A DNA stretch of 64,000 bases from an uncultured Kordia sp. (GTDB taxonomy: Bacteria > Bacteroidota > Bacteroidia > Flavobacteriales > Flavobacteriaceae): assembly GCF_947489565.1 (NCBI RefSeq), contig NZ_CANLEA010000016.1:62001-126000 (forward strand), read 5' to 3'. Below, piece by piece: positions 1-64,000 of this stretch (the first letter of the stretch is position 1; every line of letters starts with the position of its first letter). Position numbers and translations under genes: made by a program. A model generated the notes under the pieces. That model saw only the letters and a program-made list of their open reading frames with translations, was not told the origin of the DNA and searched no databases.

Positions 1-2206
1 TAGTTGCGTCTGTATTATCAATATAATCAATATGTAATACGGTATCAAAATCCATAATTAAAATACGGTTTGGTGCCGTACCAATAGTTTCGTAACGAAT
101 AGTTCCGCCTGACTCTGGATCATAATCATCCCAATCGAAAGCAATTAAATTATTTGGTTCATTAGTATCTGGTAACAATTGCCCTTCATAGAATCCGTTA
201 TCATTTATAGCTGTAAAAGTGATAAAACCGTTCGATGAAATGTGAAAATTGTTGTAAAGATTGCCATAAAATGCAAATTCAAACCCAATTGGCAATGCAA
301 AAGAAACTTCATCATCTTCCAATATGACTTCTGTACCTGTAGTTGAGATATCTTCTCTGTTGAATGTTCCTGTTTGATCTACAGTGTAGTCATTTGCTAA
401 TAGGTCTAGCCCTAAAAAATCTTCCGCTGTTAGCGAAACAGCTCCATCCGTCGTAATATCAAGTGTTATATTTTGTGTCTCGAAAGCAGGCCCGTCGTTA
501 TCTACTACAGTGACATCATAACTACAAGAAACGGTACCACCTGTATTGTCTAAAGTATCATACGCAAATGTTGTGGTGGTTCCTACAGCTAAAAATGTAC
601 CGCTTGGTGGTCCTGCAGTAATGTTACTCGCACAAGGATAATTATACGTAACACCACAAGCATCTGGTTCGGCTTGTAAAGTTAAATTCCCAGGACATGG
701 TGGTATTGTTATCGTTACTGTTGTGGTACAGGTTGTTTCATTACCTTCTGCATCTGATGCTGTTACCGTAACTAAATTGTCTCCAATATCTGCACAAGTA
801 AATACTGTTTTATCTAAGGTAACATTTCCTGTTTGACAATTATCTGTAAAACTCGTTAATAGACTATTCGGATCTAGCGTTACACTTCCTGTTCCATCTA
901 ATTCTGCGGTATAAGAAGCTACACATTGTATTACGGGTGGTACTTGATCCTCAAGAATAAAAAACACGCCCGCAGTTGATACATTTCCATTTACATCCGT
1001 TACCGTAATAGTTGCTGAATTAAATCCAGTATTACTACAATCAAACGTTGCTGGACTAATCACTGTACTTGCAATACCACAATCGTCTGTAACCGTTGTA
1101 TTTAATGTCGCTAAGTCTAATATTAACTCCCCATTACCATCTAAACTTATAAACATAAAAGGAGCTGGTGGTGGTGCATTTATTACTGGCGGACTTTCTA
1201 GAACAGTGACCGTTACATCAATAACTGTACTGTTATTTTGTTCATCGGTAGCCGTAAGTTGGATCATATTATCTCCAACATTTGCGCAGGTAAAATCTGT
1301 TTGACTTAAACTTACGTTTATATTAGCTTCTGCGCTACAATTATCTGTAAAGGTATATCCAAAATCTGCTGGACTTACACTCACGTTTCCTGTGTTGTCT
1401 AAAGTAACACTTAATGCTGGTGTTCCTGCAGGAGAAAGGTCTCCACGAACCCAAACACGGTGAATGGTACTTTGACTGTTTATTGGGCTTGCCGCAGTAG
1501 GTGTATCATCTACTTCCCAACGATTTCCTAAACCACGAATTCCCCAGTGATTTTGACCACTACGAAAGAATGGAAACTCTGTTAATGCATTGTCACCTTG
1601 ACTTGCAAAAAAATTCCCTGCTAGTGCAGGAATATTAGCGGTGTGTCCTGTAAGTGTTGTAAAATTAGCAGGATTATTAATTCCTCCAAAAAAACCTATA
1701 CCTGTTTTGAGATAGTTTAAGGCATTTATGTAAGAGGTTTTAAAGTTAACAATACGTGTATGTCCTGTAGTTTCTCCATAAAATCGTACTTCTTCAAAAT
1801 CGATAGCTGCTGCTAGTTCATTTCCCATGTGTCCCCAATTGGCAGTTCCTGCTTCATTGTCTCCTAAAGTTGAAGAGCCTAATAAAGGAAGATCGGTATT
1901 TCGTACAGTAAGATCTGTGTTGTCTCCAGCCAAATGCACATAATTCAATACCATAAGCCAACCGCCACCATCGGTGTCATTGTCTAAAGCTCCCTGAAAA
2001 GTACTTCCATTAAAGTTAAAGTAATAGGTTCCGCTTGGCACACTACCAACTGTTGATAGTAATAAGTTTCTAAACGGGTTTGCCATGGTTCCGTCTCCAG
2101 CATTTCCAAATGCAGGTGCTGTTGTGTCTTCTCCGGGTCCGCATTGTGCATAGCCTGAGAAAATGTTTACCATTAAAAAAAGGTAAATGAGTAGATTTTT
2201 CTTCAT
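1..2206 (-). CDS. Secreted fibrinogen-like domain/HYR-repeat protein, C-terminus cut by window edge
   Basis: Open minus-strand frame from ATG at 2206 to the left edge (about 735 codons, no stop). The N-terminus MKKNLLIYLFLMVNIFSGYAQ is a Sec signal peptide. Residues about 40-270 resemble a bacterial fibrinogen C-terminal-like domain (motif GGGWLMVLNYVH, then NHWGIRG). HYR/Ig-like repeats of about 90 residues follow, with the recurring pattern ...FTDNCS...FTCANVGDNMIQLTATD. Such proteins are extracellular binding or adhesive proteins; the ligand is unknown. An ECF-type promoter lies about 55 bp upstream, shared with the fibre genes. A T9SS sorting domain is expected beyond the edge but is not visible. 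Confidence 0.8.
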   Translation of the reverse strand, partial: MKKNLLIYLFLMVNIFSGYAQCGPGEDTTAPAFGNAGDGTMANPFRNLLLSTVGSVPSGTYYFNFNGSTFQGALDNDTDGGGWLMVLNYVHLAGDNTDLTVRNTDLPLLGSSTLGDNEAGTANWGHMGNELAAAIDFEEVRFYGETTGHTRIVNFKTSYINALNYLKTGIGFFGGINNPANFTTLTGHTANIPALAGNFFASQGDNALTEFPFFRSGQNHWGIRGLGNRWEVDDTPTAASPINSQSTIHRVWVRGDLSPAGTPALSVTLDNTGNVSVSPADFGYTFTDNCSAEANINVSLSQTDFTCANVGDNMIQLTATDEQNNSTVIDVTVTVLESPPVINAPPPAPFMFISLDGNGELILDLATLNTTVTDDCGIASTVISPATFDCSNTGFNSATITVTDVNGNVSTAGVFFILEDQVPPVIQCVASYTAELDGTGSVTLDPNSLLTSFTDNCQTGNVTLDKTVFTCADIGDNLVTVTASDAEGNETTCTTTVTITIPPCPGNLTLQAEPDACGVTYNYPCASNITAGPPSGTFLAVGTTTTFAYDTLDNTGGTVSCSYDVTVVDNDGPAFETQNITLDITTDGAVSLTAEDFLGLDLLANDYTVDQTGTFNREDISTTGTEVILEDDEVSFALPIGFEFAFYGNLYNNFHISSNGFITFTAINDNGFYEGQLLPDTNEPNNLIAFDWDDYDPESGGTIRYETIGTAPNRILIMDFDTVLHIDYIDNTDAT

Positions 2207-2589
2207 GAGTAGGTAAAATTAAAATCAATATGAATATTCTTTTGTTGTCTATACCTATGACTTATTTTTTCATTTATACCCTATTTTTTATTGAAAAAAA
2301 ATCTACTTATGTACCCATGATATCTATTGATTGATTTATAATTGGTTTTCTGGTAAAATTGTATTTGCACTCGGTAGTTGCTGAAAATGAGTAAGTTTCT
2401 AGAATGCGATGTTTTACTACGATGTTAATCTCCAGCAAGGATATTATGAAACGTTAAAGGTGCTGCTAAGTCATTTGTAATTGCTACTGAAGCAGCGGTA
2501 AAGATTTAAAATATAAAAAAGCGTAATTAGTTCTTAACCTTTATAAACTTAAATACATCTTTCCAGTATTTTGAATATTTTATTTGAAT
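2207..2589. other. Intergenic region between two minus-strand secreted-protein genes
   Basis: The left third holds the ECF-type promoter of the fibrinogen-like gene. I see no convincing gene, terminator or repeat in 2300-2589, only AT-rich sequence. Confidence 0.5.
2259..2285 (-). promoter_or_regulatory. ECF-type promoter (AATAGGGTA-N15-GTC)
   Basis: On the minus strand, AATAGGGTA (complement of 2277-2285) is followed after exactly 15 nt by GTC (complement of 2259-2261). The same pair at the same spacing occurs at five other places in the window. It lies about 53 bp upstream of the ATG at 2206. Confidence 0.75.
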
Positions 2590-5500
2590 TTACGGCAATT
2601 GTTCTTGTATTTGATAGGTGCTAAAATTCAAGAAATTGCTAGGATGTGCCAATACATTTTGTATGATATACGGTGTATCAGGAGTTGTTCCTGAATATTG
2701 TGTTTTCCCATCTAAGTTTACATCATACGTACTATATCCATTTGCAATGTATGTTGGAAAGTTTAAAAAGTTTTCAGGATCGTTTAGTACTTCAGATAAA
2801 ATACTTGGCGTATCTGGTATAGTTCCAGAATATTGAATTATGTTATCTCCGTTTACATTTCCACTCCACATTCCAGCTTTTCCAGCAGGCATTCCAAAGG
2901 TTGTTTGCGCATTAGAACCGAAAGCATTTTGACTGGCTGCTTCTGTAAAATCGACAATTGTTGGCGCTCCTTCTAAAAATGTAACACTTGTATTGGTCAT
3001 AATTCCTAAGTGATTACGGTGTTTTATAGCGACATTATAATCTCCTTCTGGAACGACAAAACTGATTGTTGAAATTCCATCTATATTTACAATATCACCA
3101 TCGCGTTGTAGCAATGCGGATTGACTTTCGATTACCGTTGTATTTGTGGTTTTGTCACGCAATTCTATCCAGACCCAATCCACAATCGCATCATTTCCTA
3201 TAGTATCAAAAACATCGGTTCTACATATTAATTTATCTACATACGGGCTTTGTGTAGGAATCATATTTTCCACACGAAGATCATCTCTCATTAAAGTTTC
3301 TTCTCCAGTATTAGGATTTAAAGCAGCTCCTTGTAAGAACACTTTAGGACTTACTTCGATCGGTTCTTTACCTTCTACTACAAAATCATCAATTACAATC
3401 CCTTCTCGGTTTATTATATCATCAGAATGCAATGTCATTCTAAACATGATATTATCTTCCGCAGTAAGATCCATTTCTCCCAAAGCAGCGTTTTCTGTAA
3501 AGTCATATCCGTACTGCGTCATCGTTGTGTTTGCTCCAGTCCATTGTGCTCCCGGGCAGCCTGGACAACCATATCCATTACCATCATTATTGCTATTATA
3601 CCAATTTGGCTGACTATTTACCGTGCCTAAATTTTCCCATGTTTGTCCGCCATCTATTGAATATTGTACATTTGCCCAATCCCAATTTGCTTCTAAGTTA
3701 TATGCCATTTGAAATGTAAGTACAGGATCAATAATCTGTGTAAAATCGTAACAATTTGATTGTAAACTTGCATTTGCATTTGCAGGATAATTTCCATTTA
3801 GATTGGTACCATACACCCGAGTTCCTGTTGCGGCGTTATTTAATGTATTCCCAGAAGGGACGCCTCGTTCCCAAACACCATTTTGAACAATTAAGTCATT
3901 CGTAGCATTTTCAAAAGAATTTATCACATTAAAATACCCAGATGTATTTGCGCTAAAGTTTTGTGAAAGGCTATCATTAGCATTATTTTCGTCATTATCT
4001 ATTGACACCTCAACGTTTAATGTGAAATTTCCAGATCCTACTGAAATTGAAGGCAGATTTATCCTTATTTCTTCATCAGATTGTAACATCCCATCCCATG
4101 CATAATTATGAGTTTCGCCTCCTGTAACACCATACATAATATTGATTACACTAATGTCATTTATTCCATTATTTCTAACTTGTAATTGAGGTGAAATATC
4201 ACCGCAAATTGTTTGTGAAGCATTTGGACTATTTATAGCACGTAAACTGACATCATTTTGAAATGTTTGACAAGCTCCGTTGGGATAATACGTTGCTAAT
4301 AAATAATCAATTTGAGCTATAATTTGAGCACCTATATTTTGGGCATCATAATTTGTATATATATCATTAATTTCTGCATGATGATACGGGTCTACTTCGG
4401 CTAATAAAAGATCTTTCCAAGATGAAAAATCGCTTTGTGTTTGCGGTACTAGATTGCGATAATATACCAAACGATCATAAATTTCGCAACTTTGAGTGTA
4501 GGCAGCATAGGTATTAACTTCTCCACTTGTGGGAATCATTCCCCAAAAGTTTAATAAAGGCGTCATGTTTACGTTTATACGTTCTGTAGCTGCTTGCAAA
4601 TATTCAGCATACGTTACATACGTATCTCCTAATGGAGAACCACCTTCCATGGTCCATTTATCATAGAAAAATTTGTTTAGTTTACCTACATCTTCCCAAC
4701 TAAATAGAGTAACTATATCAATCCATTTAAGTCCGCCTCGAACTTGATACTTTGCGTGTTCTTCCAACATTTCTGTATTATTCCTAAATTCTGGAGTAAT
4801 CATCCAAGCAATAGCTCCTGCATCTCTACCAAAAGTTTCGTCCTCTGCATTACGAATAGAACGTTCAAAATCATTTGTAAGCACATAATATGCTGGAATA
4901 GAATATAGTTGCACTACAGTCTCCGCATGTCCTCTTGGAATTGGATACAACATATTATGACCTAGTTCATGAAAAATAAATCCTTGGTTGGTTTCTACAA
5001 AGTTTTCTTCTAAAATTCGCAATGGACTCCAGTACCTAGATGGTGGTATTTGATCATAGGTGTTTTCATGCATGCGTTTTGGGTATCCCGCAGACCCTAC
5101 TCCTCCCGTACAATCTACTTGAACATATTCTGAACGAATGGGATCTGATGGTCTTCCCGCTATCATGTGTATGAAATCCATCATTTCATTCCATTTTGAC
5201 ATCACAGCCGTTATATCTATAGTACCTATCATACTCGTAGGAAGTGTAAACATCATGGTATCGGATTCAATGTCTGCCCATTTCACATAATCATTATTCA
5301 AATCAGTATTCCATTCACTTACATTTTGCGGTTGCCCAGAAACCATTCTAAAATAAGGAGACTTCACAGCACCATCTATCGTTACAGTTTGCCAATTTCC
5401 ATTCATACCTTGTGGAATTCTAAAGTATAAAGCTCCACCAAAAGGATTGGCTATTTGTGTTGTGACACTTGTAATAGTTATTGATTTGGAAATGCGCTGA

Positions 5501-6843
5501 AAGCGTTGCATCCCTAGAATACTTGGCTCTCTTATATGAGCTCCCGAAATAATTTTAACACCTTGATTCACCATATTTGAAGGTACCGTTACAGTTACGA
5601 GTTCTCCTGGCGCAGCATAATATCCTGTGGGTCTTAGCACTCCTCTGTGTCCTTCTACAAGTTGTATTCCGGGATCGTTACGATATGTGGTATTTATAGC
5701 TACTTGCGCATTATTGCTACGAGGAGCCGTAGTACTCACAGGTCCTGGATAGATGTTTCCTTCCCTGAAACTCATTCCCGCTACATTTTGCATATTACCT
5801 GCTACAAATTCATTATCAAAAATATCTTGCATTAAAAAATATGCGATACGATCTTCGTTTGGTAAACTCGCCAATGCCGGAGTTGCTGCTCGATTTATAA
5901 ATAGCGGATCGTGATTAGCTTCGAATGCTGCTAAATAATTATCTATTTCAATTTTAGAATTTGTATAGTTTTGTTGATGATTAATTATGATAGCATTTGT
6001 ATATTCATCTTTTTGAGCTTGAGTTAACGTGGTATTTCCTAAAATATGAGCTGTCATTTGTTGCAATGCAGTACTTAATACATTCGCATCACCAGATCTC
6101 GCAGGAACATGTAACTGAAACTGATCTATAATCATTGTTCCGTCAAAATTGTAAAAATCCATATCCGAACCATGATTATCTTGCCAGCCAACGTATGCAG
6201 GAATATTTTGAAGCGTATTTTTGAAGACATCTATATTAAAGCCTTCAGAAAGATTACCGAAATTATACACATCATTTGCTTTAAAAAACCATGTTCTTTC
6301 TTGATAATTTATCTTTAAAGTTATCTTAATCTCTTCATTTGTATTTAAGGGTGAAGTATTCACTCTAAAAAAAATCGATTCATCAAAATTACCATCAGCT
6401 ATGCCTAAAAATATATTGAATGTTGTTGCGTCTATCTTCAAAGCATTCAGTACTAATCCAGCACTTGCATTGCCCGTAGGTTTTGAGCCATAAATAGGTT
6501 TACGTCCATTACCTGTGCCTGTATACGTATAACGGAAATCAATTTCTAGTTCAAACGAATCATTACTAGTTATCGATGAATTAAAGGTATTATCTAACAG
6601 CATGTATTCATTCATGGCTAAATTAATTCCTTCTCCTCCGCTAGGCGTAGTTACATAATTAGGTGTATTAGGAAGCTCCGATGAATTTTGCCATATCAAA
6701 GAAGTTCCTTGAACATTATTTACAATGTCGTTTACGTTTCCTTCAAATGGGTAATTTATATCTTGCGCACAAACTGAATTGATAACTATCAAAATCATAT
6801 TTAGCGCCACTATTATTTTTCTTTTTTGCAGGTATTTCTTCAT
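2590..6843 (-). CDS. Secreted M60-like (enhancin-type) metallopeptidase with C-terminal MRDDLR/dockerin-like module
   Basis: 1417 residues with an N-terminal signal peptide ending near VNSVCAQ. Residues about 25-250 look like a LamG-type concanavalin fold. A central zinc-peptidase region carries HELGHN at about residue 624 and a downstream Glu in GHAETVV, fitting the M60 signature HExxHx(8,28)E. M60-like enzymes cleave mucin-type glycoproteins. A CARDB-like region and a jelly-roll region (residues about 890-1150) follow. A C-terminal module of about 250 residues (MRDDLR...SPY, DWVWIELRD, HRNHLGIMT) ends in two Ca-loop-like repeats (GNVNGDNIIQYSG, DVNLDGKTQYSG). The next gene upstream and the gene at 37.3 kb share this module. 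Family assignment rests on motifs only. Confidence 0.8.
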   Translation of the reverse strand: MKKYLQKRKIIVALNMILIVINSVCAQDINYPFEGNVNDIVNNVQGTSLIWQNSSELPNTPNYVTTPSGGEGINLAMNEYMLLDNTFNSSITSNDSFELEIDFRYTYTGTGNGRKPIYGSKPTGNASAGLVLNALKIDATTFNIFLGIADGNFDESIFFRVNTSPLNTNEEIKITLKINYQERTWFFKANDVYNFGNLSEGFNIDVFKNTLQNIPAYVGWQDNHGSDMDFYNFDGTMIIDQFQLHVPARSGDANVLSTALQQMTAHILGNTTLTQAQKDEYTNAIIINHQQNYTNSKIEIDNYLAAFEANHDPLFINRAATPALASLPNEDRIAYFLMQDIFDNEFVAGNMQNVAGMSFREGNIYPGPVSTTAPRSNNAQVAINTTYRNDPGIQLVEGHRGVLRPTGYYAAPGELVTVTVPSNMVNQGVKIISGAHIREPSILGMQRFQRISKSITITSVTTQIANPFGGALYFRIPQGMNGNWQTVTIDGAVKSPYFRMVSGQPQNVSEWNTDLNNDYVKWADIESDTMMFTLPTSMIGTIDITAVMSKWNEMMDFIHMIAGRPSDPIRSEYVQVDCTGGVGSAGYPKRMHENTYDQIPPSRYWSPLRILEENFVETNQGFIFHELGHNMLYPIPRGHAETVVQLYSIPAYYVLTNDFERSIRNAEDETFGRDAGAIAWMITPEFRNNTEMLEEHAKYQVRGGLKWIDIVTLFSWEDVGKLNKFFYDKWTMEGGSPLGDTYVTYAEYLQAATERINVNMTPLLNFWGMIPTSGEVNTYAAYTQSCEIYDRLVYYRNLVPQTQSDFSSWKDLLLAEVDPYHHAEINDIYTNYDAQNIGAQIIAQIDYLLATYYPNGACQTFQNDVSLRAINSPNASQTICGDISPQLQVRNNGINDISVINIMYGVTGGETHNYAWDGMLQSDEEIRINLPSISVGSGNFTLNVEVSIDNDENNANDSLSQNFSANTSGYFNVINSFENATNDLIVQNGVWERGVPSGNTLNNAATGTRVYGTNLNGNYPANANASLQSNCYDFTQIIDPVLTFQMAYNLEANWDWANVQYSIDGGQTWENLGTVNSQPNWYNSNNDGNGYGCPGCPGAQWTGANTTMTQYGYDFTENAALGEMDLTAEDNIMFRMTLHSDDIINREGIVIDDFVVEGKEPIEVSPKVFLQGAALNPNTGEETLMRDDLRVENMIPTQSPYVDKLICRTDVFDTIGNDAIVDWVWIELRDKTTNTTVIESQSALLQRDGDIVNIDGISTISFVVPEGDYNVAIKHRNHLGIMTNTSVTFLEGAPTIVDFTEAASQNAFGSNAQTTFGMPAGKAGMWSGNVNGDNIIQYSGTIPDTPSILSEVLNDPENFLNFPTYIANGYSTYDVNLDGKTQYSGTTPDTPYIIQNVLAHPSNFLNFSTYQIQEQLP

Positions 6844-6878
6844 GTTACATTAAGAATTAGGTTGGGGTAAATGTTCTG

Positions 6879-9800
6879 TTAATTTTCTGGAAGTTGCTCC
6901 ATGATTTGATAGGTACTAAAATTCAAGAAGTTTCCAGGATGCGCCAATACATTTTGTATGATATACGGCGTATCAGGAGTTGTCCCTGAATATTGTGTTT
7001 TTCCATCTAAGTCTACATCATGAGTATTATATCCATTGATGACATAGGTTGGAAAGTTTAAGAAGTTTCCGGGAGCATTCAATACGACAGATAAGATACT
7101 TGGTGCATCTGGTGTGGTTCCTGAATATTGAATTATGGTATCTCCGTTTACATTTCCACTCCACATTCCCGCTTTTCCAGCAGGCATTCCAAAGGTTGTT
7201 TGTGGGTTTGATCCAAAAACATTTTGATTTGCAGCTTCTGTAAAGTCAACCGTTGTAGGAAGTCCTTCCAAAAAGACAACATTTGTACTGGTCATGATTC
7301 CTAAGTGATTTCTATGTTTTATAGCAATGTGATAGTTTCCTTCTGGAACTACAAAACTGATGGTTGAAACTCCATCTGTATTTACAACATCACCATCGCG
7401 TTGTAGCAATGCGGATTGACTTGCGATTACAGTCGTATTTGTTGTACCGTCACGTAGTTCTACCCAAACCCAATCAATAATCGCATTGATTCCCGTGACA
7501 TCAAACACTTCTGCTCTACAAGTCAATCCATCAGTATAAGGACTTTGAATTGGGATCATATCTGCGACACGTAAATCATCACGCATTAGATTTTCTTCTC
7601 CCATAATTGGATTGATTGAAGCTCCTTGCAACAATACTTTAGGAGCTACTTCAATAGGGTCTTTTCCTTCTACGACAAAATCATCTAGCACAATTCCTTC
7701 TTCTGTAATGACACTATCTGACACCAATCGCATTCTAAAAACGATATTATTTTCATTTGTTAAATCGGTTTCACCAATCAAAGCATTTTCCGTAAAGTTA
7801 TACGCGTATTCTGTCATTGTTGTATTTGCACCTGTCCATTGTCCGCCAGGGCATCCTGGACAGCCGTATCCATTTCCATCATCATTATTATTGTACCAAT
7901 TTGGCTGACTGTTCACAGTTCCTAAATTCTCCCAAGTTTGGCCTCCATTTAAGGAATATTGGACATTTGCCCAATCCCATCCTGTTTCTAGCATATATGC
8001 CATTTGAAATTTTAAAACCGGATCTATGATTTGCGTAAAATCATAACAATTTGTTACTAAATAGGCTTCAACATCTGTTGGGTAATCTCCTGATAAGTTT
8101 GTCGCGTAGGCTTGTGTTCCTGTAGCCACGCTATTTAAAGTTCCTCCACTTGGTATACCTCGTTGCCAAACTCCATTTTCAATGATGAGTTCATCTTCTT
8201 GATTTTCGAAAGAGTTTGTCATATTAAAATCTCCGGAAGCATTGACACTAAAGTTTTGCGAGCGAACATTGTTTCCCGTATTTCCATCATTTGTGATTGT
8301 AGCATTTACATCTAGTGTAAATGTCCCTGCGCCAACACTAATTGTTGGTAAACTAATCGTTGCTTCTTCATTAGATTGTAACATTCCAGTCCATGTGTAG
8401 TTATAAGTTGTGCCACCAGTAACTCCATACGTGATATTTATCTCTGTGATATCATTGATTCCATTACTTCGCACTTGTATTTGTGGTGAAATATCTCCAC
8501 AGTTTATAATAGCGCTTGTAGGGTTTGTAATAGCTCGTAGGCTTACGTCGTTTTGTAGTAATTGAATTGGAATCGAAGAACGCCACAATCCACGACCATA
8601 AGTTGCTGCCGTGATCGATTGATCGTCTAGGTTAATTTCTATGTCTCTGATATCTGCATTTGGAAGATTTATTAAGAAAGGTTCCCAGTTTGGACTACTA
8701 TCATCCAGCCTGTACACTCCTAAATCTGTAGAAACAAAAATTGGATTTAAAGGGTGATCTGCTTGATATTCTATAGCATTTAGAAATTCTCCAGAAGGTA
8801 AATTACTTGTAATATTTGTCCATGTATATCCTCCATCTATTGTTTTGAAAACCCCTTTATTTGCATAATCTCCATCGGTAGTAATCCACATAATATCAGG
8901 ATTTGTTGCATGTATTTCTATATCAGAAATTGCATTTCCTACAACATTGGTATCAAAGTCATAGGTTACACCACCATCAGTACTTACCCGTAGATTTTGA
9001 TGTCCAGAAGAAACAATTCTCATTGGATCAGAAGGAGCAACTATTAATTCGTCTGTATATCCTGGCAACGCTCCAACCAAATCCCATTCATAGGTGGTTT
9101 TATTTAACCTAAACAAGTTACCCCAAGCAGCATATACTTCTCCATTGCCGTCTGTTGCCATCGGTGTTTCAAATACTCCTGTCCCTGCATTACCAGGTTT
9201 AAACACAGTCGTAAAAAACCCGTCAGCTCTATTAGACACATACAAGCGATCTCCATCTTGTAATAAACCATAATAAGTATCATCGTCTGTAGGAGCAATT
9301 ACGGAGTTAATTCCATCTCCAGGGTGATATCCTCTCCAATCACCATTTACTCCCAAACCAAAACCTCCATTGTCTTGTAATCCTCCACAAATGTTGTTGA
9401 TATTACCTTGTGCAATGGCTACATTAAAAAATTCTCCAATTTGCAAACCTGTACTATGATCTTGAAATGAAGCTCCATTGTCTATCGTAGAATAAATTCC
9501 TCCATCACTCGTACAAAACATACGTCCGTTATGCGCTCGAAGCGTATGAATATCCGCATGTGTATACGCTGGTGTTAGCTGATCCCAACGGTTTAATTTA
9601 TCCCAAGTCGTTCCTCCATTTGCAGAGCGCCAAACGTCCATTGTTCCTACATATACCTCATCTGCATTCGTGTCTGATACACCTATTGCCATATTGTACC
9701 AAACTTGCCAGTTTCCAATGAGTGTAAAGCTGTCAGTATTTCGCAAACTAAAGCTGTCTCCACTATTGGTTGATCTGTAAATACCATGTTCTCTTCTGTT

Positions 9801-10826
9801 TGTTTCATCTACAGAAAATAGGTACACATAATTTGCGTTTGCTGGTGTCACATCTATTACCATACGATGTGTATTGGTAGGCACACCATTGGTTATTTGC
9901 GTAAAGTTCACTCCGCCATCGGTAGATTTGTAGAATGCAGTTGGACTTACAGCATATACCGTTTGTGCATCTCCAGGCTTTATCCTTAAATCACGAATAT
10001 TTTCTCCTGCTAGAGTTTGTGTCCAAGTCACTCCTGCATCAGTAGTTGTGTATACTCCATCTGTCCCTGAACAAACTAATTTGTTAGAGTTTGTTGGATC
10101 GATAAATATTTCACTTAATGCTCTACTTCCATTTATGGCACTTGTGTCTAACCCTGTAGCTGACCAAGTAATTCCTCCATCGGTAGATTTGTATACACCA
10201 ATTGATGAAGCGTATACATATACAGCGTCATCATCTCCTGTAGTGATGTATATTGTATTGGAATCGTTATGATCTACCGCAATAGCAGATACACTTACAC
10301 GCGGTAAATCATCTGTCAAAGGTGTCCATGTACTTCCTGCATCCATCGTTTTCCACAATCCGCCTCCTGGTGCTCCAACATACCATATATCACTATTATT
10401 TGGATCGATAGTAATACAGTTTAAACGTCCCATTCCAGCAGGTTGCGCATTTGCTTGTGTATAATCATATGGACCAATAGGATACCAATTACTTTCATCT
10501 GCCATTCTGTTTGTATTGACAAAAGCTCGGTTATCTTGCCAAGCTTTCTGCCTGTCATCTGCTGATGGTAGATATCCATTTTCATCTACACGAGAACTCC
10601 AAATGTTTTCAAAACGTTTGAAAGGTTTGTATCCGCTACCTTTTTCATTTTTATCATGCGTAAGCCAATAGGCTTCAAAAGCTTGCTGAACTTCTTTGAA
10701 CGTTGGTTTTTTTCCAGTTCGTTTTTGTTTCGTATTCAACTCCTTCATCCAAGGAGCATTCTGATTGTATTGCGCCAATAGAAGTACACTTGAAAGCATA
10801 CATATCCAAAATGTAATTTTTTTCAT
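6879..10826 (-). CDS. Secreted BNR/sortilin-type beta-propeller protein with the same C-terminal module
   Basis: 1315 residues with signal peptide MKKITFWICMLSSVLLLAQ. Residues about 110-760 are a series of BNR/Asp-box repeats (GGGLWKTMDAGSTWTPL, GVYKSTDGGITWS, GVFKTIDGGYTWT), the fold of Vps10/sortilin and sialidase-like propellers. From about residue 790 it is closely related to the downstream gene's CARDB, jelly-roll and MRDDLR regions, and it ends in the same paired Ca-loop-like repeats and QIMEQLPEN tail. Enzymatic activity cannot be judged; such proteins are usually surface binding or hydrolase-associated proteins. Only 35 bp separate it from the M60 gene, suggesting co-transcription. 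Confidence 0.85.
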   Translation of the reverse strand: MKKITFWICMLSSVLLLAQYNQNAPWMKELNTKQKRTGKKPTFKEVQQAFEAYWLTHDKNEKGSGYKPFKRFENIWSSRVDENGYLPSADDRQKAWQDNRAFVNTNRMADESNWYPIGPYDYTQANAQPAGMGRLNCITIDPNNSDIWYVGAPGGGLWKTMDAGSTWTPLTDDLPRVSVSAIAVDHNDSNTIYITTGDDDAVYVYASSIGVYKSTDGGITWSATGLDTSAINGSRALSEIFIDPTNSNKLVCSGTDGVYTTTDAGVTWTQTLAGENIRDLRIKPGDAQTVYAVSPTAFYKSTDGGVNFTQITNGVPTNTHRMVIDVTPANANYVYLFSVDETNRREHGIYRSTNSGDSFSLRNTDSFTLIGNWQVWYNMAIGVSDTNADEVYVGTMDVWRSANGGTTWDKLNRWDQLTPAYTHADIHTLRAHNGRMFCTSDGGIYSTIDNGASFQDHSTGLQIGEFFNVAIAQGNINNICGGLQDNGGFGLGVNGDWRGYHPGDGINSVIAPTDDDTYYGLLQDGDRLYVSNRADGFFTTVFKPGNAGTGVFETPMATDGNGEVYAAWGNLFRLNKTTYEWDLVGALPGYTDELIVAPSDPMRIVSSGHQNLRVSTDGGVTYDFDTNVVGNAISDIEIHATNPDIMWITTDGDYANKGVFKTIDGGYTWTNITSNLPSGEFLNAIEYQADHPLNPIFVSTDLGVYRLDDSSPNWEPFLINLPNADIRDIEINLDDQSITAATYGRGLWRSSIPIQLLQNDVSLRAITNPTSAIINCGDISPQIQVRSNGINDITEINITYGVTGGTTYNYTWTGMLQSNEEATISLPTISVGAGTFTLDVNATITNDGNTGNNVRSQNFSVNASGDFNMTNSFENQEDELIIENGVWQRGIPSGGTLNSVATGTQAYATNLSGDYPTDVEAYLVTNCYDFTQIIDPVLKFQMAYMLETGWDWANVQYSLNGGQTWENLGTVNSQPNWYNNNDDGNGYGCPGCPGGQWTGANTTMTEYAYNFTENALIGETDLTNENNIVFRMRLVSDSVITEEGIVLDDFVVEGKDPIEVAPKVLLQGASINPIMGEENLMRDDLRVADMIPIQSPYTDGLTCRAEVFDVTGINAIIDWVWVELRDGTTNTTVIASQSALLQRDGDVVNTDGVSTISFVVPEGNYHIAIKHRNHLGIMTSTNVVFLEGLPTTVDFTEAANQNVFGSNPQTTFGMPAGKAGMWSGNVNGDTIIQYSGTTPDAPSILSVVLNAPGNFLNFPTYVINGYNTHDVDLDGKTQYSGTTPDTPYIIQNVLAHPGNFLNFSTYQIMEQLPEN

Positions 10827-10882
10827 TTTACTTGGGGTTTACGTTAGGTTAGTTAGCCATTTATATATGATAGATTGTTGTT

Positions 10883-13693
10883 TTATTGTTTGATAAGGCG
10901 TTTTACCACCATAGTTTTTTTACCTACTATTTTGACGATATATATCCCATTAGAAAAACTTGATACATCTATTTCTTCTCCTTCATATTCAGGTTTGTGC
11001 AAGATTTCTTGTCCGTTTAAATTGTAAATGGATATTTGTTTCGATTCAGAAATATTTGCTATTTGAAAAGAACTCGTAGTTGGATTAGGGTATAAAATGA
11101 TATTTGTAGCATCATTGTTTGTACTGAATTCTGGCGTACTTAGTGTATTTCCTAGTAACATCCAGAGTTCTGTTCCATGCATATTGTCATCAGCTGTAAA
11201 GTAGAGTGTATCTTCCCAAATCAACATGTTTTGAATGTTTGAAGATTGATTGTATCTTGGTTTAATGTCATACACCATCGTAAGATCAGTTCCGTCATAG
11301 CGCCACAATTCGTCTCCATGAGTTAAATCGGTAGCTTTCATGTATAAGTTATTGCCTAATACAATATAGGATGATGAGTTTGATGAATTGGAACCTACGC
11401 GAATGTCTTTGATCATTGTTGGAGGATTTACACCATCATATTTCCATGGTTCATTACCATTTATACCATCATTTGCTCTGAAGATTAATTCATTATTAAA
11501 AACTGTCAATCTTCCAGGGCCAGAACCTTCTACACCGGGTTGAATATCGTATTCAAGAGCGGGAGGATTTACACCATCATAACTCCATAATTCAGTATCA
11601 TAATTAACTCTACTTGCCGAGAAAAACAGCTTATTATTAAAGAGCGTTAAATTTGATGGATACGATGAATTTGCACCATTATTTATATCGTGAACTAAAC
11701 TAAGTGTTGTTCCGTTATATTTCCATAATTCAGTACCATGAACACCATCTTGAGCAGCAAAATATAAGTTGTTATCATACTCAAGCATTGTATAAATATA
11801 GTTGGATAAAGTGCCTGGGTTTAGGTCTGAAATCATTGTTGGCGGATTTACACCATCGTATTTCCATAGTTCTGCTCCATGAATTCCATCATTTGCTATA
11901 AATACTAATTCATTATTAAAAACAACCAAATTTAAAGGTGATGAACCGTAACTTGTATTAATATCAGCTACTAAAGAAGCAGTTGTACCATCGTACTCCC
12001 ATAGTTCTGGGCCATGAATTCCATCGTTTGCAATAATCATGAGTTTGTTGTTGAATGCTATCATTCCATCAATGTTGGAACCATTCCCTGGAGTTGTATT
12101 AATATTTTGCGCTAGAGTAGGTTGTAACATTGCATCGAGTTTCCATAATTCAGCACCTTCATTTTCTGTTCTAGCTGAGAAATATAATTCACCGTTATAT
12201 TCAGTAAAATACCTTGGACTACTGTTATTACTACCTACATAGATGTCCATTAACATTGATGCATTCGTTCCATCAAACGACCACAGTTCTTCACCATGAA
12301 TACCATCATCTGCTTTAAAAATTAGATGATCATTGAATACAGCCAAATTAGCTACTGAAGAACCGTTTGTGTTTGCATTGATATCGGCAATTTGAGAAGT
12401 TTGAGTTCCATTGTACACATACAATTCTTCCCCTTGAACTCCATCATTTGCAGCAAAATACAAATGTCCATTCCACGTATATAAATTTCGAGGACTTCCA
12501 TAGCCATTTATGTGAATGTCTTCAATCATAGAAAAACTAGTCCCGTCATGAACCCATAATTCAGAAGCGTGTATTCCGTCGTTTGCAGCAAAATATAAAG
12601 CACCATTATACACATAGAAATCTGAAGGATATGCAGGATTTGCATCTGGTCGAATGTCTTGTAAAGTTACGTTTACACCATCGTACATATACAATTCATC
12701 AGACCATATAAAAAATAGATTCGAACCTAATGCGACCAAATTATTTACATAAGAACCTGCATTCCCAGGATTCACATCTATAGTTGTAAATGAAGTTCCG
12801 TTGTACTGAATGATTTCATAACCATTTACACCATCATCCGCAGTAAAATATAAATGTGTATTTGTTGCAACTAATCCACTTGGAAATGAACCTGTTGTTC
12901 CTGTAAGAATATCTTGAACTAAGGTTGTTGAAGTGCCATCATATTTCCATAATTCAAAATCGTTAGCATTTCCAGCTGCTCTAAAGTATAGTTCGTTTTG
13001 AAATATCGTAAATTGACTTGGTCCACTATTACTCCCAACATTAATATCGCTTACTAGTGAAACTGTTGTTCCATCAAATTTTAATAGCTCGTTTCCAAAC
13101 GTAGGATGATTTCCGCTAAAAAGAATTTCATTATTGTATACTGTTACTTCTTGGGGAAATGTTGAATATGAACCCGTATAAAAATCGTGAATAACAGGAG
13201 GATTCACTCCATCGTACGTCCAAATTTCAGTTCCATGTACCCCATCATCAGCCGCAAAACATAATACACCATTTAAGTCTACTAAATCTCTAATATTAGG
13301 ATCATCGTATGACGTATTGATGTCTGCAACCATCGTTGTTGAAGTACCGTCGTATTTCCAAAGTTCATTTCCGTGAACACCATCGTTTGCTATAAAGTAT
13401 AAAATACCATTTACAACAATTAAATCTTTAGGATTAGAACCATTCGTTCCGTTCCTAATATCCATCACCATTTGTGGCGGATTGGTTTCATCATATTTCC
13501 AAAGCTCAGTTCCATGAATCCCATCAGAAGCACTAAAGTAGAGTTCGCCATTATATTCAATAAATTCCTTTGGACTCGCTCCGTTTGTGATTGTATTGAT
13601 GTCTTGCACCATCATTGGTTCTTGCGCATAACTAAAAGAAGTTAACGCTAGCATCCATAAAACGCATGCTATTATTTTGTGAGTGTAGGTCAT
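10883..13693 (-). CDS. ELWxxDGT-repeat secreted protein with T9SS type A sorting domain
   Basis: 936 residues with a signal peptide (...LTSFSYAQ). The body is about 18 repeats of roughly 45 residues built on N(D/E)LYFxANDGxHGxELWKYDGT, i.e. the ELWxxDGT/beta-propeller-like repeat of Bacteroidetes secreted proteins. The last 75 residues (ILYPNPTTSSFQI, SIYNLNGQEIL, FSNGIYIVKI, VKRLIKQ) are a classical type A C-terminal signal for the type IX secretion system, so the protein is probably attached to the cell surface or released. Function of the repeats is unknown. It ends 57 bp from the BNR gene. Confidence 0.9.
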   Translation of the reverse strand: MTYTHKIIACVLWMLALTSFSYAQEPMMVQDINTITNGASPKEFIEYNGELYFSASDGIHGTELWKYDETNPPQMVMDIRNGTNGSNPKDLIVVNGILYFIANDGVHGNELWKYDGTSTTMVADINTSYDDPNIRDLVDLNGVLCFAADDGVHGTEIWTYDGVNPPVIHDFYTGSYSTFPQEVTVYNNEILFSGNHPTFGNELLKFDGTTVSLVSDINVGSNSGPSQFTIFQNELYFRAAGNANDFELWKYDGTSTTLVQDILTGTTGSFPSGLVATNTHLYFTADDGVNGYEIIQYNGTSFTTIDVNPGNAGSYVNNLVALGSNLFFIWSDELYMYDGVNVTLQDIRPDANPAYPSDFYVYNGALYFAANDGIHASELWVHDGTSFSMIEDIHINGYGSPRNLYTWNGHLYFAANDGVQGEELYVYNGTQTSQIADINANTNGSSVANLAVFNDHLIFKADDGIHGEELWSFDGTNASMLMDIYVGSNNSSPRYFTEYNGELYFSARTENEGAELWKLDAMLQPTLAQNINTTPGNGSNIDGMIAFNNKLMIIANDGIHGPELWEYDGTTASLVADINTSYGSSPLNLVVFNNELVFIANDGIHGAELWKYDGVNPPTMISDLNPGTLSNYIYTMLEYDNNLYFAAQDGVHGTELWKYNGTTLSLVHDINNGANSSYPSNLTLFNNKLFFSASRVNYDTELWSYDGVNPPALEYDIQPGVEGSGPGRLTVFNNELIFRANDGINGNEPWKYDGVNPPTMIKDIRVGSNSSNSSSYIVLGNNLYMKATDLTHGDELWRYDGTDLTMVYDIKPRYNQSSNIQNMLIWEDTLYFTADDNMHGTELWMLLGNTLSTPEFSTNNDATNIILYPNPTTSSFQIANISESKQISIYNLNGQEILHKPEYEGEEIDVSSFSNGIYIVKIVGKKTMVVKRLIKQ

Positions 13694-13702
13694 TTTTTCC
13701 GT

Positions 13703-16174
13703 TTAGAATCTGCTTATTAAATATCCATTAAAACCACTTTCGCCAACAATACTCCAAGTTGTATCATCCGAAGAATTGACAATTACTGCAACTGTATCAT
13801 TTGCATTCAATTTTAGCGTTCCACTAATGTTCAGTGTTACAAATCGATTTCCAGATTCTCCATCCATAATAGCGTGCATACCATTGTCTAAACTTGTAGT
13901 TCCGTTGACTCCAAAGAGCAATCGCATCCATCCTGTTGTAATACCATCGAAACGAATTTGTGCACTGAAGTGATAGAACCCATTTACGGGCGCTGTAAAC
14001 TCACCTGTAGTTTCATTAAAATGATTTCCATTGTCGTATAAATATTCTGGTAAGGCTGCATCAGAAGTTCGCCAACCTGATACAATACTAAAGCTTCCTG
14101 CCCCAGAAAGATTCAGTGTTCCATTTAAATCTGCTGAAAATGCTGGTAAATTGTTTACGGTCAGTGCATTTGTAGTTACGCTCGTAGCTTGCACATCTGA
14201 CGTCCAAGAAGGCGTTGTTCCATTTGTTGATAATAGTTTTCCTGCTTGTCCAGATTGTGCTGGTAATTCTATTTCATTCGTTGGATCTGAATCAGCGTCA
14301 TTTTTGGTTGTCCAAGTGTAATTACCACTTCCGTCAGTTTGCAATACTTCTCCACTATTTCCTCCTGCTGGCAATGTTGTTCCAGAAACTGGCACATCTA
14401 TCCAAGAAACTGCACCAGCACCATTGGTTTGCATAATTTGATTGGCTGTTCCATCTTGAGAAGGCAATGTAAACGAAGCGCCTGCTCCTGTATTATCTCC
14501 ATCAATGGTTAATTGACCGTTTAAAGTCGTATTTCCATTTTTAGTCATGACTAAGGCGTTACTTCTGGTAATATCAGAACTACCATTACCTATGACAAAT
14601 AAAGGATCTGTTGCTACATATATGTTATGGCTAGTAGACGCAAAACCTTCGCTATACATTCCTATAGTTTGCTGTGCAAAACTTGTTGCTTGTGAGCCAA
14701 CACCTAATCCTACAGCATACGTTCCAGAAACACTATTGTTTGTACCTAATGCTATAGAAGAAGGTCTTGATGCAAGGTTGTTATATCCTGCCGCAAAAGC
14801 ATTTTCTCCGTTTGCGACATTGTAACTACCTACTGCCGCAGCTCCTATATTGCTAGCAATAGAACCACAACCGAAAGCTACTGAATAGTCTCCTACGGTA
14901 TTTGTATCCCAGCCACCTGCATAACCATCACTTTGTGCTGCCGATCCTGCTCTAAAAGCGCCTTTACTTTTATCAAAAAACAATCTTGATTCATCGCCTG
15001 AATTATCTATTCCATCATCATTTAATCGTATACTTCCAAATACAAAGTCATCTGTACTTACCGTTCCGTTTGCATTACTGGTTACATTTGCTGTCGTAGA
15101 AAAAGTATTCACTGGTACCGTTGGAGCATTTACCCAAGAAGTTGCACCCGATCCATCTGTTGTTAGTATTTGATTTGCAGTTCCATCTTGTGCTGGTAAT
15201 GTATAAGATCTTCCTGCTCCTTGATTGTCCCCATCTATGGTTAACTGACCATTTAGAGTAGTGTTTCCATTTTTAAGCATCACTAAAGCATCACTTCTGC
15301 TCGTTTCATCAAATCCATTTCCTATAACAAGTAAACGATCTGTAGGAACTTTTATTAATGCATTTCCTGCTTCTGCAGTATTTAAATATCCAATAGTAAC
15401 TTGACTTCTAGCTTCAGCTGTTAAATTTTCTCCTGTAGAGAAAGTGGCAATTCCTGTGATATTATTATTAGCTCCAAAAGTTGCAGAGGTTGGTCCAGAA
15501 ACCGTGTTTTGGGTTCCCATAGCAAAAGATTGAAAGCCGCTTACAGTATTTTTAGTTCCAAAAGCAATGGATCTAAGTCCAACGTTGGAGTCGTCCCATT
15601 CAACACCTTCAGCAAACCCAGCTCTGAATGCTCCTTTACTTTTATCAAAGAACATTCTTGTATTATCATCTGTCGTATTTATGTCATCTGCTAATTGTGT
15701 ACTTCCAAAAACAAAATCGTCTGTAGCAATTGTCCCAGGCGCATTGCTAGTAACGTTAGCTGTTGTTGAGAGTGCTTTATCTGCACTTGTCGTTGCATGA
15801 TTTGCATACGGTACGCTCATTAGTTGTGAGCTTCCAATGATAACATAGGTTGATCCGCCAGTAATATCTACAGCAGTTTCTAACCAATAGTTTTGTGCGC
15901 TCCAATTTATAGAACTAAAAGTATCTGTAGTTGTTCCTGATCCAATAACCAGATTAATAATACCTTGTGCATTACTCGTTGTTGTATGTGTTTCTGTGTA
16001 GATTGTATTTCCTGCAGCACTTCCTTGTAGTAACTTGATTTGAACTCCAATAGATTGGTTATTTACTAAAGCTCCTGTATTATCTCTGACTGCTGCTTGA
16101 TAATTAAAATTTTGAGCATGCGAAATACTCAGAACACCTACCATAAAAAATAGAAGTAGCGTAATTTTTTTCAT
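13703..16174 (-). CDS. Fibre protein with YadA-head-like repeats and C-terminal C1q-like domain
   Basis: 823 residues. The signal peptide is followed by the Bacteroidetes fibre N-terminal domain (NFNYQAAVRDNTGALVNNQS... to SVPYA, residues 20-130). Two repeat blocks then each contain TDDFVFGS, an acidic NDD stretch, FFDKSKGAFRAG, YadA-head-like motifs (SxAFGxxNxVSG) and TLNGQLTIDGDNxGAG. The C-terminal 130 residues (FTAPVNGFYHFSAQIRF, SGFNGYLISRF) look like a C1q/TNF-type trimeric head. This suggests a trimeric surface adhesin. It is the shortest of three paralogues in a row, with two repeat blocks against four. Confidence 0.8.
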   Translation of the reverse strand: MKKITLLLFFMVGVLSISHAQNFNYQAAVRDNTGALVNNQSIGVQIKLLQGSAAGNTIYTETHTTTSNAQGIINLVIGSGTTTDTFSSINWSAQNYWLETAVDITGGSTYVIIGSSQLMSVPYANHATTSADKALSTTANVTSNAPGTIATDDFVFGSTQLADDINTTDDNTRMFFDKSKGAFRAGFAEGVEWDDSNVGLRSIAFGTKNTVSGFQSFAMGTQNTVSGPTSATFGANNNITGIATFSTGENLTAEARSQVTIGYLNTAEAGNALIKVPTDRLLVIGNGFDETSRSDALVMLKNGNTTLNGQLTIDGDNQGAGRSYTLPAQDGTANQILTTDGSGATSWVNAPTVPVNTFSTTANVTSNANGTVSTDDFVFGSIRLNDDGIDNSGDESRLFFDKSKGAFRAGSAAQSDGYAGGWDTNTVGDYSVAFGCGSIASNIGAAAVGSYNVANGENAFAAGYNNLASRPSSIALGTNNSVSGTYAVGLGVGSQATSFAQQTIGMYSEGFASTSHNIYVATDPLFVIGNGSSDITRSNALVMTKNGNTTLNGQLTIDGDNTGAGASFTLPSQDGTANQIMQTNGAGAVSWIDVPVSGTTLPAGGNSGEVLQTDGSGNYTWTTKNDADSDPTNEIELPAQSGQAGKLLSTNGTTPSWTSDVQATSVTTNALTVNNLPAFSADLNGTLNLSGAGSFSIVSGWRTSDAALPEYLYDNGNHFNETTGEFTAPVNGFYHFSAQIRFDGITTGWMRLLFGVNGTTSLDNGMHAIMDGESGNRFVTLNISGTLKLNANDTVAVIVNSSDDTTWSIVGESGFNGYLISRF

Positions 16175-16219
16175 TTGGTTTGAGGGTATTATATGATTGT
16201 TGTTGCTGTTTACCTAGAA

Positions 16220-16255
16220 AACTCCCTGCTTGAAAAGTATCAAATACAGGGAGTT
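16220..16255 (-). terminator. Hairpin terminator-like element downstream of the 16275-20495 gene
   Basis: Perfect 9-bp inverted repeat AACTCCCTG/CAGGGAGTT with an 18-nt loop, immediately 3' of the minus-strand fibre gene. No long U run follows, so termination strength is uncertain. Confidence 0.55.
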
Positions 16256-16274
16256 GTCATTATTTGCGAATTAA

Positions 16275-19200
16275 TTAAAGTTTATTTACTAAATATCCGT
16301 TGAAGCCAGATTCTACTTGAAGTGTAAAGCTTGTATCTCCTGTAGATTCTACAAATACAGACACATAATCTCCAGCACTTAATTTTAAAATTCCACTTAC
16401 ATGTTGTGTGTCCCAATTAGCGGTTCCTGCATCCGCATTTCTAATTGAATGTAAACCGTTTCTAAATCCTTGCTTGTTACCATTTTTCACAATCATTAAA
16501 CGTGAATATACAGAACCAGAAGCGCCGTTAATTGCATCGATTCGTACTTGTGCTGAGAAGAAATACAATCCATCTACTGGAGCTGTAAAACGTCCATTTG
16601 TAAGATTTAAATGGCTTCCATCATTAAAGAGATCAGTATTTACGGAACTATTCCAATTGCCTACTTCTTTTTCTCCTGCACTAGTATAAGCTGTAGCGTT
16701 AGACGTTACATTGAACGCTGGTAAACTTGGTATTTTTACACTAGTAGCTTCTACGGTATTTGTCCAACTAGGATTTGTTCCATCAGTGGTTAAGAATTTC
16801 CCTGATTCTCCTGATTGTGAAGGTAATTCGATTTCATTTGTTGGATCGCTATCTGCATCGTTTACGGCATCTGTTACCCAAGCATAATTTCCTGAGCCAT
16901 CTGTTTTTAATAATTGTCCGTCAGTTCCTCCACTAGGAAGCATGGCTCCCGTAGCAACTGCTGCCCAAGCAACATTTCCTGCTCCATCTGTAGTCATCAC
17001 TTGATTAGCAGTACCATCTTGTGCAGGTAAGGTATATGCTGTTCCTACTCCTTGGTTGTCACCATCTATTGTTAATTGACCATTTAAAGTGGTATTTCCA
17101 TTTTTAAGCATTACTAAAGCATCACTCCTTGGCGCAGTACCATTATCTGCATCACCATTACCTATAACAAAAAGTCTATCTGTACTAACCCAATTATTCA
17201 AATCCCCTGCGACTAATGTATTATATGTTCCTATAGTAATTTGTTCTTTTGATTGTGCAAGTACCCTATAACCTATGGACGTAGAACGCAAGCCATAAGT
17301 AGAAGCTGCATGACCTATAGCTACCGATTCATCTCCTATAGCAGAAGAAAATGTACCTAAAGCTATAGAAGCACTACCTTCAGCAAATGGTCTTCTTCCT
17401 AATGCAATAGAAAATTCTCCAACACTAGCATCGTCCCATTCGTTTATTTCTGCAATTCCAGCTCTAAATGCTCCTTTACTTTTATCAAAAAATACTCTTC
17501 TGTCATCATCAGTTGTTCCTGTATCGTTTGCCAATTGTGTAGATCCAAATACAAAATCGTCTGTAGCAATTGTTCCGTTTGCATTGCTAGTAACGTTTGC
17601 TGTTGTAGAAAACGCAGACATTGCTGCCATTGGAGCATCTACCCAAGAAGCACTTCCTGATCCATCTGTACTTAGTATTTGATTTGCAGTACCATCTTGT
17701 CCTGGTAATGTGTATCCAGTTCCAGCACCTTGATTGTCGGCATCTATTGTTAATTGACCATTTAAAGTTGTATTTCCATTCTTCAACATTACTAAAGCAT
17801 CACTTCTGCTTGAACCCGTAGTACCATTACCAATTACAAATAAACGATCTGTATTAATCCAACCTGAAGCATCAGGTGTTCCTCCGTGTACAGTATTCCA
17901 CTGACCAATAGTATGTTGAACAAATGATTCTGAAGTTAATCGGATACCAGAAGCTAGTGCTCCGTTCCCCGTTACTGTATTACTGTCTCCTAAAACTGAA
18001 GCTCCATATCCTGAAACGACATTAGATATACCTGCCGCAAATGTAGCAGATCCAGAAGCTACATTATTACTTCCGAATGCAGCAGATTGAAATCCAGTAT
18101 TTCCTTCACTCCATTGAAGCCCTGTAACTTGACCAGCTCTAAACGCAGCTCTACTTTTATCAAAAAAGATTCTACTGTCATCATCTGTACCAGAAACACT
18201 TGCCACTTGAGCACTACCAAAAAGGAAGTCATCATTAACAGTGTCTCCATTGGCATTGCTTGTTACATTTGCTGTAGTTGAAAACGCGCTAGTTCCTGTT
18301 GCATCGTTTACCCAACTATATACGCCGTTTCCATCTGTACTTAATATTTGTCCATTAGTTCCTCCTGCAGGTAATGTTGCTCCTCCTGAAGCATCTGCCC
18401 AAGATACATTTCCTGAACCGTCTGTAGTCATTACTTGGTTAGCATTACCGTCTTGTGCTGGTAAGGTATATCCCGGTTCCATTTCTTGATTATCACCATC
18501 AATAGTTAATGTACCGTTTATGGTTGTGTTTCCATTTTTTAATATTACTAATGCGTCAGAGCTATTTATTCCTTCAAAATCAGAAGTTCCATTACCTACT
18601 ACTAATAAACGATCGGTTGGCACATGCGCATTTGCATTACCAGCCACAGCCGTGTTGAATTGCCCAAGTGTTGTTTGACCTCTAGACTCTGCAGTAATGG
18701 CATATCCTAAAGCAATTGATTCTGTTCCTGAAGCGTTTGTGTTTCTACCTAATGCTACAGCGTAATTACCCGAAGCAATATTATTATCTCCCATCGTCAT
18801 ACTATAAAATCCTGAAGAAACATTTCGTTGTCCTCCTAGTGTAGAAGCGTACCAACCTGAAGCGACATTTCGCTGTCCAAATCCAACAGTAAAAGGTCCT
18901 ACATTGGCATCATCAAAACCTCCAAAACCATCTACTTCGTTTCCTGCTCTGAATGCTCCTTTGCTTTTATCAAAGAACATTCTAGAGTTGTCATCTGCTC
19001 CTGTAAGATTGTCTAATTGCGAACTACCAAAAACGAAATCATCCGTTGCGATCGTTCCATTTGTATTACTCGTTACATTGCTTGTTGTTGTGAAAGATGC
19101 TGCTGCTGTTTGGTTTACCCAAGAATATACTCCTGAACCATCTGTGCTTAATATTTGTCCCATAGATCCGCCAGTTGGTAATTCGTTTGGAACATCTTGC

Positions 19201-20495
19201 CAAGCGACAGCAGTTCCGTCTGTAGTTAAAAATTTACCTGCTTCACCTGTTTGAACAGGCAATTCAATTTCGTTGGTTGGATCGGCATCTAAATCATCAT
19301 TCGTTATCCATGATAATGCTCCTGAACCATCTGTAGACAATACATATCCATTAGTTCCTCCATTTGGAATGGCAGAAGCTGCTGGTGTTACCCATGCAAC
19401 ATTTCCAGATCCATCTGTTTGCATAATTTGATTTACCGTTCCATCTTGTGCTGGCAACGTAAAAGCTCTTCCGGCTCCTTCATTATCACCATCTAAGGTT
19501 AATTGACCATTTAAGGTTGTATTACCGTTTTTAAGCATTACTAAAGCATCACTGTTTAATGCTAAGTTGATGTCTTCTTGCCCATTACCAATGACAAATA
19601 AACGATCGGTTGGCACCCATGTATCGGTTGAACCAGAAACAAAGTTACTATATTGTCCTAATTGGATTTCTGCCATCGAGTTTGCGTTTAATTGTCGCCC
19701 AATTGCTGTAGAATTTATACCATATGCACGTGCATTTAATCCAAAACCTCTTGCATAATCTGCAAAGCCTCCTGCATTTAACCCGAAGGCAAAAGCCTCA
19801 TTTCCTGTTGCATTGGCGTTACGACCCATAGAAAAAGAGTTGCGTCCGCTAGCAACTCCACCTTCACCAAAACCTACAGAGTAATCTCCTACATTTGCTT
19901 CATCCCATTGAGTTGTTTGTGTGTATCCTGCTCTAAAAGCGGCTTTACTTTTATCGTAAAACATTCTATTTCCAAAGGCTGCATTAAAGGAACCGTTATT
20001 GTCTAATTGATGAGATCCAAATACAAAATCGTCTGTTAGGTTGTTTCCGTTTCCATTGCTTACTACAGTTCCTGTTTTTGAAAAGATTCCTGCATTTCCA
20101 GCTTCGGCACTATTTAGCGCATACATTGCATAGGGTACAAATTGTAGTTTAGAAGTTCCTACTTGTGTATAGTTACTTCCGCCTGCAAGATCTACTTGAA
20201 TATCAATCCAGTGGTTTTGCGTACTCCAATCGATTGCTTGAAAATTAGCTCCTGATGTTCCGTCTCCAACTGGAAATGTAATCACTCCTTGTGCATTAGA
20301 AGTTACGGTGTGGACTTCGTTATACAGTACGCTTCCAGAAGGACCGCCTGCAATAATTCTTACTAATACAGTCATTGACTGATTTGTTGCTGGGCTTCCA
20401 GCGGCATCACGCACAACCGCTTGATAATTAAAATTTTGCGCATAACCCAAAGCACAAAACAATAATGTCATGATAAGTAGGGTAATTTTTTTCAT
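16275..20495 (-). CDS. Large fibre protein with four YadA-head-like blocks and C1q-like head
   Basis: 1406 residues with the same layout as its neighbours: signal peptide (MKKITLLIMTLLFCALGYAQ), NFNYQAVVRD domain, and four blocks each starting DDF(V/L)FGS and holding FFDKS(K/R)xAFRAG plus GxxNxxSG head-type repeats. Short linkers of the type LPxGGTNGQxLSTDGSGxYSWV and DPTNEIELPxQTGExGKFLTTDG separate the blocks. The C-terminus (FTAPVDGLYFFSAQVRID, ESGFNGYLVNKL) is a C1q-like trimeric domain. It probably forms a long trimeric surface fibre. It has its own ECF-type promoter 30-60 bp upstream. Confidence 0.8.
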   Translation of the reverse strand: MKKITLLIMTLLFCALGYAQNFNYQAVVRDAAGSPATNQSMTVLVRIIAGGPSGSVLYNEVHTVTSNAQGVITFPVGDGTSGANFQAIDWSTQNHWIDIQVDLAGGSNYTQVGTSKLQFVPYAMYALNSAEAGNAGIFSKTGTVVSNGNGNNLTDDFVFGSHQLDNNGSFNAAFGNRMFYDKSKAAFRAGYTQTTQWDEANVGDYSVGFGEGGVASGRNSFSMGRNANATGNEAFAFGLNAGGFADYARGFGLNARAYGINSTAIGRQLNANSMAEIQLGQYSNFVSGSTDTWVPTDRLFVIGNGQEDINLALNSDALVMLKNGNTTLNGQLTLDGDNEGAGRAFTLPAQDGTVNQIMQTDGSGNVAWVTPAASAIPNGGTNGYVLSTDGSGALSWITNDDLDADPTNEIELPVQTGEAGKFLTTDGTAVAWQDVPNELPTGGSMGQILSTDGSGVYSWVNQTAAASFTTTSNVTSNTNGTIATDDFVFGSSQLDNLTGADDNSRMFFDKSKGAFRAGNEVDGFGGFDDANVGPFTVGFGQRNVASGWYASTLGGQRNVSSGFYSMTMGDNNIASGNYAVALGRNTNASGTESIALGYAITAESRGQTTLGQFNTAVAGNANAHVPTDRLLVVGNGTSDFEGINSSDALVILKNGNTTINGTLTIDGDNQEMEPGYTLPAQDGNANQVMTTDGSGNVSWADASGGATLPAGGTNGQILSTDGNGVYSWVNDATGTSAFSTTANVTSNANGDTVNDDFLFGSAQVASVSGTDDDSRIFFDKSRAAFRAGQVTGLQWSEGNTGFQSAAFGSNNVASGSATFAAGISNVVSGYGASVLGDSNTVTGNGALASGIRLTSESFVQHTIGQWNTVHGGTPDASGWINTDRLFVIGNGTTGSSRSDALVMLKNGNTTLNGQLTIDADNQGAGTGYTLPGQDGTANQILSTDGSGSASWVDAPMAAMSAFSTTANVTSNANGTIATDDFVFGSTQLANDTGTTDDDRRVFFDKSKGAFRAGIAEINEWDDASVGEFSIALGRRPFAEGSASIALGTFSSAIGDESVAIGHAASTYGLRSTSIGYRVLAQSKEQITIGTYNTLVAGDLNNWVSTDRLFVIGNGDADNGTAPRSDALVMLKNGNTTLNGQLTIDGDNQGVGTAYTLPAQDGTANQVMTTDGAGNVAWAAVATGAMLPSGGTDGQLLKTDGSGNYAWVTDAVNDADSDPTNEIELPSQSGESGKFLTTDGTNPSWTNTVEATSVKIPSLPAFNVTSNATAYTSAGEKEVGNWNSSVNTDLFNDGSHLNLTNGRFTAPVDGLYFFSAQVRIDAINGASGSVYSRLMIVKNGNKQGFRNGLHSIRNADAGTANWDTQHVSGILKLSAGDYVSVFVESTGDTSFTLQVESGFNGYLVNKL

Positions 20496-20525
20496 AATAC
20501 TGATATTTCTTGTTGTTTATGTAGT

Positions 20526-20552
20526 GACAGCAAAAAATTTATATACCCTATT
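20526..20552 (-). promoter_or_regulatory. ECF-type promoter (AATAGGGTA-N15-GTC)
   Basis: On the minus strand AATAGGGTA (20544-20552) and GTC (20526-20528) are 15 nt apart. The sequence from the -35 box to the start region is almost identical to that in front of the paralogue at 24998. Confidence 0.8.
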
Positions 20553-20585
20553 TTTTTACAGATTTTTTTAACCCGACTCGTTTTC

Positions 20586-20731
20586 ATAAAAAAAGAGACC
20601 CTCTAAAAAGTTTTCAAAAACGTCATACTGAACTTGATTCAGAATCTCACACTACTGATTTCTAAATTGTGGTGAGAATCCTAATCAAGTTAGATTTGAC
20701 GAAAATTTGACTTTTCAGACAGCCTCTTTTT
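20586..20731. repeat. REP-like nested inverted repeat, possible terminator of the 20757-24998 gene
   Basis: An outer AAAAAGAG/CTCTTTTT pair encloses an imperfect long hairpin. Its left arm (20622-20650) begins GTCATACTGAACTTGATTCA; its right arm (20669-20700) contains GTGAGAATC, ATCAAGTT and GAC. The left arm resembles a dispersed palindrome I know from Bacteroidetes genomes. It sits just 3' of a minus-strand gene and could terminate it. Confidence 0.6.
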
Positions 20732-20756
20732 AAGGCGGTTTTTATATTATTTCTAA

Positions 20757-23700
20757 TTAATCAATACTGAATGTTAGACCATCGAGAGATACCCAATTTT
20801 GAACCACGTTAAAACCAGTAGCAATAATTACAGTTCCGTTTGGATTTACATCTACACGAGCAGCACCATTTTCTGTTTCCACTGAAAAAATCCTTGTTTT
20901 TGTTGGTCTAAAACCAACTGGAAGTGTCATGATAACATCTGCATTATTAATAGCAGAACTTTTATTACATAATCCTTCTAAGGTTACTACATTGTTTACT
21001 TTTCTGTATCGTGGATCTTGAAAATTTGTTACTGAAAATGATGTGTTATAATATGCCCAACCACTCGCCATTGTAGCAGCAGTATAAGCACCTGGCGCTA
21101 CTGTATTGTCTGTCCAAGTATAGCCACCAGAACCGTCTGTTTGTAATACTTGTCCGTTAGTTCCACCAACAGGTAATTCAATTTCATTCAATGGATCGCT
21201 ATCGGCATCGTTTACGGCATCCGTTACCCAAGCATAATTTCCTGAACCATCTGTTTTTAATAATTGTCCATCAGTTCCTCCACTAGGAAGCGTTGTTCCA
21301 GCTGCAACTGCCGCCCAAGCAACATTTCCAGCTCCATCAGTAGTCATTACTTGGTTTACTGTTCCATCTTGTGCTGGTAAGGTATACGATGTTCCTGCTC
21401 CTTGATTGTCTCCATCAATTGTTAATTGACCGTTTAAGGTTGTATTTCCGTTTTTAAGCATTACTAATGCGTCGCTTGCTGTTGCTGTGATTCCATTACC
21501 AACGACAAATAAACGATCCGTTGATATATGCGTAAAAGCATCTCCTGTAACAGCTGTATTATTGACTCCTAAAGAAATTTGCCCTCTACTTTCTGCTTTT
21601 GAATTGCTACCAATAGCCACAGAACTTGACCCTGTAGCTCTACTAGCTACTCCCAAAGCTACAGTAGCAAATTGGGTAGCCTGGTTTTCATCTCCAGCAG
21701 TAAAAGATGCTGCACCAGAAGAAATATTGTTGATCCCTAAAGAAGCTGAATTTGTTCCTACATTTATATTATCCCATTCATCCGCCTCCACTTCTCCTGC
21801 ACGAAATGCTGCTTTACTTTTGTCAAAAAACATCCTGTTATCATCATTTGTCGTATTCGTATCGTTATCTAATTGTGTACTACCAAAAACAAAATCGTCC
21901 GTAGCAATTGTTCCGGTTGCATTGCTCGTAACATTTGATGCAGTTGAAAAAGCACTTGTACCTGTAGCGTCATTTATCCATGTGTATACTCCAGAACCAT
22001 CTGTACTTAATATTTGTCCGTTGGTTCCGCCTGTTGGTAATTCGGCAGGTACATCTTGCCAACTTACTGCCGTTCCATCTGTCGTTAAAAATTTACCAGA
22101 TTCTCCTGTTTGCGCAGGTAATTCAATTTCATTGGTTGGATCGGCATCTAAATCATTATTGGTAACCCATGTATAGTTCCCTGAACCATCTGTAGAAAGC
22201 ACATATCCATTAGTTCCTCCTACTGGAAGTGTAGCTCCTCCTCCTGTAGGCGCATCAATCCAAGACACTGCTCCAGAACCATTAGTACTCATTATTTGAT
22301 TTGCAGTACCATCTTGCGCAGGCAACGTATATGAATTTCCTGAACCTGTATTATCTCCATCAATCGTTAATTGACCATTTAGCGTTGTGTTCCCATTTTT
22401 TAACATGACTAAAGCATCACTAAATCCTGCAGCTCTGAACGCTTCATCTGGATTTGTACCATTACCGATAACAAATAAACGATCTGTTTCAACAAATTGA
22501 GTTGCATCTCCTGTTACTCGTGTATTATAAGTTCCAATAGATGTCTGTCCATATGATTCTGCTGTTAAATTTGTACCAGCTGTCATCGCAGACGCTCCAC
22601 TAGCAACATTACCTTCTCCTATAGATACAGAACTCGTGTTACTTGCCATAGAATTATTTCCAAGCACTATAGAATTGCCTCCTACATTTGCATCGTCCCA
22701 TTGTGAATTACTTGCGCCACCTGCTCTAAAAGCTTGTTTACTTTTATCAAAAAACATGCGACTATCATCATTTGTAGCTGTAGTAACATCTCCTAATTGT
22801 GAACTTCCAAATACAAAGTCGTCTGTAGCCGTATCTCCATTAGCATTGCTCGTTATATTTGCTGTTGTCATGAATGCTCCAGAACCTCCTCCTGCAGCAT
22901 CTGCCCAAGATACATTTCCAGCGCCATCTGTCGTCATTACTTGATTTGTGTTACCATCTTGTGCTGGCAAGGTATACCCACGTTCTATTTCTTGATTATC
23001 ACCATCAATAGTTAAGGTACCATTTAAGGTTGTATTACCATTTTTTAGCATCACGAAAGCATCAGAAGCATTCACTCCATCAAAATCAGCCGAACCATTA
23101 CCAATCACAAATAAACGATCGGTTGCTACAAAGGTGCTAGCATTTCCTGTTACTGGTGTATTGAAGGTTCCAAAAGTAGTTTGTAGTAAACTTTCAGCAG
23201 TTAAATTTCTACCATGTGCGCTGGCGAAGCTTCCTGTAATTGTGTTATCTGATCCTGTTGCCACTCCATGACTAGAAGAAACTGTATTTCTTTCTCCATG
23301 TGCATATCCAGCGTATCCTGACACAATATTTAACGATCCTGTAGAAGCCGCATACGTTCCTGAAGCTAAGTTATTGACACCAAAAGCTACAGAACCTGCT
23401 CCCATTTGATCTTGGTTGAATCGGTTTGTATTAAAAGCACTACCCGCTCTAAAAGCTCCTGCATTACTTTTATCAAATACAATTCTGTTATTGTCTGCGA
23501 TTCCTGGAATATCATCTATTTGCGTACTTCCGAATACGAAATCATCTGTAGTTGTATCTCCGTTTGCATTGCTTGTTACGTTTCCTGTTGTAATAAACGA
23601 TGCTGTTGCTGTTTGATTTGCCCAAGAGTATACTCCTGAACCATCTGTTACTAATACTTGACCGTTAGTTCCGCCAGTTGGTAATTCATTGGGAACATCT

Positions 23701-24998
23701 TGCCAAGCTACGGCAGTTCCGTCTGTTGTTAAGAATTTGCCAGCTTCACCTGTTTGAACAGGTAATTCAATTTCGTTTGTTGGATCTGAATCTGCATCGT
23801 CATTAGTTACCCACGATAACACTCCTGATCCGTTTGTACTCAATACAAAGCCATTCGTTCCTCCGTTTGGTATCGCATCTGCTGCTGGAGTTACCCAAGA
23901 AACATTTCCTGCTCCATCGGTTTGCATGATTTGGTTTAGTGTTCCGTCTTGTGCTGGAAGCGTAAAAGCTCTTCCTGCTCCTTCATTATCACCATCTAAG
24001 GTTAACTGTCCATTTAAGGTTGTATTTCCATTTTTAAGCATTACTAACGCATCGCTATTTAAAGCTAGGTTTATGTCTTCTTGTCCATTACCAATTACAA
24101 AAAGTCTATCAGTAGCAACCCAAGTATCTGTAGAACCAGATACAAAGTTACTGTATTGTCCTAATTGAATTTCTGCCATTGAATTTGCATTTAACTGTCT
24201 TCCTATTGCTGTTGAATTCACTCCATTAGCTCTGGCATTAGGACCAAATCCTCTAGCATAATCTGCAAAACCTCCTGCATTAATTCCAAAAGCGAAAGCC
24301 TCATTTCCTGTTGCATTGGCATTTCGTCCCATAGCAAAAGTATTAGTTCCGCTTGCTAATGCATTTTCACCAAAAGCAGCAGAATATAAACCTACATTAG
24401 CATCATCCCATTTATCTCCATCCGTTTTTCCTGCTCTAAATGCAGCCTTACTTTTATCAAAAAACATGCGTCTATTAAAATCGCTTCCTATTCCGCCATT
24501 GGCATCTAGTTGTGTTGATCCAAATACAAAATCATCTGTAAGGACATTACCATTGGCATTACTTACTACACCACTAGTATAATTGAATGGACCTGCATTT
24601 GTTGAATTTGTACTATTTATAGCGTACATAGCATACGGTACAAATTGTAGTCTTGAAGTTCCTATTTGTGTGTAGTTCGCTCCACCTGCTAGATCTACTT
24701 GAATGTCGATCCAGTGATTTTGCGTACTCCAATCTATTGCTTGAAAGTTAGCTCCTGATGTTCCACCTCCAACAGGAAATGTAATGACTCCTTGTGCATT
24801 GGAAGTTACAGTGTGTACTTCATTATACAGCACACTTCCTGAAGGTCCGCCTGCAATAATCCGCACCAATACAGTCATCGATTGGTTTGTTGCTGGAGTT
24901 CCGGTTGCGTCACGTACTACCGCTTGATAGTTAAAATTCTGTGCATAGGTTATGACACAGAATAGCAGTGCCATAATTAGTAGGGTAATTTTTTTCAT
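20757..24998 (-). CDS. Large fibre protein with four YadA-head-like blocks and a different, tail-fibre-like C-terminus
   Basis: 1413 residues, nearly identical to the neighbouring fibre protein in the first 400 residues (signal peptide, NFNYQAVVRD domain, first block, linkers). It again has four DDFVFGS...FFDKSKxAFRAG blocks. The last 110 residues are not C1q-like: they carry YRKVNNVVTLEGLC, PVGFRPT and NPNGTVII, a pattern seen at the ends of phage and bacterial tail-fibre-like proteins. The family seems to keep its shaft and exchange its tip. Its ECF-type promoter matches that of the paralogue. Confidence 0.8.
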   Translation of the reverse strand: MKKITLLIMALLFCVITYAQNFNYQAVVRDATGTPATNQSMTVLVRIIAGGPSGSVLYNEVHTVTSNAQGVITFPVGGGTSGANFQAIDWSTQNHWIDIQVDLAGGANYTQIGTSRLQFVPYAMYAINSTNSTNAGPFNYTSGVVSNANGNVLTDDFVFGSTQLDANGGIGSDFNRRMFFDKSKAAFRAGKTDGDKWDDANVGLYSAAFGENALASGTNTFAMGRNANATGNEAFAFGINAGGFADYARGFGPNARANGVNSTAIGRQLNANSMAEIQLGQYSNFVSGSTDTWVATDRLFVIGNGQEDINLALNSDALVMLKNGNTTLNGQLTLDGDNEGAGRAFTLPAQDGTLNQIMQTDGAGNVSWVTPAADAIPNGGTNGFVLSTNGSGVLSWVTNDDADSDPTNEIELPVQTGEAGKFLTTDGTAVAWQDVPNELPTGGTNGQVLVTDGSGVYSWANQTATASFITTGNVTSNANGDTTTDDFVFGSTQIDDIPGIADNNRIVFDKSNAGAFRAGSAFNTNRFNQDQMGAGSVAFGVNNLASGTYAASTGSLNIVSGYAGYAHGERNTVSSSHGVATGSDNTITGSFASAHGRNLTAESLLQTTFGTFNTPVTGNASTFVATDRLFVIGNGSADFDGVNASDAFVMLKNGNTTLNGTLTIDGDNQEIERGYTLPAQDGNTNQVMTTDGAGNVSWADAAGGGSGAFMTTANITSNANGDTATDDFVFGSSQLGDVTTATNDDSRMFFDKSKQAFRAGGASNSQWDDANVGGNSIVLGNNSMASNTSSVSIGEGNVASGASAMTAGTNLTAESYGQTSIGTYNTRVTGDATQFVETDRLFVIGNGTNPDEAFRAAGFSDALVMLKNGNTTLNGQLTIDGDNTGSGNSYTLPAQDGTANQIMSTNGSGAVSWIDAPTGGGATLPVGGTNGYVLSTDGSGNYTWVTNNDLDADPTNEIELPAQTGESGKFLTTDGTAVSWQDVPAELPTGGTNGQILSTDGSGVYTWINDATGTSAFSTASNVTSNATGTIATDDFVFGSTQLDNDTNTTNDDNRMFFDKSKAAFRAGEVEADEWDNINVGTNSASLGINNISSGAASFTAGDENQATQFATVALGVASRATGSSSVAIGSNSKAESRGQISLGVNNTAVTGDAFTHISTDRLFVVGNGITATASDALVMLKNGNTTLNGQLTIDGDNQGAGTSYTLPAQDGTVNQVMTTDGAGNVAWAAVAAGTTLPSGGTDGQLLKTDGSGNYAWVTDAVNDADSDPLNEIELPVGGTNGQVLQTDGSGGYTWTDNTVAPGAYTAATMASGWAYYNTSFSVTNFQDPRYRKVNNVVTLEGLCNKSSAINNADVIMTLPVGFRPTKTRIFSVETENGAARVDVNPNGTVIIATGFNVVQNWVSLDGLTFSID

Positions 24999-25032
24999 AA
25001 TGGTTGAATGAATTTCTTGTTGTTAATGTAGT

Positions 25033-25059
25033 GACAGCAAAAAATTTATATACCCTATT
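25033..25059 (-). promoter_or_regulatory. ECF-type promoter (AATAGGGTA-N15-GTC)
   Basis: Minus-strand AATAGGGTA (25051-25059) and GTC (25033-25035) are separated by 15 nt, about 35 bp before the ATG of the fibre gene at 24998. Confidence 0.8.
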
Positions 25060-25113
25060 TTATTATGATCTTTTATTATTTATTTACGACTACGTATCGT
25101 ATTGGATAAGCAT

Positions 25114-25203
25114 TTATATTTTTTTAATTGATACAATTAAAACCATAATTAGAATGAAAATAAAAATGACAAATGCTCTATGAAAGGAATATCCTTTTTT
25201 CAT
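25114..25203 (-). CDS. Putative 29-residue single-pass membrane peptide
   Basis: Minus-strand frame ATG 25203 to TAA 25114-25116. It starts MKKGYSFHRA, has a continuous hydrophobic stretch (FVIFIFILIMVLIV) and ends SIKKI, giving a positive N-terminus, one transmembrane helix and a basic tail. It lies in an otherwise gene-free stretch about 200 nt downstream of an ECF-type promoter on the same strand. It could be a small regulatory membrane protein or a chance ORF. Confidence 0.4.
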   Translation of the reverse strand: MKKGYSFHRAFVIFIFILIMVLIVSIKKI

Positions 25204-25237
25204 CGGATGTGTGTATGTTATAATATTATAAAATGAT

Positions 25238-25267
25238 CAAGATCAAACCTATGTAGATTTGATCTTG
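25238..25267. repeat. Perfect 10-bp inverted repeat
   Basis: CAAGATCAAA and its exact complement TTTGATCTTG flank a 10-nt loop. In the minus-strand transcript predicted from the promoter at 25413-25439 it would form a hairpin just upstream of the small membrane peptide ORF. There is no U run. Confidence 0.55.
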
Positions 25268-25412
25268 TCGCTCGAAAAACTAAAATTGCCCTCTTAAATA
25301 TTTATATCTAAATACCTAAACTCAGTAAAAATATGTTAACCAAATCTGATAAATTTTTACTGCGTTCCTTTTATCTATACATTAAAATTTTAAGTAGGTT
25401 TTATATACTTAA

Positions 25413-25439
25413 GACCGCAAAAAGTACAAGCACCCTATT
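25413..25439 (-). promoter_or_regulatory. ECF-type promoter variant (AATAGGGTG-N15-GTC)
   Basis: Minus-strand AATAGGGTG (25431-25439) and GTC (25413-25415) are 15 nt apart, as at the other five sites. No large gene starts within 400 bp; the first ORF is the 29-residue peptide at 25203. Confidence 0.65.
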
Positions 25440-25452
25440 TTTTTAAAAAAAT

Positions 25453-25522
25453 TTAGGCTTAGACTGTACTAATTCTACTACTTTTTAATAGGGGCTAAGA
25501 ATTAGTTATTGCCTAAGCCTAA
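25453..25522. repeat. Inverted repeat downstream of the DUF3570 gene
   Basis: TTAGGCTTAG (25453-25462) is perfectly complementary to CTAAGCCTAA (25513-25522), with a 50-nt loop. It lies about 115 bp 3' of the DUF3570 stop and may be a transcript-end or stability element. Confidence 0.45.
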
Positions 25523-25635
25523 GATGTGAGTTATATCAAAAAAACTATATTTCCTAAACAACAAGAGATATCATAGTTTGATTTTGATTTTTCTTTTAAT
25601 TACTCGAAAAAGAAACATAAACTTCACATATTTTT

Positions 25636-27093
25636 TTAATCTAGTACAAACTTGAAACTGGTTGATATTATATTCGCAGTCAAACCTGTACTTCTATCAT
25701 AATAACTGTATCGTATGTCAAACGATTTGAGTCCAATATTGAATACTTTAAATTTTGCAAATACATCTGTATATTTTAACCCTAAACCATATTGATGACT
25801 GTTAAATTTGGACAAATCAAAGTCTGAAGTATAAAACTCAGAAGTTGATACATGCGTTTCATATTCTCCAAAATAATCAGCTGACGTCTGATTGTAAAAA
25901 CGATAGTTTGGATACAGTGTAAATTTCCCCAATCCTAATTTGATAGGCACTTCAATATTTGCGGTATGCGAATTGATTCCCCAAGTATCAAAATAATAGC
26001 GATAATACGTACGCAATGAGATATTTTCATTGACATAGTAATTGAATCGCGCACCAAATGGCAATTTGAATCGCGTATCGGGCAAACGTTCAATATCGTC
26101 TGCTAAGTGAAACACATCCGTATTTTCAGGCGAACTGTAGTTTGGTATATTTGCTGCATTTCCTACATAATAATTAGCTCTATCAGCGAAATATACACGT
26201 TGCATCGGATTCGCTAACCAACCTTGCTGTTGCACCACATCTGCAAATAATGAAAATTGCGCTCGTTGATTGATAATCTGAGAGAAACTCAAAGACACCG
26301 AATAAGTATTTCGTGCTCTGTCTTGAATTAAGGTGGTATTGAAAGGCGACCAAACTGTTGCGCCGTTTTTATCTATAATATTTCCACTTTGATCCAAGAT
26401 ATCAATGTTGGCAAAAAAACCATTGTTTAAATTTTGACTGGCTTCGTTGTAGGAATCTAATTCCGTTGGATATTTAGGATTCCAAGTATCTAGATACACT
26501 TGTGCTTTTATTCCAATTTCTGTATTTTTTTGATTGAAGAGTTTAGAATAACTTCCTCCAAAACCAACAGATACATAATCGTATTCTGCGGCAAAGTTTA
26601 TATTTCCGCTCCAAATACTATTTCTGTCATCTGAACTGTGACTGTAACTTGCGTTGATTCCTCCCCAAACATCACCAGCAGAAGCACCCGAAGATTCCAC
26701 CCAAGGACTTCCTTTGGTTCCACTTGCATTTCCGCTTCCGCCATCATCATCGTCATCATATCCACCAGAAGCTCCAGAAGCATCAAACGGATCTAAGTTA
26801 CTCGATGAAGCTGATGTGTATGCCGAAATTCCCGCATCAACCGTAAGTACATCATCTGCATTTAATGGAATCGCAACCACAAACGTTGGTGTCAAATCTG
26901 TTAATCGCTCATTACCAATTCCGCCTGTTACAGAAGCATTGTTTCCATCTTGCGTGTAGTAACTCATGAGAAAATCGACTTCTGTAGTTTCTAATACACG
27001 TTTTTTATAAACACTGATGGTATCTTTTAGTATTTCTTGCGAAAACATCATTGAGCCACACAAAAGCATTAATAACACACTTATTTTTTTCAT
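25636..27093 (-). CDS. DUF3570 family outer-membrane protein
   Basis: 485 residues with signal peptide MKKISVLLMLLCGSMMFSQ. The protein is rich in alternating beta-strand segments and ends in an aromatic-rich strand (STSFKFVLD), as expected for an outer-membrane barrel. A low-complexity loop GYDDDDDGGSGNASGTKG at about residues 110-130 is probably exposed or metal-binding. DUF3570 genes are regularly linked to DUF4266, ApbE and a thioredoxin in Bacteroidetes, exactly the order here. The process is unknown; a flavin-linked extracytoplasmic redox role is an inference from ApbE. Confidence 0.85.
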   Translation of the reverse strand: MKKISVLLMLLCGSMMFSQEILKDTISVYKKRVLETTEVDFLMSYYTQDGNNASVTGGIGNERLTDLTPTFVVAIPLNADDVLTVDAGISAYTSASSSNLDPFDASGASGGYDDDDDGGSGNASGTKGSPWVESSGASAGDVWGGINASYSHSSDDRNSIWSGNINFAAEYDYVSVGFGGSYSKLFNQKNTEIGIKAQVYLDTWNPKYPTELDSYNEASQNLNNGFFANIDILDQSGNIIDKNGATVWSPFNTTLIQDRARNTYSVSLSFSQIINQRAQFSLFADVVQQQGWLANPMQRVYFADRANYYVGNAANIPNYSSPENTDVFHLADDIERLPDTRFKLPFGARFNYYVNENISLRTYYRYYFDTWGINSHTANIEVPIKLGLGKFTLYPNYRFYNQTSADYFGEYETHVSTSEFYTSDFDLSKFNSHQYGLGLKYTDVFAKFKVFNIGLKSFDIRYSYYDRSTGLTANIISTSFKFVLD

Positions 27094-27541
27094 ATATTTT
27101 TTCTCGAGAAAGCGAGCTTCTTATATTTTAATAATTACTTTTTAAGACTGATTTCTTTTGAATATGCTTGCTGCTTTTCAAATTTGGTAAATCTTCCTAT
27201 TTTTTGGATCCTGTTCTGCAACGGGATAAATTCAACCAACAATTTTGAATGCGCTTTGCAGCTTTTCAAACTTGGAAAATCTTCCTATTTTTTGGATCCC
27301 GTTCTGCAACGGGATAAATTCAGCCAACAATTTTGAATGCGCTTGCAGCTTTTCAAACTTGGAAACCTTCTTACTTTTTAGATCCCGTTCTGCAACGGGA
27401 TAAATTCAGCCAACAATTTTGAATGCGCTTGCAGCTTTTCAAACTTGGAAACCTTCTTACTTTTTAGATCCCGTTCTGCAACGGGATAAATTCAGCCAAC
27501 AATTTTGAATGCGCTTGCAGCTTTTCAAACTTGGGCTTCAT
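27094..27541. other. Intergenic spacer dominated by tandem repeats
   Basis: Between DUF4266 and DUF3570 in an otherwise tight operon. 27094-27166 is unremarkable AT-rich sequence; the rest is the 86-88-bp tandem array described separately. Confidence 0.6.
27167..27533. repeat. Four tandem 86-88-bp repeats, each with a strong hairpin, plus a partial fifth
   Basis: Units start at about 27167, 27254, 27342, 27428 and 27514 (partial). Each reads GCTTTTCAAACTTGGAAA, then ATCCCGTTCTGCAACGGGAT (8-bp stem, CTGC loop), then AATTCAGCCAACAATTTTGA. The last two full units are nearly identical; the first has C-to-T changes that weaken the stem, suggesting recent expansion from the right. There are no spacers, so it is not CRISPR. 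Confidence 0.9.
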
Positions 27542-27754
27542 TTAATTACAACCGCAGCCACCGCCGCTTTTTCCTCCATTAGCTCCAGAAGCCGCTTCTC
27601 TGTATACTTGAAAATTTGTTTCAAAACGTTCTATTCCTAATGAAGAAAGTTTCATATCCGGATCATTGATGTTTACTTTTTGGTATTCTTTGACGGCTAC
27701 ACAAGAAGTGTTTACCAATAACAACGATATGACTAAAAAAAGGAGTCTGTTCAT
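27542..27754 (-). CDS. DUF4266 family small lipoprotein
   Basis: 70 residues. A short hydrophobic leader ends in a lipobox-like VNTSC, followed by VAVKEYQKVNINDPDM and a Cys/Gly-rich tail (GANGGKSGGGCGCN). Family DUF4266 accompanies DUF3570 and ApbE. The GGGCGCN tail could bind metal or thiol partners (inference). It starts 3 bp after the ApbE stop on the same strand. Confidence 0.85.
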   Translation of the reverse strand: MNRLLFLVISLLLVNTSCVAVKEYQKVNINDPDMKLSSLGIERFETNFQVYREAASGANGGKSGGGCGCN

Positions 27755-27757
27755 GTT

Positions 27758-28735
27758 TTATTCTATGTTAATATTTGTTGAATAGTGTATTTTTCCTGTA
27801 GCATCTACAATAATGCATTCAATATTGTTCAGTTGATTTACCATGTGTAAGCCAACATCTTTTCCTGTGACAAAAATGGACGTTGCTAATGCATCTGCTA
27901 ATTCAGCGCTTGGTGCTAATACACTTACACTCACAATTCCGCTACTTGGATATCCCGTACGCGGATCAATGATATGTGTGTATTTTTTTCCGTTGAATTC
28001 TACTTGCTTTTCATAATTTCCTGAGGTTACAATCGCTTGTTCTTTGATAGGAATCATAGCAAAAACCTTATTTTTATTGAGCGGATTTTTGATGGCAACT
28101 TTAAAATCTTTACCGTCAATTTGCGTTCCCCAAGTGCTTAAATCGCCTGAAGCATTGATGATTCCGGCTTTTACATTTTGTGTTTGCAATAACTTTTTTG
28201 CTTTGTCTGCCGCATATCCTTTTCCAATAGCGCCAAAGCCAATTTTCATTCCTTTGTGCTTTAAAAAGACCGTTTGTTTTTCTTTGTTTAGAATGATATT
28301 TTCATACCCAACTTTCGCAACAGATTGCTGAATGGCTTCCGCAGATGGCATTTCCGTCATGCTTCCATCAAACTTCCAAATACGGTCCATAGAAGCATAA
28401 CTAATATCAAAAGCTCCATTGGTTAGTTTGGATATTTGTATTGATCGTTCAATTAATTGAAATAATTCTGCATCTACTTTTACAGCTTGTATCCCTGCAT
28501 TTTTATTGACCAGTGATGTTTGCGAATTTTTATCCCAAGAAGAAATGAGTTTTTCAATCCGAGATATTTCGGCAACAGCCATATTTATATAAGTATTTCC
28601 TTCCGCTTTGGTATTCGCCATGACAGAAATATCAAAACGGCTTCCCATCAATTTAAGCGTTCGTTTATAGGATTCTTGCGCATTGCTCACGCAAAAACAC
28701 AATAGTAGTATGTATGTAGCAAGTGATTTTGACAT
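27758..28735 (-). CDS. apbE: ApbE-family FAD:protein FMN transferase
   Basis: 325 residues with a signal peptide ending near CVSNAQ. ApbE features are visible: SRFDIS, NGAFDISYASM, KIGFGAIGKGYAADKA, INASGDLSTWG, the HIIDPRTGYPSS motif and a C-terminal ADALATSIFV. The family transfers FMN covalently to Thr/Ser of target proteins, or hydrolyses FAD, in the periplasm or on the outside. It is tightly packed between thioredoxin and DUF4266, so the target is probably a partner in this operon. No canonical flavinylation target is obvious in the window. Confidence 0.9.
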   Translation of the reverse strand: MSKSLATYILLLCFCVSNAQESYKRTLKLMGSRFDISVMANTKAEGNTYINMAVAEISRIEKLISSWDKNSQTSLVNKNAGIQAVKVDAELFQLIERSIQISKLTNGAFDISYASMDRIWKFDGSMTEMPSAEAIQQSVAKVGYENIILNKEKQTVFLKHKGMKIGFGAIGKGYAADKAKKLLQTQNVKAGIINASGDLSTWGTQIDGKDFKVAIKNPLNKNKVFAMIPIKEQAIVTSGNYEKQVEFNGKKYTHIIDPRTGYPSSGIVSVSVLAPSAELADALATSIFVTGKDVGLHMVNQLNNIECIIVDATGKIHYSTNINIE

Positions 28736-28737
28736 TA

Positions 28738-29163
28738 TTAAAAAGCATTTAGTTTTTTAATGTATGCTTCGGGAGCTATTTTTTGGTAGCCTAATTGTCC
28801 TAATTGTTTTCCTGTTTCGTCTAAAATCACTACTAAAGGAAAATATCCGTTGGGATTGTATTTTTCTGCTAATTGCTCATTTTGAGTCTGTAATTCTTTG
28901 GAGAGTTTATTTTTTTTACGTCTTGGAAAATCTGCTTTTAGCAAGGTGTAATTTGCTTTAGCATACGATTTGAAGGTTTCTGAATCCCAAATTTCACGCT
29001 CTAGTTTCATACAAGGCGCACACCAATCGGAACCAGAAAACACAAGAATGATGTGTTGATTTTTAGTACTTGCTTCCTTTTTTGCGGTTTCAAAGTTTGC
29101 ATGCCATTCTTGACCAAAACTTACTGTAGAAACAAGTAATAAGATGTACATTAATTTACTCAT
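28738..29163 (-). CDS. Periplasmic thioredoxin-family protein
   Basis: 141 residues with signal peptide MSKLMYILLLVSTVSFGQ and a thioredoxin fold with SDWCAPCMKLEREIW (CxxC redox pair) and a cis-Pro context YFPLVVILD. First gene of the thioredoxin-ApbE-DUF4266-DUF3570 operon, with an ECF-type promoter 38-64 bp upstream. It probably keeps thiols of operon partners or of imported proteins reduced. Confidence 0.88.
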   Translation of the reverse strand: MSKLMYILLLVSTVSFGQEWHANFETAKKEASTKNQHIILVFSGSDWCAPCMKLEREIWDSETFKSYAKANYTLLKADFPRRKKNKLSKELQTQNEQLAEKYNPNGYFPLVVILDETGKQLGQLGYQKIAPEAYIKKLNAF

Positions 29164-29200
29164 AAAAAGATTAAATTTTACTGTTGTTAATTATAGTTAT

Positions 29201-29227
29201 GACACTAAAAAAAACATCTACCCTATT
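29201..29227 (-). promoter_or_regulatory. ECF-type promoter of the thioredoxin operon
   Basis: Minus-strand AATAGGGTA (29219-29227) and GTC (29201-29203) are separated by 15 nt, about 38 bp before the thioredoxin ATG. It is back-to-back with the promoter of the sigma-factor gene. Confidence 0.8.
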
Positions 29228-29231
29228 TTAT

Positions 29232-29264
29232 TTGTCCTTTTTTTGAGAGTTTTACCTATTTTTG
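29232..29264 (+). promoter_or_regulatory. Housekeeping Bacteroidetes promoter of the sigma-factor gene
   Basis: TTG at 29232-29234 and a perfect TAnnTTTG element (TATTTTTG, 29257-29264), spacing 22 nt, end 19 bp before the start codon. Confidence 0.6.
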
Positions 29265-29283
29265 AAACCCAGATTTGAATTAA

Positions 29284-29805
29284 ATGTCAGAGAAAGAACC
29301 TTCTATTTGCGAAGAAAAAAATTATAACGAGCTGTTTCGTAAGTTTTACGAACCCGCTACGAAGTACATTTATTATAAGTGTGGAAACTTGCAACGCGCA
29401 GAAGATATTGTTCAAAATGTATTTATTAAACTCTGGAAACTTTGCGCTACTATTACATTCTCAAAAGCTAAATCTTATATATATACCGCTAGTAATAATT
29501 CGTTCTTAAATGAAATAGCACATGAAAAGGTAATTTTGAAACATCAAAAGACTGTTGTAGAGAATACCGATCATGAAAGTCCTGATTTTTTGATTGAAGT
29601 AGAAGAGTTCAGAATCAAACTAAAAGAAGCTATTAATACACTCAATCCAAAAGAAAGAGAAGTCTTTTTGATGAGTCGCGTTGAAAATAAAACATATCGT
29701 GAAATTGCCGAAATTACAGGCTTAACCGTAAAAGCAATTGAACGCAGAATGAGCAAAGCTTTAAAGGAGTTACGAGCAATTTTAGGAAAAGAAATAAAAA
29801 TTTAA
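29284..29805 (+). CDS. ECF RNA polymerase sigma factor (FecI/RpoE-like)
   Basis: 173 residues. Region 2 is at about 15-85 (AEDIVQNVFIKLWK) and region 4 at about 110-170 (LNPKEREVFLMSRVENKTYREIAEITGLTVKAIERRM, a helix-turn-helix). It is followed by a FecR-like anti-sigma gene and a TonB receptor. The gene has a housekeeping promoter, while the downstream fecR has a candidate ECF promoter, a normal arrangement for autoregulation. It is the obvious candidate to read the AATAGGGTA-N15-GTC promoters in this window. Confidence 0.92.
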   Translation: MSEKEPSICEEKNYNELFRKFYEPATKYIYYKCGNLQRAEDIVQNVFIKLWKLCATITFSKAKSYIYTASNNSFLNEIAHEKVILKHQKTVVENTDHESPDFLIEVEEFRIKLKEAINTLNPKEREVFLMSRVENKTYREIAEITGLTVKAIERRMSKALKELRAILGKEIKI

Positions 29806-29830
29806 TAGGGTACGCGCCTTTTTAAATGTC
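29804..29830 (+). promoter_or_regulatory. ECF-type promoter between sigma gene and fecR
   Basis: AATAGGGTA at 29804-29812 and GTC at 29828-29830, 15 nt apart, 24 bp before the fecR start. The -35 box overlaps the sigma-factor stop codon. This links the motif directly to the ECF sigma/anti-sigma locus. Confidence 0.8.
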
Positions 29831-29853
29831 TAGTTAATAAGAAACTAAAATGT

Positions 29854-30759
29854 ATGATGGAAAATTACGATACAGATGAGTCATTTTTAGGGCGATGGAT
29901 TGCTGGCGAACTTTCTGATGAAGAACGTATTGCATTTGAGAAGACAGACGTTTTTAAGCAATTTGATATTATCAATAGAGAAGCGCAACTTTTGGATGGA
30001 CCAACTATTGACGTGGAACGTGCTTTACAGACTGTAAAAGCAAGACTTGCTAACAAACCTAAAAAAGGAAAATTAATCAAGCTATGGAGAAATATCTCAG
30101 TAGCTGCAATTATCATTTTATCAACCGGAATTTTTCTAACCTCATCTAAAACATACACCACAGGAATTGGTCAATCGCAAACAATTACGCTTGCAGATGG
30201 TTCTACTGTAAATTTGAATGCAAATTCAAGTATTTCACATAAACGTTTCTTTTGGTCATCTAATAAAACAGTGGAATTAAAAGGAGAAGCTTATTTTACA
30301 GTTGCAAAAGGCGATGATTTTAGTGTGGAAACTTCTAAAGGAACTGTTGCCGTTTTAGGTACTGAATTTAATATTAAAGATCGTGCTGATTTTGTATTGA
30401 AATGTTACGAAGGAAAAGTTCAATTCACACAAAATAACAACACAGACAATACGTATATCTTAACAAAAGGAATGCAAGTAGCTATTACCAAAGATGCTTT
30501 GAAAGAAGCTACTTTTACAGAAGAAACACCTGCATGGAAACAAGGAGTTTCTACGTTTACGCAACAACCATTATCGGAAGTTTTAAATGAGTTGTCTTTG
30601 TATTTTGATATTACTTTTGATACTTCAAATATTGACATCAATCGTTTGTTTTCAGGACGATTTTATCACACTGATTTAAACAATGCATTAAAAGCAACCT
30701 TAGTGCCAATGGGAATTACATATAAAAAAGCAAACAATAAAATTATACTCAACAAATAG
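29854..30759 (+). CDS. FecR-family anti-sigma factor
   Basis: 301 residues. The cytoplasmic N-terminal ~85 residues include WIAGELSDEERIAFEK. One transmembrane helix follows (about 90-106, ISVAAIIILSTGIFLT), then a periplasmic FecR domain (TITLADGSTVNLNANSSI, VKGEAYFTV-like, VLGTEFNIK) and a C-terminal DUF4974-like tail (FTQQPLSEVLNELSLYF). It should hold the sigma factor inactive until a TonB receptor signals. The start could equally be the second ATG, 3 nt later. Confidence 0.9.
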   Translation: MMENYDTDESFLGRWIAGELSDEERIAFEKTDVFKQFDIINREAQLLDGPTIDVERALQTVKARLANKPKKGKLIKLWRNISVAAIIILSTGIFLTSSKTYTTGIGQSQTITLADGSTVNLNANSSISHKRFFWSSNKTVELKGEAYFTVAKGDDFSVETSKGTVAVLGTEFNIKDRADFVLKCYEGKVQFTQNNNTDNTYILTKGMQVAITKDALKEATFTEETPAWKQGVSTFTQQPLSEVLNELSLYFDITFDTSNIDINRLFSGRFYHTDLNNALKATLVPMGITYKKANNKIILNK

Positions 30760-30806
30760 TAGAATTTATTTAAATCCTTACATTTGTATGCCTTAAGATC
30801 AAATAT

Positions 30807-33449
30807 ATGAAACAGCTTTGTGCTTTATTTTTATTTTTGACATTTACCTTTTCTAATGCTCAAAATAAAGATTATAACTACCAAAATGCACCGCTTTTAC
30901 AAGTCATTAAAGAAGTAGAAAAACAATACGATCTTTCGTTTTCGTATGCCAACGATTTAATTCAAAATAAGTCTATTACTCTAAAGGTATCTCAGCTAGA
31001 ACTTTCAGAATTATTAGTCATCTTAGAAGCTCAAACAGGATTGACTTTTGATAAACTATCCGAGAAACAAATTATTATTGCCCCCAAAAAGGTAGCAGAT
31101 AAAATTTGCGGATATGTGTTAGATGCCACTACACGAATGCCTATTCCGTTTGCAACAATTAGTGATAACGAAAACCAGCAAGTTTCTACAAATTTGAATG
31201 GTTTTTTTACGATTAATAAAACGACTGCCAATCTTTTTACGGCAAACAATTTGGGCTATGAAGCACAACAATTTTCTGGAAGTGAAGATTGTATTCAAAT
31301 CTATTTAACACAAGGAATAGAATCCTTGGAAGCGGTTGTTATTGCTGGATATATTACCAATGGAATTGACCGAAATAAAGATGGTTCTATCTCTGTAAGC
31401 ACGAAACGTTTGGGTATTTTGCCTGGCTTGCTTAATGCAGATATTTCGCAAAGTATTCAATTGATCCCTGGAATTTCAACCTTGGACGAATCGGCTACAG
31501 GAATTCAAATTCGAGGTGGATCTCCTGATCAAAATTTAATTTTATACGATAATATTAAACTCTATAATACAGGCCATTTTTACGGAATGTTTTCTTTATT
31601 CAATCCGTTTGCTACACAAAAAGCTACTATTTTCAGATCGGGAACAAGTGCTAGTTATGGAGATCGTATTTCTGGTATTATTGATATTTCTAGTGGAGAA
31701 GATATTCCTGAAAAAACCAATGGCGGATTCGAAATTGACGGTTTGGCTGTAAACGGATATGTAAAAACGCCTTTATCGGACAAAGCCGCTTTGTACCTGT
31801 TTGCACGCCGCTCGTATCCTGATGTATGGAAAACGCCAACCTATATAAGTTATGCCGATAAAATTTTTACCAATTTTGGAGTCGCAAGAGATGTTAATGG
31901 AAGTGTTTTAGAGCTAGAAACTGATGACGATTTTAACCGTGAAAGCAGTAATAACGATTTTGACTTTGCCGATATCAACACAAAAATTGTTGTAAAACCA
32001 AATGATAAAAACACACTTTCTGTTGGCGGATTGTATACACGAAATCGCTTAGATTTTAACTTTACTGGCGGCGATGAGTTATTGCTCGATTCACTCATTA
32101 CCAAAAATAAAGGTTTGAGTTTTGAATGGAAACATCGCACAAGCCTAAAACAACAAGAAAAGTTGACTGTATATTTTTCAGAATACAATTCTTTCTATCA
32201 AAATAAAGAATTAAAAGATGAAGATGGCAATGGAACGCTCGATTTGGAAGAGATTAATACACGTCAAAATGATATTGTTGACGTTGGCGCCAATTTTTCT
32301 TTGACACGAAACCTTACCGATTCACAAAAATTGACTGCGGGTTATCAACTTTCGTATACCGATTTGGATGTTATTATTAGAAAAGTAAAACCGCTTGACA
32401 ACGAAAGAGAAGATTCTGGACAAAGTGATACTAACTTTAAAAATGCGTTGTTTGGAGAATATACCTTAAGTTTTGAAAATAAAGCCTTTATCAATGCTGG
32501 TGTACGATTGGTTCATTATAATTCTGTAGACCGATTTTTGTTAGAACCACGCATTAATTTTGAATATCCTTTAAACGATCGTTTTCGTGTAAAAACCGCT
32601 ATTGAACGTAGAAATCAACCTATTTCGCAGCTGATAGAATTTAATCATACAGAATTGCGTTTGGAAAACAATTTATGGCGTTTATCAGATGACAATCAAT
32701 ATCCATTATTATCGAGCAATCAGATTTCTGGAGGAATTTTATACAGTCATAAAAACCTAAATATTGATGTTGATGCGTATTATAAAGAATTGGAAGGTTT
32801 AACCACTTTTACCAGTGGTTTTAGCAATCCGTTAGAAATTTTGGAAGCTGGAGAAAGTTCTATCAAAGGAATTGATGTTTTATTAAAATATCGATGGAAT
32901 GCTTATAAAATTTGGGCAGGTTATACCTTTAATGATATTACGTTTAAGTTTCCAAATTTACAAGGCAATTCAGAATTCCCAGGAAACAACGACATTACAC
33001 ATGCGTTCCGAATTTCCAACACACTTAAAGTTGACAATTGGCAATTTTCATTAGGTTGGCAAATTCGATCGGGAAAACCCGTAACTCCTGTAAATAGTTA
33101 TGTTATTGAAATTGATGCTGATGGAGAAAATGCAGGTGTGGTAAATTTTGGACCTATCAATAGTGATCGACTGCCTTCTTTTCATCGTTTAGATGCTTCT
33201 ATTTTATATGATTTCAATATTAAAAAACTACGTGCACAAGCAGGTTTTTCAGTGTTGAACTTGTACAATAGAGTAAAACCGATTAACGTAATTTATAAAG
33301 CAGAACGCAAACCTTTGGATGATGGCGGAATTGCTATTCCAGGTACTACAGGTTCAACTCCAGAAGAATTGGAAGTCATTTTAGAACAAGTGATTCAACG
33401 TTTTTCTCTTGGTTTGACACCGAATGTTTCTTTTAAAATATTCTTTTAA
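30807..33449 (+). CDS. TonB-dependent outer-membrane receptor with STN signalling domain
   Basis: 880 residues with signal peptide MKQLCALFLFLTFTFSNAQ. An STN/secretin-like domain (about 20-95, the piece that contacts FecR) is followed by a carboxypeptidase-regulatory-like domain (about 98-170, GYVLDATTRMPIPFATI), a plug (IQIRGGSPDQNLILYD) and a large barrel ending FKIFF. No SusD partner follows, so it is not a typical polysaccharide-utilisation SusC. The substrate cannot be told from sequence. With the sigma and anti-sigma genes it forms a three-part cell-surface signalling unit. Confidence 0.9.
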   Translation: MKQLCALFLFLTFTFSNAQNKDYNYQNAPLLQVIKEVEKQYDLSFSYANDLIQNKSITLKVSQLELSELLVILEAQTGLTFDKLSEKQIIIAPKKVADKICGYVLDATTRMPIPFATISDNENQQVSTNLNGFFTINKTTANLFTANNLGYEAQQFSGSEDCIQIYLTQGIESLEAVVIAGYITNGIDRNKDGSISVSTKRLGILPGLLNADISQSIQLIPGISTLDESATGIQIRGGSPDQNLILYDNIKLYNTGHFYGMFSLFNPFATQKATIFRSGTSASYGDRISGIIDISSGEDIPEKTNGGFEIDGLAVNGYVKTPLSDKAALYLFARRSYPDVWKTPTYISYADKIFTNFGVARDVNGSVLELETDDDFNRESSNNDFDFADINTKIVVKPNDKNTLSVGGLYTRNRLDFNFTGGDELLLDSLITKNKGLSFEWKHRTSLKQQEKLTVYFSEYNSFYQNKELKDEDGNGTLDLEEINTRQNDIVDVGANFSLTRNLTDSQKLTAGYQLSYTDLDVIIRKVKPLDNEREDSGQSDTNFKNALFGEYTLSFENKAFINAGVRLVHYNSVDRFLLEPRINFEYPLNDRFRVKTAIERRNQPISQLIEFNHTELRLENNLWRLSDDNQYPLLSSNQISGGILYSHKNLNIDVDAYYKELEGLTTFTSGFSNPLEILEAGESSIKGIDVLLKYRWNAYKIWAGYTFNDITFKFPNLQGNSEFPGNNDITHAFRISNTLKVDNWQFSLGWQIRSGKPVTPVNSYVIEIDADGENAGVVNFGPINSDRLPSFHRLDASILYDFNIKKLRAQAGFSVLNLYNRVKPINVIYKAERKPLDDGGIAIPGTTGSTPEELEVILEQVIQRFSLGLTPNVSFKIFF

Positions 33450-33553
33450 GAATCCAGATAAAAGTTTCTTGTAATTTATAAATTAAGACTACAACACAAA
33501 AAATCCACGGTTTTATTTCCTTAATTTTATGATCTAATCAAAAATTAGTACTC

Positions 33554-33760
33554 ATGAAAAAAAAGCAATTACAAAGCTTAGCACTTAACAAAAAAGTGGT
33601 TTCAAGCTTAAACGCACAAAAAACTAATGGTGGGTTTGTTAGAATTTCGCCACAAGGAACGGGTCCAGGCTCTGTGCCAAATCCTTGTGAATCTATACAA
33701 CTTCCATGTTCGCATCAAGATACTTGTGATAATTGTCAGACAAATACTGACGAACGATAA
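33554..33760 (+). CDS. Orphan class I lanthipeptide-like precursor peptide
   Basis: 68 residues. The leader MKKKQLQSLALNKKVVSSLN fits the Bacteroidetes pattern KKK-L-LNKK-(I/V)S-L and ends with an NGG cleavage-type motif at residues 25-27. The core has four cysteines in the contexts PCES, PCSH, TCDN and NCQT, plus several Ser/Thr. No dehydratase, cyclase or exporter lies nearby, so any maturation enzymes would be elsewhere. It is a single-gene unit with a strong terminator right after it. Confidence 0.7.
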   Translation: MKKKQLQSLALNKKVVSSLNAQKTNGGFVRISPQGTGPGSVPNPCESIQLPCSHQDTCDNCQTNTDER

Positions 33761-33782
33761 ACTCGCAATAACTTTTAATTTA

Positions 33783-33822
33783 AAACGCTTGCTATTCCAC
33801 AGAAATAGCAAGCGTTTTTTTT
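33783..33822 (+). terminator. Intrinsic terminator of the precursor peptide gene
   Basis: A 14-bp perfect stem (AAACGCTTGCTATT / AATAGCAAGCGTTT) with a short loop runs into eight consecutive T residues. Confidence 0.9.
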
Positions 33823-33948
33823 ATGAACTTCGTTTCTCAAAAACATCATAAAATATCGAGTTTATGAATATTTCACACATTTCTATTAATATAGTATTAT
33901 CATGAGTTTAAAATAACGGTTATATTTAGGCATAAATTTTTAAACCCT

Positions 33949-35268
33949 ATGAAATCCATCTACCGCGTACTCGCCATAGTTTTATTTATTACTGCAACAC
34001 ATTCTTGTAAAACAATACCTGTAGTAGACTCATCTTTGCCTTTTAAAGAGCAGCTTACTCAACTATTTCCAACTGCAAGCATCGATGCTATAAAAACTGG
34101 CGATCATTTTACAGAAGCCTATCAAGTAGTGATGAATCAGCCTTTAGATCCTAAAAATCCTTCCAAAGGAACTTTTAAGCATTATATGTACGTTTCGCAT
34201 TCGTCGTATGAGCAACCAACCGTTTTAATTACGGACGGTTATGCTTCTAACAATCGAACTTCTGAGTTGAGTAAAGTATTGAAAGGAAATCAAATTATTG
34301 TTGAGTACCGAATGTATGGGAAATCGCGCCCAAATCCACTTCCGTGGGAATATTTAACCAATGACAATGCTATTGAAGATTACCACAACATTGTAACTAA
34401 AATGAAAGCTATTTACAAAGGAAAATGGTTATCGTCCGGAATTAGCAAAGGTGGAGAAACGACGCTTATTTACAGAAGTAAATATCCCAAAGATGTAGAT
34501 GTTGCCGTTCCATATGTAGCGCCTATTATTGATGGTGTAGAAGATCAGCGTACCAACGATTTAATCAATTCTGTAGGTACCGATGCATGTCGTTTAGCCA
34601 TTAAAAAATACCAAAGAGCCATCTTACATAACAGAGAAGCTGTTTTAACCATAATGAAACAACATGCTGCTGCCAAAAACATGAAATTTACAAAAGTACC
34701 TTATGAAGAAGCTTTGGAATATGCCGTATTGGAATTTCCGTTTTCTTTTTGGCAATGGGGCGGAAAATGTGAAGCAATTCCTGCCGAGGATGCATCTCCT
34801 CAAGAATTATTTGACTATGTAAATACAATTGTAGGCGTGAGCTTTTACAGTGATGCAATATTTGAATATTACTTGCCTTCTTTCTATCAACACGTAAAAG
34901 AATTAGGTTATTATGGTTTCGATTTAGAACCTGTAAAAGATTTACTAAAAGTGGTAAAAAGCGCTACCAATAAACGTTTTGCTCCTAGTAATGTAGATCT
35001 AACGTATAATCCAAATTATATAAAAAAGGTTCGAAATTATATCGAAAATAAAGGAGACAAAATATTATACATTTATGGAGCTTATGATCCTTGGGGCGCC
35101 TGTGCTCCTTCTCCAAAACCACATGTAGATGCTTTAATGATGGTGCTCGATGGCGCAGATCATAGTACGCGTATCAAACATTTTTCAAAAGAAGATCAAG
35201 AAAAAATATATACCAAACTACAAGAATGGTTAGGAGAAGAAACAACAGTATATCCTTTAAATAAGTAG
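33949..35268 (+). CDS. S37-type serine tripeptidyl aminopeptidase-like lipoprotein
   Basis: 439 residues. The signal peptide ends in a lipobox (ITATHSC-K). An alpha/beta-hydrolase-type domain carries the nucleophile motif SGISKGGETT, serine at about residue 166, with downstream acid and His in YGAYDPWGAC and DGADHSTR. Sequence style fits the PS-10/S37 peptidase family, which removes tripeptides from N-termini. Probably outer-membrane anchored and nutritional. The next gene starts 2 bp after its stop, so the two are co-transcribed. Confidence 0.75.
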   Translation: MKSIYRVLAIVLFITATHSCKTIPVVDSSLPFKEQLTQLFPTASIDAIKTGDHFTEAYQVVMNQPLDPKNPSKGTFKHYMYVSHSSYEQPTVLITDGYASNNRTSELSKVLKGNQIIVEYRMYGKSRPNPLPWEYLTNDNAIEDYHNIVTKMKAIYKGKWLSSGISKGGETTLIYRSKYPKDVDVAVPYVAPIIDGVEDQRTNDLINSVGTDACRLAIKKYQRAILHNREAVLTIMKQHAAAKNMKFTKVPYEEALEYAVLEFPFSFWQWGGKCEAIPAEDASPQELFDYVNTIVGVSFYSDAIFEYYLPSFYQHVKELGYYGFDLEPVKDLLKVVKSATNKRFAPSNVDLTYNPNYIKKVRNYIENKGDKILYIYGAYDPWGACAPSPKPHVDALMMVLDGADHSTRIKHFSKEDQEKIYTKLQEWLGEETTVYPLNK

Positions 35269-35269
35269 C

Positions 35270-37261
35270 ATGTTTAAAAAAGTAGTTTTAATAGGTTTCA
35301 TATGTATTTTAATAGGTTGTGAGTCAAATTCAATTCCTGTAAAAACCGCTAACTATGACACTTATTTTAAAGCGACTTCTAATGTTTTAGATTTTTCAAT
35401 TACTCCAAATAATACATTTGACAAATCTGGACTCATGTTCTCAGACCAAGGCGCATGGTTTGCATATAGTCTTTCAGATACAATTTCCGTTTCTGGCTTT
35501 TCTGGACCATTTTTAATGACTGAACAAAATGGTGTTTGGGCTGGGAAGTCTTTGGCAAATTTCACGGTAAAAGACCATTCGTGGGCAAGTATAAATTCTG
35601 TGAGTTATCTAAGTCATTTGGAGCAAAATTTTAAATCTGACACGATTACTTTATCCCAACAACTCGTTTATTTATCAGGTCATACGGCTTTGATAAAAAA
35701 TACAATTACAAATACTTCTAATGTTGATATAACGATACAACCGCAACTTAGTGGAGGATTATTTGATAACGGAATTTATTTTTCTGGAAATAAAAAAACT
35801 ATTCAGATAAATTCAAATAAAACAACGGCTACAGGATATATACATTCTTTAAATGATATTACTTCTGTAACTATTGATAGTACGCAATATACTAGTTCAT
35901 TTAAAGCATTACACTTAAAACCCAATGAGCAAAAAAGTTATATCTGTTCGCAAACGTTCATTTTCCCTGAATATTCATGGAAGGATGAGCAAAAACTAAT
36001 ACAGTCTGTAAATTTTGATTCGATTGTAAAACAACGTTTATCCGAAAAAAACAAACAACTTACAACACTTATATCATTAAAGAAAGAACTGTTTTCTGGA
36101 GAAAAATATACTTCGCTACTTGCGAAAGCTATGTTGACTTTACAAAATAATTGGCGAATTCCTGCGGGAGAAATTAAACATGAAGGTTTGTTTCCAAGTT
36201 ATCATTATAAATGGTTTAATGGTTTCTGGTCTTGGGATTCTTGGAAACACGCGGTTGGACTCTCCTATTTTGATTCAGAATTGGCAAAAAAGCAGATCAA
36301 ACTCATGTTTGATTTTCAAGAAGATGATGGTTTTGTTGCCGATTGTGTTTTTCGTGATACTACTATTGAAGCACACAATTATCGCGATACAAAACCGCCA
36401 CTATCTGCTTGGGCAGTTTCTAAAATCTATGAAAAAGACAAGGATCTTGACTTTATAAATTACATGTATCCAAAACTAAAAAAATACCATTATTGGTGGT
36501 ATGCAAAACGTGATCATGATCAAGATGGTTTGTGTGAATATGGCGCTACAGATGGTTCTCTTATTGCAGCCAAATGGGAAAGCGGAATGGACAATGCTAT
36601 TCGTTTTGACAATTCAAAAATTTTAAAAAATACAGAAGGTGCTTATTCATTAGATCAAGAATCGGTAGATTTAAATGCTTATTTATATGCTGAAAAACTA
36701 TTCTTGGCAACGTTGGCAAAGGCACTACAAAAACATAAAGATGCTGACACGTTTTCTGCTGAAGCTGAAGTATTAAAAAAACAAATTCAACAACAGTTTT
36801 ACGATACTACTGATGCATGGTTTTATGATACAAGCCTAGAAGGAACTACTTTTATAAAAGGAGAAGGTTCAGAAGGTTGGATTCCGCTTTGGGCAAAAGT
36901 TGCCACACAACAACAAGCAATTGGAGTGAAGAATAATATGATGAATCCTGCCAAATTCTATACAAAAGTTCCGTTCCAGACTATGAGTGCCGATCACCCT
37001 AAATTTAATCCACTCAAAGGATATTGGCGTGGCCCAAACTGGCTCGATCAAGCTTATTTTGGTGTAAAAGGATTGCTAAATTACGGTTTCAAAACAGAAG
37101 CCGACCAAGCCAGTCTACAGATATTAGCAGGTTGTAAAGGTCTTATTGAAAAAGGAACTTCTATTCGCGAAAACTACCATCCAATTACTGGAGAAGGATT
37201 AAATGCTAAAAACTTTAGTTGGAGTGCCGCACACGTAATGATGCTACTCATAGAAGACTAA
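35270..37261 (+). CDS. GH63/trehalase-like (alpha/alpha)6 glycosidase lipoprotein
   Basis: 663 residues with a lipoprotein signal (VLIGFICILIGC-ES). An N-terminal beta-sandwich of about 270 residues precedes an (alpha/alpha)6 barrel with the motifs WFNGFWSWDSWKH, YRDTKPPLSAWA, AAKWESGMDNAIRFD, GYWRGPNWLDQ and FSWSAAHVMM, as in mannosyl-oligosaccharide glucosidase/trehalase-like enzymes. The Asp in SGMDN and the late Glu region are the likely catalytic acids (inference). Substrate unknown; the pairing with a peptidase lipoprotein suggests scavenging of glycoproteins or storage sugars. Confidence 0.8.
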   Translation: MFKKVVLIGFICILIGCESNSIPVKTANYDTYFKATSNVLDFSITPNNTFDKSGLMFSDQGAWFAYSLSDTISVSGFSGPFLMTEQNGVWAGKSLANFTVKDHSWASINSVSYLSHLEQNFKSDTITLSQQLVYLSGHTALIKNTITNTSNVDITIQPQLSGGLFDNGIYFSGNKKTIQINSNKTTATGYIHSLNDITSVTIDSTQYTSSFKALHLKPNEQKSYICSQTFIFPEYSWKDEQKLIQSVNFDSIVKQRLSEKNKQLTTLISLKKELFSGEKYTSLLAKAMLTLQNNWRIPAGEIKHEGLFPSYHYKWFNGFWSWDSWKHAVGLSYFDSELAKKQIKLMFDFQEDDGFVADCVFRDTTIEAHNYRDTKPPLSAWAVSKIYEKDKDLDFINYMYPKLKKYHYWWYAKRDHDQDGLCEYGATDGSLIAAKWESGMDNAIRFDNSKILKNTEGAYSLDQESVDLNAYLYAEKLFLATLAKALQKHKDADTFSAEAEVLKKQIQQQFYDTTDAWFYDTSLEGTTFIKGEGSEGWIPLWAKVATQQQAIGVKNNMMNPAKFYTKVPFQTMSADHPKFNPLKGYWRGPNWLDQAYFGVKGLLNYGFKTEADQASLQILAGCKGLIEKGTSIRENYHPITGEGLNAKNFSWSAAHVMMLLIED

Positions 37262-37276
37262 CAATCGACAAATTTA

Positions 37277-39529
37277 TTATTCATGCTCTGGCAATTGTTC
37301 CTGAATTTGATATGTACTAAAGTTTAAGAAATTCCCCGGATGCGCCAACACATTTTGCAAAATAAAAGGCGTATCGGGTGTTGTTCCTGTATATTGTACG
37401 TTTCCATCTAAATTGATATCATGCACATTATATCCTGAAATTGTAAACGTTGGAAAATTCAAAAAGTTTGCAGGATCATTGAGCACTTCGCTTAAAATTG
37501 CAGGTGCGTCTGGACTTGTTCCCGTGTATTGAATTACGTCATTTGGACTCACATTTCCGGCCCACATTCCATAATATCCTGATGAATTTCCAAATTGTGT
37601 TTGTGGATTGCTTCCATAACTAATCAGATTTGAATTTAACGCAAAGTTGATAGAAACAATAGCATCTGACAATTCAATTTCTCCATTTGTCATGATTCCT
37701 AAATGATTTCGATGACGAATGGCCACATAATAATCTGCTGGTGGTACATTTAGTTTTACTGCTGTAGAAATGCCATCAACATCTACAATATCTCCATCGC
37801 GTTGTAATAAAGCTGAACGTGCATATTTAACTTGCGTTGGATTTACAGGATCGCGCAATTCTATATAAACCCAGTCCACGATATCATTGTGTTCTTGTCC
37901 AAGAGTTGTATCAAAAACACTGGCTTCACAAGTCAAAGCATCTTGATATGGCGAAGTCGTTGGCAATACATTATTTCGGCGCAAATCGTCTCGCATCAAC
38001 CCTTCTTCTCCTGTATACGGATTGATTCCTGCGCCTTGTAAATATACTATTGGCGAAACCGTGGCAGTTTTAATTGAAAAATCGGTCACAACCGGAAAAT
38101 GATCGGAAGCAGTTCCTGTGTCGTTTTGCTGTAAATTATAGCTTGTCAATCGTGCTGCGGACATCAATTCTGTTTGTAATACAAATGACTTTTCTGCTGT
38201 AAGCGTAAAATCTGAAAACAATATAAAATCGAGTTTCCCAGGAGGAAATGCTTGCGAATCTGAACGCCATGTATAATTCATACGTACATCGGCTTGCAAA
38301 CAATTTTCTTCTTGCACTGCTGTATTGTCCCAATCTAAAAATCCGCCTTGTCCATAGGTTGCCGTATCTTGAATATCGCCTGTTTTTAAGGTTTCTAATT
38401 GCTGTGCTAAACCTACCAAATTCAAATCACCTCCATACACAAAAGGTGTATTTTCGGGAAGATTGATCAATCCGCCAGAAGTTTTTGCATCTAAAATAAA
38501 CGCAGCATATTGGTCTACTTGATCTTGTCGAGAAGTATCGGCACCACAACAACTCAAATGTGCATTGGTAAACAGTAAATCGGTGTGATATGTTTCATCT
38601 GGAAGATCAATCAATACAGGAAACTGACGTGTTAAATGATCCCATTGCTGTATAATTTCCCAACGAGAAACCGTCACTTCTCCTCCATGCTTTTTTACAT
38701 ACCAACCATCAACCGTTCCTAAAGGCAACCATGTATCAAACAATCCTTTTACATAAGTTTCCGAAGTTCCAGCACTTTCTATAAAACCAACAATATCTGG
38801 GTTGAGCGATTTTATAATTCGTTCAAAATCATCCAACCGATTGACATCTAACAAACCATCTAATAACGTGTTATATGCTACAATTCTTATATGTTCGGCA
38901 TTATCTTTAGTAATATCTATAGGCGTATATGCTGGCACTGGAGTTTCATCAAACGTATACGTAAATACGCTTCCAATATTCGGAATTCGATCAAAATTGT
39001 CATCATTCTTGATCAATATTTTAATGGTAGATGATGGAAATAATGCATTTGCACCATCTGGAAGTACATGACGACCTATGGCAATTTCAAACTCATCTGA
39101 ACTTACTGTAGGCGCAACTCTCACTTTTAAGTCAGACATACTTACTTGCGAATAAGGCGTTACATTATAATGCGCGAACAAACGTGTAAATAATAAGCCC
39201 AATTCCGAACCGTAATCTTGCTGAATATCAAATCCGGTATTCGCATCATTATCTGCATCAATAAAAAGTCCTAACTCTTGCACAATAGTATTATCATCAG
39301 TAATATCAAACTCTTGATCTGCTTTGATTCTGATAAACAAAAACTCATCGTCATTTGTCACTTGAATTTCAAGCAAATCTACTCCCGAAATATTTTCGCT
39401 TGTGTCAGTATACGTAGTCAAACTAGCATTCCAATCATCAAAATTACCATCAATCGTAATGGCAGCTGATTGTGAACAAACACATTGAAAACTTAGCAGA
39501 AAAAACGCAAAAAAGTATCTTAATTTCAT
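37277..39529 (-). CDS. Secreted endonuclease/exonuclease/phosphatase-family protein with the shared C-terminal module
   Basis: 750 residues from the ATG at 39529, chosen because signal peptide MKLRYFFAFFLLSFQCVCSQ begins there. An earlier in-frame ATG at 39562 would add a non-signal stretch. An N-terminal carbohydrate-binding-like domain (ITIDGNFDDWNAS, ADNDANTGFDI) precedes an EEP nuclease/phosphatase-fold domain (IRIVAYNTLLDG, IVGFIESAG, FTNAHLSCCGAD, VYGGDLNLVG, ASDHFPVVTDF). The last 250 residues are the MRDDLR/Ca-loop module (NVSPNDVIQYTG, DINLDGNVQYTG) also found at 2.6 and 6.9 kb. Possibly an extracellular DNase or phosphodiesterase. Convergent with the glycosidase gene. Confidence 0.85.
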   Translation of the reverse strand: MKLRYFFAFFLLSFQCVCSQSAAITIDGNFDDWNASLTTYTDTSENISGVDLLEIQVTNDDEFLFIRIKADQEFDITDDNTIVQELGLFIDADNDANTGFDIQQDYGSELGLLFTRLFAHYNVTPYSQVSMSDLKVRVAPTVSSDEFEIAIGRHVLPDGANALFPSSTIKILIKNDDNFDRIPNIGSVFTYTFDETPVPAYTPIDITKDNAEHIRIVAYNTLLDGLLDVNRLDDFERIIKSLNPDIVGFIESAGTSETYVKGLFDTWLPLGTVDGWYVKKHGGEVTVSRWEIIQQWDHLTRQFPVLIDLPDETYHTDLLFTNAHLSCCGADTSRQDQVDQYAAFILDAKTSGGLINLPENTPFVYGGDLNLVGLAQQLETLKTGDIQDTATYGQGGFLDWDNTAVQEENCLQADVRMNYTWRSDSQAFPPGKLDFILFSDFTLTAEKSFVLQTELMSAARLTSYNLQQNDTGTASDHFPVVTDFSIKTATVSPIVYLQGAGINPYTGEEGLMRDDLRRNNVLPTTSPYQDALTCEASVFDTTLGQEHNDIVDWVYIELRDPVNPTQVKYARSALLQRDGDIVDVDGISTAVKLNVPPADYYVAIRHRNHLGIMTNGEIELSDAIVSINFALNSNLISYGSNPQTQFGNSSGYYGMWAGNVSPNDVIQYTGTSPDAPAILSEVLNDPANFLNFPTFTISGYNVHDINLDGNVQYTGTTPDTPFILQNVLAHPGNFLNFSTYQIQEQLPEHE

Positions 39530-39571
39530 GGAAAGAATTTGATAGATTGAATGATGATGCAAAGATAAAAT

Positions 39572-40585
39572 TTACGCTATATATTTACTCGCAGCCGCTT
39601 CTAATTTTTTTCGAATTCGTTTCCGTAATAATGGTGGTTCTATCACTTCAATGGAATCTCCAAAACCGAGAATTAAACGTTCTAATTCAAAGTTGATGTG
39701 TACTTTCAATTGTACTGTAATGCTTCCGTCTTTTTGTGCTGAGATAATTTCTTGGGTATTATGAAAAGGCTTGGTTGTTACATACGGCGCGTTGCTTTTG
39801 TCAATTTTCAGCACAATGCGTTGAATGTGTTTTTTGTCTAAAACGGTGACTCCAATGGTGTTTTTATAATACTCGTCTCCATCAAATGCTTCGTTTCTGT
39901 ACGGAATGTCTAAATCATAATCCACATTAATAATTCGGTCTAACGCAAAAGTGAGAATGCTAGGTTTGTTCCCAACAACTCCAATTAAAAACCAACGATT
40001 GTTGTATTCTTTTAAGATGAATGGATGAAAAATAACTTCAGAAGCTGTTCGTGCTTTAAATGATCGGTACGTTAAACGCAGTACAATTTTCTTTAGAATA
40101 GCCTGATATAACAGATCTAAATGTTGCAAGCCTTTTAAGTTCTCATTTTTGTCTAAATGGATAATGGAAGCTTGATGTGTTTTTTCCGTATACACCTTAT
40201 CTTCCAAACGCTGTATAATACCGCCTAATTCTGAAAATAACGAGAAATCTTTGAATTGTTTCAGCATTTCTACCGTTTCAGAAAGTACATTCATATCGTT
40301 TTCTGTCAATGGAATATCTGTGATGGAATACTCTTCATCTTCATATTTATAAAACTTACGATCGTATACCACAATTGGTGCATTATAGCCCAATTTATCG
40401 CTACGCATCATCTGAATATCCAATTGTACGGTTCGTTTGCTCACATTTACTTCGCGACCTTCATATTCGTGTAAAACATCAGAACAGGCTTCAATCAAAT
40501 CGTTTAAAGTCCACTGACGATAGTGGTTTTGCAAGCATTTGTCAATGGTTTTATATCGAATCAGTGCGTTTTTATTTATGGCCAT
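39572..40585 (-). CDS. WYL-domain transcriptional regulator of the RNA-repair island
   Basis: 337 residues. An N-terminal winged-HTH-like region (IDKCLQNHYRQWTLNDLIEACSD..., VSKRTVQLDIQMMR) is followed by a WYL domain at about 150-230 (YRSFKARTASEVIFHP, NNRWFLIGVVG in the WYL position) and a WCX C-terminal extension. WYL regulators often sense nucleic-acid fragments and control defence and RNA-repair operons. The gene is divergent from an exonuclease gene, and the shared 175-bp gap holds one copy of the palindromic operator, so it is the natural candidate to bind all six copies in the island, as repressor or activator. Confidence 0.88.
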   Translation of the reverse strand: MAINKNALIRYKTIDKCLQNHYRQWTLNDLIEACSDVLHEYEGREVNVSKRTVQLDIQMMRSDKLGYNAPIVVYDRKFYKYEDEEYSITDIPLTENDMNVLSETVEMLKQFKDFSLFSELGGIIQRLEDKVYTEKTHQASIIHLDKNENLKGLQHLDLLYQAILKKIVLRLTYRSFKARTASEVIFHPFILKEYNNRWFLIGVVGNKPSILTFALDRIINVDYDLDIPYRNEAFDGDEYYKNTIGVTVLDKKHIQRIVLKIDKSNAPYVTTKPFHNTQEIISAQKDGSITVQLKVHINFELERLILGFGDSIEVIEPPLLRKRIRKKLEAAASKYIA

Positions 40586-40628
40586 ATTATATCTGTCTAA
40601 AGTGTGAAAATAGCAAAAATTTATGAAG

Positions 40629-40647
40629 TGCGTAAAAAGATTGCGTA
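40629..40647 (+). promoter_or_regulatory. Island operator A (TGCGTAA-N5-TTGCGTA)
   Basis: Inverted repeat TGCGTAA/TTGCGTA with N5, between the WYL gene and the first exonuclease gene. TTTG of the -7 element (40662-40665) follows after 14 nt, against 13 nt at the other five sites. It can serve both divergent genes. Confidence 0.75.
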
Positions 40648-40741
40648 CATAAATAACATTCTTTGCACAAGTTCTTTACATACGAATTGTGCGTCGGCTT
40701 TCATCTGTCAACAAAAAATTAATTATTTAACAAATTTCAAG

Positions 40742-41293
40742 ATGAAAACAACAAACAAAATCCTAGTGGTAGACTTAGAAGCTACGTGCTGGGAACAAGA
40801 TGGTGAATACCAACGAAATCACAGTGAGATTATCGAAATTGGTATTTGCGAATTGGATGTTCCTTCCGGGGAAATATCCAAACAACAAGGAATTCTCGTA
40901 ATTCCTGAACATTCCGAAATCAGTCGATTTTGCACAGAACTCACCTCAATCACGCCCGAAATGGTGGCGCAAGAAGGCGTTTCTTTTGAAGATGCGATTG
41001 ATATACTTTTTGACGAGTATGATTCGTCTGCATACACGTGGGCAAGTTACGGCGCGTATGATCGTAACAAAGTCATGGAAGAATGTAGAAAAAAATATGT
41101 CGATTTCCCTTTTGGCGATCAACACATCAATGTCAAAGAAGAGTTTAGACGTTGCAACAGAATGCGACGCGGTATCGGAATGGCAAGAGCATTAAAACAA
41201 CTTCGAATTCCTTTAGAAGGAAGACATCACCGAGGTGTCGACGATGCCAATAACACCGCCAAAATCTTACATTGGTGTTTAAATAATCAGTAA
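40742..41293 (+). CDS. DEDDh 3'-5' exonuclease, ERI/KapD type (copy 1)
   Basis: 183 residues from the ATG at 40742, chosen because the operator and promoter lie upstream and the catalytic motif starts at residue 11. Exo I motif VVDLEATCW (D11, E13), Exo II around YTWASYGAYDRN, and Exo III HHRGVDDANN. Closest in style to KapD/ERI-1 exonucleases, which trim 3' ends of structured RNA. A second copy sits at 49.1 kb. In this island the likely job is cleaning damaged 3' ends or trimming precursors (inference). A terminator follows. Confidence 0.88.
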   Translation: MKTTNKILVVDLEATCWEQDGEYQRNHSEIIEIGICELDVPSGEISKQQGILVIPEHSEISRFCTELTSITPEMVAQEGVSFEDAIDILFDEYDSSAYTWASYGAYDRNKVMEECRKKYVDFPFGDQHINVKEEFRRCNRMRRGIGMARALKQLRIPLEGRHHRGVDDANNTAKILHWCLNNQ

Positions 41294-41305
41294 GATGTAT
41301 ATTTG

Positions 41306-41330
41306 ATTAGCCGCTTGGCTAATTTTTTTT
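41306..41330 (+). terminator. Intrinsic terminator of exonuclease gene 1
   Basis: ATTAGCC-GCTT-GGCTAAT perfect 7-bp stem followed by seven T residues. Confidence 0.88.
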
Positions 41331-41389
41331 GCTTAAATTTAGCTATAGAATCCAAATTTTCTCTAACATTTTAAACTGATTTTACTACT

Positions 41390-43036
41390 GTGATACTAAT
41401 TATATTAACAGTTATTACATGTATTATTTTTTTATTAAAATATATCTATGAAAAGCGAAGAAAAAAGCACTTCACGTACGATGAAGAGTTAATGGATTCA
41501 ATACTCCAAGATTTTTACAAAAATAAAAAAATCACTCACTTTTTTGTTCAAATTACTCAAGGGCTTACCTCGGTTCTTCTTATAGTTCCTTATTTATTTA
41601 TTTTTGTATTCTATTTGGTGTTTACGAAAGGATGGATAGGAAAATCTGTTAATTATTTTAAAGCTTATGGAACGTTATATAGCTTCTCAACTTGGTTACA
41701 GCTAGGTATTGGCTTGGTCTCTTTGATACTATGCTTTACAGTTTTTAAGAATTATGGATTTGATAGCCTATCTGCTCAATTTATAGGATACTATTTAGTT
41801 TTGCTGTCTGCGCTTGTACTGATCGCATTACTTTTTACACCTTTCAAATCAGAATTTACATGGACAAGCGCTATCCTTAATGAAAAATTACTATTACTTA
41901 TTACCACTTTAAACATTACAATTTTTTCAATTATAGGATATACGTACTTAACCATAACTAACAATTCGTTCGGAACAGCATTTCAAAATATATTTGATTT
42001 ATTTTTTAGAATAAAAACAATCTCTGACTTTGTTTTTAGTATTGACACCATACAAAAAATAGGCTACAATATAGAGACACTCATTTCAATTCATGGCTTA
42101 CTATTTTATGCGTTTGTGACTAAATATACATTCAACATAGTTAAGCTTCGTAAATCTGGAATTGATCATCTCAATATTGCGTTTAGCTTGATTTTTATAA
42201 ATAAGTTTACGGTTGCTGAAAACTATCTTGAAAAGAATCGGAAAAATTTCACAGGTCACTATTATTTCGTAATGAGTACGCTCAAATTATCCCAAAACTT
42301 ACCTCAAGAAGCCGTCAATAGCATGAGAAAATTTATAAATGAATATGAAGATGATGCTATTAATGATGTTATTTATTTACGATTAGTACACCTCTGCTTA
42401 TTTCTTAGAACTCCTGATGAAATTGACATTAATCTTTTAGAACTTGCAAAACAACAACAGCTTAAAAGTTATACATACTCTATTATAAAAAATAATATAG
42501 AACAAGCGAATTATGCTAATAAGATCTCATTCAAAAACTACGCTTCTAAATCGTTAGATAGTTTAAATTTTGAGATAATGTCGTCACGGTTTTCAGAAAT
42601 TGTGGAAGGTGACTACAAAGAAACTAGCAAAGAAAAGTTTGAAGTGATTAACGATTTAACTTTATACTCTTTTAATCAAGCTTGTGTCAAATTTCACTAT
42701 TTAATTTCGCATGGTGCATCCTACTCCAAAGCGTTTGAACTTGATGAAGATGCAGAAAAAGTACATTCGTACATCTCTAATGAAATAGAAATGAATTTGA
42801 AATATATGAAACAAGATTTTGATACCAAAAAATTATCATTTTCAAATTGTTTCTTTTTTAGAGCTTTTGTTACTACTAATGAATATTATTTCAATAAAGG
42901 AACGTTTAAAAATTTAAAAACAGTATATCACTATTTAGAAGCTGATTGGGAAGACTACATAGAAAAACAATACTTTGGTGCTATTAAGGGTCTTTTATCT
43001 GGAGACAATCTTTTCAAAGAAATGCTAAGAAATTAA
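41390..43036 (+). CDS. Multi-pass membrane protein with large cytoplasmic helical tail, unknown function
   Basis: 548 residues from a GTG start. Transmembrane segments lie at about 1-17, 48-72, 100-120, 128-150, 165-190 and 235-255. A soluble helical C-terminal half of about 290 residues (VAENYLEKNRKNFTGHYYFVMSTLKLSQNLPQEAVNSM) has a tetratricopeptide-like feel. I do not recognise the family. Its position between two operator-controlled genes suggests island membership, but it has only a weak promoter of its own (TAAATTTA near 41335). Confidence 0.75.
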   Translation: MILIILTVITCIIFLLKYIYEKRRKKHFTYDEELMDSILQDFYKNKKITHFFVQITQGLTSVLLIVPYLFIFVFYLVFTKGWIGKSVNYFKAYGTLYSFSTWLQLGIGLVSLILCFTVFKNYGFDSLSAQFIGYYLVLLSALVLIALLFTPFKSEFTWTSAILNEKLLLLITTLNITIFSIIGYTYLTITNNSFGTAFQNIFDLFFRIKTISDFVFSIDTIQKIGYNIETLISIHGLLFYAFVTKYTFNIVKLRKSGIDHLNIAFSLIFINKFTVAENYLEKNRKNFTGHYYFVMSTLKLSQNLPQEAVNSMRKFINEYEDDAINDVIYLRLVHLCLFLRTPDEIDINLLELAKQQQLKSYTYSIIKNNIEQANYANKISFKNYASKSLDSLNFEIMSSRFSEIVEGDYKETSKEKFEVINDLTLYSFNQACVKFHYLISHGASYSKAFELDEDAEKVHSYISNEIEMNLKYMKQDFDTKKLSFSNCFFFRAFVTTNEYYFNKGTFKNLKTVYHYLEADWEDYIEKQYFGAIKGLLSGDNLFKEMLRN

Positions 43037-43037
43037 C

Positions 43038-43056
43038 TACGTAAAAAGATTGCGCA
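43038..43056 (+). promoter_or_regulatory. Island operator B (TACGTAA-N5-TTGCGCA)
   Basis: The palindrome is followed after 13 nt by TTTG of a perfect -7 element TAAATTTG (43066-43073). It drives the S24/S26-like gene at 43254. Confidence 0.85.
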
Positions 43057-43073
43057 GTTCTTTGCTAAATTTG

Positions 43074-43253
43074 AAAATACTTGAAAGTAAGTCTGTGAAT
43101 ACTCATAGTGAATTCATGTTAATATATAGAGACAAGCCTTCAAATACATAAATCTCGATTATCGAGAAAAGTTCATTGAAATACTTTTGAAACAGGTTTC
43201 CGAAAGATATGTGCGTCAATAATGACACATATAACTTTTAAAAAACGATAATT
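43074..43253 (+). other. 180-nt 5' leader with small hairpins
   Basis: Between the operator B promoter and the S24/S26-like gene. Contains the hairpins TCTCGAT-T-ATCGAGA (about 43147-43161) and ATGTG...CACAT just before the gene. A very short ORF (MLIYRDKPSNT) is possible. No function assigned. Confidence 0.4.
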
Positions 43254-43550
43254 ATGAATTGGAAAATTCAAAAACTACTCGATGGAGAAACCATCATTTC
43301 AAAAGAACCTGGTAATTCTATGCTGCCACTTCTAAAATCGAAGCAACCTGTAAAGTTGCAACCTATTTCTTGGGAAGATTGCGAAGTCGGTGATATTGTC
43401 TTTTGTAAAGTCCGCGGAAATGTATTTACACATCTAGTAAAAGGAAAAAACGAAAGACGCGGATTGTTAATTGGAAACAATCACGGAAGAATTAACGGAT
43501 GGACCAAAAATGTATATGGGAAAGTAATAGAAATATTACCAATGTCATAG
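43254..43550 (+). CDS. Minimal S24/S26-type peptidase-like protein without DNA-binding domain
   Basis: 98 residues. GNSMLPLL (Ser22) matches the nucleophile motif of LexA/signal-peptidase-like folds, followed by VKLQPISWEDCEVGDIVFCKV, THLVKG (candidate Lys) and GLLIGNNHGRINGWT. There is no helix-turn-helix and no transmembrane anchor, so it is only the peptidase-fold core. It is directly under an island operator. It may be a protease that cuts a regulator or toxin when RNA damage is sensed (inference). Confidence 0.7.
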   Translation: MNWKIQKLLDGETIISKEPGNSMLPLLKSKQPVKLQPISWEDCEVGDIVFCKVRGNVFTHLVKGKNERRGLLIGNNHGRINGWTKNVYGKVIEILPMS

Positions 43551-43597
43551 ACATTACTTTTTCAAAAAAATCCACAAATATTTCTTATACAATATAT

Positions 43598-44218
43598 CTA
43601 TTCCTTTTCAGGAAAATTAGTCCCTTCAAACTGGATATAGGAAGCATCATTCATAGATTTAATTATATCTATCACATCATCCAATTCATATACACTTTTA
43701 TAACCATAACCATATAAGTTTATATATGTTGGTATATTCAACGCCAACATCAAAGGCTGATTATTTGCTGGTACTGCCGTCTTTAAAGCAAAACTGATCG
43801 GATCATTCTGAATATTATTATTGCAATAAATCAAAATTTTAGTCTCAGGATTTGGTATAATTCGCATCAAATTTAACTGTGTAAATTTGGTAAAAGGCAA
43901 ATTCACAGCTCCTTTTATATGACTTCTTTTGTATAAATCTTCGGCTCTTGCGTCTAAAATAATAACATCTTCTTGTTCACTCATTGCTACAAACGTTTCC
44001 AAATCTATCAAACGTGCTGCTCGATGCTTTTCAACTTCACTCATCAAATTTTTATAATCTTTAAAACTTACCATAGGATTACCGTCTTTGGAAGTATTAA
44101 ACTTTTGTGTAAAATTTTCAATGCGTTCCAATGTATCGTTTGTAGGATTTGGTTTTTGCGCTATCAGCACTCCACAAATAACAATCATAGCCAAAAAAAT
44201 AAAGTTTGAAGTTTTCAT
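43598..44218 (-). CDS. Exported rhodanese-like domain protein
   Basis: 206 residues on the opposite strand, with an N-terminal signal or anchor (NFIFLAMIVICGVLIAQ). The rhodanese-like domain is at about 65-190 (VIILDARAEDLYKRSHIKGAVNLPF, KILIYCNNNI with a Cys in the active-loop position). It may transfer sulfur or only bind. Opposite orientation and lack of an operator suggest it is a bystander in the island. Confidence 0.8.
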   Translation of the reverse strand: MKTSNFIFLAMIVICGVLIAQKPNPTNDTLERIENFTQKFNTSKDGNPMVSFKDYKNLMSEVEKHRAARLIDLETFVAMSEQEDVIILDARAEDLYKRSHIKGAVNLPFTKFTQLNLMRIIPNPETKILIYCNNNIQNDPISFALKTAVPANNQPLMLALNIPTYINLYGYGYKSVYELDDVIDIIKSMNDASYIQFEGTNFPEKE

Positions 44219-44327
44219 GATGTTTAATTTTAAAACGAAACTACGTATTCAAAATACATTCTGTAACTTATAATGAGTAAACTGGCTATATGAATGAGGG
44301 AACATGTTTTGTTTATTTTATTTTTAC

Positions 44328-44346
44328 TACGCAAAACTATTGCGCA
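44328..44346 (+). promoter_or_regulatory. Island operator C (TACGCAA-N5-TTGCGCA) of the rtcB operon
   Basis: The palindrome is followed after 13 nt by TTTG of the -7 element AATATTTG (44356-44363). Confidence 0.85.
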
Positions 44347-44406
44347 TTAGTGTAAAATATTTGTATCGGAATCATAAATAAGTTATTATACATAACAAAG
44401 TAAGTT

Positions 44407-44435
44407 ACTCCGCTGAATATTGAAGTCGGCGGAGT
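44407..44435 (+). promoter_or_regulatory. 5'-leader hairpin of rtcB mRNA
   Basis: ACTCCGC/GCGGAGT, 7-bp perfect stem followed by TTTACTAAAA, 20 nt before the rtcB start. The transcript at 62.5 kb has a hairpin in the same position with a similar TTTAAAAA tail. Confidence 0.55.
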
Positions 44436-44442
44436 TTACTAA

Positions 44443-46144
<1,702 letters not shown>

Positions 46145-46148
<4 letters not shown>

Positions 46149-46630
46149 AAACAATAGGTAACATCATCGCAGTTCTTATATGTATTGCAATTGGAATACC
46201 GCTGCTGATCATTTTTATGCTATTTTACACTCCTTATTCGTATGTAAGAAATTATGAATATCGAAGAAAACGTAAAAAAGAATTAGAAGAAGCTTTAATC
46301 CAAAATAATGGGAAAATTATATTTCTATATGGCGAATATCATACGTTTAACTTTTTAAAGTATTTTAAAGACCATTATCCCGAAATACAATGTTTGCAAG
46401 TGTATAATGGATACAATACCTCTGGTGTTTTTGTCGATCATCTAACTAAAAATAGAAAAGCAAAAAGTTTACCTCAATTAGTAAAGATTGATGGAAAAAA
46501 CATTCTCAAAAAAGAACATTATAATTCGTTTAAACATTACATACGAAGAAACAATGATGCAGATAGTTTTTTCAAATTGATTGAAAGCTCAATTAAAAAT
46601 TTAGAAAGTTTACCATCCAAACAACTATAA
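46145..46630 (+). CDS. Hypothetical 161-residue protein with N-terminal membrane helix
   Basis: Overlaps the previous stop by 4 nt. One hydrophobic segment (about 5-30, NIIAVLICIAIGIPLLIIFMLF), then a basic RRKRKKELEEAL stretch and a soluble domain of about 110 residues (FLYGEYHTFNFLKYFKDHYPEIQCLQVYNGYNTSGVF). Family unknown. Confidence 0.72.
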
Positions 46631-46640
46631 AGTCAAAATC

Positions 46641-47381
46641 ATGAACACAAAAAAAATCATTATACTATCACCAAACTTTTCTGAAGATTCAAAAATCATC
46701 AGTCAAGCTGCTATTGATAGTGAATTCACTACCATACGATTTGGAGGTTGGAATGTTCCTACAGAATATCAAAAAGATGTTGTGGCGGTTTATGGCGAAG
46801 ATTTATTCACAACAATTGTAGCTGAACAATGCAGTCTAAAACTCCTAAAACCCGCAGACGATTGGTTGGCAAGTGTTCCGACAAAATATACCTTACGAAA
46901 CATTCAATATGATCGTTTTGGGAATATTCAAAACGTACAAAACAAATTTATAAAACCTGTCGATTTCAAGTTTTTCCCTGCTGGTGTATACACTTCCGTG
47001 GAAGAAATCCAGGGCTATAGTACGATTGATGCAACCATTGAAGTCTTCGTATCTGATGTGGTGAGTTGGGCAATTGAAGTTCGCTGTTTTATCATTGATC
47101 GACAACTACAAACGTGGTCAACGTATATCTACAACGGAGAAATTGAGTTGAAAAATACGATACTAGAAAATGAAGAAACTGAAATGCTGAGCTTTCTCAA
47201 TGAATTCCTAACCGACAAAACAATTGACTTGCCTAAAGCAGTTGTCATTGATGTTGGTTACATTTCTGACAAAGGTTGGGCGCTCATTGAAGCAAATCCA
47301 GTATGGAGTTCGGGCGTATATGCGTGCAATCCTAAAAAAGTAATAGATACAATTGTGAAAAGTTGTGAGAAAGTGATCTAA
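46641..47381 (+). CDS. R2K-type ATP-grasp protein
   Basis: 246 residues. The C-terminal half shows ATP-grasp-like features (KFIKPVDFKFFPAG, SWAIEVRCFIIDRQL, AVVIDVGYISDKGWALIEANPVWSSGVY) typical of the R2K/DUF4343 clade, which is linked to RNA-repair and peptide-tagging loci in bacteria. It may ligate an amino acid or small molecule to a protein or RNA end. The assignment is by motif style, not search. Confidence 0.7.
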   Translation: MNTKKIIILSPNFSEDSKIISQAAIDSEFTTIRFGGWNVPTEYQKDVVAVYGEDLFTTIVAEQCSLKLLKPADDWLASVPTKYTLRNIQYDRFGNIQNVQNKFIKPVDFKFFPAGVYTSVEEIQGYSTIDATIEVFVSDVVSWAIEVRCFIIDRQLQTWSTYIYNGEIELKNTILENEETEMLSFLNEFLTDKTIDLPKAVVIDVGYISDKGWALIEANPVWSSGVYACNPKKVIDTIVKSCEKVI

Positions 47382-47388
47382 AAATATC

Positions 47389-48087
47389 ATGAATACAAAT
47401 ATTAACATCGCGACCAAAAACCTGTATGGTGTATTTAAGCCATATACGATTGAAGGAAATCTTAGAGAACGAAGCTGTGATTGCTGTGTTTCCGATGCAG
47501 AGATAAAGGAATTACTATCAAAAGATTTACATGTGCTTTCGGAAGACGAAATTGGACACTTTATGCGTTCGGCAGTTACAACTTTTGGCTGTGTTACTGA
47601 TTACAAGCATTTTTTACCAAGAATTTTAGAATTAATGCAATTTGAAAACAGTGATATGTTATTTGATTTTACGACATACGAAAAACTAAATTATAGCAAG
47701 TGGGAAACTTGGAGTGAGTCTGAAATTGAAGCAATTAAAACCTATTTCACAACTTTATGGATTGAAACTTTGAATGATACAACAACAACCTTGTACAAAA
47801 CTCAAAGTATGTTAAAAATCATGATTACTTATGTTGGTTGGGATGCAACTTTTTCTATTTGGGAAAAAGCAGCTAATTCACGCTGGATTCATTATGTAGT
47901 AGATGTCGTTTTAGGGAATGATTCTTTAGATTTTAATACAGAAGACACAGAACGTTTAATGAATTGGTTTTCAACGCATCTTTTTTTATCCAAACTAGAA
48001 AATGCCTTTTTAGAAACTGAAGATAAACTAGAAGCTAACAGAATTTCAATTGCATATACAATACTTGAAAAGTATAACAAAAATTAA
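47389..48087 (+). CDS. Hypothetical 232-residue protein ending the rtcB operon
   Basis: Begins 8 bp after the ATP-grasp stop. An N-terminal SCDCCVSDAEIKELL cysteine cluster and a helical body (IGHFMRSAVTTFGCVTDYKHFLPRILELM) look like a small all-helical repeat protein. No known family. Confidence 0.7.
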   Translation: MNTNINIATKNLYGVFKPYTIEGNLRERSCDCCVSDAEIKELLSKDLHVLSEDEIGHFMRSAVTTFGCVTDYKHFLPRILELMQFENSDMLFDFTTYEKLNYSKWETWSESEIEAIKTYFTTLWIETLNDTTTTLYKTQSMLKIMITYVGWDATFSIWEKAANSRWIHYVVDVVLGNDSLDFNTEDTERLMNWFSTHLFLSKLENAFLETEDKLEANRISIAYTILEKYNKN

Positions 48088-48113
48088 TTTCAAAATGTCA
48101 ATCGAAACTATCC

Positions 48114-48256
48114 GTCTGTGTTAAGAAATAATGAGCTAGCAAACGAAATTGCGAAGCGTAGCTTCAAGCATGTAGTTTAGCTAGTGAATGGTGCGCAGCA
48201 ATTTCCTATACACAGACTTGATTTTTTGGTTCATTTTTTATCAAGAAAAAATGAAC
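48114..48256. repeat. Nested inverted repeat plus second hairpin in the rtcB/DUF434 gap
   Basis: GTCTGTG (48114-48120) pairs with CACAGAC (48211-48217), and inside it GAAATTGC (48145-48152) pairs with GCAATTTC (48198-48205). A separate perfect 11-bp hairpin GTTCATTTTTT/AAAAAATGAAC occupies 48229-48256. It looks like a mobile palindromic repeat or a structured 3' end of the rtcB operon. Confidence 0.6.
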
Positions 48257-48339
48257 GTTACTAAAATTATAGTTTGAAACACTAAAGGCAAAAAGGTTAC
48301 ACAAACATTCTTATCAAAAACAAAAAACAACAAAAACTC

Positions 48340-49053
48340 ATGACAACACGAAACAGAGGAAAAGAAGGAAGTGACGATCGTTTATTTGGCGATCCAAAAA
48401 TGCAATCAAAAATGCGAGAAGCAATCAAAGACCTATCGTATTTAATGAGCAGAGGATTCTCTGAAAAATCGTCATTGCCTTTGGTTGGAAATCGTTACAA
48501 ACTCAACAATCGCCAACAACGTGCCGTACAAGGAATGAGTGAAGCAGCACATAAACTTGAAAAACGTACAGCGAGTTGTTTGTCGCCAAATCAGTTAGCA
48601 GAAAAAGAAGTCTATTTAGATGGTTTTAATGTATTAATTATGTTAGAAAGTGCTTTATCGGGCGCTTATCTTTTCAAAGGTTTAGATGGTTGTTATCGCG
48701 ATTTATCAAGCGTACACGGAACGTACAAAAAAGTAAAACAAACGCCAGAAGCCATTCAACGCATTGCAAACTTTCTACAAGAAAACAAGGTAAAAAAAGC
48801 AACATGGATCTTTGACAAACCTGTTTCCAACAGTGGACGTTTAAAAACAATGTTGGGAGAATATGCAAACGAAAATCAACTCAATTGGGAAATCATTTTA
48901 GACAACAATCCTGATAAATTGATTGCTGAAAGTGGAAAAATTGCTATCAGTTCGGATGCTTGGGTTTTAGACAATTCAACAACTTGGTGTAATATGGTGC
49001 GACATATTGTAGATATTGAAATTCTACAGAAAAATGTGGTGGAATCTGAATAA
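48340..49053 (+). CDS. DUF434/DUF5616 RNA-repair-associated protein
   Basis: 237 residues. N-terminal DUF434-like helical part (about 20-90, YLMSRGFSEKSSLPLVGNRYKLNNRQQRAV) and C-terminal DUF5616-like part (VYLDGFNVLIMLESALSGAYLFKGLDGCYRDLSSVHGTY, acidic positions as in PIN/NYN-type folds). Proteins of this type recur next to RtcB and RNA ligase genes. Probably an RNA-binding or processing subunit. It starts its own transcript after the hairpin element; the second exonuclease follows 11 bp later. Confidence 0.82.
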   Translation: MTTRNRGKEGSDDRLFGDPKMQSKMREAIKDLSYLMSRGFSEKSSLPLVGNRYKLNNRQQRAVQGMSEAAHKLEKRTASCLSPNQLAEKEVYLDGFNVLIMLESALSGAYLFKGLDGCYRDLSSVHGTYKKVKQTPEAIQRIANFLQENKVKKATWIFDKPVSNSGRLKTMLGEYANENQLNWEIILDNNPDKLIAESGKIAISSDAWVLDNSTTWCNMVRHIVDIEILQKNVVESE

Positions 49054-49064
49054 AAAATTTAAAA

Positions 49065-49613
49065 ATGAATCATACAAAAAATATAATCATCGTTGACTTA
49101 GAAGCGACATGTTGGAACGGACCAATTCCTAATGGACAAGTCAATGAAATCATAGAAATAGGAATCTGTGTTTTAAATACAGAAACAGGCGAAATCACAC
49201 AAAACGAAGGAATTCTGATAAAACCTGAACGTTCAGAAATCAGTGATTTTTGTACTGAATTGACAACCATCACACAAGAACTCATTGACTCGGAAGGAAT
49301 TTCATTCGCAGAAGCTTGCACAAAACTTCGCAAAGAATACGATCCAAAACAATATACATGGGCAAGTTACGGTCAATACGATCTCAACATGTTAAAGCGT
49401 CAATGTAAATTGAGAAATATGGAATATCCTATGGGCGCAAATCACATCAATGTAAAAACAACCTTTACAGAAGTAAAAGGATTGCGTAAAAAAGTGGGAA
49501 TGAATGGCGCTTTAAATATCTTAAAAATTCCGCTTGAAGGAACACATCACAGAGGAATTGATGATGCAAAAAACATTGCCAAAATTTTACATTGGTGTTT
49601 AAAAAATAAATAG
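49065..49613 (+). CDS. DEDDh 3'-5' exonuclease, ERI/KapD type (copy 2)
   Basis: 182 residues, clearly homologous to the protein at 40742 over its full length: IIVDLEATCW (D11, E13), YTWASYGQYDLN, HHRGIDDAKN. Same reaction expected, RNA 3'-end trimming. Two diverged copies in one island suggest different substrates. Downstream of the DUF434 gene. Confidence 0.88.
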   Translation: MNHTKNIIIVDLEATCWNGPIPNGQVNEIIEIGICVLNTETGEITQNEGILIKPERSEISDFCTELTTITQELIDSEGISFAEACTKLRKEYDPKQYTWASYGQYDLNMLKRQCKLRNMEYPMGANHINVKTTFTEVKGLRKKVGMNGALNILKIPLEGTHHRGIDDAKNIAKILHWCLKNK

Positions 49614-49624
49614 CAAAAAACTAC

Positions 49625-49643
49625 TACGCAAAAATATTGCGCA
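49625..49643 (+). promoter_or_regulatory. Island operator D (TACGCAA-N5-TTGCGCA)
   Basis: The palindrome is followed after 13 nt by TTTG of the -7 element CATCTTTG (49653-49660). It heads the operon 49753-55461, which ends in tRNA genes. Confidence 0.85.
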
Positions 49644-49752
49644 ATCAAACTTCATCTTTGAACTCAGAAATACAACACAACGAAACATATAAAATCATGC
49701 AAACTAAAAAAGGCACTGTGTATTGAATTATTAACAGATAGTTCAATACAAA

Positions 49753-49980
49753 ATGAAAACATGTAAAAACAAGAAAATTTACAATTTCAAACAAGCTCAC
49801 AAACGCAAAAAAAGAACACGAGCAACAAGAAATCTTTGGATAAGCAATACTAGTGGATTCCGCAGAGAATTAAATAGAGAATATCGTACAAAATGTAAGA
49901 TGGTTCTAAGAAAAAAAATAGCAGGGCAAGAAATAGAATTCCCACTATTCAAAAAAACACTTTTGTGGCATTGCTATTAA
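49753..49980 (+). CDS. Small highly basic protein
   Basis: 75 residues, about one third Lys/Arg (FKQAHKRKKRTRATRNLW, NREYRTKCKM). It looks like a nucleic-acid-binding peptide. No family recognised. First gene of the operator D operon, 12 bp before the first nucleotidyltransferase. Confidence 0.6.
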   Translation: MKTCKNKKIYNFKQAHKRKKRTRATRNLWISNTSGFRRELNREYRTKCKMVLRKKIAGQEIEFPLFKKTLLWHCY

Positions 49981-49992
49981 AAAGCATTCAAA

Positions 49993-50736
49993 ATGAAAAC
50001 AAGAATACTAGAAAAACTCAACGAAATAGAACGTGATAAGAATATCGAAATCTTATTCGCTGTCGAATCAGGAAGCAGAGCTTGGGGCTTTGCTTCTCCC
50101 GATTCGGATTATGATATTCGTTTTGTGTACAAACACAAATCAGATTGGTATTTGAACCTTTGGGAACAAAAAGATACGATTCAGTTTATGACCGAAGACG
50201 ATTTGGATGGTTCAGGTTGGGACATTCGAAAAGCTTTAAAATTACTCGCAAAATCGAATGCTTCCTTACTAGGTTGGCTCTTCTCTCCTATTGTGTACAG
50301 AAGTGCTGGAACATTTTTGGAAGAAATGAAAATGGTCGCTGAAAAGAATTTCAATCCTGTTGCGGGTTTCTTTCATTATCACAGCATGAACAAAAATTTT
50401 GAAGAAACTTTAAACACCAATGAAATGACTTTAAAAAGTTATTTCTATGCAATTCGAACAGCTTTATGTGCCAATTGGATTTACAAAAAAGAAACCGTTC
50501 CGCCTGTAGCTTTTCGTGAATTATATCCGCTTTTAGATACTAAATCTTGTGCTCTTTTGGATGAATTGATTCTACTAAAAAGCAAAGAAATTGAAAAAAG
50601 TAATGCGCCTGTAGAAGCTTCTTTAATTGATTTGGTAAAAAAGATTGTTGCTGAAAACAACGAAATCAAAAATGATCTTAAAAATAGAAAATCAAATCCT
50701 GAAGAATTCAATAAACTATTCATAAAAACAATATAG
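49993..50736 (+). CDS. RlaP-type (COG3541) RNA-repair nucleotidyltransferase, copy 1
   Basis: 247 residues. Polymerase-beta-fold core with ESGSRAWG (GS motif at 27-28) and SDYDIRFVY (D39/D41 metal site), then VYRSAGTFLEEM and FHYHSMNKNF. RNA-ligase-associated nucleotidyltransferases are thought to add nucleotides to or modify damaged RNA ends before sealing. The next gene starts 5 bp after the stop. Confidence 0.85.
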   Translation: MKTRILEKLNEIERDKNIEILFAVESGSRAWGFASPDSDYDIRFVYKHKSDWYLNLWEQKDTIQFMTEDDLDGSGWDIRKALKLLAKSNASLLGWLFSPIVYRSAGTFLEEMKMVAEKNFNPVAGFFHYHSMNKNFEETLNTNEMTLKSYFYAIRTALCANWIYKKETVPPVAFRELYPLLDTKSCALLDELILLKSKEIEKSNAPVEASLIDLVKKIVAENNEIKNDLKNRKSNPEEFNKLFIKTI

Positions 50737-50741
50737 AAAAG

Positions 50742-51656
50742 ATGAAATTACATATACCAGAAGATTATACGGAGTTTTTATACTGGGTAAAAGAAACAAC
50801 CGAAGCATTTTGGGCTAAAAACCCTGAAACTTCTGAAGATGATTTTGTTTGTGAAGATTGGGCTTATGGCGCAAAATGGATTGGTATGACTGAAAGCGAA
50901 ATTGAACAAACAGAAAGAAAATTCAATATAAAATTCACCTCTGAGCACAAGGAGTTTTTAAGAATTTTGCATACCATTGATAGGAAAGAAGTCTATACGT
51001 ATGAAGATGATGAAACGGGAGAAATAGAACATCGTGAATATCCTTTCTTTTATAATTGGCTTCAAGATACTAAAGACATTGAACAGTATTTAAAATGGCC
51101 ATACGAAACAATTTTTCAAGATGTAGTCGGCGCTAATAAAGTTTGGCTGAAATCTTGGGGAACTATTCGTCCTAAATCAAATGAAGTAAAAGAAAAAATA
51201 TTCTCAGAATGGTTTGAAAAAATACCAAAATTAATTCCAATTCACGGACACAGATTTGTAGTAAGTGATCATACAAAAGTACAAAACCCTGTACTATCTA
51301 TGTACGGCTCTGATATTATTGTGTACGGTTGGAATATGAGACATTATTTATTAAGTGAACTTGAAAGGCACTTGAATTTATTTGACGATGTATATGATGA
51401 TGAATATAAAGAATGGTATCCAGAAAGAAAACCAGAATTACAAAAAATTCATGACGCAGAATATGAAGCTGCTAGCACAAAGTCCATTCCTGTAATTGAA
51501 GAAATGATCTTGTATTGGAGTTCTGGTTGGTCAAGTTTTGGAAAAGAGAACCCGAACAAAGTAGAAGGTATTTTACAACCTATCACAAAAACATTTGTTG
51601 CGCAAGATGAAGATGGAGAACATAACGATCAACAAAAACAATTTAATGCGTTTTAA
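50742..51656 (+). CDS. SUKH (SMI1/KNR4)-domain protein
   Basis: 304 residues. GMTESEIEQTERKFNIKFTSEHKEFLRILHTID at about 48-80 is a typical SUKH-1 opening, followed by an acidic body (DDVYDDEYKEWYPERKP). SUKH proteins are commonly immunity proteins against nuclease or other polymorphic toxins, which would fit an RNA-damage island. It lies between the two nucleotidyltransferase genes. Confidence 0.75.
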   Translation: MKLHIPEDYTEFLYWVKETTEAFWAKNPETSEDDFVCEDWAYGAKWIGMTESEIEQTERKFNIKFTSEHKEFLRILHTIDRKEVYTYEDDETGEIEHREYPFFYNWLQDTKDIEQYLKWPYETIFQDVVGANKVWLKSWGTIRPKSNEVKEKIFSEWFEKIPKLIPIHGHRFVVSDHTKVQNPVLSMYGSDIIVYGWNMRHYLLSELERHLNLFDDVYDDEYKEWYPERKPELQKIHDAEYEAASTKSIPVIEEMILYWSSGWSSFGKENPNKVEGILQPITKTFVAQDEDGEHNDQQKQFNAF

Positions 51657-51665
51657 TACATTATC

Positions 51666-52727
51666 ATGACACTCTCAGAACTCAAAAAATCAGGACATAT
51701 CATATTTGAATGTATCAGCGGAAGTCGTGCGTACGGACTGGATACGCCGACTTCCGATACAGATATTCGCGGTGTTTTTGTATTGCCAAAAACAATGTAC
51801 TATTCCCTGGATTATGTTGGACAGATTAATAACGAGACGAATGATATTGTATATTATGAATTGCGAAAATTCATAGAATTGTGCGCCAAAAACAATCCAA
51901 ATATCCTAGAATTATTGAATGTTTCGGAAGATTGTATTTTGTACAAAGATCCGTTGTTCGACAAAATCAAACTAGATACATTTCTATCCAAACAATGCGA
52001 AAAATCGTTTGCAAACTACGCGTTTACTCAAATCAAAAAAGCGCGCGGATTGGAAAAGAAAATTGTCAATCCAATGGAAAAAGAACGCAAATCTGTGTTG
52101 GATTTTTGTTTTGTATATGAAAATGACACTTCCATTCCTTTAAAGGATTTTTTGACTCATAAAAACATCCAACAAGAACACTGCGGTATTACAAATATTC
52201 CACATTTAAAAGATTGCCACAACCTATATCACAACGAAAATATTCCCTACAAAGGAATCATTAGAAGTGAATTGGCGAATGAACTCGCGTTGAGCAGTAT
52301 TCCGAAAGGAGAAGAAACTATTGGCATGTTATTTTTCAATAAAGATGGATATTCTAGTTATTGCAAAAAGTACAAAGAATATTGGAATTGGGTTGAAAAA
52401 CGAAACGAAGAACGTTACAAAACGACCGTTTCGCATGGAAAAAATTACGATTCTAAAAATATGATGCATACCTTTCGCTTATTACGCATGGCAAAAGAAA
52501 TTGCATCGGAAAGTACCATTCATGTAAAACGTCCAGATCGTGAATTTTTACTAGATGTAAAACATGGAAAATATGAATATGATGAATTGGTGACTTGGGC
52601 AACGGAATTAAAAACAGAATTGGAAAGTTTATATGCAAATTCAACGTTACCAGAACGTCCAGATATAGAAAAAATTAATACATTACTCATTAACATTAGA
52701 ACTGATTTTTATACTAAAAACCCGTGA
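51666..52727 (+). CDS. RlaP-type (COG3541) nucleotidyltransferase, copy 2
   Basis: 353 residues. FECISGSRAYGLDTPTSDTDIRG holds the GS motif (19-20) and D31/D33; a longer helical C-terminal region includes HTFRLLRMAKEIA. Related to copy 1 only in the catalytic core, so the two probably act on different ends or RNAs. The next gene's GTG overlaps its stop (GTGA). Confidence 0.83.
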   Translation: MTLSELKKSGHIIFECISGSRAYGLDTPTSDTDIRGVFVLPKTMYYSLDYVGQINNETNDIVYYELRKFIELCAKNNPNILELLNVSEDCILYKDPLFDKIKLDTFLSKQCEKSFANYAFTQIKKARGLEKKIVNPMEKERKSVLDFCFVYENDTSIPLKDFLTHKNIQQEHCGITNIPHLKDCHNLYHNENIPYKGIIRSELANELALSSIPKGEETIGMLFFNKDGYSSYCKKYKEYWNWVEKRNEERYKTTVSHGKNYDSKNMMHTFRLLRMAKEIASESTIHVKRPDREFLLDVKHGKYEYDELVTWATELKTELESLYANSTLPERPDIEKINTLLINIRTDFYTKNP

Positions 52728-53431
52728 ACGCTTTACTCAACATAGCATATTCCTGTAAAAGCTTCCTTTCGGAGGAATGGAAGGCAACTTACAGCGCGTT
52801 TTTACAGAACGAACATTTATCTGTACTAGCGCGAAATGTATATGCTTTGTATGAAAATGATGAAGAAAAGTTTCACGGGAAACCCAATTTTGAAGAAGAA
52901 ATCATTCCCGATATTAAAGTAGCGTTTTCTATCTTTAAAGAACAATTCAAAGTTTTAAAAAAATATCATTTTGAAGATAATAAATTGACGCGTAAAGCTT
53001 TTGCCACTGCCGTAGAAAGTACAAGTTTCGAACACATTTTGATACTTTCTGGACAACGATTGACTTCAGCGAGTATGCAGAATGCACATGGAATTCCGCC
53101 TTTACAACACGAACTATTAAAGCATAGTTTTGAAGCGTATAATGATCAAATTTCCAAAGCAGTTCGCGCTTGGGAAAAACACGCACAACGCTCTACAGAA
53201 AGTTTCTGGGGAACAGTTAAAGGAAGCACGGAAGAGAAAGAACAAAATGTGCAAAAATTGGTAAGACACATTCTAAAATACAAAACTTGGTGGAATGTAT
53301 TTACACATTACAAACACGATATTGTATATGAAGTACGAATTGCAAGTGGACACGGAATTCGTTGGAAAAAAGACAATTTAGAACTCATAGGATTTTTAGA
53401 ACCTTTTGAAGATTACGATTATGGAAAATAA
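52724..53431 (+). CDS. Hypothetical 235-residue protein, translationally coupled
   Basis: GTG start overlapping the upstream TGA. Helical, charged protein (FKEQFKVLKKYHFEDNKLTRKAFATAV, WEKHAQRSTESFWGTVKG, WWNVFTHYKHDIVYEVRIASGHGIRW). No family recognised. Overlap with both neighbours indicates an operon role. Confidence 0.72.
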   Translation: MNALLNIAYSCKSFLSEEWKATYSAFLQNEHLSVLARNVYALYENDEEKFHGKPNFEEEIIPDIKVAFSIFKEQFKVLKKYHFEDNKLTRKAFATAVESTSFEHILILSGQRLTSASMQNAHGIPPLQHELLKHSFEAYNDQISKAVRAWEKHAQRSTESFWGTVKGSTEEKEQNVQKLVRHILKYKTWWNVFTHYKHDIVYEVRIASGHGIRWKKDNLELIGFLEPFEDYDYGK

Positions 53432-54788
53432 CGAACAGACATATAATTTTTCGCAACAGGAATGGGAAACATGCCTGAAGGTTTTGCATGCGCTCAAAAA
53501 AAATCCGTTGGAGAATCCCGATAATCAACAATTTGGAACGCTTATCACAAAAATTCATTCCAAAGCAAAAAAAACGAACCGAAAGCAGAGTTATTCTTCT
53601 AAAAAACAAGAAGATTTAGAAACTACACTGAATAGTGAAATCTCTAAAAATGCATTGCAAAACACCACCGTTTATAATGAAGAAGCGCAAACGCTGCAAT
53701 CATTTACAAAACTGAATGTTCCTAAAAATTGTTATTGCTGTAATACTTCGTTCACGTTTGCGCATTCGTTCTACAATCGATTGTGTCCAACTTGCGCCGA
53801 ACTCAACTATGAGAATCGTTTTAAAAATCTCGATCTATCTGGTCGCAATATAATCTTAACTGGCGGACGCGTAAAAATTGGATACGCAACTGCACTAAAA
53901 ATGCTGCGTTCGCAAGCACATGTAACGGTAACAACACGTTTTCCGGCAAGTGCTTTAGAACAGTTTCGTCAAGAAAAAGATTATGAATCTTGGAAAGACA
54001 ACTTAGTCGTTTACGGACTGGATTTACGAAATCTGAAATCGGTTGAAAACTTCATCTATTATTACAAAAGAACACATGAAACGCTGGATATTTTAATCAA
54101 TAACGCAGCGCAAACCATCAAATATACAGACCAATATTATGTGCCAATAATTGCTAAAGAACAGCAATTAGCAATTGAATTCTCTAGTCAGCAGAACTTA
54201 ATTGCCAATGAAACACCTGTAGCAAACATGAAACTATTAGAAAATCATGTTGAAAAAAGTTACTTAGAGTTGAATCGTTTTGGACAACCTATTGACAATC
54301 GAGAAAAAAATAGCTGGAATGCCACTTTAGAAGAAATCTCTATGCAGGAATTAATTGAAGTAAACCTCATCAATCAAATTTCTCCGTACTTCCTCATCAA
54401 AGAATTAGTGCCGTTATTGAAAAATTCAACTTTTCCGAAGAAACATATTATCAACGTAACCTCTTCGGAAGGTCAATTCAGCTACAACAACAAAACCATG
54501 TTTCATCCGCATACCAATATGACCAAAGCGGCTTTAAATATGATGACACGAACTGCAGCAATGAATTTTGAAAAAGACAATATTTATATGAACGCTGTAG
54601 ATGTGGGTTGGGTTTCTACAGGAGCTCGTGAAACCTTGCGTAAAAAACAATTTGAAAAAGGATACATTCCGCCACTCGATCCCGTAGATGGAGCGTCTCG
54701 AATCGTACATCCTATCTATGAAAATGAAAAAAACAATACTATCTTTACAGGGAAGTTATTAAAAAACTACGCTGTTGAAGATTGGTAA
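53421..54788 (+). CDS. SDR-family oxidoreductase with N-terminal zinc ribbon
   Basis: 455 residues from the ATG at 53421, which overlaps the previous stop by 11 nt. A zinc ribbon CYCCNTSF...LCPTC (about 105-130) precedes a Rossmann SDR domain: NIILTGGRVKIGYATA (cofactor loop), VVYGLDLRN, LINNAAQ, and a Thr-Ser pair with FSYNNKTMFHPHTNMTKAA near the usual Tyr/Lys site. The classical YxxxK is not clear, so it may bind nucleotide without normal dehydrogenase activity. The first tRNA gene begins 12 nt after its stop. Confidence 0.8.
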   Translation: MENNEQTYNFSQQEWETCLKVLHALKKNPLENPDNQQFGTLITKIHSKAKKTNRKQSYSSKKQEDLETTLNSEISKNALQNTTVYNEEAQTLQSFTKLNVPKNCYCCNTSFTFAHSFYNRLCPTCAELNYENRFKNLDLSGRNIILTGGRVKIGYATALKMLRSQAHVTVTTRFPASALEQFRQEKDYESWKDNLVVYGLDLRNLKSVENFIYYYKRTHETLDILINNAAQTIKYTDQYYVPIIAKEQQLAIEFSSQQNLIANETPVANMKLLENHVEKSYLELNRFGQPIDNREKNSWNATLEEISMQELIEVNLINQISPYFLIKELVPLLKNSTFPKKHIINVTSSEGQFSYNNKTMFHPHTNMTKAALNMMTRTAAMNFEKDNIYMNAVDVGWVSTGARETLRKKQFEKGYIPPLDPVDGASRIVHPIYENEKNNTIFTGKLLKNYAVEDW

Positions 54789-54799
54789 AATGAAGGAAT

Positions 54800-54921
54800 A
54801 CAGCAGTAGTTCAGTTGGAAGAAAACTATCTCTGCACGATAGAGGTCGCGGGTTCGAAATGTAAATTCACGAATACCTATATTTAAAAATATATAAGTCG
54901 CGAGTAATCTCGTCTGCTGTA
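54800..54921 (+). tRNA. tRNA-like, geometry UGC (Ala), with T-loop insertion
   Basis: Acceptor ACAGCAG/CTGCTGT is perfect. The anticodon stem CTATC/GATAG encloses loop TCTGCAC (UGC by geometry, unusual C33). The T stem GCGGG/CTCGT is split by a 49-nt insertion at 54858-54906 after TTCGA. It starts 12 nt after the SDR stop, so it is co-transcribed. Confidence 0.75.
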
Positions 54922-54940
54922 CAATTAAAATATTAAAAAT

Positions 54941-55066
54941 GCGGCAGTAGTTTCAAAAGGAGAAGAACATCGTCTTCAAAACGAAGGATGCGGGTTCGAA
55001 ATGTAAAACATTCACGAACTCCTTAATATAAAATAAGTAAGTTGTGAGCTAATCCTGTCTGTTGCG
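54941..55066 (+). tRNA. tRNA with UCA anticodon (opal suppressor-like) and T-loop insertion
   Basis: Acceptor GCGGCAG/CTGTTGC. Anticodon loop CTTCAAA (U33, UCA) on stem TCGT/ACGA. T stem GCGGG/CCTGT with a 52-nt insertion at 55000-55051. UCA reads UGA; the loop is otherwise Trp-like. Confidence 0.7.
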
Positions 55067-55099
55067 TTTTTTAAAAAATAAAATATATTGAATAGGCAA

Positions 55100-55178
55100 A
55101 GGCTGGTGGTTTAATGGAAGAATACCTGTAAACAGACATTTTATTCCGGAGGTGCGAGTTCGAGTCTCGCTCAGCCTT
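55100..55178 (+). tRNA. Aberrant tRNA with enlarged anticodon domain
   Basis: Good acceptor AGGCTGG/TCAGCCT and T arm GCGAG-TTCGAGT-CTCGC. The anticodon region is about 8 nt longer than normal and has no 5-bp stem with a 7-nt loop. Close relative of the tRNA at 55301. Confidence 0.55.
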
Positions 55179-55187
55179 TGTTCAAAA

Positions 55188-55266
55188 AAAATAACAATAG
55201 CTGTCAATTGGAAGAACACCTTTTTTCAAACGGGAAGTTATAGGTTCGAAATCCCAAAGGTTGCTC
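55188..55266 (+). pseudogene. Degenerate tRNA-like sequence
   Basis: Contains AGCTGTCAATTGGAAGA (D-arm-like), TTTTCAAAC (loop-like) and AGGTTCGAAATCCC (T-arm-like), but acceptor and T stems pair poorly. Probably a decayed or specialised member of the array. Confidence 0.4.
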
Positions 55267-55300
55267 TTGTAAAAGAATAATAAGAAATTTTGATACGCAA

Positions 55301-55372
55301 AGATTGATGGTATAATTGGAAGCACACCAGGCCTCATATCCGGAGGTGCAAGTTCGAGTCTTGCTCAGTCTT
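55301..55372 (+). tRNA. tRNA-like, possible CAU anticodon
   Basis: Acceptor AGATTGA/TCAGTCT and T arm GCAAG/CTTGC are good. The anticodon region CCAGGCCTCATATCCGG contains CTCATA but pairs imperfectly. Confidence 0.6.
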
Positions 55373-55388
55373 TGCTCAAAAAATGGTA

Positions 55389-55461
55389 GCAGTAGTAGCT
55401 CAATTGGAAGAGTGCCTGCCTGTCACGCAGGAAGTTGCGGGTTCGAATCTCGCCTACTGTT
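55389..55461 (+). tRNA. tRNA-Asp(GUC)
   Basis: Complete cloverleaf: acceptor GCAGTAG/CTACTGT, anticodon stem CCTGC/GCAGG with GTC at 55422-55424, T stem GCGGG/CTCGC. Confidence 0.93.
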
Positions 55462-55487
55462 GCCTATCTATATTCCACCAGTTTAAT

Positions 55488-55506
55488 TACGCAATATAAT
55501 TGCGTA
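55488..55506 (+). promoter_or_regulatory. Island operator E (TACGCAA-N5-TTGCGTA, perfect palindrome)
   Basis: The only copy with perfect dyad symmetry. TTTG of the -7 element GAGATTTG (55516-55523) follows after 13 nt. It drives the LRR gene at 55545. Confidence 0.87.
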
Positions 55507-55544
55507 GCACTAATTGAGATTTGTATGTACAAACAAAAAGTATC

Positions 55545-57272
55545 ATGAAATCTATTGAGCGACGTATCCAAAAATTAGCAACTTCTTTAAAAATTGAAGT
55601 AAATTTGAATCATTTCATTGAGCATATACAAAATGACAATGGAGAAGATTCTATCCATATATTTGATTCGTTATATATGCATTTTCCATATATTAATGGT
55701 GATTTTAGCTTTTTAAAAGACTATGAAAAGTTAATGAGTCTAACGATTGATATAGATCAGGAAATAAATATTGTTTCGTTAAAAGATTGTATTAATCTAG
55801 AATATCTCAACATAAATTTTGATGAAAACTACACAAATAAAATCAATTTCAACGGTGATTTTAGTTTCCCAAAAATAAAAAATTTAAATACCGGATCTGC
55901 TATAATTGAAAGTAATAATTCACTTTCCTTTCTAAAAAAATTCCCTAACCTTGAACGTCTAGAAATTAATTTAACCAACATTTCCGATATATCTGATTTA
56001 GGTAAATTATCTAAGCTTAAATCACTTTCATTACATCAAGGAACATTTTCTTCCATAGATTGCATTTCTAAACTCACACATTTAGAAGCATTATATCTAA
56101 ATTCCGAAAACATTAAAGACTTTAGTCCATTAAAGAAATTGACAAAAATTGTACATCTTACTATACATACATGCAATTTTAAGGATACGAGCGTACTTTC
56201 CCATTTTAAGAATCTTCAAACATTATCATTAGCCTTCAATAAAATACAGGATATTGAGGAATTAAGAAGCTTATCAGATTTAACAACAATTAACTTAAGT
56301 CATAATGCTGTAAAATCTATTGATGCAATAACAGAACTTCCAAACCTTGTCAATATCAATGTTAGCAGTAATGAAATTACGGAGATTCCGCAGCTTAAAA
56401 GTTCTAAAATAACTCATGCATATTTCTCTAATAATTCAATTACTTCTATAGAAAATCTAGCAACAATTAATAGCCTGCAATACTTAGATATTACTGATAA
56501 TCGTATTGAAAAAATCACACAGTTACCTAAAAACCTTGTACAACTTCGCGCAAATAATAATGCAATAGAAGAATTACAAGCTGGTAATCATCAACATTTA
56601 TTACATATTCATTGTGAAAATCACTTTATAAAAAAACCAGAAAATCTTTCCTTAAATAGCAGAGTGTTACAATATATAAATCTGAAACAAAAAAAACCTT
56701 CTTTTCTTATTTCGGGAGAATTTTATGAAAACGGAGGTTCACTTGATAAAAAATTCTATCATCTATTTAAGCTACATGGAGATCATTTTTTCAAAAAGAA
56801 ATTATTCGATCAAGCATATAAAACGTATGAAAAGTTTGTGCTTTTGAAAAACATTATTGCTTGTCGAAAAATTGAGCAACATTTACTAGATGAAACTCCT
56901 CAAACTTTTGACACTTTATTCAATCATATTGATACTTTTATGCAAACTAAAAAAGAAAGTAATCGCATATATGATCTTGTAGGTAATAAAAAAGTATTGG
57001 AATATACATCCGAAATGATTGCTTTAAGAATTAAGAGTGCCAATATTTCAAAAGAGAAAAAACAAGAACTTTATTATAAATTATTAAACAAGATTTATCC
57101 TAATACTGATAATGAAACTCCTAAAAATACTTTGATGTATACGCAAACACCTACTTTAAAATCTAAAGATGATCGCTTTATAGCTCGCGTAGAACTCTTT
57201 TTTTGGATTGTAGGTATAGTTTCATTCCTTATAATGATTATAATACTCTTAAAAATATTTTTATTTCGATAA
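55545..57272 (+). CDS. Leucine-rich-repeat protein with C-terminal membrane anchor
   Basis: 575 residues from the ATG at 55545, chosen because the -7 element lies just upstream of it. LRRs of about 22 residues run from about 90 to 370 (LQTLSLAFNKIQDIEEL, LTTINLSHNAVKSIDAI, LQYLDITDNRIEKI). A helical region follows, and a single C-terminal transmembrane helix (ELFFWIVGIVSFLIMIIILLKIF). Tail-anchored, with the repeats in the cytoplasm. It may sense or recruit a partner to the membrane, as the slipin at 63.5 kb might. Sandwiched between two tRNA clusters. Confidence 0.85.
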   Translation: MKSIERRIQKLATSLKIEVNLNHFIEHIQNDNGEDSIHIFDSLYMHFPYINGDFSFLKDYEKLMSLTIDIDQEINIVSLKDCINLEYLNINFDENYTNKINFNGDFSFPKIKNLNTGSAIIESNNSLSFLKKFPNLERLEINLTNISDISDLGKLSKLKSLSLHQGTFSSIDCISKLTHLEALYLNSENIKDFSPLKKLTKIVHLTIHTCNFKDTSVLSHFKNLQTLSLAFNKIQDIEELRSLSDLTTINLSHNAVKSIDAITELPNLVNINVSSNEITEIPQLKSSKITHAYFSNNSITSIENLATINSLQYLDITDNRIEKITQLPKNLVQLRANNNAIEELQAGNHQHLLHIHCENHFIKKPENLSLNSRVLQYINLKQKKPSFLISGEFYENGGSLDKKFYHLFKLHGDHFFKKKLFDQAYKTYEKFVLLKNIIACRKIEQHLLDETPQTFDTLFNHIDTFMQTKKESNRIYDLVGNKKVLEYTSEMIALRIKSANISKEKKQELYYKLLNKIYPNTDNETPKNTLMYTQTPTLKSKDDRFIARVELFFWIVGIVSFLIMIIILLKIFLFR

Positions 57273-57318
57273 AAACAGGTTAAAAAATAGTAGAACAATT
57301 ATAAATAACACTTCAAAT

Positions 57319-57350
57319 TTGGAAGAAACCCAATAAAAATCACATATTTG
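57319..57350 (+). promoter_or_regulatory. Promoter of leader module 1
   Basis: TTG (57319-57321), 21 nt, CATATTTG (57343-57350). The predicted start lies only a few nt before the ATG at 57359, giving a leaderless or nearly leaderless mRNA. Confidence 0.6.
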
Positions 57351-57358
57351 CCACACTA

Positions 57359-57475
57359 ATGACAAGATATTATTTACATATAGCCTCTATTTGCCTGAAA
57401 AGTCAGGACAGAAATCGCGGAATGGTTGAACCATTTTGGCGAAAGGAGACGCTTTATGTACATTTTTATAGGTGA
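57359..57475 (+). CDS. Leader peptide 1: 38 residues containing all 20 amino acids
   Basis: ATG 57359 to TGA 57473-57475. It starts MTRYYLHIASICL, continues KSQDRNRGMVEPFW and ends RKETLYVHFYR. The first 27 residues contain every one of the 20 standard amino acids. Codons 30-33 (GACGCTTTA, 57448-57456) are exactly complementary to TAAAGCGTC (57513-57521) in the following terminator. That is the layout of a translation-controlled attenuator. The peptide is probably not the functional product. Located between the LRR gene and the large tRNA array. Confidence 0.6.
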   Translation: MTRYYLHIASICLKSQDRNRGMVEPFWRKETLYVHFYR

Positions 57476-57513
57476 AATTTAATATGAAATAACACAAAAA
57501 TTATATAATCAGT

Positions 57514-57543
57514 AAAGCGTCCAAGGAATTGGGCGCTTTTTTT
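57514..57543 (+). terminator. Attenuator terminator 1
   Basis: AAAGCGTCC/GGGCGCTTT stem (one G-U), 8-nt loop, run of seven T. Its left arm can instead pair with 57448-57456 inside the leader ORF. Confidence 0.85.
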
Positions 57544-57752
57544 ATGAAAAAAATTAAAAAAATGTTAGTCGCATAATCAAATAGAAAATAATACGCATTG
57601 AAACAAAAAACAATTGAGAGACAGACAGTTGTCAAATAGTTCAATATCCGTTACATAACGGACAGGACTTTCTATATCTAAAATTAAGCATAACTAATTG
57701 ATTATCAATAAAATAAATTCAGGAAATAGTTGCGTATTCAAAAAATCGTTTT
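57544..57752 (+). other. Spacer between attenuator modules
   Basis: AT-rich. Contains a small perfect hairpin TCCGTT-ACAT-AACGGA at 57647-57662 and no gene that I can support. Confidence 0.4.
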
Positions 57753-57760
57753 CATATTTG
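57730..57760 (+). promoter_or_regulatory. Promoter of leader module 2
   Basis: TTG (57730-57732), 20 nt, CATATTTG (57753-57760): the same -7 octamer as module 1. Confidence 0.6.
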
Positions 57761-57800
57761 CAACGTCAAAAACAAACAAAGACATTATAAAAAATATATC

Positions 57801-57941
57801 ATGAAATTTAATATACATCACATATCCGCCTTAGCAAATATTCTCCGATCACCGGAAAGTTGCAGACTGTTTATTTGGGAACAGAAGGGAGATTTTATGT
57901 ATATAAAAAAGTGGGAGTATTATAAAGATACGTTACTATGA
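57801..57941 (+). CDS. Leader peptide 2: 46 residues, 19 of 20 amino acids
   Basis: ATG 57801 to TGA 57939-57941: MKFNIHHISALANILR, SPESCRLFIWEQKGDF, MYIKKWEYYKDTLL. Only Val is missing. The element GGGAGAT (57887-57893) inside the ORF is complementary to ATCTCCC (57971-57977) at the following terminator. Both leaders share HI(A/S)(S/A) near the N-terminus, an aromatic/basic stretch, and GGAGA...TTTATGTA at the complementary element, so the modules look homologous. Confidence 0.55.
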   Translation: MKFNIHHISALANILRSPESCRLFIWEQKGDFMYIKKWEYYKDTLL

Positions 57942-57964
57942 TAGTAACTATATAGAAACTTTAT

Positions 57965-57997
57965 AAAAGCATCTCCCAAAAAAGAGATGCTTTTTTT
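57965..57997 (+). terminator. Attenuator terminator 2, just before the tRNA array
   Basis: AAAAGCATCTC/GAGATGCTTTT stem with seven T residues. The first array element begins 15 nt later. The ATCTCCC at its left side can pair with 57887-57893 instead. Confidence 0.85.
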
Positions 57998-58011
57998 ATG
58001 GTTCATATTTT

Positions 58012-58050
58012 GGAAGAGCAAGCCAATTGGTGGTGGCCACGGTCTTGAAA
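58012..58050 (+). ncRNA. tRNA-Ser(UGA) 5' half
   Basis: 38 of 39 nt identical to the 5' part of the complete tRNA-Ser(UGA) at 58171, ending exactly after the anticodon loop (CTTGAAA). No 3' half follows; a 23-nt tail antisense to 58425-58447 follows instead. Confidence 0.8.
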
Positions 58051-58073
58051 TGAGTTTACGAATTCAATGAGAC
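58051..58073 (+). ncRNA. 23-nt tail antisense to a downstream tRNA insertion
   Basis: TGAGTTTACGAATTCAATGA plus GAC. Reverse-complementary to 58425-58447 with 21 Watson-Crick pairs, one G-U and one A-C mismatch. Followed by a run of A. Confidence 0.75.
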
Positions 58074-58091
58074 AAAAAAAGAAAATAAAAT

Positions 58092-58164
58092 TGATGCATA
58101 GCTTAGTTGGTAGAGCAGGGCGCTTTTAACGTCAAGGTCGTGAGTTCGAATCTCACTGCGTCAA
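58092..58164 (+). tRNA. tRNA-Lys(UUU)
   Basis: Acceptor TGATGCA/TGCGTCA, loop CTTTTAA, T arm GTGAG-TTCGAAT-CTCAC. The top anticodon-stem pair is mismatched. Confidence 0.9.
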
Positions 58165-58170
58165 CAAAAA

Positions 58171-58257
58171 GGAAGAGCAAGCCAATTGGCGGTGGCCACG
58201 GTCTTGAAAACCGTTCGGAGTTAACGACTCGTGTGGGTTCGATTCCCACTTCTTCCG
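58171..58257 (+). tRNA. tRNA-Ser(UGA)
   Basis: Acceptor GGAAGAG/TTCTTCC (last pair G-U), stem ACGGT/ACCGT with loop CTTGAAA, long variable arm, T stem GTGGG/CCCAC. Confidence 0.93.
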
Positions 58258-58266
58258 CAAAATTAT

Positions 58267-58353
58267 GGAGTGTAGGTAAATATTGGTTTGTTACGCTTGA
58301 CTGCTAATCAAGTCCGTTTAACCGCGGTGAAGGTTCAATTCCTTTGCGCTCCG
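58267..58353 (+). tRNA. tRNA-Ser(GCU)
   Basis: Acceptor GGAGTGT/GCGCTCC with G-U pairs, stem CTTGA/TCAAG with loop CTGCTAA, long variable arm. Confidence 0.9.
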
Positions 58354-58362
58354 CAAGATATT

Positions 58363-58488
58363 GGAGATATAGTTTACCAGGCGAAAACAGTGGGTTTAAT
58401 TCGATGGTGCCTATTTAAAGTTTGGTCTCATTGAATTCGCAAGCTCATTTGCAGCTTGCAGCACGGAGTTCAAGTCTCCGTATCTCCA
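58363..58488 (+). tRNA. tRNA-like with long internal insertion carrying a 16S-like segment
   Basis: Acceptor GGAGATA/TATCTCC is perfect and T arm CGGAG-TTCAAGT-CTCCG good. Between D-arm start and T arm there are about 80 nt instead of about 40: a stem AGGC/GCCT enclosing GGTTTAATTCGATG (58393-58406, identical to a universal 16S rRNA segment), the antisense target 58425-58447, and a 6-bp hairpin GCAAGC/GCTTGC. The anticodon cannot be assigned. Confidence 0.6.
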
Positions 58489-58494
58489 CAACAT

Positions 58495-58566
58495 GATATT
58501 GTAGCTCAATGGCAGAGCAAAGACCTGTTAAGTCTAAGGTTGAAGGTTCGAATCCTTCCGGTATCG
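58495..58566 (+). tRNA. tRNA-Asn(GUU)
   Basis: Acceptor GATATTG/CGGTATC, loop CTGTTAA on AGAC/GTCT, T arm GAAGG/CCTTC. Confidence 0.9.
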
Positions 58567-58570
58567 CAAC

Positions 58571-58643
58571 GACAAGGTGGCTGAATGGTGAAAGCAACAG
58601 TCTGCAAAACTGTTTTTTATGAGTTCGAATCTCATCCTTGTCT
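58571..58643 (+). tRNA. tRNA-Cys(GCA)
   Basis: Acceptor GACAAGG/CCTTGTC, stem ACAGT/ACTGT with loop CTGCAAA, T arm ATGAG/CTCAT. Confidence 0.93.
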
Positions 58644-58691
58644 CAAAGATTATATAAGATCAAACTTGTTTGAATAGTATATAATTTACTT

Positions 58692-58824
58692 GGAAGTATT
58701 GAGCAATTGGTTGGCTCGCCAGACTGTAAATCTGGTCTCTTCGGAGCGTGTAGGTTTGAAATGCTTGCATTCACGAACACCAATTTATCAAATAGGAAAT
58801 AGTGAGCTAATCCTACTACTTCCA
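58692..58824 (+). tRNA. tRNA-Tyr(GUA) with T-loop insertion
   Basis: Acceptor GGAAGTA/TACTTCC, stem CCAGA/TCTGG with loop CTGTAAA, long variable arm. T stem GTAGG/CCTAC split by a 50-nt insertion (58760-58809) after TTTGA. Confidence 0.88.
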
Positions 58825-58830
58825 CAACAC

Positions 58831-58902
58831 ACGCTTGTGGTGTAACTGGCAGCATGTACGTCTCCAAAACGTACGGTTAAGGTTCAAATCCTTGCAGGCG
58901 TG
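58831..58902 (+). tRNA. tRNA-Trp(CCA)
   Basis: Acceptor ACGCTTG/CAGGCGT, stem TACGT/ACGTA with loop CTCCAAA, T loop TTCAAAT. Confidence 0.92.
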
Positions 58903-58908
58903 CAAAAT

Positions 58909-59033
58909 ATAGCTATGGTGTAATGGATAGCACATGAGATTTCTAACCTCATAGTCTAAGTTCGAAATGCTTGCATTCATGAGTTCCTATTTATGAAAAA
59001 TAGAAACCACACGAACTAACCTTAGTAGCTATA
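58909..59033 (+). tRNA. tRNA-Arg(UCU) with T-loop insertion
   Basis: Acceptor ATAGCTA/TAGCTAT, stem TGAGA/CCTCA (one mismatch) with loop TTTCTAA. T stem CTAAG/CTTAG split by a 53-nt insertion (58966-59018). Confidence 0.85.
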
Positions 59034-59038
59034 CAAAT

Positions 59039-59110
59039 AGTATCGTGACTCAACGGTAGAGTGCTCGACTGTCTCTCGAGAAGTTGCGGGTTCGAATCCC
59101 GTCGGTACTG
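59039..59110 (+). tRNA. tRNA-Asp(GUC), second copy
   Basis: Acceptor AGTATCG/CGGTACT, stem CTCGA/TCGAG with loop CTGTCTC, T arm GCGGG/CCCGT. Differs strongly from the Asp tRNA at 55389. Confidence 0.9.
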
Positions 59111-59115
59111 CAAAA

Positions 59116-59188
59116 CTGGGAATAGAACAATTGGCTGTTTACTCGCCTTGGACGCGAGAGGATGTAGGTTCGAGTCCTGCTTCCCAGA
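59116..59188 (+). tRNA. tRNA-Pro(UGG)
   Basis: Acceptor CTGGGAA/TTCCCAG, stem CTCGC/GCGAG with loop CTTGGAC, T arm GTAGG/CCTGC. Confidence 0.93.
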
Positions 59189-59204
59189 CGAAATAATTAA
59201 AAAT

Positions 59205-59276
59205 GCTCTGTTGGTCAAACGGCTAAGACGCTACACTTTCTATGTAGAATTAGGGGTTCGATTCCCCTACAGAGTA
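59205..59276 (+). tRNA. tRNA-Glu(UUC)
   Basis: Acceptor GCTCTGT/ACAGAGT, stem CTACA/TGTAG with loop CTTTCTA, T arm AGGGG/CCCCT. Confidence 0.92.
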
Positions 59277-59282
59277 CAACAA

Positions 59283-59418
59283 ACCTGTGTGATGGAACTG
59301 GTATACAAAACAGTCTTAAACGCTGTTGTGCGAAGCACATGTGGGTTCGAAATACTTTAGTATTCATGAACTCCATTGTATAGAATAGCAGTTTTGTGAA
59401 CTAATCCCACCGCAGGTA
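59283..59418 (+). tRNA. tRNA-Leu(UAA) with T-loop insertion
   Basis: Acceptor ACCTGTG/CGCAGGT, stem ACAGT/GCTGT with loop CTTAAAC, long variable arm TGTGCGAAGCACA. T stem GTGGG/CCCAC split by a 53-nt insertion (59351-59403). Confidence 0.88.
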
Positions 59419-59424
59419 CAAAAT

Positions 59425-59497
59425 GCAGAGGTGGCGGAATGGCATACGCAGCTGTCTTAGAAGCAGTTTTTTGAGAGTTCGAGTCTCTCTCTCTGTA
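59425..59497 (+). tRNA. tRNA-Leu(UAG) with short variable region
   Basis: Acceptor GCAGAGG/TCTCTGT, loop CTTAGAA, T arm GAGAG/CTCTC. The variable region is only TTTTT, whereas bacterial Leu tRNAs have a long variable arm. Confidence 0.8.
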
Positions 59498-59525
59498 CAA
59501 AAGCAATCTTAGAAAGGAGTGCAAT

Positions 59526-59597
59526 AAGTTTATGGTGTAATGGATAGCACATTGGTTTACGAAGCCAAGAGTATAGGTTCGAATCCTATTAGACTTA
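59526..59597 (+). tRNA. tRNA-Arg(ACG)
   Basis: Acceptor AAGTTTA/TAGACTT, stem TTGGT/GCCAA with loop TTACGAA, T arm ATAGG/CCTAT. Confidence 0.92.
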
Positions 59598-59602
59598 CAA
59601 AT

Positions 59603-59673
59603 TGACCTATGTTGTAATGGCAGCAGGCGAGACTTTGACTCTCGAGGTAAAGGTTCGAATCCTTTTAGGTCTA
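59603..59673 (+). tRNA. tRNA-Gln(UUG)
   Basis: Acceptor TGACCTA/TAGGTCT (first pair mismatched), stem CGAGA/TCTCG with loop CTTTGAC, T arm AAAGG/CCTTT. Followed by CCA. Confidence 0.9.
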
Positions 59674-59677
59674 CCAT

Positions 59678-59750
59678 AGCGATATAGCTTAATCGGTAAA
59701 GCACTGGTCTCATAAGCCAGAAGTTGAAAGTTCGACTCTTTCTATCGCCA
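59678..59750 (+). tRNA. tRNA-Met(CAU)
   Basis: Stem CTGGT/GCCAG with loop CTCATAA, T arm GAAAG/CTTTC. Acceptor AGCGATA/TATCGCC has an A1-C72 mismatch, reminiscent of initiator tRNA, but the anticodon stem lacks the initiator GGG/CCC. Confidence 0.9.
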
Positions 59751-59760
59751 CTAAAAAAAT

Positions 59761-59833
59761 AGTGATATAGCTTAACTGGTAAAGCGTCAATCTGATACGT
59801 TGGCAGATGAAGGTTCGAATCTTTCTATCACTA
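59761..59833 (+). tRNA. tRNA-Ile(GAU)
   Basis: Acceptor AGTGATA/TATCACT, loop CTGATAC, T arm GAAGG/CTTTC. Confidence 0.9.
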
Positions 59834-59839
59834 CAAAAT

Positions 59840-59911
59840 GGTGACTTTAGTTTATTTGGTAAAACGCCTCACTGTGAATGAGAAGAACAGGGTTCGAATC
59901 CCGAAGTCACC
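59840..59911 (+). tRNA. tRNA-His(GUG)
   Basis: Acceptor GTGACTT/AAGTCAC with G-1 opposite C73, as required for His. Loop CTGTGAA. The T stem is one nt short on the 3' side. Confidence 0.85.
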
Positions 59912-59917
59912 CAAATT

Positions 59918-59990
59918 GGAGTAATGGCAGAGTTGGTCAATGCGCTGGATTGAAGTCCCAGAGATATAGGTTCGAATCCTATTTATTCCA
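59918..59990 (+). tRNA. tRNA-Phe(GAA)
   Basis: Acceptor GGAGTAA/TTATTCC, stem CTGGA/CCCAG (one mismatch) with loop TTGAAGT, T arm ATAGG/CCTAT. Confidence 0.87.
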
Positions 59991-59994
59991 CAAA

Positions 59995-60066
59995 AGAAAT
60001 GTAGTTTAATCTAAAATAGCGAGCAATTATCTCGAAGATACAAGTAAAATCTTGTCATTTCTTCCA
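59995..60066 (+). pseudogene. Degenerate tRNA with encoded CCA, last array member
   Basis: Acceptor AGAAATG/CATTTCT perfect, then T and CCA. The T arm ACAAG-TAAAAT-CTTGT lacks TTCGA, and the anticodon loop CAATTAT lacks U33. Confidence 0.6.
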
Positions 60067-60091
60067 ATAATAACGAATAAAAACAATAGTC

Positions 60092-60406
60092 ATGAGACAA
60101 GATGTATTACAAAGGTTCTTTTATAGAACTGAAGATTCAGGAAGATTCCTCGTGACTTCAAAACGTACTGGAGTCACCTATTTTGTAGAACCCATTGATT
60201 CTGGAAAGCCTACTAATTTATGGGGCGATTTAGATCCGGCTACAAATAAACTGACGGGAGATTATGGAAACAAAAGAAGAGGCGCCGTGTTGGCTGAAGA
60301 TTCATTAATCACCAAGGAAAATGGCTTTCAAAACATTGCTATTTTTAAAGGAAGTCCTCTAGGAGAGATTGATCGAAGAGATCGATTGTATGAAGAGAAA
60401 ATGTAA
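60092..60406 (+). CDS. Hypothetical 104-residue protein after the tRNA array
   Basis: Begins MRQDVLQRFFYRTEDSGRFL and ends EIDRRDRLYEEKM. Compact, charged, with a VTYFVEPIDSGKPTNLWGDLDPATNK centre. No membrane segment or known motif. Its 3' end is 43 bp from the RNA ligase start; same transcript expected. Confidence 0.7.
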   Translation: MRQDVLQRFFYRTEDSGRFLVTSKRTGVTYFVEPIDSGKPTNLWGDLDPATNKLTGDYGNKRRGAVLAEDSLITKENGFQNIAIFKGSPLGEIDRRDRLYEEKM

Positions 60407-60448
60407 AATTTAAGGTTCTTTAGGAATCATAAAAAAGAAATAGAAATC

Positions 60449-61456
60449 ATGTTTAAGAAATATAATAGTATCGAAAATACCTACCGTGAAAAGGCGACTG
60501 AACAAGTATACCTTCACGGATATGGGGACGATGTTTTCGTAGTACAAGAAAAAGTACATGGAGCTAATTTTTCTTTCATCACTGATGGAAATAGTATCCA
60601 AGTTGCCAAACGTACAAGTGTAATTGCTGAAGATGAAAATTTCAACAACTACAACTATGTTTTAAACAAGTATGAAAAAGCAATTATAACACTTTTCAAA
60701 CTTGTAAAGAAAGATTTTCCTGAAACGGAAATCATGACTGTTTTTGGTGAAATTTTCGGAGGAAGTTATCCGCATCCGGAAGTAGAAAAAATCAATGGAA
60801 TGGTTCGCATTCAAAAAGGTGTTTTTTACAGTCCAGAAAATGACTTTTACGCATTTGATATTTGTCTAAATCATACACAATATTTAGATGTAACCATTGC
60901 GAATACTTATTTCTCAGCAGTAGGAATGTTTTACGCTAAAACACTTTTTACAGGAACATTTAGCGAATGTATGGCATATTCAAATACATTTGAATCAAAA
61001 GTACATGAATGGTTACATCTTCCATCAATTGAAAACAATGTTTGTGAAGGAACCATTATCAAACCATTGGTAAGCAAACGTTTTGGAAATGGACAACGCG
61101 TTATTTTCAAAAACAAAAACGAAAAATGGTCTGAAAAGTCACATGAAAAACGATCAAGAGTTTCAAAACCAAGTGCAATAGAAGTGCTTTCTGAAACTGA
61201 AAAAGAATTGATGAATACGCTTTTAAGCTATGTAAATGAAAATCGTTTGATGAATGTGCAAAGTAAGATTGGTGAGTTTTCTCCAAAACAAACTGGAAAA
61301 ACCATTGGAATGCTTGCCAAAGATGCGCTAGAAGATTTTGTAAAAGATCATGAAAGTGATTGGAATACTATGGAAAAGCAACATCAAAAAGTAATGACAA
61401 AAATACTGAATAAAGAAGCGTCTAATGTGGTAAAAGAAATGCTTCTTTTTAAGTAA
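60449..61456 (+). CDS. T4 Rnl2-type RNA ligase
   Basis: 335 residues, the usual length of Rnl2. Seals 3'-OH/5'-phosphate breaks through an AMP-lysine intermediate. Motif I is EKVHGANF with Lys35, the same position as in T4 Rnl2; motif III/IIIa FGEIFGGSYPH; motif IV EGTIIKPL; motif V VIFKNKNEKW. The C-terminal helical domain should recognise RNA duplex nicks. With RtcB the island covers both end chemistries. It follows the tRNA array directly. Confidence 0.92.
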   Translation: MFKKYNSIENTYREKATEQVYLHGYGDDVFVVQEKVHGANFSFITDGNSIQVAKRTSVIAEDENFNNYNYVLNKYEKAIITLFKLVKKDFPETEIMTVFGEIFGGSYPHPEVEKINGMVRIQKGVFYSPENDFYAFDICLNHTQYLDVTIANTYFSAVGMFYAKTLFTGTFSECMAYSNTFESKVHEWLHLPSIENNVCEGTIIKPLVSKRFGNGQRVIFKNKNEKWSEKSHEKRSRVSKPSAIEVLSETEKELMNTLLSYVNENRLMNVQSKIGEFSPKQTGKTIGMLAKDALEDFVKDHESDWNTMEKQHQKVMTKILNKEASNVVKEMLLFK

Positions 61457-61602
61457 TGTAAATAGAGATTGCCTCTTGTACATGGGAGACAAGAGGCATT
61501 TGAATAAGAATATTTATTTTAGAGTTTTACTGTCCGTTATATAATATATTTCAATAATTAGTGATTACATTTATTTTTTGGGTAATCAAAACAATTTAGA
61601 AA

Positions 61603-62337
61603 ATGACCGTACAAATACAGCATACCATACTTCCTGAAGGAGATAAAGGTTTTAGCATTAAAAAATATACTGGAGATGCTCCTTTTGACATTTCTAAATA
61701 TTATGACAGGCCATTTATGAGTTTTTCTGCATGTTGGAGAGGTTTTGTGGCTACGTTTACGGTAAAAAACAATAGATTGTTATTGAAAGATTTGAGAGTT
61801 TTTAAGGAAACTGAAGCTCCAAGAGTTATTCATGATACTAAACCTAAGTATGTAGATTTTTTTGATTCAAAAATTCTATCTTATAAAAATATAAACTTAG
61901 AACTAGATTATACAGGGAGAATGCTAATTACGAAAGGTAATTTACAATTCGGATTGCGTCCAATGTTTAATATTATATCACACAAAAACATTACGGAGTT
62001 GGTATTTTCATCGGGAATTTTACAAGAACAGGAAGATTTAAGCGAATTAATTGAACAGTTTAGAGAAGCTATATACGATCACGCAAAAGAGGAATACAAA
62101 AAAGGAAATCTACTAAAACAGATTGATGTAGCATCGCTCGATACTAAAAAGAAAGAAGAACTAGAAATATTAAAACACGCTTACGGGAAGCTTATTTTAG
62201 AAGAAAATTTAATAGAATTACCTACACAAGTTATCTATCCACTTTTTGAAAATTTTAAATTAACAGACGATAGCTTCAAAAAGGAATTTAACCAAAGATT
62301 CTATTTAAACTATGGATATTCTCCATATGCTTGGTAA
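61603..62337 (+). CDS. Hypothetical 244-residue protein
   Basis: Begins MTVQIQHTILPEGDKGFSIK, contains SFSACWRGFVATFTVKNNRLLLKDLRVFK and LDYTGRMLITKGNLQFG, and ends YGYSPYAW. Mixed beta N-terminal half and helical C-terminal half, soluble. No family recognised. No island operator immediately upstream. Confidence 0.75.
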   Translation: MTVQIQHTILPEGDKGFSIKKYTGDAPFDISKYYDRPFMSFSACWRGFVATFTVKNNRLLLKDLRVFKETEAPRVIHDTKPKYVDFFDSKILSYKNINLELDYTGRMLITKGNLQFGLRPMFNIISHKNITELVFSSGILQEQEDLSELIEQFREAIYDHAKEEYKKGNLLKQIDVASLDTKKKEELEILKHAYGKLILEENLIELPTQVIYPLFENFKLTDDSFKKEFNQRFYLNYGYSPYAW

Positions 62338-62461
62338 AATTTAATCACAATATTCTCTATAGAGAAAACATCCAAAATTCATACTAAAAAATGATATTAA
62401 AACTTTTACTCTTTTGAGTAATAATGGATAAAAACAACCCAAAAACAAAACAAATTTTAAC

Positions 62462-62480
62462 TACGCAAAATAAATGCGCA
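62462..62480 (+). promoter_or_regulatory. Island operator F (TACGCAA-N5-ATGCGCA)
   Basis: Palindrome with one mismatch. TTTG of the -7 element AATATTTG (62490-62497) follows after 13 nt. It heads the rRNA-mimic/tRNA-like/slipin transcript. Confidence 0.83.
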
Positions 62481-62549
62481 GTCATATAAAATATTTGTTC
62501 CAGAAAGAAAAAACAGTTGCTAATCAATATATACTGTTTGGTTAATCAT

Positions 62550-62576
62550 CCTCGCTACACGTGGATTGTAGCGAGG
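62550..62576 (+). promoter_or_regulatory. 5'-leader hairpin of the operator F transcript
   Basis: CCTCGCTAC/GTAGCGAGG perfect 9-bp stem, followed by TTTAAAAA. Counterpart of the rtcB leader hairpin. Confidence 0.55.
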
Positions 62577-62601
62577 TTTAAAAAGAAGAAATACATAAAA
62601 G

Positions 62602-62696
62602 TAGGTGTCGTAAAACAGCGTTACTTCGTAACTATAACGATCCTAAGGTAGCGTAACACGGGCGACCGTGCTAGCGAAGTTGGGTTAAAAACCAAC
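62602..62696 (+). ncRNA. 23S rRNA helix 69 mimic RNA domain
   Basis: 62627-62653 reads CGTAACTATAACG-A-TCCTAAGGTAGCG: 26 of 27 nt identical to the universal 23S segment of helices 69-71 (about E. coli 1909-1935). The single G-to-A change is matched by a C-to-T change on the other side of the helix 69 stem, so pairing is kept. The piece is enclosed by ACTTCG (62623-62628)/CGAAGT (62675-62680), followed inside by CACGG-GCGA-CCGTG (GNRA-type loop), and then by hairpin GTTGG/CCAAC. Confidence 0.8.
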
Positions 62697-62775
62697 ATGG
62701 CAAAATTTTGTAAAAAAGTAAGTCTCTCGTAGATGTCAAATTGCCGGCTCACTGCCCTTTATAACATTCATTTGT

Positions 62776-62838
62776 TAGGGTAAGAGCGATTTTCCACAAG
62801 GAAAATTTCGTTGTTTGCCTGTTGCCCTACTTTTTAAA
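62776..62838 (+). ncRNA. Structured RNA with terminator-like end
   Basis: TAGGGTAA/TTGCCCTA outer stem (one G-U) encloses ATTTTCC-ACAA-GGAAAAT, then CTTTTT. It may terminate part of the operator F transcripts or be a separate structural domain. Confidence 0.55.
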
Positions 62839-62841
62839 ATA

Positions 62842-62931
62842 TCAAGCGAGTCTTGTTGCGTGTTTCTGTATAGCACCATTGTATAAAACGTTGCAAAGTT
62901 TGTATCATGCTTTTATATGCAACTCGACTTG
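62842..62931 (+). ncRNA. Structured spacer RNA
   Basis: CAAGCGAGT near 62843 can pair with ACTCGACTTG near 62922-62931, with GTTGC/GCAAC extending the stem. GCGAG could alternatively pair with CTCGC of the following tRNA-like element, which would make a tRNA with a very long insertion. Confidence 0.35.
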
Positions 62932-62934
62932 GAG

Positions 62935-63009
62935 GCTTTGAGTTATTAGCCAAATAATAATTCACCACAAGGGGAACGTGGGTCATGGGTTCGAATCCCA
63001 TTCTCGCAA
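62935..63009 (+). pseudogene. tRNA-like element with intact T arm
   Basis: T arm ATGGG-TTCGAAT-CCCAT is perfect. A CCAC...GTGG hairpin sits in the anticodon position with a 9-nt loop. No matching 5' acceptor strand at the normal distance. Confidence 0.45.
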
Positions 63010-63073
63010 GAGATAGTTCAGCGGTTAGAACAACGTTTATTTTAAGTTGCCGGTTCGAGTCCGGTCAGTAGTT
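63007..63073 (+). pseudogene. tRNA-like element with good D and T arms but unpaired acceptor
   Basis: D arm GTTC/GAAC and T arm GCCGG-TTCGAGT-CCGGT are good. The 7 nt on either end do not pair and the anticodon stem is unclear. Confidence 0.5.
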
Positions 63074-63083
63074 CCGAAAGGTT

Positions 63084-63160
63084 GACTATTGTAACTCAAT
63101 TGGTAGAGTACTACACTTTTAATGTAGATTGAAGTTAGATTTCTTCTTAAAAAATCACCA
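63084..63160 (+). pseudogene. tRNA-Lys(UUU)-like with degenerate T arm and encoded ACCA
   Basis: D arm ACTC/GAGT and anticodon stem CTACA/TGTAG with loop CTTTTAA are perfect. T loop lacks TTCGA and the acceptor has mismatches. ACCA follows at 63157-63160. Confidence 0.6.
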
Positions 63161-63173
63161 GCCTGTCACGCTG
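63159..63173 (+). other. Isolated Asp-type anticodon stem-loop
   Basis: CAGC-CTGTCAC-GCTG: a 4-bp stem with the exact Asp anticodon loop and no tRNA around it. Could be chance. Confidence 0.35.
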
Positions 63174-63485
63174 TATAAATTGACGAAAACGATGACGTAT
63201 CAATCTGCTGAAGTTTCAAATGAAATGAACAGCAATTTTGAAGTCGCTTTGACATAAAAAGTGCTTGCTCATAGCAACTATTATTTCTTGACGATCAAAT
63301 CAAACTAAAAACATGCTTACAAAGTAGTGTTTTGGTGCGATTCCATCCTCAAAAAAGAACTAGCGAACATTTGTAAAATCTTTTATCTCCGCGAACGAGA
63401 AATGATTGATGCGCTTCGTTTTTACTCGATAATCGAGATTAAAAAAAGTAGAATCGCCAGTAATGGCACCATATAAATTATAGAC
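63174..63485 (+). other. Long untranslated stretch before the slipin gene
   Basis: 312 nt with no supported gene. Contains TTGCTCATAGCAA (Met-anticodon-like hairpin) and CTCGAT-A-ATCGAG (63425-63437). Probably part of the structured leader of the slipin mRNA. Confidence 0.4.
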
Positions 63486-64000
63486 ATGAAACGAGTACGA
63501 ATTCACACAGGAAAAGTAGGTTTGGTTTTTAAAAACGGAAACTACCAAAAAGTTATTACAGAAGGTATCTATTGGCTAGGTTTACGCCAAAAGGTAGTTA
63601 CTTATGATCTTACAGAAAAGTTTCATGCACCAGTTGCTAGTGAAATTTTATTGCAAGATGTCGCGCTGACAACTATGTTAGAAGTGATCGATGTAACAGA
63701 TAACGAGATTGTTTTAATGTTTGAAAAAGGAAACTTTAAAACCGTTTTAGAAGCTGGACAACATTTGTATTGGAAAGGCTTGATAGCACGAACATTTACA
63801 CGAGTTGACTTGAGTAAAACAGAAATCACAGAGATTAAGGATAAAAACTTGTTAGGAAACTACAACTTGACAAAGTATATCCGAATCTTTGAAGTTTTTG
63901 AATATGAAAAAGCCATTTTATTGATTGATGACAAATTTGAAAAAATTCTGGACTCAGGAATTTATCGCTTCTGGCGAAATGCAACGAGTATTAAAATTTC
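63486..64000 (+). CDS. Slipin/band-7 (SPFH) family protein, cut by right edge
   Basis: At least 171 residues from the ATG at 63486. Tandem start MKRVRIHTGKVGLVFKNGNY, GIYWLGLRQKVVTYDLTEKF, then a second similar block DNEIVLMFEKGNFKTVLEAGQHLYW and FEVFEYEKAILLIDDKFEKIL. This resembles slipin/stomatin N-terminal regions that accompany RtcB and RNA-repair genes. It would form membrane-associated oligomers that recruit repair factors (inference). No N-terminal transmembrane segment is visible in this part. The stop lies outside the window. Confidence 0.75.
   Translation, partial: MKRVRIHTGKVGLVFKNGNYQKVITEGIYWLGLRQKVVTYDLTEKFHAPVASEILLQDVALTTMLEVIDVTDNEIVLMFEKGNFKTVLEAGQHLYWKGLIARTFTRVDLSKTEITEIKDKNLLGNYNLTKYIRIFEVFEYEKAILLIDDKFEKILDSGIYRFWRNATSIKI

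Follow-up and report, generated by a model that had tools for sequence, protein, structure and literature searches.

Two leader ORFs, each with a candidate antiterminator and an intrinsic terminator, precede a tRNA array and an RNA ligase gene in the 64,000-nucleotide stretch of Kordia DNA analysed here (the window). We consider it probable that these are two ribosome-mediated attenuators in series, which would control a reserve tRNA array together with an RNA-repair gene and would detect a ribosome stalled at almost any codon. Comparison among relatives indicates that the anatomy of the locus, the excess amino-acid diversity of its leaders, where that diversity sits in leader 1, and the coordinated change of antiterminator and terminator are real. 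The first unit comprises the following features.

57318..57350, + strand: promoter 1, Bacteroidetes type, with TTTG at about -33 and CATATTTG at about -7, read by eye
57359..57475, + strand: leader ORF 1, 38 codons from ATG to TGA, peptide MTRYYLHIASICLKSQDRNRGMVEPFWRKETLYVHFYR, all 20 amino acids, conserved in relatives
57359..57439, + strand: modelled sensing zone of leader 1, where a ribosome would spare the antiterminator if its front edge lies 13 nt past the A site
57448..57456, + strand: candidate antiterminator 1, GACGCTTTA, inside leader ORF 1 (codons 30-33), exact complement of 57513-57521, with equivalents in relatives
57513..57543, + strand: terminator T1, hairpin and U run

The boxes of promoter 1 were assigned to the Bacteroidetes type on the basis of what we take to be its -7 consensus. 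Leader ORF 1 starts 8 nt downstream of the -7 box (CATATTTG, 57343-57350), so that the near-leaderless start described in the initial annotation of this DNA holds in the window, but such short spacing is absent from the relatives read by eye, in which boxes resembling promoters 1 and 2 are nevertheless seen. All 20 amino acids do occur within the first 27 residues of the 38-codon ORF, as that annotation had claimed, with the 20th, W, falling exactly at codon 27 (57437-57439). None of 20,000 draws from amino-acid frequencies was as rich as this (20 kinds in 27 residues), and real protein segments match it at a rate of 5e-5. Chance rates for the full 38-mer are 0.002 and 0.0017 by the same two nulls, and 0.039 when the null consists of other small ORFs of the loci, with the leaders themselves included. 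The leader 1 ORF of the window is not decisive on its own; the relatives decide. Antiterminator 1 (GACGCTTTA) pairs perfectly with TAAAGCGTC (57513-57521) in the left arm of T1, and an exact complementary run of at least 9 was obtained in 22 of 20,000 mononucleotide shuffles of the leader 1 ORF. The perfect complementarity is therefore as first described, but the 9-mer had been placed directly after codon 27, whereas it starts 8 nt later, within the ORF.

Downstream of T1 are a middle element (57608-57680), which lies between T1 and promoter 2, and a second leader/terminator unit (57801-57997), both absent from the initial annotation.

57608..57680, + strand: middle element, 73 nt, two short hairpins, AGAGACAG loop and GGACAGG motif (model R1, 83.3 bits; paired changes)
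57753..57760, + strand: promoter 2, -7 box CATATTTG, with an equivalent box in relatives, read by eye
57801..57941, + strand: leader ORF 2, 46 codons, 19 amino acids (no V)
57886..57894, + strand: candidate antiterminator 2, AGGGAGATT, ineffective in the fuller fold model
57911-57921, + strand: second candidate antiterminator 2, GTGGGAGTATT
57965..57997, + strand: terminator T2

By itself, leader 2 of the window is not unusual in amino-acid diversity (rates of 0.08-0.11). When the middle element is aligned by a fit to its structure, which biases the pairing statistics towards that structure, 85.4% of cells are paired; the figure is 78.2% for shuffles and 33-40% for slid controls. Changes on both sides affect 50 cells, compared with 17.1 in shuffles, and 6 pairs show two-sided change, compared with 4.1 (38 of 500 shuffles reach 6). 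RNAalifold gave no structure on the first MAFFT alignment of the element, and no Rfam match was found in it, permissive threshold included. Across 55464 to 58092, no Rfam match reached its gathering score, the strongest weak one being Phe_leader with 29 bits against 55, and the leader region thus shows no T-box or other Rfam riboregulator at that threshold. The middle element may be a third regulatory part that acts, for example, on the polymerase or binds an antitermination protein.

The presumed output of the two units, and the RNA-repair genes around it, are as follows.

49993..50736, + strand: RlaP family RNA-repair nucleotidyltransferase, upstream and about 7 kb off (Pfam RlaP, 7.3e-70)
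51666..52727, + strand: second RlaP-family protein, an upstream neighbour (Pfam RlaP, 8.1e-30)
58092..59991, + strand: tRNA array, 16 genes by ARAGORN
60092..60406, + strand: 104-aa ORF without a Pfam family at E 0.01
60449..61456, + strand: RNA ligase of the T4 Rnl2 type (Pfam RNA_ligase, 2e-19; T4_Rnl2_C, 3.6e-22)

At relaxed settings, 22 tRNA candidates are called in 58000-60100, several of them interrupted by insertions. Insertions of about 60 nt and of similar sequence (AATGCTTGCATTCA...GAACTAATCC) are present in the T-loop, just after TTCGA, of several tRNA-like genes (window 58754-58812, 58965-59028 and 59347-59413, and also 54850-54905 and 54998-55060, all approximate), and the insertion resembles a small element that is mobile or spliced. 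Further tRNA-like copies (Ser and probably Ala) are broken by a GAATTCAATGAGAC-type stretch, which in the Ser copy lies inside the anticodon arm (window 58028-58090 and 58375-58470; locus L002, 7800-7880; approximate). Beyond the ligase genes, at about 62620-62700, there is a GTAACTATAACGATCCTAAGGTAGCG stretch, which we take to resemble domain IV of 23S rRNA and which has no Rfam rRNA match; damaged tRNA-like pieces follow at about 62980-63160. The same genome encodes a second Rnl2-type ligase, 35% identical, at G000:C1:454940-455788 (L045).

RNA repair or quality control is a recurring neighbour of the arrays, as judged from few loci. In the single array annotated from a second family, f5 (L158), the genes after the array (5046-11032) encode RNase H-like, ATP-grasp (two of R2K type), phosphoesterase, exonuclease and TROVE/Ro60-like proteins, and an exonuclease and an endonuclease V-like protein are among the genes tested at a Flavobacterium locus (L161). 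Relatives of the ligase are found at 5 loci in viral contigs, 4 of which were scanned for tRNAs with 2 positive (L111 with 24 and L114 with 5). The L111 locus, an IMG/VR viral contig in which an Rnl2-type ligase is followed by its 24 tRNA genes, likewise combines a ligase with a tRNA array. Matches to the middle element in IMG/VR, at 2 loci, were rejected because they appear to lie in coding sequence; the relaxed setting gives these loci 0 and 2 tRNA candidates, and neither has an array.

As part of examining relatives, we obtained 35 loci from a ligase search. In loci of Kordia, Psychroserpens, Dokdonia and Flavobacterium, direct reading gave the order promoter-leader-terminator-middle element-promoter-leader-terminator-tRNAs, and the same plan was found in Kordia, Tenacibaculum (L107, genome G320), Psychroserpens, Dokdonia and Flavobacterium as well as in a second family of the order. 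An exact middle-element pattern occurs in 38 of 299 Flavobacterium genomes, compared with 1 genome for a reversed control pattern; 30 loci of these 38 pattern-positive genomes were examined, and T2 is present in all 30 and T1 in 29, leader 1 not being found in one of them (L067). In the window's family, 397 genomes were scanned, and the pattern occurs at 17 places in 16 genomes (4 for the reversed control), and 10 of these 17 places are an element with leader and terminator, including L098, where only T1 is found by rule and T2 was recognized by eye. Six of the 17 lack the anatomy by rule, among them L100 with a weak R1 match (24.4 bits). The pattern match at L094 is a chance one on the opposite strand; the true element, on the other strand, scores 56.6 bits and is accompanied by a leader, both terminators and tRNAs. 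This array (L094, + strand, about 330-930) has the full anatomy and a variant of the element that the exact pattern does not detect, and its leaders are not included in the diversity statistics. At least two downstream tRNA candidates are present in 43 of 49 pattern loci, a count that includes chance matches and duplicates and uses the relaxed tRNA setting, which also yields false calls.

A covariance model of the middle element recovers 53 of 296 sampled genomes of the order Flavobacteriales, in 8 of 91 genera. Nineteen of these genomes belong to the window's family, one to family f13, and 33 to f5, which is probably Weeksellaceae. The second-family set draws on 22 of the 33 f5 loci; the rule did not recover T1 or leader 1 in four of these (L145, L148 and L156, together with L141, which was miscalled), nor leader 2 in L135 and L156. 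The ORF, its amino-acid diversity and the terminator complementarity, each of which the initial annotation had expected to persist at homologous loci, are all kept in relatives, and these comparisons indicate that the conserved double leader-terminator arrangement is real. We also considered chance, in which a spurious ORF happens to lie beside a terminator. An almost identical rule assigns an ORF to 39 of 102 control terminators, for which the hairpin score was slightly stricter than for the leader units, and 3.9% of the small-ORF null matches the 38-mer of window leader 1. Recurrence over genera and two families, the diversity and the coevolution described below argue against this idea, which is contradicted by the conserved anatomy and to which we assign a negligible probability.

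Leader extraction gave 107 leader-terminator units, 94 of them unique. The diversity set, also of 94, was assembled by dropping leader 1 of L067 and L098 as apparent miscalls and adding two hand-located L019 leaders. These 94 leaders have a mean of 38.4 residues and 17.79 different amino acids, and thus exceed all four length-matched nulls when the ORFs before related arrays are scored for diversity in the way first suggested: 16.08 for amino-acid frequencies, 15.76 for protein segments, 15.63 for protein N-termini and 15.25 for other small ORFs. The corresponding z values of 12.3-14.7 (0 of 2,000 simulations in each of the four nulls) are overstated because relatives share descent. Moreover, 29 of the 94 leaders contain 19 or 20 amino acids, compared with an expected 2.6-4.3, and among 23 hand-chosen representative loci the z values are 7.5-8.1 for leader 1 and 4.3-5.7 for leader 2. 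Leader units have 17.7 kinds compared with 15.9 for the ORFs of control terminators (79 length-matched units).

A test less exposed to shared descent compares each leader set with column-shuffled chimeras, in which residues are mixed within alignment columns. Leader 1 has 18.04 kinds against 16.78 in its chimeras (z 8.2, 0 of 1,000) and leader 2 has 17.54 against 16.82 (z 4.9, 0 of 1,000); in the non-Flavobacterium subset, z for leader 2 is 2.9 (2 of 1,000). That real leaders are richer than chimeras implies that completeness is kept per peptide while positions change. Where Trp is present it occupies different alignment columns in different genera; it is absent from most Flavobacterium leaders, and its presence is confounded with genus. 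In the second family, which was found after the hypothesis was formed, the unique peptides that hold all 20 amino acids number 9 of 20 for leader 1 and 10 of 22 for leader 2, with z values of 9.7 and 8.7, respectively (0 of 2,000). One f13 locus is present in both sets and one f1 locus in the leader 2 set, none of them with 20 amino acids; short miscalls were retained in leader 1 (7-aa L141 and 16-aa L155). Against chimeras, the f5 peptides, which are close relatives of each other, give z 2.6 for leader 1 (4 of 1,000; L141 and L155 left out) and z 2.9 for leader 2 (1 of 1,000; L155 and L157 left out). No run or excess of codons for the amino acid of one pathway was found in the leaders, whose residues are distributed across almost all types. 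The leaders tend strongly towards completeness but do not always reach it. These comparisons indicate that the leaders are selected for near-complete amino-acid content.

If a stalled ribosome has to leave the antiterminator accessible, diversity is expected to precede it. The zone test used the units with a usable antiterminator (44 of 46 for leader 1 and 42 of 48 for leader 2). In leader 1, the zone before the antiterminator has 15.38 kinds, compared with 14.02 after shuffling of the residue order (z 5.2 in 21 representatives), and z is 7.4 over the 44 units; in a replication set of 18 units, the zone has 18.17 kinds against 15.87 (z 7.9). Placement is weak or absent in leader 2, for which z is 2.3 in 20 representatives, 1.8 in 42 units, and -0.4 in the replication set, or -0.7 with the antiterminator fixed.

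Uncorrected pN/pS is 0.67 and 0.63 for the Kordia leaders, 0.46 for a Flavobacterium group, and 0.67 and 0.69 for f5, with values from 0.17 to 1.70 in small sets and pairs. These values bear on the very unlikely alternative that the leaders are functional small proteins and the terminators ordinary ones. Within a family the peptides have some sequence in common, for example His at position 7 in many of them and MTIQRAHI in f5, and pN/pS in the larger sets is below 1, as a functional peptide would have it, yet at 0.46-0.69 it lies well above the 0.21 of the Kordia ligase. In addition, the zone of Kordia leader 1 (codons 1-27, five Kordia) has a pN/pS of 0.53, whereas its tail reaches 2.78 on a small number of synonymous changes, which is what constraint on the RNA instead of the peptide would produce, and the leaders are richer in composition than their column chimeras. 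The f5 values for zone and tail are 0.64 vs 0.82 in leader 1 and 0.69 vs 0.83 in leader 2. Such a pattern fits a leader tail that would be held by RNA pairing and not by peptide function.

The pairing itself was examined by shuffling, by exchange of partners and by folding. Single antiterminators are short and individually unremarkable, and their median rank among 200 shuffles is 13.5 for leader 1 and 12 for leader 2, with 19 of 46 and 22 of 48 units, respectively, at rank 10 or better. In a swap test, the mean energy of each leader with its own terminator arm was compared with that of permuted partners, which did as well in 39 of 20,000 permutations for T1 (15 loci) and in 0 of 20,000 for T2 (12 loci); the own pair is worse than the average foreign arm in L097 and L102 for T1 and in L010 and L071 for T2. 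The T2 arms differ by genus (ATCTCCC, GCACCT, GCGCCT, CCGAAGC and GACGCCC), and most leaders vary accordingly. Antiterminator and terminator, as these sequence comparisons indicate, change together between genera.

When the whole terminator is present, equilibrium folding gives a mean terminator probability of 0.90 and 0.89 with the ribosome stalled and 1.00 with the ribosome at the stop codon. This result argues against a switch at equilibrium, the terminator forming nearly always whether the ribosome is stalled or not. As the terminator is the more stable structure at equilibrium, the antiterminator can act only before the right arm of the terminator is made. In a co-transcriptional model, in which only the left arm has emerged and all RNA behind the front edge of the ribosome is removed, the antiterminator is predicted to hold the left arm during an upstream stall with a mean probability of 0.66 for leader 1 and 0.60 for leader 2, reaching at least 0.5 in 40 of 46 and 40 of 48 units, respectively. 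In leader 1 of the window, the predicted value is 0.71-0.72 up to codon 26, 0.53 at codon 27 and 0.00 at codon 28, and this modelled boundary at codon 27/28, the exact position of which depends on the assumed 13-nt front edge, coincides with completion of the 20th amino acid. The value of 0.00 at the stop codon in this model is built in, because RNA behind the front edge is removed.

A fuller model, in which only the ribosome footprint is masked, gives means of 0.65 (leader 1) and 0.57 (leader 2) for an early stall. The values fall to 0.00 and 0.02 when the ribosome covers the antiterminator but are 0.55 and 0.19 when it occupies the stop codon, and RNA free of ribosomes gives 0.62 and 0.57. 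Under this model, 41 of 46 leader 1 units and 37 of 48 leader 2 units switch between an early stall and a ribosome on the antiterminator, and 4 and 26 units, respectively, switch between an early stall and the stop codon; for window leader 1 the latter values are 0.67 and 0.61. The models thus predict pairing with the ribosome upstream and its loss with the ribosome on the antiterminator. The initial annotation had proposed folding with and without ribosome occupancy as a check; a switch is predicted for an upstream stall against occupancy of the antiterminator, but not at equilibrium and not reliably with the ribosome at the stop codon. Since the ribosome in the fuller model blocks the antiterminator only while on it, the off state would need either timely passage of the ribosome or simply the greater stability of the terminator. 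For window leader 1, the co-transcriptional model gives 0.71 for free RNA, the same as for stalled RNA, and an untranslated leader 1 behaving like a stalled one implies that no protector hairpin is apparent. Window leader 2 is a poor example, giving 0.00 as free RNA and up to 0.50 when stalled in the co-transcriptional model, and 0.003 when stalled in the fuller model.

The mechanism that we favour would operate as follows. In healthy cells, ribosomes would follow RNA polymerase through each leader and cover the antiterminator as the terminator is being made; with the antiterminator near the leader end occupied, the more stable terminator would form and the array would stay off. If the charged tRNA for any leader codon were lacking, whether cut, uncharged or hijacked, the ribosome would stop early, and the antiterminator could pair with the emerging left arm of the terminator, permitting readthrough into the tRNAs and the ligase. 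Selection would keep nearly every amino acid in the leader because a stall may fall at any codon. The coupling and timing of ribosome and polymerase, the cellular function, tRNA loss as the natural trigger, and readthrough that feeds the whole array are what we infer from the arrangement. The universal stall sensor originally proposed is thus partly supported: relatives share the ORF, the diversity and the complementarity, but the terminator is favoured at equilibrium, a ribosome at the stop codon does not reliably remove the antiterminator, and completeness is not absolute.

As to what the leaders sense, we lean modestly towards a universal tRNA-integrity alarm, in which the ORF would serve as an amino-acid checklist, gone through anew by every ribosome, within two tandem stages joined by a new structured RNA, and attack on any tRNA by anticodon nucleases, tRNA-cutting toxins or phage would free reserve tRNAs and repair enzymes. 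The same mechanism with a trigger other than tRNA damage, namely general amino-acid starvation, is a possible but distinctly less probable reading, and its weight overlaps that of the mechanism favoured above because the two triggers are not mutually exclusive. The same leader would stall for want of any amino acid, and leader-peptide attenuation of amino-acid operons has been described as likely in Flavobacterium psychrophilum (PMC9723704); an output of tRNAs and RNA-repair genes, however, gives no relief from amino-acid shortage. It is rather improbable that the leaders act as a general translation-stress uORF, like E. coli toiL, which senses ribosome-targeting antibiotics and in which completeness would be incidental. 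Stalls at several sites of the toiL uORF can switch a gene, according to the sections of that paper considered here (PMC12121999), ribosome-targeting antibiotics induce the Anabaena trn array, again according to part of the source (PMC10272220), and the pairing modelled here is independent of which upstream codon holds the ribosome. A sensor of antibiotics has no need of diverse residues, but the leaders strongly maintain such diversity, and leader 1 carries it ahead of the antiterminator. The tRNA-integrity alarm, if true, would make the locus a natural reporter in Flavobacteriales, responding to the loss of any tRNA. The proposed attenuation might account for the activation of silent tRNA arrays and would tie such arrays to RNA repair, and the seeming selection of leaders for completeness of the amino-acid alphabet is a property that can be tested statistically.

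Attenuators of the trp/his type use runs of one amino acid, and this kind of control senses one or a few amino acids. The arrangement described here shares with them a leader ORF, a candidate antiterminator, an intrinsic terminator and presumed control by ribosome position. Unlike them, it has no single-amino-acid run, nearly all amino acids being present in one or a few copies; the modelled folds of leader 1 show no evident protector hairpin, and the output is tRNA genes. No listing from the open-access literature searched names an amino-acid-complete leader. Switching by stalls at many positions of one short ORF has been proposed for the E. coli toiL uORF (topAI-yjhQ), but toiL, as the consulted part of that work describes it, unmasks a ribosome-binding site, involves Rho termination and responds to antibiotics, in contrast to the intrinsic terminator, tRNA output and amino-acid completeness found here (PMC12121999). 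Attenuation by the whiB7 uORF is tied to tRNA loss through cleavage of tRNA-Ser by VapC5, a link proposed in the discussion of that paper; its target, however, is a single resistance regulator, and the portion of the paper considered describes no amino-acid-complete leader (PMC10287673). The Anabaena trn operon under TrcR is likewise a silent array, of 26 tRNAs, that is induced by translational stress, but its control is by a repressor protein, and 'attenuat' and 'leader' occur 0 times in the main text (PMC10272220). The cysS uORF motif (uORFC-8-2) is a leader attenuator before a tRNA-charging gene, but, in the relevant part of its description, it is cysteine codons that the cysS uORF reads (PMC8632094). 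Set beside these systems, the Kordia locus looks, from its sequence, like an attenuator arrangement that dispenses with the single-amino-acid run of the trp/his type.
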